Source of the DNA: Synergistaceae bacterium | Lineage (GTDB): Bacteria > Synergistota > Synergistia > Synergistales > Aminobacteriaceae | Length of the DNA stretch: 33,195 bases | Reading direction: 5' to 3' | NCBI GenBank assembly: GCA_031274425.1 | Contig: JAISQE010000122.1 | Coordinates: 1-33,195 of the forward strand | Part shown: positions 1 through 33,195 of the stretch, one piece after another | How the letters are laid out: every line of letters begins with the position of its first letter | Numbering within the stretch: position 1 is the first letter of the stretch | The notes under the pieces: model-generated | Databases searched by the model: none | Seen by the model: the letters and a program-made list of their open reading frames with translations, nothing else | What the model was told of the DNA's origin: nothing | Program-made: the position numbers and the translations under genes

Positions 1-1
1 C

Positions 2-583
2 GACGCCGCGCAACAGCTGGGGCTCGATATCGTCGGGCACATGCGCCGGCGCGTGGACGAGGCCAGCGCGAAGCACAAGCTGAACTTCACGCTGCTCGCC
101 ACTCCGGCCGAGGGCACGGCCGGGCGCTTCGTCAAAATGGACCGCCGCCTTTTCGGCTCTCGCGAGGGGGTCACCGACCGGGACTATTACACGAACAGCT
201 TCCATGTTCCCGTCCACTACAAGCTCGGCGCTTACGACAAAATCCGCCTGGAGGCGCCCTGCCACCAACTGACCAACGCGGGGCACATCACCTACGTGGA
301 GATGGACGGAGATCCCCTGGACAACCTGGAGGCGTTCGAGAAGCTCGTGCGAACCATGAAGGAGGCGGGCGTGGGGTACGGCTCCATCAACCATCCATTG
401 GATAGGGATCCCGTTTGCGGCTACACGGGCGTCATCGGCGAGGTCTGCCCTTATTGCGGGCGCAGGGAAGACGAGGTGAAGTTCGAGCGAATCCGGCGGA
501 TCACCGGGTACCTGGTGGGCACGCTCGACCGTTTCAACGACGCGAAAAAATCCGAGGAACGGGACAGGGTGCGCCATGCCTGA
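2..583 (+). CDS. nrdD: Anaerobic ribonucleoside-triphosphate reductase, C-terminal part (5' truncated by window edge)
   Basis: This is the C-terminal end of the class III (glycyl radical) ribonucleotide reductase, which makes deoxyribonucleotides from ribonucleotides without oxygen. The frame is open from base 2, so the gene starts outside the window. Visible family marks are the NHPLDRDPVCGY segment followed by CPYCG, which form the Cys-rich zinc-binding element near the C-terminus, and the glycyl-radical motif RITGY about 30 residues before the stop; its Gly carries the radical placed there by NrdG. The stop codon overlaps the nrdG start by 8 bp, so the two are translationally linked. The call is firm from these motifs and from the neighbour; nothing can be said of the N-terminal ATP-cone or the active-site cysteines, which lie outside. 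Confidence 0.95.
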   Translation, partial: DAAQQLGLDIVGHMRRRVDEASAKHKLNFTLLATPAEGTAGRFVKMDRRLFGSREGVTDRDYYTNSFHVPVHYKLGAYDKIRLEAPCHQLTNAGHITYVEMDGDPLDNLEAFEKLVRTMKEAGVGYGSINHPLDRDPVCGYTGVIGEVCPYCGRREDEVKFERIRRITGYLVGTLDRFNDAKKSEERDRVRHA

Positions 584-1148
584 CGGCAACCGCCCCCGCG
601 AGGCGCCGCGCTCGCCTGGGCTCGAATATTTACAAATCAACGTGGCGGGGGTCGTCGAGGAGTCGTTCTCCGACGGGCCGGGCATTCGCTGCGTGGTGTT
701 CGCCCAGGGGTGCCGCCACCGGTGCCCTGGATGCCACAACCCGGAGACCCACCCCCTCGCCGGCGGCCGATGGCTGAAAATCCGGGACGTGCTGGACCGA
801 ATGAGAAAAAATCCCATCCTGGACGGCGTCACGCTGAGCGGAGGAGACCCTTTCGAACAGGCGGAGGGGTTCGGCGCTTTGGCGGAGCTCGCGAAAAAAA
901 ACGGCTACCACGTCATGACCTATACGGGATACCTTTTCGAGTTCCTCTTGGAACATCGGGAGGAGCGGGGCTGGGGACGCCTCCTGGCGTGGACCGACGT
1001 GCTGGTGGACGGCCGGTTCGACCCGGCCCGGCGCTTCCCTCCGCCCAGGTTCCGCGGCTCGGACAATCAAAGGATCATCGACGTCGAACGATCCCTCGAA
1101 CTGCGGCGCGTCGTTCGATCGGAGCTCGAGCGTTCGCGGCAAAATTAG
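576..1148 (+). CDS. nrdG: Anaerobic ribonucleoside-triphosphate reductase activating protein
   Basis: A small radical-SAM enzyme (190 residues) that uses S-adenosylmethionine and a [4Fe-4S] cluster to create the glycyl radical on NrdD. The cluster motif is CRHRCPGC (CX3CX2C) near residues 45-52, preceded by the GPGIRCVVFAQGC stretch typical of the family. The SAM-binding GGDPF motif is present in VTLSGGDPF, and the C-terminal VDGRFD and RGSDNQRIID segments are also characteristic. The start ATG lies inside the end of nrdD (8-bp overlap), with a GGG-type ribosome-binding stretch upstream. Length and motifs are those of a normal functional NrdG. The slightly long N-terminus (about 18 residues before the conserved LQINVAG stretch) is ordinary. 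Confidence 0.95.
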   Translation: MPDGNRPREAPRSPGLEYLQINVAGVVEESFSDGPGIRCVVFAQGCRHRCPGCHNPETHPLAGGRWLKIRDVLDRMRKNPILDGVTLSGGDPFEQAEGFGALAELAKKNGYHVMTYTGYLFEFLLEHREERGWGRLLAWTDVLVDGRFDPARRFPPPRFRGSDNQRIIDVERSLELRRVVRSELERSRQN

Positions 1149-1177
1149 CAATGCCAACAACTTAAGGGAAAATTAAC

Positions 1178-1223
1178 GGGGTCAGGGGACTCGTCCCCTG
1201 CGGGGTGTGGGGCGGAGCCCCGT
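1178..1223. repeat. GC-rich palindromic intergenic element, copy A
   Basis: Two hairpins stand side by side in the gap after nrdG. CAGGGGAC and GTCCCCTG (1183-1190 and 1193-1200) form a perfect 8-bp stem with a 2-base loop, and GGGGC-GGA-GCCCC (1209-1221) forms a second. The second core recurs in gaps near 8856, 19279 and 28367, so this is a dispersed element. There is no T-run directly after it on the plus strand apart from GATTTTG, so it is at best a weak terminator for nrdDG. Confidence 0.7.
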
Positions 1224-1248
1224 GATTTTGATGTGAATCAGCTCCTCC

Positions 1249-1557
1249 TCATTGCTTCGGCACAATTGCCAATTTCAAATTCAACGCTGAAAGAATAGCC
1301 ATGAGGCTTTTCAGTTCGGGATTCCCTTTCGGCGATAGCGTACGATACAGCGTTTTTGCGTTCAATTCGGTATTCGTGGCCACATGGTAAATGCCGCCGT
1401 TAGCTTCCGAGACGCGACGCAAGGCAAGCATCACCTCTCCCGGTTCCCCGTCTTCCAGAACGGCGCTAAGGTACTCAGCAGCGAACCCCGGATCATTCCT
1501 CAAGCTGTTTACTGTGGCGTCTTCGTGTTCGGCGTACGGTTTATTCATCGTCGTCAT
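1249..1557 (-). CDS. HigA-type antitoxin of a type II toxin-antitoxin pair
   Basis: A 102-residue protein that fits the 'putative addiction module antidote' group of helix-turn-helix antitoxins paired with Gp49/HigB-like toxins. The family-like parts are the N-terminal FAAEYLSAVLEDGEPGEVMLALRRV segment and the C-terminal helix-turn-helix region (TNTELNAKTLYRTLSPKGNPELKSLMAILSALNLKL, about residues 62-97). It should bind the toxin and, as the DNA-binding partner, repress the shared promoter. Its start lies inside the toxin gene (17-bp overlap), the usual toxin-first HigBA order. GGAGG sits only 2 bases before the first ATG and 11 before a second ATG at 1548, so the true start could be either. 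Base composition is less GC-rich than the neighbours, consistent with acquisition by transfer. Confidence 0.85.
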   Translation of the reverse strand: MTTMNKPYAEHEDATVNSLRNDPGFAAEYLSAVLEDGEPGEVMLALRRVSEANGGIYHVATNTELNAKTLYRTLSPKGNPELKSLMAILSALNLKLAIVPKQ

Positions 1558-1876
1558 TTCCTCCCCTCGCCTTAAAATCAGCTAAATATTTAATAGCCTG
1601 GTCGATATTCTGCGTCTGTGTTGACTTATCCCCGGCGCAGAGCAGCAATATAAAATCGTTGCGCAATCTAGAGAAATAAACTCTATAACCTGGGCCTTTG
1701 TCGATTTTAAGTTCCGATACACCATCCCGGCAAAACTTACAATCACCGAAATTTTCCTCAGAAAGACGGTCTACACGACGCATCACAGCAATTCTTCCCG
1801 CCATGTCACGCAAAGAGTCAATCCACGTCTGGTAAACGTCCTTATTGCCTTGAGTTCGATAGTGTATGAGTCTCAT
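1541..1876 (-). CDS. RelE/HigB-superfamily toxin (phage Gp49-like)
   Basis: A 111-residue protein matching the small RelE/ParE-fold toxins of the Gp49-like/HigB group, which in studied members cleave mRNA on the ribosome. Recognisable are ENFGDCK, GVSELKIDKGPGYRVYF and the C-terminal LLLCAGDKSTQTQNIDQAIKYL, in the family order. I start it at the ATG of MRLIHYRT because family members begin at this point; the frame is open 11 codons further upstream (GTG/ATG near 1909) but that stretch has no homologous look and no Shine-Dalgarno. With this start a promoter places the transcript start at or next to the ATG, so the mRNA may be leaderless. It overlaps the antitoxin gene. Confidence 0.88.
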   Translation of the reverse strand: MRLIHYRTQGNKDVYQTWIDSLRDMAGRIAVMRRVDRLSEENFGDCKFCRDGVSELKIDKGPGYRVYFSRLRNDFILLLCAGDKSTQTQNIDQAIKYLADFKARGGNDDDE

Positions 1877-1911
1877 GACATGAGTGTAGCTTAAAAGCGA
1901 CAACATCACAA
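1872..1911 (-). promoter_or_regulatory. Promoter and palindromic operator of the toxin-antitoxin pair
   Basis: On the minus strand TTGTGA (1906-1911) and TACACT (1883-1888) are separated by exactly 17 bp, a sigma-70 type promoter. The palindrome CTCATG-A-CATGAG (1872-1884) overlaps the -10 edge and the toxin ATG, where a HigA-like repressor could bind for autoregulation. Upstream (about 1920-1942) the motif TAGTTTCA is imperfectly repeated. The promoter call is from sequence; the operator role is inferred. Confidence 0.5.
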
Positions 1912-2041
1912 GGCACTCGGTGAAACTACATGAAACTATGTGAAGCTCAACAAAAAATAAACGGATAACGCTGAACGCTACCCGTTGAGACTTGCTTTAT
2001 CAGGAATTCGGCGGGGTGGCCTTCCCGCGCGGCTTGGCCCC

Positions 2042-5000
2042 CTACCAGGGTATGCCGACGTACTTGAAGATCGCCCAGTGGCGAGGGGCTTTGAACTCGC
2101 CGCTCAAAAGCGCTAGCTGCGCGTCCCTGAGCGCGTCCACGGGCTCGCGCCCGTCCAGTATTCCTTCGTAGAACTTCGGCATGAATCGAGCGGCGCTTTC
2201 ATCCACGGCCCTCCATCGCGTCAGGATGGTTCCCTTCGCGCCGCCGGCCAGCAGCACCGTCGAGAGCCCGAACATCCCGTCGCCCACGTAGAGGTCGCCA
2301 AGGCCGGTTTCGCAAGCCGAGAGGGTGATCAGGTCGGCGTTCCACCTGACCATGGCCAGCTCGCCCATCTGGAGGAAAGAGTCGTTGCCGTTGTCCCGTA
2401 TCGGCGAGAGGACAAGGCCGGGCTGAAGGTCCGGAATCGCGGTGCGGTCGTAACCGTGGCACGCGATGTGGACGTAGCGATACTTCCCGGGGTCGCTTTC
2501 CCAGAAATCGCTCTCGGACGCGTGAGTGGCCAGCAAAACCAACGGGGCCGAACTCGATTTGCCGTTCCATAGTTTCCTCAGGTCGTCGGCTTCGCTCTGG
2601 GAACCGTCCAGCGGCTTGATGAACTTGCCGAAGTCGTTTTTGACGTTGTAGGCCAGCTCCGACCGCTTCTTCGTCTCGCCAAGGACGTCACCGGACCAGA
2701 GCGACTCTATGTCCCCCATGATTTTTCCGATCCGCTCCTTGTCGGCGCCGGAAAGGGCCGCCTTCAAGTCGACTCCCAGACGTTCCTTCAGCATTTTTTC
2801 GAAGTCGGGGTCCTCATTCAACGCCAAACTCAAAGACGGTCTCCATTCCCTCGGTTTTTGGAGCAGAGGCGCGTAAGACGGGTTCGCCATCAGCAGCAGC
2901 GACCTGTCCTCCGGAGCCCGCGCCTCTCCCTCCCGCGTCAGCAGATAGGCGCTCGGCAGTTCGGCAAAGGTCCAGTCTTCCACCAAATAGCGAGCTTTGC
3001 CGTCGTCGCCTTTTTTTTGAAGAGCTTCCAGCGGAAGCACGTAAAGGATGTCGTGGGGAATGACAAGAATTTTCCTGATATCCCCGCAAGCCGAAGCGAT
3101 CGGCTGGAAAAGCGCCTCCCCCACGTCCTCCGGCGACAGGCCGCACGCGGTGGCGTCCAGCCGTTGTTTGTCATATTCGTTTTTATCCTCGCCTCCGTCA
3201 ACGAGACGCCGCCAGTAGGAATAACCAAAAAGCGAGTCGTAATCCAAGTCGAGCGGAACGACTGCCGCTTCGTCGGAGCGCGTCAGCAATATGGCGAAAG
3301 ACAGCTTCGGCGAGATGTAATAATTGACAAGACCCCAATCGTCCGGCAGCTTGGCCCGAACGGAATCGACGCCGAGAACCTCGTCCAGGTCCACCGTCCT
3401 GCCCCTGGTCAGCTCGACGCGCTCCTCCCGCAGCCGTTTCATCTCGTTGTTGGCCCGCGTCATCTCGTCCCGCTGTCCCGAGGAGCTCGCGCGACGGTAC
3501 GCGCCGTCCAGGGCGACCAGCCGCATCTCTATCTCCCGCACCTTCTCGCGGTCGGCGGGCGGCAGCGCGTTGAGGAACTCGCCGCCGGTGGTCGCCAGAA
3601 GCTCCTTCCAGCGGCGGTTCTTCATGCCCTCGATAAGCTCCCACAGCCGCGCGGCCTTTTTGGCGTCCTTGTCCTTTTCCCAAAGGGCAAAGCCGGAACG
3701 AATCGCCCCTCCGTACATCTCCGCGCGGTCGAAGGCGCTTTGGCTGGTGGTTCCCTCCACAGGGGACACCAGCTCCAGCTTCGCGATCGCCTTGTCGTAC
3801 TGTCGGGCCGCCTCGGCGTAGTCCCCGGTCTTCTCCGCGGCCAGCGCCATGATGGCGTAGGCTCGCCACTGCGTATCGGGCTTCGTTTCGACGTCTTCGC
3901 CGTCCTTGCTCCCCAGCAAAGACAGCAGTTCGCCGGCGGAGGCCTTGGCCGCGTCCCATTTCGACAGCGCGAGGCGTATCCTCCCCTGAAGCTCCAACAT
4001 GGAAAGCCGGTCGTCATACGATATGTTGTCCTTGGAGGCGAGGATTGCGCCTATATTGACGGCCTCGTCGGTCACGTCCATAAGGGCGAGGTTTTCGGCG
4101 ACGGCCCTCAGCCTCTCCGCGCGCTTGGCCGTCGTTTCGGGATCTTCCAGGGTCAGGTCGAACTCCGACGCGAAAGTTTTTGCCGCCTTACCGACGGCAT
4201 CCCCGAAATTAGAGAAAAATTTGACCCAGTCTTTGTCGAGGGCCGGCGAAATTTCCAGCTCCTTCATGACAAGAACGCGCCGCCTCATGTTGGACCAGGC
4301 GTTCAAGTATTTGAGCATCTCGTCTCCGGCGTCGATGGCGGCGAGCATGTAGGCGCTGGTTTTGGGGGCGAGCTCCTTCGCCTCGGAGGCGAGCTGCCGC
4401 TGGCCCGCTTTCTTCAACGACCGATGGGTGCTGTTTAGGACGCGCAGCAGAATTTCCTCGAGTTTTTCTCTTTCCTCTTTCCCTTCCCCCGCAAGCTGTT
4501 TCGCCGCGTCGGAAAAAAGCGTTTTTCTAAGCCGCGTCTTCAAGGCGATCGGCAGCGCTTCCGCGTCGAGCAAGGCCTTTTGAATCGCCCTCGTTTCCTC
4601 GGCGTTGGGGGAAAGGCGCTTGACCATCTCGGCGATGGCTTGCGCATCCGTCTCGATGCCGCTCTTGGCAGGCTGCTGTTGGTCGTTTTCAGGTTCCGGC
4701 GCGTCCGAGTCCAACACGATGCCGCTCATTTGTTGGATCGGCAGGCCGGATTCCGGGAGGGTCAGCGAGTCTCCGCCGGCCAGCGAGCGTAAAAGTTTCG
4801 CGGCGGCGGCGAAGGCCGTTTTTACATAGTCCTCGTCCTTCGCCTCGCCCTTCCTGGCGGACAGCTCCCTGAGCGCCTCGGACGCTTTTCCCGCGAGCTC
4901 GGCGCGTTTTTCGCCTCGGCGCAACGCCGCGTCGCCGATCGACAGGCTGGCGGCGACCTCCTGATAGTAATTGCGAAGTTCCGGCGCGTTGCGCAGAGCG

Positions 5001-6475
5001 ACTTCGCGTATCGTCCGAAAGCCGTCGATACTTGGAATCGGCCTATCGGCCCGCAGGGAGTCCACGGTCTTCCATGCTCTATCAAATCCGCTGTCCCGGA
5101 CACTGTCCCGTTCTTGAGGAGACTTCTTTTTTTTGAGCTGGCGCGCCGTCAGAGCCGCGCGCCACGGCAAACCCTGGGCGGTTCTGTAATCCACCTTGCC
5201 GACCATGCCGAGTTCGTTTCTCAAGTCGCAGTGGTAGATGTCCAGCATCGCCATCAAGACCACGTCCATCTTCTGCGCCTCGAGCCCCTTCGAGAGGGCC
5301 TCCCGATAGTTGGCGGCCGCCTCGCTCCACATCCCAATCTTCTCGTACAACTCCCCGAGCTTCAAGAGGGACTGGGCGACGGAGGTGGGGTTGCCGGCGT
5401 CGACGGCCAGGGAATAAAATGTTTTGAAGTGATCCAGCGCGACGGCATATTTCCCCCTCATGGCCTCCAGAGTGCCGTAAACGTCGTTCACCGCCATGTT
5501 GAGCGCCACGTCTTTGTCGGAGGCCGCGACGGTCAGCAGTTGTTGCAGCTCCCGCTCGGCCTCGCCGAACTCGCCCAGGTACGTCAACGTCAGGGCGTAG
5601 TCCTTTTTCAGATTATCCACGTCAACCGCGGCGGCCCTGTCCGGGTACTTCGACACGATGTCCTCGCCCTTTTCGACGGCTTCGCCTATGGCGTCTTTGG
5701 CCTGGCCGAACGCCCCTGTGGACAGCAGAAACTGCCCCTTGTCCGCCATGGCCAAATAGAGCGCGATATTCTCCGCGTCGCCGGCTTTGGCGGCCTTCGC
5801 CAGCTTGGTCGCGTCGGCGATGACGCTGTCGTAGACGCGAAGGGCCTCGGCCTCGTCGCCGCGGACGCGGCCTATGATGTGCGCCTGTTCGAGCCGCACT
5901 CTCTGCCTGTCGGGCGGGGAGTTTTTGAAGGAGGCCTCGGCGTCTTTGAAGTGTTTTTCAGCCTCGTTCATGAGGCCCGTTTCGATTTTGACGCGCCCGA
6001 GGCCCTCTTGAGCCACGCCTCTGAGGGTGGCGTCTTTGCCGACGAGCTTCAGCTTCAGGCCCCGCTCGTAATACTCCCGCGCCTTGTCCCACGCCATCTC
6101 GTCCAGGTAGAGCTGAGCCGCGTAGAAGAGCGCCCGGCACTCGCCCGAGGCGTTTTTCGCGGCTTTATATTGTTCGGCCGCCTCCTCGAAAGACCGCCGC
6201 GCCGCCTCCTTCTGTCCTATCGACACGAGGCACAGCCCCCCGTTGAAGTAGGATTGACCGGATTTGAGCCTGTTTTTCTCTTTCGCGTACGCCGCCCCGG
6301 CGGCGTCGAAAGCCGAGGCGGCGCTATCCATCTTTCCCTCCTGATACGAGGACACCGCCCTCTTGAACGCCGCGTCCCCGGACTCCGCCGCGTACGAATC
6401 GCCCGAAAAAACGAAAATCAGGGAAACCAGGGAAATAATCGCGATCCACGATAAGAAAATATATTTTTTCGTCAT
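2042..6475 (-). CDS. Exported TPR-CHAT caspase-like protein
   Basis: A 1477-residue protein with a Sec signal peptide (KK, hydrophobic core about residues 5-24, cleavage after SYA near 30), then many TPR-like helical repeats (about 30-430), a long helical middle, a coiled-coil region with more TPRs (about 780-1010) and a C-terminal CHAT domain (about 1090-1477). CHAT is a caspase/separase-related cysteine peptidase fold. The catalytic pair is visible: His1340 in HIACHGYD and Cys1388 in LSACETGLG, followed by the GLSTVLLAGGAKG stretch typical of CHAT. An active, extracytoplasmic peptidase is therefore likely. It is the last of four minus-strand genes for exported proteins; a hairpin with T-run in the 94-bp gap to the preceding TPR gene may give it separate expression. 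Substrate unknown. The Cys and His codons were checked in the DNA. Confidence 0.88.
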   Translation of the reverse strand: MTKKYIFLSWIAIISLVSLIFVFSGDSYAAESGDAAFKRAVSSYQEGKMDSAASAFDAAGAAYAKEKNRLKSGQSYFNGGLCLVSIGQKEAARRSFEEAAEQYKAAKNASGECRALFYAAQLYLDEMAWDKAREYYERGLKLKLVGKDATLRGVAQEGLGRVKIETGLMNEAEKHFKDAEASFKNSPPDRQRVRLEQAHIIGRVRGDEAEALRVYDSVIADATKLAKAAKAGDAENIALYLAMADKGQFLLSTGAFGQAKDAIGEAVEKGEDIVSKYPDRAAAVDVDNLKKDYALTLTYLGEFGEAERELQQLLTVAASDKDVALNMAVNDVYGTLEAMRGKYAVALDHFKTFYSLAVDAGNPTSVAQSLLKLGELYEKIGMWSEAAANYREALSKGLEAQKMDVVLMAMLDIYHCDLRNELGMVGKVDYRTAQGLPWRAALTARQLKKKKSPQERDSVRDSGFDRAWKTVDSLRADRPIPSIDGFRTIREVALRNAPELRNYYQEVAASLSIGDAALRRGEKRAELAGKASEALRELSARKGEAKDEDYVKTAFAAAAKLLRSLAGGDSLTLPESGLPIQQMSGIVLDSDAPEPENDQQQPAKSGIETDAQAIAEMVKRLSPNAEETRAIQKALLDAEALPIALKTRLRKTLFSDAAKQLAGEGKEEREKLEEILLRVLNSTHRSLKKAGQRQLASEAKELAPKTSAYMLAAIDAGDEMLKYLNAWSNMRRRVLVMKELEISPALDKDWVKFFSNFGDAVGKAAKTFASEFDLTLEDPETTAKRAERLRAVAENLALMDVTDEAVNIGAILASKDNISYDDRLSMLELQGRIRLALSKWDAAKASAGELLSLLGSKDGEDVETKPDTQWRAYAIMALAAEKTGDYAEAARQYDKAIAKLELVSPVEGTTSQSAFDRAEMYGGAIRSGFALWEKDKDAKKAARLWELIEGMKNRRWKELLATTGGEFLNALPPADREKVREIEMRLVALDGAYRRASSSGQRDEMTRANNEMKRLREERVELTRGRTVDLDEVLGVDSVRAKLPDDWGLVNYYISPKLSFAILLTRSDEAAVVPLDLDYDSLFGYSYWRRLVDGGEDKNEYDKQRLDATACGLSPEDVGEALFQPIASACGDIRKILVIPHDILYVLPLEALQKKGDDGKARYLVEDWTFAELPSAYLLTREGEARAPEDRSLLLMANPSYAPLLQKPREWRPSLSLALNEDPDFEKMLKERLGVDLKAALSGADKERIGKIMGDIESLWSGDVLGETKKRSELAYNVKNDFGKFIKPLDGSQSEADDLRKLWNGKSSSAPLVLLATHASESDFWESDPGKYRYVHIACHGYDRTAIPDLQPGLVLSPIRDNGNDSFLQMGELAMVRWNADLITLSACETGLGDLYVGDGMFGLSTVLLAGGAKGTILTRWRAVDESAARFMPKFYEGILDGREPVDALRDAQLALLSGEFKAPRHWAIFKYVGIPW

Positions 6476-6522
6476 GGCTTTCTTATCTTTTCTTCCTTAT
6501 CTGTAAAATAGTGGAAACGTCA

Positions 6523-6548
6523 AAAATGAGAGAGCCCAAAGGCTCTGA
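6523..6548 (-). terminator. Hairpin with T-run between the TPR and TPR-CHAT genes
   Basis: Reading the minus strand, AGAGCC-TTTG-GGCTCT is followed by CTCATTTTTG. This is a short intrinsic-terminator-like hairpin directly after the TPR gene and before the CHAT gene. TTGACG overlaps the T-run and GATAAG follows 16 bp later, a weak promoter candidate for the CHAT gene. Partial termination with a second promoter is possible. Confidence 0.45.
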
Positions 6549-6569
6549 ATCCTCTGAGCTCTCGCCGTG

Positions 6570-7787
6570 TTAGCGCCGCTTGTTGACCTCTCTTACGTGA
6601 TCGCGGAAAACCAGGAAACCGGGCAGGTCGATGTAACTCACGACTTTCGTCACGTTGCCGCCCTCCGAGGCGCCGATCGTGGCGTTGACCTCCAGCGCGG
6701 CGAAAAATTGGGCCGTGGGAAGCCACATCGCCTCGCCGTGGAGGCCGGAATCGCCGAAGTACTCGTTCTCGCCGAACCTTTCGGTCAAAATGAGCAAACC
6801 CGCGTTGAAGATCTCGTCTCTGAGAGCGAGATTGCCCTTGCGGTTCTCCCAGACGGCGAAAATGTTGACCGCCAGCAGTTTGCCCTGAAACTCCTCCAGA
6901 AAGCAGACCTGCCCGTCGGCGTCGGCGTGGATCATCTCAGGCAGATCCGTAACCGGCATATCGACGAAGTGGAAGCGCACGCCGTATCTCGTTGCCTCAT
7001 CGAACGTACGATACGCGACGCCTCGCTGTTTCAGGCCGTCAAGAACGGACTCTATCGGCTCTCCCAGCTTGAACCCCAGCACCTCGTGCCCGCCATCGCC
7101 GGCTTTCCCCTCGGCCTTGCCCCGCTCCATGACCTTTTCCTGGCGCTCGCCCGCGTCGGACATGGTGGTTTCCTGCGTTTTTCCGGCCTCCGCGGCTTTC
7201 GTCGCCTTTTCCAGAAGGGATCGCGCCGACGCCTCGATGTCGTCCGCGGCGGATTTGTCCTTGGAGGCCAGGCGTCGCAGCGCGTCCTCCGTCGCGGCCG
7301 CGTCGCCCATCGACGCGTAGGCGATAGCGAGGCCCTTCAAGGAGCGGACGACCAGTTCGTCTTCGTCGGGAGAGAGATCGATGGCCTGCGTGAAGGCGCT
7401 TGCCGCCTCTTCGTATCCGCCGGCCCCCAACCAGGTCTCGCCCAATCCGACCTTCACCCATTTGGCCTGATCGCCGGGCAGCAGCAACTCCGCCCGCTCG
7501 AAGCCGTTCTTGGCCGACTCCCAGTCGCCCAGATAACGGTGGCACCAGCTTGCGAAATCGAGGGCCTCGCCGTTTTCCGGCTCCAGCGCCAGCACCTTGT
7601 CGAAGAGGGTGAGGGCGAGATTGTATTCCTTGACGTCGTACAGGTTTTTTGCCCTCTCGAAAAGAGTCGGAGCGGCCTCGGCCGAGAAGGAGAATAATAT
7701 CAGAGAAAATAACGTCAGGGAGAACAACGCCGCCGCGAAGGCGACAGCGGACGCGGCAAACGCGCGGCGCATTATTTTTCTTGCCAT
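6570..7787 (-). CDS. Exported TPR protein of unknown function
   Basis: A 405-residue protein with an N-terminal signal peptide (basic start, long Leu/Phe-rich hydrophobic core, AEA-AP cleavage near residue 39). TPR units cover about residues 40-200 (for example LFERAKNLYDVKEYNLALTLFDKVLALEP and ETWLGAGGYEEAASAFTQAIDLSP), then a Lys/Glu/Gly-rich linker (about 200-235), then a C-terminal globular domain (about 236-405; it begins EVLGFKLGEPIESVLDGLKQRGV and contains ENEYFGDSG) that I do not recognise. It lies 13 bp after the DUF4384 gene and before the CHAT gene, all on the same strand, so a shared envelope function is likely. ATG at 7772 is an alternative start; neither has a strong ribosome-binding site. 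Confidence 0.8.
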   Translation of the reverse strand: MARKIMRRAFAASAVAFAAALFSLTLFSLILFSFSAEAAPTLFERAKNLYDVKEYNLALTLFDKVLALEPENGEALDFASWCHRYLGDWESAKNGFERAELLLPGDQAKWVKVGLGETWLGAGGYEEAASAFTQAIDLSPDEDELVVRSLKGLAIAYASMGDAAATEDALRRLASKDKSAADDIEASARSLLEKATKAAEAGKTQETTMSDAGERQEKVMERGKAEGKAGDGGHEVLGFKLGEPIESVLDGLKQRGVAYRTFDEATRYGVRFHFVDMPVTDLPEMIHADADGQVCFLEEFQGKLLAVNIFAVWENRKGNLALRDEIFNAGLLILTERFGENEYFGDSGLHGEAMWLPTAQFFAALEVNATIGASEGGNVTKVVSYIDLPGFLVFRDHVREVNKRR

Positions 7788-7800
7788 AGCGCGAATCCGG

Positions 7801-8823
7801 CTACTCGTCGTTCTCGACGTTGATGCTGAAGGCCAGTTCCAATTGGGTTCCGTCTTCCAACTCCACTGTCGCTTTTATCGTGTCGACGCCGACGCTCTCC
7901 GCCGCCACAAGTTTCCATTTGTCCTCCTTGCGCGGCAAAATCAGTATCTCGCCGGGAGCGAAGGCGATGTCCGCGTTTTCCGGCAGCAAGTTGTTCGTGT
8001 TTTTCCCAGGGGCCTCGTCGACCAGGGAAACCAGCTTGCCGCCCTTATCGGAAAGTATTTTCACGAACACGCGCTCGCCCACCAGGAAACTCGTGCCGTT
8101 GGCCCAGGCCTTGATCGTCGCGTCCCCATGAGCGGCCACGCCGAAACCGGTCGGGGCGTCGCTCCCGTCCGTGGTCATGACGGCCAGGGAGGCCACGCTC
8201 CACTTGAGCTCCGCCTTGGCCGCTTCTTCTTCCTCATCCACATCCTCCTCGGTGAGCAGGATGTCGCGGGTGGCGCTCTTCGGATCTTTAATCACGCTGA
8301 AGGGCCCGGCCACGTCGTTGTTCTCCTTGTCGAAAACCGGGACGTCGTTGTTCGTGGCGATGGCCTTGATGACGTCTACCCCCACGGGGCCCCCGGCCTT
8401 CATGGAGAACTTCGCCCCCTGGGCCGGGATGCTGATCTCCTCGCCGGCCTTGACGAAGTTGTTCTCGACCCACTTGTTGGGGAAAAGGACGAGGATCTGT
8501 CCGCTGGGCGTAAAATCCAGAACCGTCACGTAGGCGTCGGTGTCGCTCTTGAAGGTGAGCGTTATTTTCTCGCCTATTTTGTAAACCCCGTCCGGCTTGT
8601 CGGACTTGAGGGACATCGTAAAGTCGTCCTTACGCATCTCCTCGACGCCGAGTCCGCCCGGAGTTTCGCCTACGGGCTTCTCCCCGGCGTCTTCCTCGTC
8701 TTCCTCCTCCAGCACGATGTCGCGCGTGGCCGTCGTGGCCCCGAATTTGACTTCAGCCCAAGCCGAAGTCCCCATAGCGAGGCAAAACAACGCCAACAAA
8801 AACGCTACGAAAATCTTTTTCAT
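7801..8823 (-). CDS. Exported protein with two DUF4384-like domains
   Basis: A 340-residue protein with a clear signal peptide (MKK, hydrophobic core, AWA-EV near residue 23). A DUF4384-type Ig-like domain is seen at about residues 67-160 (GEKITLTFKSDTDAYVTVLDF, then ILVLFPN and an end VGVDVIKAIAT). A second, more divergent copy follows at about 225-325 (GERVFVKILSDKGGKLVSLVDE ... NLLPEN ... VGVDTIKATVE). Each copy is preceded by the same acidic linker: ATRDIVLEEEDEED (32-45) and ATRDILLTEEDVDE (184-197). The gene is therefore an internal duplication. DUF4384 domains are known to accompany caspase-like peptidases, which fits the CHAT gene downstream. AAGGGAGG lies 8 bases before the ATG. Confidence 0.82.
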   Translation of the reverse strand: MKKIFVAFLLALFCLAMGTSAWAEVKFGATTATRDIVLEEEDEEDAGEKPVGETPGGLGVEEMRKDDFTMSLKSDKPDGVYKIGEKITLTFKSDTDAYVTVLDFTPSGQILVLFPNKWVENNFVKAGEEISIPAQGAKFSMKAGGPVGVDVIKAIATNNDVPVFDKENNDVAGPFSVIKDPKSATRDILLTEEDVDEEEEAAKAELKWSVASLAVMTTDGSDAPTGFGVAAHGDATIKAWANGTSFLVGERVFVKILSDKGGKLVSLVDEAPGKNTNNLLPENADIAFAPGEILILPRKEDKWKLVAAESVGVDTIKATVELEDGTQLELAFSINVENDE

Positions 8824-8850
8824 AAAACGAACCTCCCTTAAGTAAGTTTA

Positions 8851-8890
8851 AATTAGGGGGGCGGAGCCCCCCTGAAACCCCCGAGGGGGC
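8851..8890. repeat. GC-rich palindromic intergenic element, copy B
   Basis: GGGGGGC-GGA-GCCCCCC (8856-8872) is followed by TGAAACCCCC and a small CCCCC-GAGGGGG inverted repeat. It fills the 79-bp gap between the coiled-coil gene and the DUF4384 gene. It could attenuate read-through on the minus strand (TAATTTAAA follows) but there is no clean T-run. It shares its core with copies near 1209, 19279 and 28367. Confidence 0.7.
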
Positions 8891-8902
8891 GATCGGCGCT
8901 TG

Positions 8903-9829
8903 CTATTTGGCGCTCTTGGCGACGGTGTCGACGAACGGGCTGTATTCTCCGACCAGTCCCTTGATGCTCTTGCTGAGGGCTTCCAACCGACCCTGAATTT
9001 CGGTGATCTCCTTGGGAAGCGCGCCTTTGCCGCTGGCGGCTTGTGTGATCATGCCAAGCGGGTTCTTCGCGGAGCCGGCAACGGACTGAACGCTCTGCGT
9101 CAGCTCCTGTATGAGCTTGGGGATCTCTTGGAGAATCGTGTTCAGGTTGGCGATGTCGTTTTTACCGCTGGCGACGACTTGCTCGTTGAGGGTCTTTTTC
9201 TGGTCGGCGTCCAGGTCGCCCGGTTTCAGCGTCGCCGCCACCTCGCGGCCCTCGCGAAGGGACTTCTGGCTTGGGGCCTGAATATCGCGGTCTATGGCTT
9301 TCATCTGATCTTGCGAGAGCTGGTCGATCTGCAGATTGTTCACCGCGGTCTCCATCGCTTTATAGAAACTCTTCACTCGGGAGATGGCGCCCTCGTCGCC
9401 GCTTATGCCCTGAATCAGCACGATCTCGCGGTCGGTGAGCGTCTTGAGCTCGACAAGGGCCTCTCGCGCCTCGGGTATGCGCTGTTCCAGGTCCCTGCGC
9501 AGGGCGGAGGCGTCAAGGTCTTTCTCGAGCGCGGAGTAATATTCGCTCTGCTTGTTTGTAGCGGCGGTGATGGTCTGGAATATCTTGGCCCTCTTGGCGG
9601 CGATGCTCTCCAGCTCTTTGGCCTCTTCGGTCTTGCCGGCCTTTTTGGCTTTGTTCTCCTGCGCGACTTCATCCACCACACCGACCCCCTGAAGGCCGCC
9701 CAGCGCCGAGGCCGCCGCGCTCGTGCTCTGGGTACCCGCGTCTATGGCGGACTTGGCCGCGATTGCCAAAGCCACGACCGCGGCGATCAGCAACAATACA
9801 ATAATGCCTATGTACAACTTACGTTTCAC
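8903..9829 (-). CDS. Membrane-anchored coiled-coil protein of unknown function
   Basis: A 308-residue protein: a short basic N-terminus (MKRK), one transmembrane helix (about residues 5-25), an Ala/Ser/Gly-rich linker, then almost entirely helical, charged sequence with heptad-like patterns (residues about 50-300), so it should sit in the inner membrane with a long extracytoplasmic coiled coil. No enzyme motif is visible and I do not recognise the family. The start is the GTG at 9829: GGAGG lies 8 bases before it, whereas the GTG three codons upstream is part of the Shine-Dalgarno sequence itself. It is the first gene of the exported-protein group that ends with the CHAT peptidase and is preceded by a structured leader of about 180 bases. 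Confidence 0.75.
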   Translation of the reverse strand: MKRKLYIGIIVLLLIAAVVALAIAAKSAIDAGTQSTSAAASALGGLQGVGVVDEVAQENKAKKAGKTEEAKELESIAAKRAKIFQTITAATNKQSEYYSALEKDLDASALRRDLEQRIPEAREALVELKTLTDREIVLIQGISGDEGAISRVKSFYKAMETAVNNLQIDQLSQDQMKAIDRDIQAPSQKSLREGREVAATLKPGDLDADQKKTLNEQVVASGKNDIANLNTILQEIPKLIQELTQSVQSVAGSAKNPLGMITQAASGKGALPKEITEIQGRLEALSKSIKGLVGEYSPFVDTVAKSAK

Positions 9830-9887
9830 AAAAACCACCTCCGTATAATTTTTGCCGCAAGCCCTTTATTTTTTCATAAAGCGCTGG

Positions 9888-9942
9888 CGACGTGTTCACG
9901 CGTACAAAAACCGACCTTTTCTCGGCGCGTGAAACCACGTCG
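9888..9942 (-). promoter_or_regulatory. Structured leader hairpin, possible attenuator
   Basis: In the presumed 5' leader of the coiled-coil gene the arms CGACGTGGTTTCACGCG and CGCGTGAACACGTCG pair over about 14 bp with a small bulge. Between them is a smaller hairpin CCGA-GAAAAGG-TCGG directly followed by TTTTTG. A large stem enclosing a terminator-like hairpin could act as an attenuator. This is inferred only from pairing; I recognise no known riboswitch. Confidence 0.4.
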
Positions 9943-10012
9943 AAAAAAGGCCGGAATGACGACCGCCGCATTAAAGAAAAGATAACCCACGCCATCACAG
10001 TGCCGTTGACCG

Positions 10013-10035
10013 TTGACATTATAGTTTTGTGTCAA
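10013..10035 (-). promoter_or_regulatory. Promoter -10 with flanking inverted repeat for the exported-protein gene group
   Basis: On the minus strand a perfect TATAAT lies at 10018-10023; the best -35 is TTGGCG 19 bp upstream, rather far. The -10 region is flanked by TTGACA and TGTCAA (10013-10018, 10030-10035), a perfect 6-bp inverted repeat with 11 bases between, and CGTTGAC occurs twice in tandem just downstream of the -10 (10003-10017 in plus coordinates). A repressor site is plausible. Confidence 0.4.
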
Positions 10036-10158
10036 AATCAAACGCCAAACACATATTTTTAGCCTCTTTCCTTTTACCGATCTTATTCTATAACTCAGAA
10101 AATTTTTCGTCAAGGAAAGGCGTGATCCGTGAAAGGCATAACCCGGTAACCCGATTGG

Positions 10159-10184
10159 GGCGAGCTTGCCCGCTTGAGCTCGCC
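10159..10184. repeat. REP-like hairpin
   Basis: GGCGAGCT (10159-10166) and AGCTCGCC (10177-10184) form an 8-bp perfect stem with a 10-base loop. A further GCTCGCCC at 10189-10196 can pair with the same left arm, so two hairpins are mutually exclusive. It lies between the two divergent promoters of this 448-bp gap; it may serve as a terminator-insulator or be a stray repeat. Confidence 0.4.
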
Positions 10185-10205
10185 TGACGCTCGCCCATCC
10201 GAGGA

Positions 10206-10253
10206 TTGACAGATTGAGATAATGGCATTACTATGTTTGTCTTGACAAACATA
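10206..10253 (+). promoter_or_regulatory. Strong sigma-70 promoter with perfect 22-bp palindromic operator
   Basis: TTGACA (10206-10211) and TACTAT (10229-10234) are separated by 17 bp. Overlapping the -10 and the expected transcription start is a perfect inverted repeat with arms TATGTTTGTC and GACAAACATA and a TT centre (10232-10253). A dimeric repressor bound here would block RNA polymerase. It drives the ABC-transporter operon that starts at 10278. The promoter is seen in sequence; the regulator's identity is unknown and no regulator gene lies nearby. Confidence 0.75.
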
Positions 10254-10277
10254 ACGAAAAAAGAGGTTTCTTTCTTG

Positions 10278-11054
10278 ATGCGTGGTTGGGGGCGCCGTGT
10301 TCTTTCGGTATCCGGTTTTGTGCTTCTGTTGTTGTTATGGCATTGGGGCAGCGCTCGACCTGGGTGGAATCATTTTCTGTTTCCAGCGCCCCTTCTGGTG
10401 TTGCGAAGAATGGCGAGTCTCTTGAGCGGCGGGGTTTTGGCGAGACACCTGTCCGCAAGCCTCATGCGCGTGTTTTCCGGTTTCGGCATTTCCGTGCTGG
10501 TGGCTTTTCCCATGGGCATCGCCCTGGCTTTGGTTCCCGTTTTTTCCCTGCTGGCGCGTCCTCTTTTGAATTTTGCCCGCCAAATTCCCCCTCTGGCGGT
10601 GGTGCCCCTTCTGATTCTGGGGCTGGGGATCGGGGAGGCGTCCAGGATCGCCGTCGTCGTCATGGCCAGTTTTTTTCCCATACTGCTCAACGCGGAAAAC
10701 GGCATACTGCACGTGGACCGGCGGCTCCTGGAGGTCGGCAAGACGCTTTCGTTTTCGCGCTGGGCTCTCTTTCGCCGCATCGCCTTTCCAGCCTTCTTTC
10801 CCTACTTTTTCGTGGGCGTCCGCCTGGCCCTGTCCTACAGTTGGAGGTCTCTCATCGGCGCGGAGATCGTGGCGGCGTCCTCCGGCATCGGGTATATGAT
10901 CCGGGAGGCGGAGACCCTGTCGCGGTCGGATACGATCATCTGCGGCGTTCTTGTGCTGGGGTGCGTCGGCGCTTTTTCCGATTTCCTGCTGGCGACGGTC
11001 TCCGCTCGCCTCTTCCCGTGGAGCCGATCGGGCGAGCAGGCTCAAGGTTTTTGA
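10278..11054 (+). CDS. ABC transporter permease, nitrate/sulfonate/taurine type (SsuC/TauC-like)
   Basis: A 258-residue inner-membrane permease of the BPD_transp_1 family with about six membrane helices. Family marks are the N-terminal FPAPLLVLRRM segment (FPsP in SsuC/TauC proteins), ARQIPPLAVVPLLILGLGIGEASRI, and the ATPase-coupling (EAA) loop EVGKTLSFSRWALFRRIAFPAFFPYFFVGVRLALSYSWRSLIGAEI. I start it at the ATG at 10278, after AAGAGG at 10261-10266, because the longer frame beginning at 10233 would start inside the operator and -10 box. It is the first gene of the operon; the ATPase gene follows 12 bp later. The substrate cannot be read from a permease; the family carries sulfonates, nitrate, thiamine precursors and others. 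Confidence 0.9.
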   Translation: MRGWGRRVLSVSGFVLLLLLWHWGSARPGWNHFLFPAPLLVLRRMASLLSGGVLARHLSASLMRVFSGFGISVLVAFPMGIALALVPVFSLLARPLLNFARQIPPLAVVPLLILGLGIGEASRIAVVVMASFFPILLNAENGILHVDRRLLEVGKTLSFSRWALFRRIAFPAFFPYFFVGVRLALSYSWRSLIGAEIVAASSGIGYMIREAETLSRSDTIICGVLVLGCVGAFSDFLLATVSARLFPWSRSGEQAQGF

Positions 11055-11066
11055 CGGTGTGACGGC

Positions 11067-11774
11067 ATGGTTCGCGTCGAAAACCTGACGAAAATTTACG
11101 AGATGGAGAACGGACCCGTGACGGCGCTGCGGGGCGTTTCCCTGCATTTGCCCGCCGGCTCCTTCGTGGCGCTGTTGGGCAAGAGCGGGTGCGGGAAGAC
11201 GACGCTCCTGCGGCTGATCGCCGGGTTGGAAAGCCCTTCCGAAGGGGAGGTGTTCTGCTCCGCCCCCCGGGCCAACGTGGGGTACGTTTTTCAAGAAGCG
11301 CGCCTCATGCCGTGGCTTTCCGTGGCCGACAACATCCGTTTCGCGGAGTGGAGCGGAAGGGAACGGGAGACCTTGGGCGACCTGGAGGGGATTTTGCGGA
11401 CGCTGGGGTTGTCCGAGTTCGCCGGGGCTTTTCCCCACGAGCTTTCCGGCGGCATGGCCCAGCGCGTCGCCTTGGGGAGGACGCTCTTTTGCAAGCCGCA
11501 CTTGATATTGATGGACGAGCCCTTCGGGGCTTTGGACTGGTTCACGCGCAAGGCGCTGCAGGGCGATCTGCTGCGGTTGTGGCAGGAAGGAGGGAAGACC
11601 GTTTTATTCGTCACCCACGACATCGACGAGGCGCTCCTGCTTGCCGACCACGTGGTCGTGCTGCGCGAAGGGGAGGTGATCGATCGATTCCAAGTCGAGC
11701 GGCCCCACCCGAGAAATTCCGCGGAACTCTACTCCCTTCGCGAACGGATTCTTTTTTCGATCGAAGGAGTTTGA
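11067..11774 (+). CDS. ABC transporter ATPase, nitrate/sulfonate/taurine type (SsuB/TauB-like)
   Basis: A 235-residue cytoplasmic ATPase that powers the preceding permease. All nucleotide-binding motifs are intact: Walker A GKSGCGKTT (about residues 38-46), Q-loop in YVFQEARLMPW, signature LSGGMAQR, Walker B LILMDEPFGALD and the switch histidine in FVTHDIDEA. The Q-loop QEARLMPW and DEPFGALD-WFTRK stretches are typical of the SsuB/TauB/NrtD branch. The ribosome-binding site is weak (GGTGTGACGG), so translation may be coupled to the permease gene 12 bp upstream. Length is normal for the family. Confidence 0.93.
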   Translation: MVRVENLTKIYEMENGPVTALRGVSLHLPAGSFVALLGKSGCGKTTLLRLIAGLESPSEGEVFCSAPRANVGYVFQEARLMPWLSVADNIRFAEWSGRERETLGDLEGILRTLGLSEFAGAFPHELSGGMAQRVALGRTLFCKPHLILMDEPFGALDWFTRKALQGDLLRLWQEGGKTVLFVTHDIDEALLLADHVVVLREGEVIDRFQVERPHPRNSAELYSLRERILFSIEGV

Positions 11775-11816
11775 CCCGAACGTAAAAATTTTAAAAAATT
11801 ATGGAGGAATACGAGT

Positions 11817-12758
11817 ATGAAAAAATTGGTTGCGTCGAGCTTTTTGATCCTCACGTTCGTTTTGGCGGCGTTTTCCGCGCTTCCGGCGGGGGCCGGCGAG
11901 AAACCCTTCGCCGTCACCTACGTGAAATCCCCTCTGAACATCCCCTCCATCGTGGAGAAACGCCTGGGGCTTTTGGAGGCCGAGTTCGGCCCTCTGGGCT
12001 ACACGCTTTCCCATCCCGAAATAACCTCCGGGGCGCAGCAGACCCAGGCGATGGCGGCGGGCTCGGTGCAGGTAGCCAACTGCATCGGAGGGACGTCTCT
12101 TTTGCTGGCGGCCTCTCAGGGGCTGGACATCAAGATCGCGGGGATTTATTCGAGAGCGCCTAAAACCTATTCTCTGTTGGTGAAGGATCCCGCCATCAAA
12201 ACCATCGGCGATTTGAAGGGAAAGAAGGTCGCGGGCCCCAAGGGAACGGTGCTGCACCAGTTGTTGCTGGCGGGGCTGAAGAAGGCGGAGGTGTCGCCTC
12301 TGGACGTGGAGCACATCGAGATGCCGATCCCCACGGCCACGGCCGCCCTGATGAGCGGCTCCATCGACGGGGCCCTGGCGGCCGGGCCGGCGGCCCTCAA
12401 AGCCATAGAGGGCGGCGCGCGGGTGCTCTTCGACGGCGAGGGGCTGATCGAGGCGACGATCCTGATCGGCGTCAGCGCGCAAGCCCTAGAGGAGCTGCCC
12501 GACCTTCCGCGGAGGATGCTGGACGTCCACCGGAAAGCCCTGGCCTACGCCGCGGAGAACCCGGAGGAAACCACGAAGATCGTCAGCGAGGAAACGGAGA
12601 TCGGCCCCGAGCAGGTAAAGGAAATGGCGAAGCTCTACGACTTCGACCCCGAGATCCGGGAGCGGGACATCAAGGACCTGGAGAGCACGATGCAGTTTCT
12701 CATCGACGCGGAGCTCGCCGTGAAGTACGTGGACCCCGCGTCGTTGATCGTGCGCTGA
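11817..12758 (+). CDS. ABC transporter substrate-binding protein, SsuA/NMT1 family
   Basis: A 313-residue exported binding protein. It has a signal peptide (MKK, hydrophobic core, cleavage near AGA-GE at about residue 27) and the order of motifs of the SsuA/ThiY/NMT1 group: EKRLGLLEAEFGPLGYTLSHPEITSGAQQTQAMAAGSVQVANCIGG, IAGIYSRAPKTYSLLV, IGDLKGKKVAGPKGTVLHQLL and LMSGSIDGALAAGPAA. These proteins capture small anions or heterocycles in the periplasm for the permease. No lipobox is seen. GGAGGA lies 9 bases before the ATG, a stronger ribosome-binding site than in the two genes before it, which fits the usual excess of binding protein. The substrate is unknown. Confidence 0.88.
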   Translation: MKKLVASSFLILTFVLAAFSALPAGAGEKPFAVTYVKSPLNIPSIVEKRLGLLEAEFGPLGYTLSHPEITSGAQQTQAMAAGSVQVANCIGGTSLLLAASQGLDIKIAGIYSRAPKTYSLLVKDPAIKTIGDLKGKKVAGPKGTVLHQLLLAGLKKAEVSPLDVEHIEMPIPTATAALMSGSIDGALAAGPAALKAIEGGARVLFDGEGLIEATILIGVSAQALEELPDLPRRMLDVHRKALAYAAENPEETTKIVSEETEIGPEQVKEMAKLYDFDPEIRERDIKDLESTMQFLIDAELAVKYVDPASLIVR

Positions 12759-12775
12759 CCGCCGCGGCTTTCACG

Positions 12776-13882
12776 ATGGGGGATACGACAATCGCGTTTC
12801 GCGCCGAGGGGGTTTTGCTGCAAACCGACTACGACGACATCTCGGCCTATCACGGAGGGCGCTATCCGGCGGGAACGGCCTTGGGGCAAAAAGCCCTGCG
12901 ATTGGCCCATTCTCTTTTGTTCCCCGACGGAGGGGCCTTCGTGCGCGGAAAATGTTCCGTGGAAACCCCTTTTTCCGGAAAGGGCTTCGAGGACGCCATA
13001 GAAATGGCCCTGCGGTGCACGTCGCTGAACCGCTACAAGCTCGATCTGAACATGCCCGTCCCCGAGGGGACCGTGCCGGCCCCCGTCAGGGGAAAGTTCT
13101 TCTACCGGTTCTCTCAGGAGGACGGCTGCGTGGAACTGGCCCTGAAACCAGGGCTGGTTCCCGAGGAATTTTACAAGGTCTCCGAGGACCTGCATTTCAA
13201 GAGGGTTCCGCCGGAGGCCGAAGAACAGGCCATGCGGCTCCGCCGGAAGATAGAGGCCGCGCTATTGGCCCTGGACCCCGCCGACATTTTTGACGTCCGC
13301 AAACACAAACCCTGCACCGTCTTCCCCGACGACAAGCCCTTCGGGCCCCCGGACCTGAAGGACGATTTCCGCCTCCGCCTTCTCGATTACGGGGAGTACG
13401 AGGTGGGGATCGAACAGCTTCGGCGCTACCACGGGAACGCGTCTTTGTGCGGTCTTTGCCTGTCCTGGTCGCTGGTCCGGCAGTGGGCGGGGGCGAGCGT
13501 GCCGCGCAGGTCCGTCCAGGTCGTCTCCGGCGCTTTGGGAGACGGGATAGCGGACGCCTTCGAGTTCCTGTTTCGGGGAGCGGACGGACGGGTCGTCGTC
13601 GACACGGCCTGGGGCGACGGGACCTCCGCGCCGAAGGTCATGCCGGGCAGCGGGGCCTTCGCCTTTAGGCTGGGGCTCGCCTCATCGGGGTTCGCCCCAG
13701 CGCGGCCCCCTCGGACTTTCGTCCTCAAAGAAAAGGCCGTCCCGAAGGAGTACCTGAAGCTTTGCGGAATCAAGAACGAAAACCCCAAGGAATTCAAGGA
13801 AGAAAAAGCGCGCAAAACCCTGCAGTTGGAGTTTGCGCGCCGCGTTCTGGCGGACCCTGAGCCCTTCGAGGCGTACGACTGA
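12776..13882 (+). CDS. Unrecognised protein, possibly a duplicated divergent FmdE-like protein
   Basis: A 368-residue soluble protein, last gene of the ABC operon, 17 bp after the binding-protein gene, with no clear ribosome-binding site. I see two half-repeats. The first has DDISAYHGGRYPAGTALGQKAL (residues 20-41; YHG at 25-27) and EDAIEMALRCT (72-82); the second has LRRYHGNASLCGLCLSWSLV (215-234; YHG at 218-220) and ADAFEFLFRG (259-268). This resembles the FmdE family pattern FHGHxCPGxxxGxRA followed by DAIQxxTGCT and a downstream KP segment (here ELALKPGLVPEE). The usual metal-binding His-x-Cys after HG is not kept. FmdE is a remote, motif-level assignment. Whatever it is, co-transcription with the importer suggests it handles the imported compound. 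Confidence 0.5.
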   Translation: MGDTTIAFRAEGVLLQTDYDDISAYHGGRYPAGTALGQKALRLAHSLLFPDGGAFVRGKCSVETPFSGKGFEDAIEMALRCTSLNRYKLDLNMPVPEGTVPAPVRGKFFYRFSQEDGCVELALKPGLVPEEFYKVSEDLHFKRVPPEAEEQAMRLRRKIEAALLALDPADIFDVRKHKPCTVFPDDKPFGPPDLKDDFRLRLLDYGEYEVGIEQLRRYHGNASLCGLCLSWSLVRQWAGASVPRRSVQVVSGALGDGIADAFEFLFRGADGRVVVDTAWGDGTSAPKVMPGSGAFAFRLGLASSGFAPARPPRTFVLKEKAVPKEYLKLCGIKNENPKEFKEEKARKTLQLEFARRVLADPEPFEAYD

Positions 13883-13900
13883 GGGTGGCGCCGCGTGCAT

Positions 13901-13947
13901 AAAAGCGCGTCCCTACATGAGCGTGTGTGAGGGCGCGCTTATTTTTT
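13901..13947 (+). terminator. Intrinsic terminator of the ABC/FmdE-like operon
   Basis: AAGCGCGTCCCT (13903-13914) pairs with AGGGCGCGCTT (13930-13940) with one bulged base, and the stem runs directly into TTATTTTTT. It lies 19 bp after the last stop codon and is the clearest intrinsic terminator in the window. Confidence 0.8.
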
Positions 13948-14063
13948 GCGACACAGACAAGGAGGGGTAAGGTGATATCCCGTCCGATTTTTGCCTCTTC
14001 CGTGCGCTGATGGGGTATACTTGATGTCTCGTGTAATGGCATAATAAGATAAGGAGTTGTAAG

Positions 14064-14708
14064 ATGAAAACAGGAAGGAGAATATTGAAACTGCTGTGGA
14101 TACTGGTTTCCATTGTTGTTGTGTTGGTCGGATGGTTCATTTGGAGCGCGCATCGGGTTCCCATCCAGAGAGCCGCGAGGACATTCTCTGCCCCTGCCAT
14201 GCGGTATGATCTGGGAAAGGTGCTGGTCGTCTATTATTCTTCAACTGGAAATACCGCTGAGGCGGCGCAGAGAATCTGCGCGATGACGAATGGATCGCTT
14301 CTGGAGATTGAAACGCAGGAGCCCTATCCCGCTGCGCCTATGTTGTTCGTCAGAGCAAAATTGGATCAGAGCAACAGCAAGTACCCCGTGCTAAAAACAG
14401 CCCTGCCCGATTTTGCCGCTTACGATGTCATTTTCGTCGGTTCCCCCGTTTGGTGGTCTTCAATCGCGCTTCCGATGCTCTCCCTTCTCTCGCACAGTGA
14501 TTTCGGCGGCAAAACCGTAATTCCTTTCTGCACTCAGGGAGGGGGTTCCGGAGACTTTTTTCTGCGCTTCGCTCGCGAAGCCCGAAATGCAAAACTTGCA
14601 GAAGGGATAGCGTTCTCCGGGGTGTCGAAAATAGCTCCTTCCGATCTTGACCAGAAGATTTCATCATGGTTAAGTGCTATTGCTCTCAAGGCATCTCGTA
14701 GTCCATGA
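14064..14708 (+). CDS. Membrane-anchored flavodoxin
   Basis: A 214-residue protein with an N-terminal transmembrane helix (about residues 8-28) and a flavodoxin domain (about 50-205). The FMN phosphate loop is VVYYSSTGNTAEAA (about 55-68), and the second flavin loop is FVGSPVWWSSIALPMLS with the ring-stacking Trp pair; FCTQGGGSG follows. This matches the flavodoxin_4 type, usually an electron carrier or NAD(P)H-linked reductase partner. AAGGAG lies before the ATG. A possible TATACT (14016-14021) has only a weak -35 at a 19-bp distance. The DNA is less GC-rich than its neighbours and the 3' end overlaps degraded foreign genes by 23 bp on the other strand, which suggests arrival by transfer or a rearrangement breakpoint here. 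Confidence 0.88.
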   Translation: MKTGRRILKLLWILVSIVVVLVGWFIWSAHRVPIQRAARTFSAPAMRYDLGKVLVVYYSSTGNTAEAAQRICAMTNGSLLEIETQEPYPAAPMLFVRAKLDQSNSKYPVLKTALPDFAAYDVIFVGSPVWWSSIALPMLSLLSHSDFGGKTVIPFCTQGGGSGDFFLRFAREARNAKLAEGIAFSGVSKIAPSDLDQKISSWLSAIALKASRSP

Positions 14709-14830
14709 TTGTTTTAACCATGTGCTCGTCTATCAGCTTCTTTCCTTTCGCGTATTCCAGATGCAGGCAAACGTACTCTCCCGTCTGCGCGCGGTCGAGA
14801 GGCGGAAGACTGCATACGATGTCTCTCCTT
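14686..14830 (-). pseudogene. Truncated coding fragment of unknown origin
   Basis: On the minus strand a frame reads RDIVCSLPPLDRAQTGEYV then CLHLEYAKGKKLIDEH and ends MVKTIMDYEMP before a stop. The text looks like real protein, but there is no start codon context and the piece begins where the hsdM fragment ends. I do not recognise its parent. It overlaps the flavodoxin 3' end by 23 bp on the opposite strand. Confidence 0.35.
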
Positions 14831-15021
14831 TGAGCGTGGAGTAGCAGTCATTGAAAAACGTGTCCGCGTTGAACTTGCCGAGATCGGCCCCGATGCCGCG
14901 AATCGCCAGGTTCATCATGCACATCTTCCAAATAGTGGGATTCGTGATTTCCGCGAAGGACACAGGCGGCGTCCCCTATTTGTTTTTCGAAGCCGATATC
15001 GGCAGTATTCTTCTCCGGCAT
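14823..15021 (-). pseudogene. hsdM: Degraded type I restriction-modification methyltransferase (hsdM remnant)
   Basis: Two pieces of HsdM are joined out of frame. The first (15021-14947) reads MPEKNTADIGFEKQIGDAAC then VLRGN, the normal HsdM N-terminus (IGFE..LW.AAD.LRGN). The second (14954-14823, another frame) reads NPTIWKMCMMNLAIRGI then GADLGKFNADTFFNDCYSTLK, which is the well-known segment after the SAM-binding region (NPTTWK..KMNLAIRGI...ADTFxND). The roughly 200 residues that should lie between them, with SAM-binding motif I, are missing, and so is the NPPF active site after the second piece. It cannot be functional. No hsdS or hsdR is seen nearby. Confidence 0.8.
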
Positions 15022-15048
15022 GGCAGAGCCTCTAGTTTTCTCATACAA

Positions 15049-15111
15049 AACCAGTATTTTTGTGACGCCGCCAAAGTAAGTGAAGGCGTTGGCGTGGGTC
15101 GCTATCCAATT
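15049..15111 (-). pseudogene. Remnant of an IS21-type transposase (istA)
   Basis: The minus-strand frame reads NWIATHANAFTYFGGV then TKILV, closely like the IstA segment W..H.HAF.YFGGV.R.LVPDN of IS21-family transposases. Only about 21 codons survive; a TAA precedes them, and the frame runs straight into the hsdM N-terminal fragment, so the junction marks an old insertion or deletion. No IS ends are visible. Confidence 0.6.
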
Positions 15112-15130
15112 TTACCGCCGCATTCCAAGT

Positions 15131-17845
15131 TTAAAAATCAAGGTCCTCGAAAATTTTTGCGTCGGCCAACAGGTCTTCGGCTTCCGCTAGGGATATGGGG
15201 CAGGAGAAGAAATATCCTTGGCCCTTGAGAGCGTTGTTCTCCTCCAGCCAGTGAACTTGAGCTTGATTTTCCACGCCTTCCGCCACGACGTCGAACTTGA
15301 GGTCGTGAGCCATATTGATGATGGAGCGAACCATGAGAGAATTTTTTTCGGACAGGAAAAGCTGATCGATAAAAGATTTATCTATTTTTATGTAGTTGAT
15401 GGGCAATTGGCTCATGTACTGCAGCGAAGAGTATCCTGTCCCAAAGTCGTCCAGCGCGATTTTGACGCCGAACTCCCTCAGTAGGTTCAATTTTTCGTTG
15501 GCGGCCTCCAGGTTGTCGATGAAAATGCCCTCTGTGACCTCCAGCACGAAGTAGCGGGGGTCCAGCGCTTCCTCTCGAATGCGGTCGCAAACGAAGGACA
15601 CGAACCCGGGATCTTTGAACGACGCCCCCGAGGCGTTGGCGCTGAGGAAAAACGATATTCCGGGATAGGTTGCCGACCATTTTTTTGCGGCAAGGATCGC
15701 CTGGTAGATGATGGTCTTGTCGATTTGCGTGATGAGCCCCGTTTCCTCCGCCTGAGGGATGAACGTCCCAGGGGCCAGAAGCCCGTATTTGGGATGAGAC
15801 CAGCGCGCCAATGCCTCGAACCCGGCGAGGCGCGACGACGACAACTGATATATGGGCTGGAAGTAGGCGACGAACTCCGACGATGAAAGCGCTTTTTGCA
15901 TACTCGCCTGGAAGGTGAGCAAATTGTACTGGCGGCGGCTCTTGCTTTCTTCCACGCCCTCTTCGGCGGTCAGGAAAGTGATGGTGCCGATCCCGCGTTT
16001 TTTGCCCTCGATCAAGGCGTCGGCCCCCAGCGACAAAATTTGCGCGGAGCTGTTCGAGGCCTGAATGTCCAGCACGACGCCGAAACTGGCGCTGGGGAAA
16101 ACGGTCTTCCCGTCGATCGAGATGGGTATGTTGAGCAGGTGCTGAATGCGTTGAAGTAAGGATCGCAGGTATTCTTTCGAGTTTGTGCCGCGGATGATGA
16201 TCCCGAACTCGTCGCCGCTCAAACGAAACGCCGAGGCAAAACCCGCGATGATTCCGCTGATTCTCTCCGCGACTTTGACGATCACCTGGTCCGCGCCTCG
16301 CGGCCCCAACTGCTCGTTGACCAGTTTGAACTTGTCCATGTTGACGAAGGCGACGCAGAACGTGTAATAAGGTATCCTGCAGATGTTCCTCAGCTCTTTT
16401 TCCAACTCGTCCAAAAAGTAATGCCTGTTGGGCAGGCCCGTTTGCGCGTCATAAAAAGCTATTTTGACGAGACGCGTCTCCATGATCTTGCGTTCGGTGA
16501 GGTCGCGGGCGATGGAGAGCGTGTACGCGTTGTTTCCGAAGGTCAGGGTCTCCTGGTGGATTTCGACGGGGATGAGACTGCCGTCGTGCCGGCGCAGGGC
16601 GGCCTCGAACACGTTGCCCTCGTTTTTCAACAGGTCATCGCCCGGTCCCGTCGTTTTTTCTTTCTCGATAAAAACGGAACTAAAGGGAAGTTTCACGAGA
16701 TCCGTTTCTTCCGAGTATCCCAAAAGCTCGCGGGTGGAAGCGTTGGCCAGTAAAATCGCGCCGTTGGGCTCACTCAGAATCAACGGGTCGGGGACGTTCG
16801 AAATCAGCTCGTCCAAAGCCTTGAGCATCGTGTTGAACGACCTGGAAAGGCAGGTGATCTCGTCGTCGCCCTCCAGGGGAATCCGCAGGTTGACCCGCCA
16901 TTTGGACGAGATGTCGTCCGTGATTTTTTGTAATTTCTTCAAACGGGACAGGACCAGCTTGTCGAAAATGACGAGAACGAGCGTCAACGTCGACGTGCTG
17001 AGCAGAATGATCCAGATATAGCGGTTTGCGAAGGATTTGACGATCTCTCCGTAAACGAGCCTTTTCGCCTTGCTACGGGCGAAGAGCTTGTTCGTCTGCC
17101 CCAGGATGTCGGTAAACGCGTAATAAACGTCGGCTTCCTTGTCGGAAACAAGCGTCACGTCGATACGCTCGGAGTTGTTCGTGAGCTGAGAGAGTTCTTC
17201 GGGTGAAAGAAGAGACGGGTTTTTTTCGAGATCCAGCAACTGGAAGTCCTCTCCCCGAACGTGAAATACGGAGGCGAGAAATTTCTCCAGAGTCTCTCCG
17301 ACAATGACGAACGACCGCGGACCATCAGACGCGTTTGCGCCGGGGACGGGGGCTATGCCCACGACGAAGTCCTCTTCGTCGATCCTGAGCAATCCGCTTA
17401 TCGGGGAAAGAGCGTTTCCGGGAGCGAGAAACGCGTTTTGCCCGCCTCCGTAGAGCCGCCGCATGGATCGCGCAAGATCTCCGGAAAACGAGGAAGAAAA
17501 GGGAGTTTTATGCCCCGCGTCGTCGGTTCGGTATCCCCTCGTCGTATCGGCGGAAGCGGTGAATAGGGCCGCCAACTGAATCGGAAGAATATGAAACTGT
17601 CCGGTCGCGAAAAAATTCTGGATCGACGTCGGATCGTGCGAGGCGATGGCGGTCGCGCTGTGCAGAAGGTCTTCTTTTTTCTCCCGCAGATGGGCGTCGA
17701 ACCTGTTCATATTCTGTTCGAAAATACGAGTTTCGATGGCCTCGAAACTCGAAAGAATGGCCCGGCCGCTGCTGAAGGCCATCAGCAACGCCAATACGAG
17801 AAGCAAACCCGCCACGGAGTACAAAAACTTATTGAGTAAAGACAT
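15131..17845 (-). CDS. Membrane sensor with CHASE-like, HAMP, PAS, GGDEF and EAL domains
   Basis: A 904-residue cyclic-di-GMP enzyme in the inner membrane. In order: transmembrane helix (about 5-27), extracytoplasmic sensor of CHASE4-like size (28-275), second helix (277-300), HAMP linker (300-345), PAS domain (about 345-460), GGDEF domain (about 465-625) and EAL domain (about 640-895). The synthesis motif is SGDEF (543-547) instead of GGDEF, a substitution known in some active cyclases. The phosphodiesterase part looks complete: EALARW (Glu677), the Asn of FFLSANASG, EVTEG, DDFGTGYSSL, KIDKSFI and AEGVE. Breakdown of c-di-GMP is therefore the safer prediction. AGGAG precedes the ATG. It lies 61 bp after the GAF-like gene, likely co-transcribed. 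Confidence 0.92.
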   Translation of the reverse strand: MSLLNKFLYSVAGLLLVLALLMAFSSGRAILSSFEAIETRIFEQNMNRFDAHLREKKEDLLHSATAIASHDPTSIQNFFATGQFHILPIQLAALFTASADTTRGYRTDDAGHKTPFSSSFSGDLARSMRRLYGGGQNAFLAPGNALSPISGLLRIDEEDFVVGIAPVPGANASDGPRSFVIVGETLEKFLASVFHVRGEDFQLLDLEKNPSLLSPEELSQLTNNSERIDVTLVSDKEADVYYAFTDILGQTNKLFARSKAKRLVYGEIVKSFANRYIWIILLSTSTLTLVLVIFDKLVLSRLKKLQKITDDISSKWRVNLRIPLEGDDEITCLSRSFNTMLKALDELISNVPDPLILSEPNGAILLANASTRELLGYSEETDLVKLPFSSVFIEKEKTTGPGDDLLKNEGNVFEAALRRHDGSLIPVEIHQETLTFGNNAYTLSIARDLTERKIMETRLVKIAFYDAQTGLPNRHYFLDELEKELRNICRIPYYTFCVAFVNMDKFKLVNEQLGPRGADQVIVKVAERISGIIAGFASAFRLSGDEFGIIIRGTNSKEYLRSLLQRIQHLLNIPISIDGKTVFPSASFGVVLDIQASNSSAQILSLGADALIEGKKRGIGTITFLTAEEGVEESKSRRQYNLLTFQASMQKALSSSEFVAYFQPIYQLSSSRLAGFEALARWSHPKYGLLAPGTFIPQAEETGLITQIDKTIIYQAILAAKKWSATYPGISFFLSANASGASFKDPGFVSFVCDRIREEALDPRYFVLEVTEGIFIDNLEAANEKLNLLREFGVKIALDDFGTGYSSLQYMSQLPINYIKIDKSFIDQLFLSEKNSLMVRSIINMAHDLKFDVVAEGVENQAQVHWLEENNALKGQGYFFSCPISLAEAEDLLADAKIFEDLDF

Positions 17846-17906
17846 TCAGGTCTCCTCGCGTCATCACGCAGAGTTCGAAGGATAAACGTCGTTTGGGCGC
17901 CGCATG

Positions 17907-19241
17907 TCAGCCCATGAATTTTTCCAAATCGAAAGCGACGAACTGCGCGATGACTCGCAGAGCCGAAAGCTTGGCGCTGTCGCCGGCAAGCGAATCGGTT
18001 TTCGCGGATAGGGCGATGAAGCCCTCCAGCCGGCCATGACTCCAAAAGGGGAAAACGTAGCGCATAGAGTTCATTTCGGGCCAAGGGCACTCGAGACTCT
18101 CCGCGATGTCCGTTTTCCGCAGGTCGAAGAAAGGCCGTTCCGTTTCCGACACAATAAGGGCGGAGGCGAGCGGGGCGGGCTCGAAAGAAGAACGAAGCCC
18201 GTTTTTACGGTATTCCGCCGGAACGTATCCTTGAAGGCCCTTGTCCCATACAACCAGGAAACAGTCGCTTTCCTGCACCAGCTCCGAAAAAATATCCGCG
18301 GCCAGGGACAAGAAGTCGGCTCGCGTTTTTTGTTTTTTCAACGTGCCCAAAGCCTCGGCGAGAGACAGGATGGTAAAATCGTCCCACGTGGTTTTGCCTT
18401 TTTCGGCCAAATTTTCGGTCCGCAGGTAATTGATGGACAGGGAGCGGGACGCCAGATTTCCGACGAGTTCCAAGAAGTTCAACGTCTCCTCCGTAGGCAG
18501 CTTGTCCCACTCGGAAACGCAGAACAGTTTATACGGCTCCATGATGGGGAGCACGACCTCGTAAGGAACGGCGTCCTGCCGCGTCACGATGGGAGTGGGA
18601 GGCCACATCGTCTGCAGGTACAGGCCCTCCCTCGCGGGCGGGGTCCGCTCGTCGCCCTCGAGAAAAAGAAGCGCCGCGCCGTTGTCCTGGAAAATGGAAA
18701 GAGATCGCGGGAAAAGGCTTTCGCGTAGCACGTCCGTCAGGAAGGCCGCGTAGTAGTCGAGGGGCATCGGCTCGAAGATGGAGGCCAAGGTATTTTTTGT
18801 CGCCAGGATCATGTAGGACAGCCGCGAAAGGCGTTCTTCCGTCACGCTGATGTTTTGGAACGTTTGCCACAGGGAAATCAGCCCTCCTAAGGGCTGCAGC
18901 TCCGGGAGCAGCGCCTGGGGAGATTCGCGAAGCAGGATGTAGAAAGACCACGACATGCCGTGAATTCGAACGGCCCAAGGCCATTCGCCCTCGGTCGCCC
19001 CATAGTTCACCGAAAATTTGCCGGTCAGAGGATGCTCCGCGAAAACGGAGGCCAACTTCGAAGCCTGCCCCCGCAGAAACAAGTCCTCCGTTCGGATTCC
19101 CACCGCGTCCACAATCTCGAGGTCCGCCCCTTTGGGGCTTACGATCAAAGCGGCCTCGACTCTGGGCGTCAAAAAATCCACCAACAGCTTCAGCGCTCCT
19201 CCGGACAAGATAAAGTCTATTTGCTCGTAAAGTTTTTTCAA
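17907..19241 (-). CDS. GAF-like cytoplasmic signalling protein
   Basis: A 444-residue soluble protein with no signal peptide or membrane helix. Two or more regions resemble GAF-type sensor domains: about residues 150-290 (YAAFLTDVLRESLFPRSLSIFQDNGAALLFLE) and about 315-440 (ADFLSLAADIFSELVQESDCFLVVWDKGLQGYV ... GRLEGFIALSAKTDSLAGDSAKLSALRVIAQFVAFDLEKF). The last stretch is the typical GAF end. There is no catalytic or DNA-binding domain. The start is placed at the TTG at 19241, because GGGAGG lies 10 bases before it; the TTG at 19274 lacks such a site. The c-di-GMP enzyme gene follows, so this protein may sense a signal and act through that enzyme. The GAF call is by pattern, not certain. Confidence 0.65.
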   Translation of the reverse strand: MKKLYEQIDFILSGGALKLLVDFLTPRVEAALIVSPKGADLEIVDAVGIRTEDLFLRGQASKLASVFAEHPLTGKFSVNYGATEGEWPWAVRIHGMSWSFYILLRESPQALLPELQPLGGLISLWQTFQNISVTEERLSRLSYMILATKNTLASIFEPMPLDYYAAFLTDVLRESLFPRSLSIFQDNGAALLFLEGDERTPPAREGLYLQTMWPPTPIVTRQDAVPYEVVLPIMEPYKLFCVSEWDKLPTEETLNFLELVGNLASRSLSINYLRTENLAEKGKTTWDDFTILSLAEALGTLKKQKTRADFLSLAADIFSELVQESDCFLVVWDKGLQGYVPAEYRKNGLRSSFEPAPLASALIVSETERPFFDLRKTDIAESLECPWPEMNSMRYVFPFWSHGRLEGFIALSAKTDSLAGDSAKLSALRVIAQFVAFDLEKFMG

Positions 19242-19275
19242 AACCCCCGCACCTCCCGTCGAATTTGAAACCAAT

Positions 19276-19335
19276 TTCAGGGGGGCGGAACTCGTTCGGC
19301 TCCGCGGGGTCTTTACCGACCCCCTGAAACCCCCG
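19276..19335. repeat. GC-rich palindromic intergenic element, copy C
   Basis: This copy lies in the gap between the divergent GAF-like and capA-like genes. It starts CAGGGGGGCGGAACTCG, contains GCGGA and TCCGC as inverted arms, then a perfect hairpin GGGGTC-TTTACC-GACCCC, and ends CCTGAAACCCCC like copy B. It would form stable RNA structure in either direction. Confidence 0.65.
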
Positions 19336-19427
19336 GTGAATTTTTCCTCAAGCGTCCGTCTGGCGAAGCGGGGCGCTTGGAGTTTGCCGCTTAAATATTA
19401 TTCTATTCCTCCTGCGCTGTCCATGAG

Positions 19428-19456
19428 TTGTCTGAATGATTTTCGTAGTTTATATT
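19428..19456 (+). promoter_or_regulatory. Sigma-70 promoter of the capA-WG pair
   Basis: TTGTCT (19428-19433) and TATATT (19451-19456) are spaced by 17 bp, 55 bp before the capA-like ATG. Both boxes match consensus in at least four positions. No operator palindrome is seen. Confidence 0.6.
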
Positions 19457-19510
19457 GTAAAATCCTGTAAAATTCAGTATGAGGTCAAAAATCGAGCGGC
19501 GGGGGATTAT

Positions 19511-20689
19511 ATGAAGTATAAAGTTTTTTTGCTGTGTTTTTTATGTTTTTTATGTTTCCCGATGGCGACTCGGACGGCGTACGCGGAGAATGCGCGGAAA
19601 AGGGACCGCGCCCGAGTGATCTTCGTGGGGGACATCATGGCCCACAAAGAACAGATTGAGGGCGCGAAGAGGGGCGCTTCGTGGGATTTCGCCCCGCAGT
19701 TTCGCCGAGTGAAGCCCCTGTTCGACGACGCTCTGGTCGTGGGGAACCTGGAGACCGTTTTCGCGGGGGAGAAGAGGGGCTTCGCCGGCTATCCGTCGTT
19801 CAATACGCCGGACGAGCTGGCGGACGCCTTAGCCGACCTGGGGGTGAACGTCGTGACGCTGGCCAACAACCACATCCTGGACAGGGGACCCTCGGGGGCC
19901 GCCCGGACCATGGAAGTGTTGGACCGAGCCGGCGTCTTGCACGTGGGGCTCGGCAGCGGCGACCACCCAGACGAGGCGTTGACCCTGGAGCACGCGGGAC
20001 TTCGATGGGCGTTCGTCAACTACAGCTACGGCAGCAACCGCCCCCCGGCGTCCGGCGACGCGCGTCTCAACACGATCTCCGACGCCGCGGTGACGGAGGG
20101 ACTCCACAGGGCGTGCCTTTCAAGCCCCGACGTCGTCGTGGCCTGTTTCCATTGGGGAAACGAATATCAGTTTTCACCCACGAAGCGCCAGCGGGAGATC
20201 GCCGCCCTCAGCCTGGAAAAGGGGGCAAACTTGGTGATCGGGACGCACCCTCACGTTCTTCAACCTGTCGAAGTCGCCGCGGGAACCGATTCGAGCCGCG
20301 GTTACGGCCTCACGGCGTATTCTCTGGGCAATTTCATTTCGTATCAACGGACGCTGCCCCGCGAGCGCGGCGTCATCCTAGCCGTGGACGTCGAAAAAAC
20401 ATCGGGGGACAGAGCCCGAATTTCGCGTGTTTCCGTGGCCCCCACGCGGGTTTCGGCCACCAGGCCGAAGGGGCGGCATTCGATCCAGGTCGTTTACGCC
20501 GGTGAAAGCGCGCGCTTCAACCACGCCGGGTTGGCGACGGGCGAGCTGAAGGCGGCGCGGCTTGCGGGGAAAAAGGTTCTGGATTTTTTGGGGGCCGCCG
20601 AAAGCCCCGACGAAGAGGGCTTTTATGCGCTATGGGACGCAGCTTCGCCGGATGTTCTGCCCCAGGGCAAGCGCAAGTCGCCGCAATGA
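19511..20689 (+). CDS. Exported CapA-family metallophosphoesterase-like protein
   Basis: A 392-residue protein of the CapA/PGA_cap family, related to enzymes of poly-gamma-glutamate or capsule handling. The signal peptide is MKYKVFLLCFLCFLCFPMA with cleavage near AYA-EN. The metal-binding motifs of the calcineurin-like fold are present in order: FVGDIMAH, GNLETVF, TLANNHILDRG, VVACFHWGNEY and VIGTHPHVLQPVE, then SLGNFIS. I start at the ATG at 19511, which has GGGGGA upstream and gives a proper signal peptide; the longer frame does not. The stop is 4 bp before the WG-repeat gene, so the two form an operon. No PgsB/PgsC genes are near, so a capsule role is not supported by context. Confidence 0.88.
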   Translation: MKYKVFLLCFLCFLCFPMATRTAYAENARKRDRARVIFVGDIMAHKEQIEGAKRGASWDFAPQFRRVKPLFDDALVVGNLETVFAGEKRGFAGYPSFNTPDELADALADLGVNVVTLANNHILDRGPSGAARTMEVLDRAGVLHVGLGSGDHPDEALTLEHAGLRWAFVNYSYGSNRPPASGDARLNTISDAAVTEGLHRACLSSPDVVVACFHWGNEYQFSPTKRQREIAALSLEKGANLVIGTHPHVLQPVEVAAGTDSSRGYGLTAYSLGNFISYQRTLPRERGVILAVDVEKTSGDRARISRVSVAPTRVSATRPKGRHSIQVVYAGESARFNHAGLATGELKAARLAGKKVLDFLGAAESPDEEGFYALWDAASPDVLPQGKRKSPQ

Positions 20690-20693
20690 AAAA

Positions 20694-22556
20694 ATGAAAA
20701 AAATCGTTGCCCTTTTGTTTTTTTTGTCTTGCCTTATGGCTGGGGAAGCACGGGCTTCTTCTCGGCTGGAGTGGCTGTTGCCGCCGATATACGATCAGGC
20801 GACGCGTTTTTCCGAGGGACTTGCCGCCGTGGAGGTCAATGGCTCGTGGGGATACGTGGACCCAAGGGGACGGTGGATTGTGCCGCCTGGCCTGCTTTCG
20901 GCCAAACCCTTCCGGGAGGGAGCGGCCTCCGTCGCCGACGCCTCGGGGTGGGGGTTCATGGATAGACAAGGCCGTTTTCTCGTAAGCCCCGACTACGAAG
21001 CGGCGGGGTCCTTCAGCGAGGGGCTGGCCGCCGTGCGCTCCCAGGACAAATGGGGGTATGTGGACCCTCGGGGAGAGTTGGAGATCTCCGCGAGCTTCGA
21101 TATGGCGGGGGAGTTTTACCAGGGGCGCGCCGCCGTCGCGCTGGGCGGCGGGCACGGTTTTATCGACAAACGCGGGGACTGGGTCGTTCCCCCTTGGTAC
21201 GAGGAGACCTGGCCCTTTGTGGAGGACCGGGCGGCGGTGCGCGCAAACGGCAAAGTCGGTTTTATCGATCTCGACGGCAAATGGACCGTCTCCCCGCTCT
21301 TCGACGCCACGTTCCGAGGCCGCGTTTTCTCGAACGGGCTGGCGGGGGTGGTGCGCCGGGGTCGGTGGGGTTTCGTCGACAGCGAAGGCCGGTGGGCGGT
21401 GGCTCCCTTGTACGACGCCACGTGGGGTTTCAGCGAGGGGCTTGCCGCCGTACGCAAGGGGCAGAAGTGGGGGTATATCGCGACCTCCGGCAAGCTCGAA
21501 ATCGAGGCCGTTTTCGAGGACGCCATGAGTTTTTCCGAGGGCATGGCGAGCGCCAAGTTTTTGGGGCGTTGGGGTTACATCGACCGCAGGGGAGCCTGGA
21601 TCGCGGAGCCCATCTACCTGGAGGCGTGGCCTTTTTCCGAGGGACTGGCGCCCGCCCGCGACGCCAACGGCCGCTGGGGATACTTAGGGCGAAAGATCGT
21701 TCCTCTTTTCGGAATCGCCTTCGAGTCGGCCCGGTCTTTTTCCGAGGGGCTGGCCGTGATCGGCTACAGGGGCAGGAAATACTTCATCGACGCGGAGGGG
21801 CGTCAGGCCTTCGACGCCCATTTCGAGAACGCGGACGACTTTTCGGAGCAGTTCGCGGCCGTCGCGTCGGGCGACCTGTGGGGCTACGTCGACAGAAGCG
21901 GCGGCGTGAGCGTCTCCTTCCGTTTCGAGGCCGCGGGGCCGTTCCGGGAGGGGCTCGCCGCCGTCAAGTTGAAAAATCGATGGGGTTATATCGACAAACA
22001 GGGCCGGTGGGCCGTCAAAAACCAGTACCACTACGCCTGGCCGTTCAGCGAGGGCCTTGCCGCCGTCCGTGTGGACAAACGGGTGGGGTATATCGACGCC
22101 AAAGGACGCGTCGTCGTCAAGCCCCGTTTTGGCGTTCCCCGGCCGGAGGCCCATATCGGAAGTTTTTCCGAGGGCTTGGCGGCGGTCTTGATCGGCGGGA
22201 AAACAGGATTTATCGACCGCCGGGGGAGGATTGCCGTCAAAGCCGTTTTTTTGCCCTGGAGGACCTTCGCTCCCCGCTTCCTGTCGGGAATGGCCCAGGT
22301 GGAGGTCGCCGACGGCAACTCTCGTTACGTGGACCGCAACGGGAAGGTCTTCGATTCCGTTCCCTTCGACACGACGAAAAACGAGTCGGCGGAGGGGGGG
22401 TTTGTCCTTTTCGAGTCCGCTTCGGGAGGGTGGGGCTACGCGAGCGCTCAAGGAGAAACCGTCATCCCCCCCATTTTCGACGCCGCTCTGCCTTTCCGCG
22501 AAAACAAAGCCGCAGTCCAGCGAAACGGACGATGGTGGTACATCGCTCAGCCGTAA
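20694..22556 (+). CDS. Exported WG-repeat protein (about 17 repeats)
   Basis: A 620-residue protein: signal peptide (MKKIVALLFFLSCLMAG, cleavage near ARA-SS) followed by an almost unbroken series of about 17 WG (KWG/Leptospira-type) repeats of about 34 residues with the pattern F-SEGLAAV-x6-WGYID-xxG-xW-x3-P-x-F/Y. Units 4, 5, 10, 13, 14 and 15 have lost the WG pair (for example GHGFID, KVGFID, RKYFID), the rest keep it. WG repeats are predicted to build beta-rich, propeller- or solenoid-like binding surfaces; their ligands are mostly unknown. It starts at the ATG 4 bp after the capA-like stop. Paired with a CapA-like enzyme, a cell-surface or periplasmic binding role is likely. Confidence 0.9.
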   Translation: MKKIVALLFFLSCLMAGEARASSRLEWLLPPIYDQATRFSEGLAAVEVNGSWGYVDPRGRWIVPPGLLSAKPFREGAASVADASGWGFMDRQGRFLVSPDYEAAGSFSEGLAAVRSQDKWGYVDPRGELEISASFDMAGEFYQGRAAVALGGGHGFIDKRGDWVVPPWYEETWPFVEDRAAVRANGKVGFIDLDGKWTVSPLFDATFRGRVFSNGLAGVVRRGRWGFVDSEGRWAVAPLYDATWGFSEGLAAVRKGQKWGYIATSGKLEIEAVFEDAMSFSEGMASAKFLGRWGYIDRRGAWIAEPIYLEAWPFSEGLAPARDANGRWGYLGRKIVPLFGIAFESARSFSEGLAVIGYRGRKYFIDAEGRQAFDAHFENADDFSEQFAAVASGDLWGYVDRSGGVSVSFRFEAAGPFREGLAAVKLKNRWGYIDKQGRWAVKNQYHYAWPFSEGLAAVRVDKRVGYIDAKGRVVVKPRFGVPRPEAHIGSFSEGLAAVLIGGKTGFIDRRGRIAVKAVFLPWRTFAPRFLSGMAQVEVADGNSRYVDRNGKVFDSVPFDTTKNESAEGGFVLFESASGGWGYASAQGETVIPPIFDAALPFRENKAAVQRNGRWWYIAQP

Positions 22557-22587
22557 CGGGGATCGGGTAGATCGAGAATATCGGCGG

Positions 22588-23877
22588 CTAGCCGCTTCCT
22601 CCGCTTTTGTGACGCGCTTTGTAGTCTCGGGAATCCTTCGAGACGGCGACGAAAACTCCGTTCATGCGGTCCGCGTCGTCGAATATCGCCCGGAAAACGG
22701 AGACGCGTTCGAATACGTCCTCCACCGCTTCATCCTCCACGGCTTCCTCGGAAGAGGCGTATCGTTCCACCGAGGTGGTGCGCATCACGAAAAGCTCCTT
22801 CATCACTTGACGGGCGATATTCTGGTCGACGAAAAGATCCCTCATGGGCCTCATCAAAAATCGGGACTTATCCGCGTTGTAGATATCCATCATGGTTTGA
22901 TTGGCCCGCATGATGAGCATCTGGTCCAGTATCTCGTCGAGTCTGAACTCCACGTTCTCGGCCTGGGGGCGTTCTATCGGGCTTTGGGGCGCGAGAAAGG
23001 CGAGGCCGGTAAAGGGCTGGTTGAAGGCGAAGTCCAGCTCCAATCGACTGCCTCCGATGATCGCTTCGTAACGCTGGTGCCCCGTCAGGTCGCGCTGGGC
23101 GCAGTAAACCGCGGCTATCGTGCCCTCTTCGTTGAATTTGACCACGCAGTGCATTGCCACCCGAGCGATTTTGTTGTGGGCATTGACGGCCGTTTCGGCC
23201 TTCATCTGCCCCACGGCGGCAAGCATGTCCAGAAAACGGAGCGCGTCCTCTTGATTGTTGAAAAAAGAAGCGAAGGTCTCGCCGGTCAAAAGACCCCCCT
23301 CGCCTTTGTAAAACGTTATGGCCGCGTTGTTGGCGAACTTGACCCGCAGAGAATCCCCCGCGAACTTCAGGTAGGACATCCTTTCGTCTTGTTCGTGAAA
23401 AACCCCCAGGGGCTCGGTCGGACGAAACTCCATGTAGGGCTCGTAGGCCAAGCCGAGATACGCTTTCCAAGACGCCGCGTCGTCTCCCCCCGTAAACAGG
23501 ATCTCCCGAGCCGGAAGCTCCTTGAAGGTGAAAACCACATACTCCTGATCGGTCATCGTGAAGCAACCGGCGGTGGCCAAGACGTTTTTGACCGTTTTCT
23601 CCGAGTTGACGTACGGAAACGAAAAACTCACGCCCCGCCCCTTGCCGTGCACGGCCTTCACGAAAAGACGAAGCAGTCCGTGCCTGATGTGTTTCTTAAA
23701 AAACGGCAAGTCGATCAGCGGCACGTCGACGAGCGCGTTCTCGCTGATCCCCAGCCACTCGAAAAAAACATCGTTAGCGCCGACGATTTTGCCTCTTTTG
23801 GGGCTGATGATCAATACGCCATCGGGCAAGGTATTGAAAGCATCGATAATAGGCGATATATTTTGGCTGGCATTCAT
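22588..23877 (-). CDS. Multi-PAS protein without output domain
   Basis: A 429-residue soluble protein. PAS-type segments are visible at about residues 8-130 (FNTLPDGVLIISPKRGKIVGANDVFFEWLGIS), about 165-285 (the PAS-like stretch YLKFAGDSLRVKFANNAAITFY ... VVKFNEEGTIAAVYCAQRDLTG), and about 320-420 (LDQMLIMRANQTMMDIYNADKSRFLMRPMRDLF). The C-terminus is an ordinary PAS end plus a Gly-rich tail; no kinase, cyclase, HTH or receiver domain follows. It may act as a scaffold or sensor for a partner such as the c-di-GMP enzyme. The start is the ATG at 23877 with GGAGG 8 bases upstream; the longer frame has no such site. Its stop lies in a palindrome GCGGC-TA-GCCGC (22584-22595), convergent with the WG gene. 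Confidence 0.7.
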   Translation of the reverse strand: MNASQNISPIIDAFNTLPDGVLIISPKRGKIVGANDVFFEWLGISENALVDVPLIDLPFFKKHIRHGLLRLFVKAVHGKGRGVSFSFPYVNSEKTVKNVLATAGCFTMTDQEYVVFTFKELPAREILFTGGDDAASWKAYLGLAYEPYMEFRPTEPLGVFHEQDERMSYLKFAGDSLRVKFANNAAITFYKGEGGLLTGETFASFFNNQEDALRFLDMLAAVGQMKAETAVNAHNKIARVAMHCVVKFNEEGTIAAVYCAQRDLTGHQRYEAIIGGSRLELDFAFNQPFTGLAFLAPQSPIERPQAENVEFRLDEILDQMLIMRANQTMMDIYNADKSRFLMRPMRDLFVDQNIARQVMKELFVMRTTSVERYASSEEAVEDEAVEDVFERVSVFRAIFDDADRMNGVFVAVSKDSRDYKARHKSGGSG

Positions 23878-23929
23878 AGCCTTTTCCTCCTCGGCGCACA
23901 ACGTCGTTCGTAAAACATTCACGAAACAA

Positions 23930-24028
23930 CTCTCTTTCTCTCGAACTTCTTTCTCCCAGGCTTCTTTCTCTCAAATCTTTTCTTTCAAGTTTCTTTTTTT
24001 CACTTTATCGCTTTTTTATCACTTTATA
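23930..24028 (-). repeat. Polypurine (GAGAAAGAA-like) leader tract
   Basis: On the minus strand this stretch before the PAS gene is almost pure purine, with imperfect repeats such as GAGAAAGAAG and GAAAGAAAAG; the plus strand reads TTCTTTCTC repeatedly. It lies between the promoter and the gene, so it is in the 5' leader. It may arise by slippage; no coding role. Confidence 0.5.
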
Positions 24029-24032
24029 CTTT

Positions 24033-24061
24033 ATTCTAAGCCCAAAGATGCTAAAAGGCAA
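24033..24061 (-). promoter_or_regulatory. Promoter of the PAS gene
   Basis: On the minus strand TTGCCT (24056-24061) and TAGAAT (24033-24038) are spaced by 17 bp. The expected start gives a leader of about 150 bases made of the polypurine tract. It lies just past the ridA stop, so the PAS gene has its own promoter. Confidence 0.5.
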
Positions 24062-24105
24062 ATCTACTGAACCGGAGAGTGGCGCTTCTCGCAAGGTTTT
24101 TGCGC

Positions 24106-24480
24106 TTACGGCTCCGCTATCACGTCTATCTCGACCAGTATGCCGCCCAAGAGGGCGCTGCCGACGGTGGTGCGGACGGGGTAGGGTTTTGCGCAAAACT
24201 CCGCGTATACCTTGTTGAACTTCTCGAAATCGGCCAGGTTAGCCAGGTGAACCGTGCTTTTGACGACGTCGTCCATCGTCGCCCCGCCCGCGGCCAGAAT
24301 ATTTTTCAAGTTCGTCATCACCTGGCGGGTCTGGGCTTCGATCCCCTCGGGCACCGTGTTTGTCTCGGGGTCGAGGGGCCCTTCCCCCGCGACGTAAATT
24401 CTGCCGCCCGCCGCCAAACCCTGAGAGTAGGGACCCACCGGCTTCGGAGCCTTGTCCGTTCGTATCTCTTTCTTGTTCAT
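24106..24480 (-). CDS. ridA: RidA family 2-iminobutanoate/2-iminopropanoate deaminase
   Basis: A 124-residue RidA (YjgF/UK114) protein. The enzyme hydrolyses reactive enamine/imine intermediates that pyridoxal-phosphate enzymes release, giving 2-keto acids and ammonia. Key residues of the active RidA group are present: Tyr18 in PVGPYSQG, Arg103 in PVRTTVG and Glu117 in VEIDVIAEP. Length is normal. The ribosome-binding site ACGGAGG sits 7 bases before the ATG. It lies 29 bp after the last gene of a peptide importer on the same strand, which makes sense if imported peptides are broken down through serine/threonine dehydratases that produce such imines. Confidence 0.93.
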   Translation of the reverse strand: MNKKEIRTDKAPKPVGPYSQGLAAGGRIYVAGEGPLDPETNTVPEGIEAQTRQVMTNLKNILAAGGATMDDVVKSTVHLANLADFEKFNKVYAEFCAKPYPVRTTVGSALLGGILVEIDVIAEP

Positions 24481-24498
24481 GTTCTCGCCTCCGTTTGC

Positions 24499-24528
24499 AT
24501 GATTTTAGTTTATATGATTTTAGTTTGT
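24499..24528. repeat. 15-bp tandem duplication at the oppF end
   Basis: ATGATTTTAGTTTAT (24499-24513) and ATGATTTTAGTTTGT (24514-24528) differ at one position. The oppF stop codon lies in the first unit, so the duplication changed the C-terminal residues or the gap to ridA. It is AT-rich in a GC-rich neighbourhood. Confidence 0.6.
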
Positions 24529-25514
24529 GCGGTTTCATAGAGATGACAGGCCACCCAGTGACCTCCCCCCATATCCCTCAGCTCCGGGAGCCGGTTCGAG
24601 CAGGGCTCCGCCGCCCTGGGGCATCTCGGGTGGAACGCGCAGCCCTCGGGCGGGTTCAGCGGGCTGGGAACGTCGCCGGAGAGGATAAACCGCGTTCTTT
24701 CGCGCAGGGGATCGGGTTCGGGCACGGAGGCCAGAAGCGCGTGGGTGTAAGGGTGCAGAGGGCGCTCGAAAAAGTCGTCCTTTTTGCCTATTTCGACGAT
24801 GCGCCCCAGGTACATCACCGCCACCCTGTCGCTGATATGGCGGACGACGCTGAGGTCGTGGGCGATGAAAAGATACGTCAGTTTGAAGCGCGACCGCATC
24901 TCCATCAAAAGATTGATCACCTGAGCCTGCACGGAGACGTCCAGGGCCGAAACCGGTTCGTCCGCCACGATCAGAGAGGGCCGCAAGATCAGCGCCCGCG
25001 CGATGCCGATGCGCTGCCTCTGCCCGCCGCTGAACTCGAACGCGTAACGCCGCAGATAGGACGTGTCGAGCCCGACGGCCTCCAGCATTTCCGCGACGCG
25101 TTCGAGTCTCTCCGGCGCGCTTTTGACGCCGTGCGCTCGAAGCGGTTCTTCCACGATCCGCCCCACCGTCATGCGGGGGTCCAGGGAGGCGTAGGGGTCC
25201 TGAAATATCATCTGGAACCCCTGCCGCGCTTTCCTCAGTTCCTCGCCCTTCAGGGAGAGCAGCTCCGAGCCGCGAAAAAAAACGCTTCCCGACGTGGCCG
25301 GCAACAGGCGAAGAAGGACTTTGCCGGTGGTGGATTTGCCGCATCCGGACTCCCCCACCAGCCCCAGGGTCTCCCCTTCGGCTATGGAAAACGTCACGTC
25401 GTCTACGGCCTTGACCGAGCTCCGCGTCCGGCGCGGACGCAGGCGCAAAAATCCCTCCCTCACCGGGAAGTGCTTCTTCAGGTTTCGCACCCGCAGGAAA
25501 ATTTCATCGCTCAA
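24510..25514 (-). CDS. oppF: Oligopeptide/dipeptide ABC transporter ATPase F
   Basis: A 334-residue ATPase, one of the two that drive peptide uptake. Motifs: Walker A GESGCGKST, Q-loop MIFQDPYASLDPRMTV, signature FSGGQRQRIGIARAL, Walker B LIVADEPVSALD, switch His in FIAHDLSVV, and the C-terminal oligopeptide domain with GCAFHPRCPRAAEPC, whose cysteines may bind an iron-sulfur cluster as in DppD/DppF studied elsewhere. The start is a TTG that overlaps the oppD stop (TTGA), with GGGAGG 8 bases upstream. The long N-terminal basic segment (LRLRPRRTRSS) before VKAVDDVTF is usual for OppF/DppF. Last transporter gene of the operon. Confidence 0.93.
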   Translation of the reverse strand: MSDEIFLRVRNLKKHFPVREGFLRLRPRRTRSSVKAVDDVTFSIAEGETLGLVGESGCGKSTTGKVLLRLLPATSGSVFFRGSELLSLKGEELRKARQGFQMIFQDPYASLDPRMTVGRIVEEPLRAHGVKSAPERLERVAEMLEAVGLDTSYLRRYAFEFSGGQRQRIGIARALILRPSLIVADEPVSALDVSVQAQVINLLMEMRSRFKLTYLFIAHDLSVVRHISDRVAVMYLGRIVEIGKKDDFFERPLHPYTHALLASVPEPDPLRERTRFILSGDVPSPLNPPEGCAFHPRCPRAAEPCSNRLPELRDMGGGHWVACHLYETAQTKII

Positions 25515-26533
25515 CGCGAACGCCTCCCATCGTAAAACAGCCCCTCATAAAACAGCCAGCACCTCACGCTGTGGCCCCGCCACGTCTCAAAGATCGGGGG
25601 CTCCTCGATCTCGCAGCGGGTCTGGCGAAAAGAGCATCGATTGGCGAACTTGCAGCCGGGAGGAAGGTCCTGGAGCGTCGGAACCATCCCCGGTATGGCC
25701 TTCAGCTCTTTGTCCGCGCCCCGCATACGGGGAATGGAGTCTAAGAGTCCGCGCGTGTAGGGATGGGACGGAGCGCCGAAAAGCTCTCGGGTCGGAGCCT
25801 CCTCCAGAATTCTGCCCGCGTACATCACGGCGATCTTGTCGGCGTTCTCGGCGACCAGCCCCATGTTGTGCGTGACCAGCAGCACGGACATCCCGAAGTC
25901 GCGCTTCAAATCCTCCATCAAGTAGAGAATCTGGGCCTGTATGGTGACATCCAGCGCCGTGGTGGGCTCGTCCGCTATCAGCAGCTCGGGGCGCAGAACA
26001 AGGGCCATCGCGATCATGACCCGCTGCCTCATCCCGCCGCTCAGAAGATGGGGGTAGGCGTCCGCGCGTTTTTCGGGGCTGGGAATGCCGACTTTGGCCA
26101 GCATGTCCACGGCCCTCTTCCGGGCCTGGGCTTTCGTGATCCGCTCGTGGGCGCGGACGGCCTCGGCGATCTGATCTCCCACCGTGTAAACCGGATTCAA
26201 AGAGGTCATCGGGTCCTGAAAGATCATGGATATATTCTTGCCCCTGATTGCCGTCAGCTCGTCGTTTTCAAGGCCGACGAGTTCTCTGCCCTTGAACTTT
26301 ATGGAGCCGGCCGCGATTTTCCCGTGAGGTTGGGGCAGAAGTCCCATCAACGCCAGAGAGGTCATGGATTTTCCGCTCCCGGACTCCCCCACGAGCCCCA
26401 GGGTCTCTCCCGGCAGTATCCGCAGATTCACGCCGTCCACGGGCCATATCTTGCCCTTTTCGGAGGGGAAACTCACGCGCAATCCCTCGATGGAGACCAG
26501 GGCCTCGACGGCCTCGCTTTTCGCGCCGCTCAG
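25511..26533 (-). CDS. oppD: Oligopeptide/dipeptide ABC transporter ATPase D (start uncertain)
   Basis: The partner ATPase: Walker [13 protein letters not shown]-loop [16 protein letters not shown], signature [15 protein letters not shown], Walker [13 protein letters not shown], switch His in LVTHNMGLV and a C-terminal Cys-containing [15 protein letters not shown]. The start is a problem. The first ATG/GTG/TTG in frame is a TTG at 26482 giving LRVSF, which would cut off the first beta strand; the homologous text [10 protein letters not shown] begins upstream. Between the oppC stop (26537) and 26482 only CTG codons can start: 26533 (behind GAGGGGG) or 26500. I give 26533 as the outer limit. 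A CTG start or a sequencing error are both possible. It overlaps oppF by 4 bp. Confidence 0.85.
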
Positions 26534-26536
26534 GGA

Positions 26537-27373
26537 TCACACCCCCTCGATGTTGCGTTGAAGCTGGGGATCCAGCCTGTCGCGCAACACGTCTCCGGCC
26601 AGGTTGAAGGACAACACGGTCATCACGATAAAAGCTCCGGGGAATATCAGGAGCCACGGCGCTCGGGTGAGATACATTCTCCCCTCGCTCAGCATGTTGC
26701 CCCAGCTTGGAACGGCCGGCGGGATCCCCAGCCCCAGAAAATCCAGGGCGGCCAGATCCAGCAGGGAAAAAGCGAAGGTGAACGTGGCCTGCACGATGAT
26801 CGGCGACAACATGTTGGGGATCACGTGCCGCGTGACGATGGCGAACTGCCTGACGCCCGAGGCCACCGCCGCCTCGATGTAGGGTTCCTCCCGGATCTTG
26901 AGGGTGAGGGCGTAGGCCACTCGGACGGTTCGCGTCAAATAAGTGACCCCCACGGCGACGATCACGTTCAACATGCCTCGCCCCAATATGGAAACCAAAA
27001 CGAGCGCCAGCAAAAGGGGAGGAAACGCCATCATGACGTCGACCAGGCGCATCAGCCAGGCCTCGGTCCTTCTGAAGTAGCCCGCCACGGCTCCGATGAG
27101 GACCCCCAAGACGGTGGAGAAGAGGACGACGCCCGATCCCCCCGTCAGACTGGTTCGCGCGCCGTACACCACGCGGCTGAAGACGTCCCGGCCGAAGTTG
27201 TCCGTCCCGAACAGGTGCGCTCCGCCCGGAGGCGACAATTTGTTTGCCGGATTCAGGTCCTGAGGCGGGATGCGGGCCATGAGGGGCGCCGCGAGGGCGA
27301 CGGCGAGCAGGAGCCCGATGAAAAGAAAGCCGATCAGCGCGACTTTGCGCTTGAGGAAGAAGCCCAGCTTCAT
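26537..27373 (-). CDS. oppC: Oligopeptide/dipeptide ABC transporter permease C
   Basis: A 278-residue inner-membrane permease with an N-terminal helix after FLKRKVALIGFLFIGLLLAVALAAPLMA, the DppC/OppC hallmark ANKLSPPGGAHLFGTDNFGRDVFSRVVYGARTSL, and the coupling loop VRVAYALTLKIREEPYIEAAVASGVRQFAIVTRHVIPNMLSPIIV. The C-terminal FLGLGIPPAVPSWGNMLSEGR is also typical. It begins 10 bp after oppB with AGAGG upstream, so both are translated from one message. Confidence 0.94.
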   Translation of the reverse strand: MKLGFFLKRKVALIGFLFIGLLLAVALAAPLMARIPPQDLNPANKLSPPGGAHLFGTDNFGRDVFSRVVYGARTSLTGGSGVVLFSTVLGVLIGAVAGYFRRTEAWLMRLVDVMMAFPPLLLALVLVSILGRGMLNVIVAVGVTYLTRTVRVAYALTLKIREEPYIEAAVASGVRQFAIVTRHVIPNMLSPIIVQATFTFAFSLLDLAALDFLGLGIPPAVPSWGNMLSEGRMYLTRAPWLLIFPGAFIVMTVLSFNLAGDVLRDRLDPQLQRNIEGV

Positions 27374-27383
27374 CCGCCGGCCT

Positions 27384-28331
27384 CTAGCTGTATCGGATTC
27401 GCGGATCTAAAAACGCGAAGGAAAGGTCCACAAGGAGGTTGATGATCATGTAGAGGAACGCCACCACCAGGATGACGCCTTGGATCGTCGGATAATCCCG
27501 CCTCAGAAGCGACTCCACAACTAGGCGTCCGACGCCTGGAAGCGAAAAAACGGTTTCCGTGACGACGGTTCCGGCGACCAGCGCGACAAAAGTGAACCCC
27601 AGCGCGGAAACGACGGCTATCAGGGCATTCCGAAAAACATGTTTCACGTTGACGGCCCCCTCCGAAAGCCCCTTGGCCCTCGCCGTCTTGACGTAGTCCG
27701 CGTGGGAAACGTCCAACATGCTGGATCGGGTCAGGCGAACGATGAGCGCGCTGTTGGGGGCGGACAACGTGACGGCGGGAAGCACGAGGTAGCGCAAGTT
27801 CGTCCAGTCCCCGGACGCCAGAACGGACGGGAAACCCGACGTCGGAAACCATTTCAGGGTCACGGAAAAAAGCATCATAAAATTCAGGCCCAGCCAGAAG
27901 GTCGGTATCGACGCGAAAAACATGGACAAGGCCGACGCGGCCTGGTCCAGCTTGCTGTTGTAGCGGACCGCGGACAGGACCCCCACCGGAACGCCGATGC
28001 CGACGATGAGGACTAGGGACATCGCCGCCAAAAACAAACTGGTCTCCGCTCTGTCGAGAATGACGCTCCACACGGGCTGCTGGAAAAAGACGGACGTGCC
28101 GAAATCCCCTTTCAGGATCCCGCTGAGCCAGATGAAATACTGAGCGTAAACGGGACGATCCAGCCCCATGGCCTCCCGAAGCTCCTGAACCTGTTCGGGG
28201 GTCGCCATGTCCCCCAGCATCATCTGGGCGGGGTCGCCGGGAATCATGTGAATAAAGGAGAACACGATGACGGACGCCAGCAAAAGAGATGGGATCATAC
28301 TCAAAAGCCGTCTCACGATGTAAGCGAACAT
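27384..28331 (-). CDS. oppB: Oligopeptide/dipeptide ABC transporter permease B
   Basis: A 315-residue inner-membrane permease. The N-terminus MFAYIVRRLLSMIPSLLLASVIVFSFIHMIPGDPAQMMLG is diagnostic of OppB/DppB, as are YFIWLSGILKGDFGTSVFFQQPV, the RLTRSSMLDVSHADYVKTARAKGLSEGAVNVKHVFRNAL coupling loop and the C-terminal FAFLDPRIRYS. I use the ATG at 28331 because GCGGGGGG lies about 6 bases before it and the family begins here; the frame runs 10 codons further without such support. It is separated from the binding-protein gene by a hairpin repeat. Confidence 0.94.
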   Translation of the reverse strand: MFAYIVRRLLSMIPSLLLASVIVFSFIHMIPGDPAQMMLGDMATPEQVQELREAMGLDRPVYAQYFIWLSGILKGDFGTSVFFQQPVWSVILDRAETSLFLAAMSLVLIVGIGVPVGVLSAVRYNSKLDQAASALSMFFASIPTFWLGLNFMMLFSVTLKWFPTSGFPSVLASGDWTNLRYLVLPAVTLSAPNSALIVRLTRSSMLDVSHADYVKTARAKGLSEGAVNVKHVFRNALIAVVSALGFTFVALVAGTVVTETVFSLPGVGRLVVESLLRRDYPTIQGVILVVAFLYMIINLLVDLSFAFLDPRIRYS

Positions 28332-28365
28332 GGAATACCCCCCGCGACGTAAAACATCCAAGCTC

Positions 28366-28384
28366 AGGGGGACGGAGCCCCCCG
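28366..28384. repeat. GC-rich palindromic intergenic element, copy D
   Basis: CAGGGGG-ACGGAG-CCCCCCG lies between the binding-protein gene and oppB. On the minus strand it forms a hairpin in the transcript. It is followed by an AT-rich patch with a second palindrome AAGTTT-T-AAACTT (28393-28405). A hairpin here could protect the binding-protein mRNA or cut read-through into the permeases. Confidence 0.65.
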
Positions 28385-28432
28385 AAGCGCTTTAAGTTTT
28401 AAACTTTAGGCTTTGAACTTTAACGTTTACGA

Positions 28433-29974
28433 TTATTGGATGCTGACGCCCCAGAACTTGGGCCATATAAGAGAGGATTCCGACAGGCCCTGAACTTTAG
28501 GCGAATAGATGTCGTAGCTGAAATAATCTCCGACCTTCGCGATCGGAACTTCCTCGTACAGCAGCGCCTGCAGTTTGTCCCATACGGCCTTGCGCGCCGT
28601 GAAGTCCATCGTCTCGACGAAGTCCTTCGCCAGCGCGGCCTTGGCGTCGGTGGCCCACCAGCCTGGGTACACGTCGCTCATGAAGCTGAAGAGGACGGGG
28701 TCCGGAACGAAACCGTGATGCGTGAAAAAGATGTCCCATTGAGCCGGGTCGGCGCGCTTCGAAACCAACGTCGCCCAATCGAATATCTGGTGGTCGATGT
28801 TGAATCCGGCGTCTTGGAGTTGCTTCACCAGGACGAGCGTGGTGTCGTAATGGATCTTGTAGGAGGTGGAAGCCATGAGGACGATCTTCTCCCCGTTGTA
28901 TCCGGCCTCCTTCGCCAGCTTTTTGGCGAGTTCCGCGTCGTTTTGGCTGTACTTGTCGGCGGCCGCCGTGGAATACCACGCGGTGGTGCTCGGCATCATG
29001 GAGCCGGTGGCCTCCCACAGCTCACGGGGTCCGATCGAGGCCTGGAGCGCGGGCTCCATATCGAAGGCCGCCTCCAAGGCCTGGCGCAGTTTGTAGTTGT
29101 TTTTGAAAATGCCGGCGCTGGAGTTGAAGAACATCAACCCCTGGTTGGCCCCTTGGTTGACGGAGACCTTGACGGAATCGTCCTCTTTGAGCGAGTCGAA
29201 AAGGTCGCCCAGCATCTGCTCGGCGTAGTCGTAATCGCCGGCCTTGACCCCGTTGAGGCGCGTCCCCACGTCCGGGACGGGGATAAACAGAATCTCGTCG
29301 AAAATGGCCTCTCGTTTTCCCGCGTATCCGTTCGACGGCTCGGTTCTCGACGCGTAGCCGTCGTAGCGGGCGAGTTTGATGTAGCGCCCCACGTTGCGCT
29401 CGGCGAACTTATAGGGGCCTGTGCCGATATACTGGGAGGGGTCGAGGGGAGTTTTGTCCGCTTTTTCGACGACCTCCTTCGGATAGATGACGGGGCCTCC
29501 GTTGATAAAAGCGAGAAGGTTTTTCCAGGGCGCGAAGGGCGATTTGAACGTCAGCGTCAGCTCCAGCTTTCCCGTCGCCTCGATCTTCTCCAGGTTGTTG
29601 AAGAGGACGGGGCCGCGGGAACCATGCGCTCCCCAGCGTTGCAGCGAGGCCAAGGCGTCCTCGGCGTCCAAATCCGTTCCGTCGTGGAATTGGACTCCCT
29701 CCCGCAGGCGCAGGGCGACCACCTTGCCGTCGTCGCGAATTTCCTCCTCCTTCACCAGCATCGGGACGGGATTGTATTGCGAATCGAACGTGTAAAGCCC
29801 CTCGAGGATATGCTGCGCGATCATGGTCGCCAGGTCGGAGGTGACCACATGCTGGTCCAAGGTCGGCGGCTCGTCGATGACCGCGACTCGAATGGTTCCG
29901 GCGGCGCCGGCCCTGTCGGCGCATACCGCCACGACAAGGGTCAAAACCAAAAACAGCAGACCGTTTCTTTTCAT
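28433..29974 (-). CDS. oppA: Peptide ABC transporter substrate-binding protein (SBP_bac_5)
   Basis: A 513-residue exported binding protein of solute-binding family 5. Signal peptide: MKRNGLLFLVLTLVVAVCADRAGA, no good lipobox. Family marks: PPTLDQHVVTSDLATMIAQHILEGLYTF, the REGVQFHDGTDLDAEDALASLQRW segment (family pattern KFHDG.P.TA.DV..S..R) and YIGTGPYKFAE (GTGPY). It delivers peptides to the OppBC channel; cargo length cannot be told. GAGGTG lies before the ATG. It is the first gene of the five-gene transporter unit, with ridA as the sixth. No clear promoter is seen in the 106-bp gap upstream, so it may be read from the two unknown genes before it. Confidence 0.92.
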   Translation of the reverse strand: MKRNGLLFLVLTLVVAVCADRAGAAGTIRVAVIDEPPTLDQHVVTSDLATMIAQHILEGLYTFDSQYNPVPMLVKEEEIRDDGKVVALRLREGVQFHDGTDLDAEDALASLQRWGAHGSRGPVLFNNLEKIEATGKLELTLTFKSPFAPWKNLLAFINGGPVIYPKEVVEKADKTPLDPSQYIGTGPYKFAERNVGRYIKLARYDGYASRTEPSNGYAGKREAIFDEILFIPVPDVGTRLNGVKAGDYDYAEQMLGDLFDSLKEDDSVKVSVNQGANQGLMFFNSSAGIFKNNYKLRQALEAAFDMEPALQASIGPRELWEATGSMMPSTTAWYSTAAADKYSQNDAELAKKLAKEAGYNGEKIVLMASTSYKIHYDTTLVLVKQLQDAGFNIDHQIFDWATLVSKRADPAQWDIFFTHHGFVPDPVLFSFMSDVYPGWWATDAKAALAKDFVETMDFTARKAVWDKLQALLYEEVPIAKVGDYFSYDIYSPKVQGLSESSLIWPKFWGVSIQ

Positions 29975-30080
29975 TATTCATCTTCACCTCATCTCTCGAA
30001 TTTTTATCGATGCCCCACAGCGCTCAAACTCTTTGCCGAAACGCCCACCTCCCCTCGGGGGCCCGAGCCCGTCTCGTCGT

Positions 30081-30605
30081 TCACAGAAGCTGGTCGATGT
30101 TGTCGAGGCGCAGCGTTTTCGTGTTCAGCCTTTGCTTGGCCTCCTCTTCGGAGACGAATTTCACCTTCGTCACCTTGAACTGCGAGAAAAAATCGGCGGC
30201 GTTTTCCAGGAACTCCAGCCCCATATCGACCATATCGGCCGCCTTGACCGCTTTCGCGATGCATCGATCGTACTTCGCGAGGTTGCCCGCGAGAATGGCG
30301 TTGAAAGCCCGGTTCTCGTTTTTCTTGAGGTCCGCGTAATCCTCCCGTATCTGGAGGGCGGTGAGGCGCTGTTCCCTCTCGATGGCGGCCGATCCCGAAA
30401 AACTCTCGTTCACCATGTCCTGTATCACGCGCTCTTTTTCCTCGTCGGGAATGGACGATTCTATCATCTCGTTGAATGCTTCTCTGCGCTGTTCGCGCTG
30501 CTCAGTGTCCTTTACCAGGAGAGCCTCGATCTTTTTCTCCACGTCCTCCTTGCTGAGGTAGTCCAGGATCTCGGAGTGCGTCAAAATAGGCCGCAATCTT
30601 GTCAT
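30081..30605 (-). CDS. Unrecognised helical cytoplasmic protein
   Basis: A 174-residue protein without signal peptide or membrane helix, rich in Glu, Lys, Arg and Ala and almost entirely helical by composition (for example LTHSEILDYLSKEDVEKKIEALLVKDTEQREQRREAFNEMIE). I know no family for it. It starts 7 bp after the preceding unknown gene, so the two are co-translated. Both are free of Cys-type active-site motifs. It precedes the peptide-binding gene on the same strand by 106 bp; a shared message is possible but unproven. Good codon use and the tight spacing argue that it is a real gene. Confidence 0.7.
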   Translation of the reverse strand: MTRLRPILTHSEILDYLSKEDVEKKIEALLVKDTEQREQRREAFNEMIESSIPDEEKERVIQDMVNESFSGSAAIEREQRLTALQIREDYADLKKNENRAFNAILAGNLAKYDRCIAKAVKAADMVDMGLEFLENAADFFSQFKVTKVKFVSEEEAKQRLNTKTLRLDNIDQLL

Positions 30606-30612
30606 TTGCGCG

Positions 30613-31215
30613 TCATTCCTTTCCGAAAGAGATGCCGGTGTTCGCCATCATGCCTTTAAGGAGCTTCTCCCGTACCGCTGAAAATTCCTGTTTCTGCGAG
30701 TCGTCTTTCTCCAAGGGCCAAGCGTAAAGCCCGAACATCCCCGCGGAGATCGTCATCTCGATATGCCGGATGCCCTTCGCGGCCTTCTCGTACTTGGAGG
30801 GCGAAGGCGTCAAGCCGGGCAACTCCTTTTGCAGGCGAAGCCACATGCGATAGTGGAGGATCAGCGTCGCGATGCGCCGTCGAAGCGCCGGTCCGGGGCC
30901 TCCGATATCTCCCAGGACCTTCATCATGAGATCGTCGAGTTTTTTCCCTCGCTCGTCCTCCGGAAGGTCTTTGATGGGGATGTCTTTTCCCCCCTTCACG
31001 GAGACGGCGAACATGTCCTCGGCCGACTTCAGCACCCTCTCCATGATGAGGCTCCGCAAATGCGTTTCGCCCTCGATCGCCGAGACGTCGAATTTCTCCA
31101 GCTCATCCAGCACCCGTTCCAACAATATCTTTGCCCTCGGGTCCAGGAGGTCTTCCAATTTTTTCTTTCCTTCGGCTTTTCCAGTTTCTCCGGCTTTTTC
31201 GATTTGTTCGTCCAT
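30613..31215 (-). CDS. Unrecognised cytoplasmic protein
   Basis: A 200-residue soluble protein. The N-terminal part (residues about 1-90) is charged and helical (KKLEDLLDPRAKILLERVLDELEKF); a middle segment (PGPALRRRIATLILHYRMWLRLQKELPG) and a C-terminal part with ISAGMFGLYAWPLEKDD look globular. I recognise no family. It is the first of a two-gene unit with the 174-residue protein. The upstream gap holds two TATAAT-containing palindromes that could serve as its -10. GGAG lies 12 bases before the ATG, a little far. Confidence 0.7.
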   Translation of the reverse strand: MDEQIEKAGETGKAEGKKKLEDLLDPRAKILLERVLDELEKFDVSAIEGETHLRSLIMERVLKSAEDMFAVSVKGGKDIPIKDLPEDERGKKLDDLMMKVLGDIGGPGPALRRRIATLILHYRMWLRLQKELPGLTPSPSKYEKAAKGIRHIEMTISAGMFGLYAWPLEKDDSQKQEFSAVREKLLKGMMANTGISFGKE

Positions 31216-31262
31216 CGTTCGTCGACTCCATTCGTCACAATATCACTGACGCGTCTTTTTAT

Positions 31263-31284
31263 GATTATAATCCGATTATAATCC
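31263..31284. promoter_or_regulatory. Tandem TATAAT palindromes between divergent genes
   Basis: GATTATAATCC occurs twice in direct tandem. GATTATAATC is itself a perfect palindrome, so each unit offers a TATAAT box on both strands. For the minus-strand gene at 31215 a weak -35 CCGACA lies 18 bp upstream of one unit. It may be a promoter, an operator or both. Confidence 0.45.
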
Positions 31285-31355
31285 AAGTGTCGGCGTCTAT
31301 AAGAAATTTTTGTTCGTCAATGCGTCCGGGGAGATTTTCGGAGGACATCCTTAGG

Positions 31356-31361
31356 TATAAT
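31356..31361 (+). promoter_or_regulatory. Putative -10 box of the plus-strand binding-protein gene
   Basis: A perfect TATAAT lies 42 bp before the ATG at 31404. No good -35 is found at 16-18 bp (GATTTT at 17 bp), so the promoter may need an activator or be weak. Confidence 0.35.
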
Positions 31362-31403
31362 GAACGCGCCATAATATTTTATTGTAGGGAGGAATGAGAA
31401 ATA

Positions 31404-33038
31404 ATGAAGAAAGAAAGAATGAAGAAATTTGTCGCGGTTTTGTTTTGCGGGGCTCTCCTCGCCTTTTTTGCCGAGGCGTCCGGGGCGGCCGAGCCCGAGT
31501 ACGGCGGCGTTTTGGTCTGGCGCGAGATCAACGAGCCCCCCGCGTTGGACCCTGCCCACGCCAACATCGTAACGTCCGCCCGAGGCGCGAACCTTTACAG
31601 CGAGCCGCTGGTCGAGATCAGCGAGGACGGGCAGACGATCGTCCCCATGCTGGCCGAGTCCTGGGAGGCCAACGAGGATTCGAGCGTCTGGACCTTCCGC
31701 CTTCGCAAGGGCGTGAAGTTCCAGAAGACGGGCTACAAGGGCGAGCCCACGGCTAACGGCGGCCGCGAGGTCGTGGCGTCCGACGTGAAGTTCTCCTTCG
31801 AGCGCCTGCTCCGCGAGAAGTCCGCGCGCGCCTATTTCCTGAACATGATCGAGGGGTATCAGGAGATGTTCGACGAAAAAGCGACGGAGTGGTCCGGCGT
31901 CGAGGCGGTCGACGACTACACGGTGCGCTTCACCCTCTCTCAGCCCTACGCCCCCTTCCTAGCGGCCGTGAGCTACACCTGCTTTTACATCCTGCCCCAA
32001 GAGGACGTGGAAAAGCTGGGCAAGGACTTCGGCTTCCGGCCCGTGGGGACGGGGCCCTTCATCGTCGACGAATGGCTGCACGACAACAAGGTCGTCTACA
32101 AGAAAAACCCGGACTATTGGATGAAGGACTCCCAGGGCCGTCAACTGCCCTACCTGGACGGCGTCGAGATCGTCGTCATACCGGACAACAGCGTCGCTTT
32201 CCTGGAACTCCAGAAGGGGAACATCGACGTGCTCCCCGACGTTCCCAACGAGTTCCACAACGAGCTTCTGAAGAATTTCAAAGATCAATACCAGCGGCGC
32301 GCGACGCTGGGCACCCAATATTACGGCATGCTGACCACCGCGAAGCCCTTCGACGACGTGCGCGTCCGCCAGGCGTTCAACTACGCGATCAACCGCGAGG
32401 CAATCAACGAGCTGGTGCTGAACGGTACCTTCATCATCGGCAAGGGCGTTCTGCCTCCCGGAATGCCGGGCTACAACCCCGACTTGGAGTCCTACGGCTA
32501 TGACCCCGAAAAGGCCAAGGCCCTGCTGAAAGAAGCGGGATACGAGACGCTGACCGCGACGCTCCAGTACAACAACAACCCGCGCCACAAGCTGATCGGC
32601 GAGGCCGTGCAGGCGCAGTTCGCGGACATCGGCGTCACGATAGAGCTTCAGGCCTCCGAGTTGGGCGCTCATTACGACGGCGTGCGCCGGGGCGACGTGC
32701 CCTTCTTCCGCGCGGGCTGGGCGGGCGACTACCCCGACCCCGACAACTTCCTGTACAACCTGCTCTGCTCCGACAACTTCGGCGCCAAGGGGAACTACGT
32801 CCGCTACAAAAACGACGACGTCGACGCGTGGCTGAAAGAGGCCCGCAGGGTCGCCGACCCCGCCAAGCGCATGGAGCTGTACCAGAAGGCCGAGCAGCAG
32901 ATCGTGAAGGACGCGCCGTGGATGTTCCTGTTCTACGACACCACCTCCCTGGTCTCCAATCCCGCGGTCCAGAACATCAATTTGTCCTTCATGGGCTACC
33001 ACCAGACGCCTCTGACCCAGGTCTGGAAGGCGAAATAG
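31404..33038 (+). CDS. Second peptide ABC transporter substrate-binding protein (SBP_bac_5)
   Basis: A 544-residue exported binding protein of family 5. The signal peptide is basic (KKERMKK) with a hydrophobic core and cleavage near SGA-AE. Family marks: NEPPALDPAHANIVTSARGANLYSEPLVEI, RKGVKFQKTGYKGEP, the EVVASDVKFSFERLL segment, PVGTGPFIVDEW, DVRVRQAFNYAINREAIN, GVLPPGMPGYNPDLESYGYDPEKAKALLKEAGYE and the GWAGDYPDPDNFLYNLLCS signature. It differs clearly from the 513-residue protein. GGGAGG lies 11 bases before the ATG; a second ATG 18 bp later also gives a signal peptide. Permease genes would be expected downstream, but a group II intron follows at once. Confidence 0.93.
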   Translation: MKKERMKKFVAVLFCGALLAFFAEASGAAEPEYGGVLVWREINEPPALDPAHANIVTSARGANLYSEPLVEISEDGQTIVPMLAESWEANEDSSVWTFRLRKGVKFQKTGYKGEPTANGGREVVASDVKFSFERLLREKSARAYFLNMIEGYQEMFDEKATEWSGVEAVDDYTVRFTLSQPYAPFLAAVSYTCFYILPQEDVEKLGKDFGFRPVGTGPFIVDEWLHDNKVVYKKNPDYWMKDSQGRQLPYLDGVEIVVIPDNSVAFLELQKGNIDVLPDVPNEFHNELLKNFKDQYQRRATLGTQYYGMLTTAKPFDDVRVRQAFNYAINREAINELVLNGTFIIGKGVLPPGMPGYNPDLESYGYDPEKAKALLKEAGYETLTATLQYNNNPRHKLIGEAVQAQFADIGVTIELQASELGAHYDGVRRGDVPFFRAGWAGDYPDPDNFLYNLLCSDNFGAKGNYVRYKNDDVDAWLKEARRVADPAKRMELYQKAEQQIVKDAPWMFLFYDTTSLVSNPAVQNINLSFMGYHQTPLTQVWKAK

Positions 33039-33066
33039 CGCGTCGGAAGAATCGAAAAGGATCGAA

Positions 33067-33144
33067 ATCGGGTAGAAGGCCGCTCATTAGTTGGGCGGCC
33101 GACCTCCCACACCACCGTACGTACGGTTCCGTATACGGCGGTTC
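33067..33144 (-). mobile_element. 3' end of a group II intron (domains V and VI)
   Basis: On the minus strand GAACCGCCGTATACGG-AACCGTACGTACGGTGGTG is the compact hairpin of group II domain V (33109-33144), followed by GGAGGTC and a domain VI hairpin GGCCGC...GCGGCC (33078-33100) with an ACTAAT stretch that can hold the branch A. It ends CTACCCGAT near 33067, like known bacterial introns. The intron body lies to the right, outside the window. The 5' end and exon-binding sites cannot be seen. Confidence 0.8.
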
Positions 33145-33195
33145 AATAACTTAAATGCAGTTTCTCGTACCTCTCGACGAAGTTTATGAGGCCCA
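33143..33195 (-). CDS. Group II intron-encoded reverse transcriptase, C-terminal end (partial)
   Basis: Only the last 17 codons are in the window. The minus-strand frame reads GLINFVERYEKLHLSY and stops just at the edge of domain V, the usual place for the end of the reverse transcriptase/maturase gene carried in domain IV. The assignment rests on its position next to domains V and VI and on the look of the tail. Confidence 0.6.
   Translation of the reverse strand, partial: GLINFVERYEKLHLSY

Follow-up and report, generated by a model that had tools for sequence, protein, structure and literature searches.

A conserved gene set of Synergistota, encoding TPR-CHAT, DUF4384, TPR and coiled-coil proteins, that very probably forms an envelope protease module

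The best-studied CHAT and separase-like proteases act inside cells, and Craspase, the type III-E CRISPR system with Csx29 and Csx30, is cytoplasmic and triggered by RNA. Here we compare such systems with a gene set from an anaerobic bacterium of the Synergistaceae, located in a stretch of 33,195 nucleotides that we refer to as the window (GCA_031274425.1 JAISQE010000122.1:1-33195). In this set a TPR-CHAT gene is accompanied by genes for a protein with two DUF4384 domains, for a TPR protein and for CC, a coiled-coil protein with a membrane anchor. Csx29 shares with the window protein the combination of TPRs and a C-terminal CHAT domain as well as the same fold, and it cuts the two-domain partner Csx30, encoded next to it, in a flexible loop (PMC10028731), a layout that has a parallel here. 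However, NCBIfam NF041237 scores the window CHAT at 22.1 bits against a cut-off of 300, and the partners are different, being DUF4384, CC and TPR proteins; no family of Cas7-11, Csx30 or Csx31 was recognized among them with Pfam, NCBIfam or PADLOC. Separase (family C50) has helical repeats followed by a caspase-like C-terminal domain, an architecture that the window protein appears to share, judging from structural matches of its model, but separase is eukaryotic and directed at cohesin, and its residue D2151 is not kept here.

Among bacterial proteins, the cyanobacterial HetF is also membrane-associated and combines CHAT and TPRs with the catalytic dyad. Its CHAT domain is nevertheless N-terminal (aa 1-555) and followed by a transmembrane segment and the TPRs (PMC8406250), whereas that of the window protein occupies aa 1120-1474 of 1477. 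A further parallel is a TPR-CHAT protein encoded on a cyanobacterial plasmid (Calothrix NIES-4105 BAZ65048.1), which possesses a signal-peptide-like N-terminus, TPRs and a C-terminal CHAT domain, and which is the nearest outgroup in a small tree. The neighbours of the cyanobacterial genes are annotated as CHASE2, DUF928 or hypothetical proteins, none of them as DUF4384 or CC, and we found no functional study of these exported plasmid proteins. A Rhizobium plasmid cluster is similar in that a signal-peptide-bearing DUF4384 protein adjoins signal-peptide-bearing caspase-like proteins; it differs by its p20 caspase and trypsin domains, by serpin and kinase neighbours and by the lack of CHAT, and its DUF4384 protein has an OmpA-like end and no TRDI motif (see below). 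The Rhizobium locus (L110 68-14180, NZ_CP054023) carries genes for an exported caspase-family protein, a DUF4384-OmpA-like protein, a trypsin-caspase-DUF4384 protein and a serpin beside a Ser/Thr kinase, and looks like another envelope protease set.

Searches against the defence systems of PADLOC, including SAVED-CHAT, returned only generic TPR models (E 0.003), Pfam gave no match to the p20 caspase of orthocaspases in the four proteins, and our literature search revealed no CHAT-DUF4384 or periplasmic TPR-CHAT system. By its CHAT score and dyad, the window protein is classified as a TPR-CHAT protein and not as Csx29, HetF, a PADLOC system or an orthocaspase. The first-pass annotation had stated that no described system is known to have this set; this holds in so far as no family or paper matches it, but an exported TPR-CHAT protein alone is not unique, as the cyanobacterial plasmid shows. 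What appears new by these searches is the gene combination, the duplicated TRDI motif and a hairpin between the genes, while both exported TPR-CHAT proteins and caspase-DUF4384 clusters have parallels.

Four minus-strand genes had been proposed at 2042-9829, and all four open reading frames were recovered there (Table 1). The intergenic gaps are 79 bp (CC-DUF4384), 13 bp (DUF4384-TPR) and 94 bp (TPR-CHAT), so that the first replaces an earlier value of 73 bp and the other two agree with those given before. An ORF-finding tool places the start of CC at the GTG at 9838; the GTG at 9829 is supported by a GGAGG located 8 nt ahead of it. The CHAT domain is well recognized (PF12770, 165.7 bits against a cut-off of 24) and is accompanied by TPRs. 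No Pfam family exceeds the cut-off in CC, and we regard its weak matches as coiled-coil noise, no curated family being among them. As proposed before, each of the four proteins seems to carry a signal peptide or membrane anchor, and so does every full-length homologue, as judged from the N-termini by hydropathy and by eye. The strongest N-terminal hydrophobic segment among the four belongs to CC. The flanking genes scanned in the window encode NRDD, radical SAM, toxin-antitoxin and ABC transport proteins.

Table 1. Coordinates of the genes, motifs, residues and predicted signals of the set in the window
Feature	Position	Strand	Evidence
CC: N-terminal membrane anchor and long periplasmic coiled coil (predicted), 308 aa from GTG 9829	8903..9829	-	ORF, SD site, hydropathy, homologue at each complete locus
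DUF4384 protein: predicted signal peptide, two DUF4384 domains, acidic disordered linkers, 340 aa	7801..8823	-	PF14326 5.8e-31
TRDI motif 1, aa 33-36, near mature N-terminus	8716..8727	-	TR[DG]I scan and pattern search
TRDI motif 2, aa 185-188, linker between both DUF4384 domains	8260..8271	-	TR[DG]I scan and pattern search
TPR protein: predicted signal peptide, TPR, conserved C-terminal domain, 405 aa	6570..7787	-	TPR_2 2.6e-11
Hairpin resembling a terminator, TPR-CHAT gap; probably an attenuator	6530..6563	-	13-pair stem then TCATTTTTGA
TPR-CHAT: predicted signal peptide, TPRs, long helical region, C-terminal CHAT, 1477 aa	2042..6475	-	PF12770 2e-48
Glu1321, candidate S1 acidic residue	2513..2515	-	invariant 15/15
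Catalytic His1340 (HIACHGYDR)	2456..2458	-	invariant 15/15
Catalytic Cys1388 (LSACETGLG)	2312..2314	-	invariant 15/15
Sigma-70-like promoter upstream of CC, TTGACG-17-TAGAAT	10085..10113	-	consensus match only
Terminator-like site after the CHAT gene	1960..1986	-	12-pair stem and T run, consensus match only

The four genes form a real conserved unit. Our search of 188 Synergistota genomes recovered the set at 16 loci in 15 genomes belonging to nine genera and three families. At 14 of these loci, in 13 genomes, the four genes are contiguous; in G043 the set is divided between two contigs, and in G158 the end of a contig truncates it. The same neighbours were thus kept in composition at all 16 loci, which excludes a chance arrangement, and within Synergistota the set is not confined to close relatives. 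Outside this phylum a scan of a separate collection with two strict peptide patterns only gave no further set, the named records being Synergistaceae or Synergistales and mostly metagenome bins. The genome of the window itself contains a second complete copy on another contig (C73), with a CC of 620 aa, DUF4384, TPR and CHAT genes and a second TPR gene; its CHAT is 50% identical to that of the window and its DUF4384 protein 63-64%. Among all set loci the CHAT identity drops to ~30%. The gene order varies (CC-DUF4384-TPR-CHAT, DUF4384-TPR-CHAT-CC, DUF4384-CC-CHAT-TPR and CC-CHAT-TPR-DUF4384), and the flanking genes have almost nothing in common except among close relatives. Nine loci (C73, L024-L028, L033, L066 and L067) have a further TPR gene behind the set, which the window lacks.

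The DUF4384 family PF14326 occurs in 16 of the 188 genomes, exactly the 15 with the module and one other (G023), and the module CHAT is present in 15 of these 16, once as an N-terminus only at a contig end. In G023, a 75%-complete genome, locus L068 has contiguous CC, DUF4384 and two TPR genes with no CHAT gene between them, reflecting either a loss of CHAT or an incomplete assembly, and this is a point against an obligate link of CHAT with the set. Matches to CC itself were found in many genomes; they were discarded as uninformative on the module, being mostly to the C-terminal TPR-like part of CC.

Trees of CHAT, DUF4384 and CC agree in their well-supported clades with one conflict, the place of the window pair in the CC tree. 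The window set groups with that of G037, the two sets of family f4 fall together and the sets of genus g9 fall with family f3, while the C73 copy is placed with genus g8 in the CHAT and CC trees. The positions of the two copies of this genome on different branches imply that the set was duplicated or transferred as a whole. Distance matrices of the proteins are correlated (r 0.84-0.89; 0 of 10000 permutations as high), with the reservation that the permutation test overstates independence because related genomes share ancestry. In the small tree the module CHATs make up one clade, separated with a support of 100 from the CHATs of cyanobacteria and Azospirillum and from the other ones of Synergistota.

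The His1340/Cys1388 pair, earlier described as intact, is present in the window CHAT and, far from being lost in most homologues, is retained in 15 of 15 Synergistota module proteins. The surrounding motifs HxxCHGYDR and LSAC(E/D/N)TGLG are equally kept (15/15), with one protein having Ala for the Gly after His. A structure model of aa 866-1477 is of moderate quality (pLDDT 67) and matches Csx29/Craspase and separase (human, yeast and fungal structures) in Foldseek at E 1e-7 to 1e-3, and Arg-gingipain at E 0.02; the TPR-CHAT region also has a structural match to DdvA, a transmembrane anti-sigma factor (PDB 8rot, 8rw5; E 2e-5), a match that we take as a lead only, the assignment of DdvA as a periplasmic CHAT protein being tentative. 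Searched against PDB sequences, the full-length CHAT profile recovered TPR proteins only, a CHAT-only profile reached Craspase at E 0.03, and neither matched a separase sequence.

With regard to specificity, the P1 Arg of separase substrates is held by D2151, the counterpart of which in Csx29 is K670 (PMC9729208). A separase-type recognition of Arg was rejected for the module, as the residue at this place, eight after a conserved Trp, is Ala or Pro in a hand alignment (PMC9729208). Gingipain anchors its P1 Arg by Asp163, located behind beta1 where helix alpha1 begins, and separase has a Glu nearby (PMC4626109). In our model Glu1321 begins the helix at 456-461 (aa 1321-1326), after the strand that precedes the strand of the catalytic His, and appears to sit at the published place of the gingipain anchor (PMC4626109). 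It does not serve as a mark of the module, since Glu is also found in six of seven non-module Synergistota CHATs. A preference of the module CHAT for a basic P1 residue is no more than plausible.

The DUF4384 domain has been reported in caspase homologues (PMC6426788, PMC7475262). In the window protein the second domain is divergent (24.6 bits against the 27-bit Pfam cut-off), and the AlphaFold2 model (m5e60cf7e655a, pLDDT 73) has the fold of a tandem beta-sandwich with weak structural matches to RbmA and arrestins. Each domain is preceded by TRDI with a hydrophobic pair behind it, in most cases V, L, I or M and then L, and with acidic residues after the pair. Of 18 DUF4384 proteins 17 have TRDI in both places, and each of these 17 is encoded either within a module or next to genes of a module. 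The remaining protein (L069 of G023) has TRGI once and comes from a short contig with no other module gene; there the DUF4384 gene adjoins genes for peptidase-like and AAA ATPase-like proteins, identified from sequence. Motif 1 lies between segments 15-34 and 42-59 and motif 2 inside segment 181-203, all with pLDDT < 50, and the invariance of TRDI within or beside such low-confidence stretches indicates a short linear motif under selection. In the DNA of the genome the pattern of TRDI plus two hydrophobic residues has eight matches, four of which are the motifs of the two DUF4384 proteins. The other four look like chance (three in implausible frames, one in a solute-binding protein), and TRDI was dismissed as a marker of further substrates. 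Of the three partners, earlier taken as adaptors, the DUF4384 protein resembles a client no less than an adaptor.

At 14 of the 16 loci the stretch between the DUF4384 and CHAT genes contains a strong hairpin, which in most cases resembles a terminator. In nine loci with the order DUF4384-TPR-CHAT and a full gap it is found between TPR and CHAT (best dG -18.7 to -32.0); the whole-gap z is -2.65 to -4.18 in eight of them, including the window (z -3.76), and -1.12 in the C73 copy, and a T run occurs in or close behind the stem in seven of the nine. Five loci with the order DUF4384-CC-CHAT (L029-L032, L070) have a hairpin between DUF4384 and CC instead (z -2.4 to -4.4), and L065 and L033 have none between DUF4384 and CHAT. 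The hairpin sequences and the gap that holds them differ between loci, but the placement with respect to the DUF4384 and CHAT genes is constant. Control gaps were mixed (z -1.0, 0.5 and 1.3, but also -2.6 and -2.75); hence strong structure alone is not rare in such gaps. The hairpin probably attenuates transcription, with CHAT made in lower amounts than the DUF4384 protein.

The set is very probably an envelope protease module. We infer its location, assembly, activity, client and signal as follows. CC would be anchored in the inner membrane and extend its coiled coil into the periplasm, and the DUF4384, TPR and TPR-CHAT proteins would be exported and assemble on it. Transcription through the DUF4384 gene would partly stop at the hairpin before CHAT and thereby leave the DUF4384 protein in excess over the protease. 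A signal reaching the TPR or CC parts may then activate the CHAT domain with its His1340 and Cys1388, and this domain would cut a small set of clients. The likeliest of these would be the DUF4384 protein, with a cut in either TRDI motif or in both (probably TR|DI), and such cuts would free its two beta-sandwich domains. That the DUF4384 protein is either cut directly by CHAT or tied to it as an obligate partner is about as likely as not, and the account as a whole, an envelope separase-like module with the DUF4384 protein as likeliest client cut at TRDI, is put forward tentatively. Cleavage at TRDI itself is possible although somewhat doubtful. Rather unlikely in all its parts together is a periplasmic separase-like switch, in which a CHAT outside the cytoplasm cuts a client with two TRDI sites at a ratio set by the hairpin, on a coiled-coil membrane platform that is combined with a trypsin-like protease in other lineages.

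In the main rival account the TRDI motifs would instead serve docking or assembly. Each TRDI strand would bind to the groove of a TPR or to a second DUF4384 domain, and the DUF4384 protein would be an adaptor or scaffold presenting other envelope clients to CHAT. The sequence of TRDI is far stricter than most cut sites, no residue is essential for cleavage of Csx30 (PMC10028731), the model suggests a short strand (aa 37-40) right behind motif 1, and the predicted tandem beta-sandwich with its weak likeness to RbmA and arrestins fits an adaptor as well. Docking alone, however, does not explain why the two copies share a basic residue in matching positions, and we consider it a possible but doubtful reading. 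The same likeness, here to RbmA as a matrix protein, together with the position of the DUF4384 gene upstream of the hairpin, which implies a probably more abundant product, would suit a structural envelope component that CHAT matures while a surface structure is built or remodelled; yet no outer-membrane secretion gene or sorting signal was found in the set and no surface-protein family matches it, which leaves this alternative improbable.

Where CHAT proteases accompany CRISPR, SAVED or gasdermins they act in defence, and the module could accordingly act in envelope-level defence or cell death, CHAT being activated by phage or stress damage and cutting partners to the harm of the cell. The patchy occurrence among relatives, the two copies in one genome and the toxin-antitoxin pair next door point in this direction, but PADLOC matched nothing beyond generic TPR models, the set includes no toxic effector or membrane-pore protein, and the flanks consist of ordinary chromosomal genes with no shared defence genes, so that we regard a defence role as quite improbable. 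That the CHAT protein is a scaffold with its dyad unused as a peptidase could appeal to the low confidence of the catalytic region in the model; it is very improbable in view of the retention of both residues, His and Cys, by all 15 proteins at identities down to ~30%.

If the envelope protease account is true, regulated caspase-style proteolysis would extend to the bacterial envelope, and DUF4384, a domain also accompanying caspase homologues elsewhere, would gain its first testable role. CC seems to have relatives outside the module as well. In one genome (G068; L172 486-8321) a distant relative (profile probability 99.8%, 20% identity over 312 columns) heads an operon encoding FHA, VWA-FHA, TM2-FHA, trypsin-like peptidase-FHA and Ser/Thr kinase-Sel1 proteins. 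That a CC protein occurs beside another type of protease with a signal peptide would agree with its serving as a platform or sensor.

Two further features of the window were noted. The toxin-antitoxin pair (1249-1909, minus strand; a weak Gp49-like match and an HI1420-type antidote) lies directly downstream of the CHAT gene, at the spot of the second TPR gene in other loci. Moreover, similar GC-rich palindromes of the GGGGCGGAGCCCC type are found at 8840-8880, within the CC-DUF4384 gap, and at 1185-1224; they are possibly REP-like repeats, and related palindromes are present in the gaps of two other loci (L025 and L026).

Follow-up and report, generated by a model that had tools for sequence, protein, structure and literature searches.

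The gene at positions 12776..13882 (+) of the window, i.e., the whole 33,195-nucleotide stretch of Synergistaceae DNA analysed here, is predicted to encode two FmdE-fold (PF02663) domains fused head to tail, and it closes a four-gene unit whose other members specify an SsuABC-type importer. FmdE-like proteins of this type form a separate, unnamed family related to FmdE, and the FmdE-like domain recurs beside importers of several classes. We consider it rather probable that the fused protein acts in the cytosol as a pseudo-dimer and takes over what the importer delivers, which may be a metal complex.

The open frame specifies 368 residues and begins 17 bp 3' of the binding-protein gene. The earlier note had described two half-repeats, each with a YHG followed by a DAxE, and placed these motifs exactly: YHG lies at residues 25-27 and 218-220, DAIE at 73-76 and DAFE at 260-263. 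The double pattern arose in none of 5000 sequence shuffles. Compared as single sequences, the halves give a weak alignment whose score was reached by 28 of 2000 shuffles; once nine homologues per half are used, their profiles match at 98.3% (hhalign, E 1.2e-14) and the halves are, on this comparison, clearly homologous, so that the half-repeats stand. In profile comparisons each half is matched, too, by single-domain relatives, including one encoded in the same genome (hhalign 99.9%, E 3.8e-32 for the N half; 99.2%, E 1.4e-19 for the C half), and the single-domain protein L019 matches the N half at E 3e-21 and the C half at E 7e-12 by single-sequence tblastn. The N domain (12776..13342, +) keeps His26-Gly27 and Tyr30-Pro31, and the C domain (13343..13879, +) has an invariant Cys225-Gly226 where the conserved His is expected. 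Charged residues are invariant in both halves (Asp73/Glu76/Arg80 and Asp260/Glu263/Arg267) in the nine-sequence alignments, which omit L072 and L074, both cut by contig ends.

The AlphaFold2 model of the whole protein (16 rows; m8aa7430e2e17) has a pLDDT of 92.8 and a pTM of 0.90, and Foldseek returned chains of 2gvi and 2glz as its only convincing solved structures. With VIA-align, this model matched 2glz_A over residues 14-180 (Z 12.7, 138 aligned, rmsd 3.5), followed by 2gvi (Z 11.1), 3d00 (Z 9.8) and the next unrelated entry (4.8), the FmdE matches all falling within residues 1-187, i.e., the N half. The C half modelled alone (me359f86b5cd9; pLDDT 83.3) matched 2glz_B (Z 11.0, 131 aligned, rmsd 2.9), 2gvi (Z 9.8) and 3d00 (Z 9.5), with the next unrelated entry at 4.6. 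Because the Z scores to 2glz, 2gvi and 3d00 stand far above the next entries, both halves are predicted to adopt the FmdE core alpha+beta fold, these being predicted models and not crystal structures. At the level of sequence, the single protein gave no match at E 1 among solved structures, and the resemblance emerged only when structures were compared. The protein had been read earlier as an FmdE-like double-domain one, and neither a different fold nor unrelated halves were found: each half is modelled with the FmdE fold, and the halves are homologous.

The PF02663 gathering score of 22.9 bits is missed by the whole protein (15.8) and by the N half (17.7), and no match to this model was found for the C half or for any of six full-length homologues. 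The N-half profile is related to canonical FmdE of Synergistota (hhalign 95.6%, E 1.1e-8), no such relationship was found by profile comparison for the C half alone, and a profile of 22 wider-family domains, all of which share one Arg, a G-x-G, a D-x-x-E and a Gly further on, matches canonical FmdE at 98.0% (E 3.1e-13). In the tree, canonical FmdE and the FmdE-like family split with a support of 100, at a point where long branches meet.

According to Axelrod et al. 2010 (PMC2954224), FmdE core domains are homodimers with ligand-sized clefts formed by two subunits, and their metal ligands are His15, His17, Cys19 and Cys55 (2glz numbering). In the profile alignment the N half keeps His26 at these places, followed by Gly28, Tyr30 and no Cys; the earlier remark that the metal ligands are partly lost can thus be sharpened to one of four left, in the N half. 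At the first ligand place of the C half, the His of the second YHG is kept in only six of nine homologues and is Ala in the other three (L016, L017 and L018). Because three of the four ligands are absent, metal binding at an FmdE-type site is doubtful. Of the second FmdE motif, Asp58/Gln61/Thr67, the Asp is kept as Asp73 and the Gln has become Glu76, invariant in all nine sequences, with Arg80 and Ser83 following in place of the FmdE TGCT. In the sequence after each half there is no Cys4 knuckle of a C-terminal treble-clef zinc finger; the same source gives this finger for 98 of 146 PF02663 members. It also reports that most PF02663 genes adjoin metal-ion transporters, that 13 of 208 adjoin formylmethanofuran dehydrogenase, and that the structures of FmdE-like proteins are known and their job is not.

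The importer genes precede the double-domain gene on the same strand. A permease of the TauC/SsuC/NrtB type occupies 10233..11054 (+; PF00528, 78 bits), and upstream of the unit lies a sigma-70-like promoter at 10206..10234 (+; TTGACA, 17, TACTAT; 10/12, a consensus match only). Because this promoter-like site overlaps the mechanical start at 10233, the permease probably begins at the ATG at 10278 (MRGWGRRVLS...), a start region shared with L014. Next come an ATPase of the SsuB/TauB/NrtC type at 11067..11774 (+; PF00005, 111.5 bits), whose best NCBIfam model, PRK11247, scores 193 bits against a cut-off of 395, and an SsuA/NMT1-type binding protein with an N-terminal signal-like stretch at 11817..12758 (+; PF09084, 66.2 bits), which scores 146.4 bits against the 163.5 required by TIGR01728 (SsuA_fam). 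With all three Pfam domains over cut-off in one unit, the importer is of the SsuABC type; the permease falls below the equivalog cut-offs of TauC, SsuC, NrtB and SaoP, and none of the three proteins reaches the equivalog scores for SsuA/SsuB/SsuC or TauA/TauB/TauC. The genes are 12, 42 and 17 bp apart; in four relatives the corresponding gaps measure from -4 to 32 bp. A terminator-like hairpin followed by a T run at 13917..13942 (+; a consensus match only, with 10 such sites found vs. 6.5 expected in shuffles) marks the end of the four-gene unit, before a flavodoxin-like gene at 14064.

Elsewhere in the window, the minus strand carries genes for a CHAT-domain/TPR protein of 1477 residues (2042-6475) and a DUF4384 protein (7801-8823), and a TPR protein is encoded between these two (6570-7787). 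The minus strand also has a complete oligopeptide/dipeptide importer by Pfam (24510-29974; two ATPases, two permeases and a family-5 binding protein) and, at the window edge, a group II intron end (33067-33143; Rfam RF00029, 46 bits).

Among 185 Synergistota genomes, 14 were matched by a seven-sequence profile. The double-domain gene is present in ten (G000, G001, G013, G019, G037, G063, G080, G154, G156 with two copies, and G162); G002, G017 and G030 have single-domain relatives only, G000 and G001 have both kinds, and G169 was dropped as a member, its match being weak (49 residues, 20 bits). A peptide-pattern search of genome contigs with alignment A3 matched 53 stretches and confirmed eight loci, all in Synergistaceae/Synergistales records; the same search with the single protein, and a search of viral contigs, gave no matches. 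In all nine loci checkable by contig (the window, L013-L018, L071 and L072), permease, ATPase, binding-protein and FmdE-like genes follow one another on one strand, so that the tie to an SsuABC-type importer proposed from the window alone holds throughout, and it is seen again in Azospirillum as well as on a plasmid of E. coli. No riboswitch was found at the operon in eight loci scanned, those detected lying elsewhere. Two further contigs are partial: that of L074 starts inside the double-domain gene, and the 5.5-kb contig of L073 has an intact FmdE-like gene and an internally shortened binding protein, with neither permease nor ATPase found on it. The shortened L073 gene (3352-3936) has a large in-frame loss, which reflects either gene decay or misassembly.

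In a tree of the domains, all nine N halves group together, as do all nine C halves (bootstrap/SH-aLRT 98/95 each). Because each half type is a single clade, a single duplication or fusion that predates the divergence of these genomes would suffice, and the sequences fit one old event of this kind. The single-domain genes of Synergistota are followed by a BtuF-like binding-protein gene in all five loci, and BtuC- and BtuD-like genes are also present in four, the fifth contig ending first. Canonical FmdE genes occur in L084 and L085, where an operon link was rejected since an opposite-strand gene lies between. In L102 (1455-7574), an operon contains a NitT/Ssu-like binding protein, permease, ATPase, NifH-like protein and an FmdE protein that, on a reading of the sequence alone, is apparently fused to a zinc finger and a MobA-like domain.

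Single-domain relatives also occur on plasmids, in 34 records by tblastn with the window protein and in 39 with the Proteus relative as query; those of Proteobacteria and Paenibacillus were reached only by tblastn on plasmids. In 11 of 12 annotated plasmid neighbourhoods (a set that includes the near-identical copies L154 and L159, and to which the Microvirga and Rhizobium WYJ-E13 records, unannotated at this place, do not belong), importer genes adjoin the FmdE-like gene or share a gene run with it, the exception being Sphingopyxis, where a truncated copy sits among transposases. The neighbours are FecBCD-type importers in Proteus (on two almost identical plasmids, one of them truncated where its record begins), Martelella, Rhizobium (two), Agrobacterium, Methylosinus and Methylocystis, and a NikA-annotated importer lies near the gene in a Paracoccaceae bacterium. 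In Paenibacillus, where only open reading frames were available, two other genes and then an apparent oligopeptide-/nickel-type importer come after the gene, and in the Vibrio relative L168 no importer was seen, by eye, among the listed neighbouring frames. Our literature search for FmdE with transporters found no paper on these links.

SsuABC-type importers accompany single-domain genes as well. Azospirillum thermophilum has the same gene order as the window, with identities to the window's permease, ATPase and binding protein of 45%, 47% and 37%; plasmid pECOED of E. coli ED1a has FmdE-like genes both before and after an SsuABC-type permease, ATPase and binding protein (42%, 40% and 32%), and this unit is found in 5 of 5426 E. 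coli genomes, always on plasmids. When the pECOED genes A and B were considered as direct counterparts of the N and C halves, the best tree did not group them so, and AU tests did not reject such a grouping (p 0.15 and 0.14).

In 5 of the 12 plasmid neighbourhoods, the FmdE-like gene runs straight into phnGHIJ and two ABC genes of C-P lyase. Five loci (L154, L155, L158, L159 and L165) carry a mobile operon of LysR, FecB-like binding protein, FecCD permease, ATPase, FmdE-like protein, phnGHIJ and two ABC-type genes, hosted by plasmids of Proteus, Martelella, Rhizobium and Agrobacterium, in which a C-P lyase is tied to a siderophore-type importer. Plasmids of Morganella and Klebsiella, too, are on record as carrying the FmdE-like gene, and nearly identical units of the Proteus type occur in 3 of 5426 E. 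coli genomes, all plasmid-borne; a literature search that paired C-P lyase with FecCD yielded no paper describing the link. In alphaproteobacteria, the stretch between importer and FmdE-like gene encodes two uncharacterised proteins, related to each other and each about 200 residues long (L156 5765-6996, L162 4698-6008, L165 1016-2326, L167 4701-5956 and L161 4789-5993). The pair is fused to 436 residues in Rhizobium and Agrobacterium, and no Pfam model matched the two Methylosinus proteins.

The importer itself has a wider distribution. With an E value of 1e-50 or better as our chosen cut-off, the orthologous binding protein is present in 51 of 185 Synergistota genomes, in most of which the importer orthologues occur without the FmdE-like gene; the importer therefore does not need that gene everywhere. 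An SsuA-like binding protein, with or without permease and ATPase, occurs inside [FeFe]-hydrogenase structural and maturation clusters of this phylum. The order is TM1266, binding protein, HydF, with no adjacent permease or ATPase, in L140, L146, L147, L150 and L151; HydF, HydE-like, permease, ATPase, binding protein in L137; and HydF then importer in L149. Importer genes lie within HydA-like/HydG-like clusters in L134, L136 and L139, and beside a hydrogenase gene in L153. Models confirmed HydF, TM1266 and group A6 hydrogenase in L146, L152 and L153, and HydE and HydG at importer loci were read from sequences. By coordinates, 21 genomes have the binding protein no more than about 5 kb from HydF, although in three of these only a piece of HydF is present there. 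Counting contig-end fragments, HydF is present in 44 of 51 genomes with the binding protein vs. 57 of 134 without it (Fisher p 5e-8, relatedness ignored). A literature search for an SsuA-like importer with [FeFe]-hydrogenase genes in Synergistota found no paper, and the passages of PMC3543383 consulted show no such binding protein beside HydF.

The double-domain lineage departs from this pattern. Seven genomes have the binding protein and lack HydF: five of them, among which is that of the window, carry the double-domain gene, and the other two are incomplete. By coordinates, no binding-protein gene linked to a double-domain gene lies near HydF, and the binding proteins so paired form one clade in a tree of 35 (92/95). 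Because neither HydF over cut-off nor HydG nor Fe_hyd_lg_C was found in the window's genome (92.9% complete), its unit serves no hydrogenase there unless the missing 7% hides one.

How the fused protein might work can be set out as follows. The four genes would form one uptake unit, in which a small compound would be captured by the SsuA-like binding protein on the outer side of the membrane and then imported through the permease with its ATPase. The FmdE-like protein, because its N-terminus has no signal-like stretch, would stay in the cytosol and there receive the cargo. Because FmdE cores work as homodimers and two diverged copies are fused here, the two halves of the protein most likely pack against each other to give a pseudo-dimer. 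The HGxxYPxG loop is kept in one half and modified in the other, and a single asymmetric pocket may lie between them. Our best guess at the cargo would be a metal complex or metal-binding organic compound that the protein binds, unloads or hands on. We favour a cytosolic receiver because the family extends the pattern of FmdE beside metal transporters to several importer classes and to a fused pair. Counting against it are the absence of three of the four FmdE metal ligands, the many orthologous importers that lack the FmdE-like gene, the incomplete importer of L073 and the absence of an importer from view in the Vibrio relative, as well as the importer type: the compounds known to be carried by SsuABC-type importers are sulfonates, taurine, nitrate and the like, and not metal complexes.

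That the pocket between the two domains instead belongs to an enzyme, which chemically alters the imported compound (e.g., by cleaving or dealkylating it), is unlikely. The Asp, Glu and Arg invariant in both halves, and the Arg, G-x-G and D-x-x-E invariant across 22 domains, could be catalytic in such a protein, and the position of a single-domain relative between importer and C-P lyase genes in five plasmid regions is one that a processing step could occupy. These residues may, however, simply hold the dimer together, as Asp58/Gln61/Thr67 is located at the FmdE dimer interface (PMC2954224). PhnJ, moreover, is present in none of the ten double-domain genomes; among the 13 genomes searched it is absent from 12, the window's included, and present in G002 only. 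We know of no FmdE relative with proven enzyme activity. A regulatory protein, one that would respond to cargo inside the cell by controlling transcription or the ATPase, is decidedly unlikely: Axelrod et al. (PMC2954224) proposed a regulatory role for FmdE proteins with zinc fingers, and the gene sits inside the importer unit in all checkable loci, but neither a zinc finger nor a DNA-binding domain was found in the sequence, and the alphaproteobacterial and Proteus single-domain relatives have their own LysR gene nearby, so that a regulator is already present at those loci.

It is very improbable that the importer feeds [FeFe]-hydrogenase maturation and that the FmdE-like protein is a hydrogenase-assembly factor; the proximity of orthologous binding proteins to HydF and the enrichment of HydF in genomes that have them speak for this role, but half of the double-domain genomes (five of ten) lack HydF, the linked binding-protein genes lie away from it, and the window's genome lacks the hydrogenase markers named above. 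We give next to no credence to a canonical FmdE that serves a molybdenum/tungsten formylmethanofuran dehydrogenase as its subunit or chaperone. The fold is shared, but membership in canonical FmdE is ruled out by the PF02663 score, the lost metal ligands and the gene context: no formylmethanofuran dehydrogenase genes were found among the window proteins scanned, and the neighbours are those of an importer. The dehydrogenase is therefore not a relevant context for this gene.

The cytosolic-receiver reading can be extended to a broader model, which we regard as unlikely. In that model, the unnamed FmdE-fold branch would be widespread and serve as cytosolic receiver for several unrelated importer classes (SsuABC, FecBCD/BtuFCD and perhaps NikABC), and the fused pair of the window's lineage would take the place of an earlier connection between the importer and [FeFe]-hydrogenase assembly, such that metallocofactor building is provided with a small precursor or metal complex by importer and receiver acting jointly. 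Three natural systems are at hand for finding the cargo, i.e., the fused pair with its importer, the two-gene version of the E. coli plasmid and the version linked to C-P lyase, and in all three, assays of what the binding protein binds could identify it. Linkage of an SsuA-like importer family to [FeFe]-hydrogenase genes in Synergistota is a second outcome of the analysis.

Compared with known systems, the window protein resembles FmdE (2glz, 2gvi and 3d00) in its core fold, HG loop, DAx[Q/E] position and tendency to adjoin transporters, but it falls below the family cut-off, its His-His-Cys-Cys site is reduced to one His, Gln61 is replaced by Glu, the TGCT..GKGN motif and zinc finger are missing, and its two fused domains belong to their own clade. 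The Syntrophus aciditrophicus protein 3d00 similarly lacks two metal ligands and has a metal-free core domain (PMC2954224), but it is a single core domain plus zinc finger, and it fits the window protein less well than does 2glz (Z 9.8 vs. 12.7). The importer shares its permease, ATPase and binding-protein families with SsuABC, TauABC and NrtABC; it differs in that its proteins fall below the equivalog and subfamily cut-offs and that SsuD/SsuE and TauD were not seen beside them in the window. The [FeFe]-hydrogenase clusters with an SsuA-like binding protein have an orthologous one, at 40-56% identity, but those loci are without an FmdE-like gene, and the binding proteins that accompany the double-domain gene group in a clade of their own. 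The unnamed single-domain relatives (WP_019282989.1 of Proteus plasmids, the pECOED pair and the Synergistota singles) share the family signature, about 30% identity to the N half and a position beside ABC importers; unlike the window protein, they have one domain per gene, and they accompany FecBCD/BtuFCD importers or stand as two separate genes around an SsuABC-type importer.
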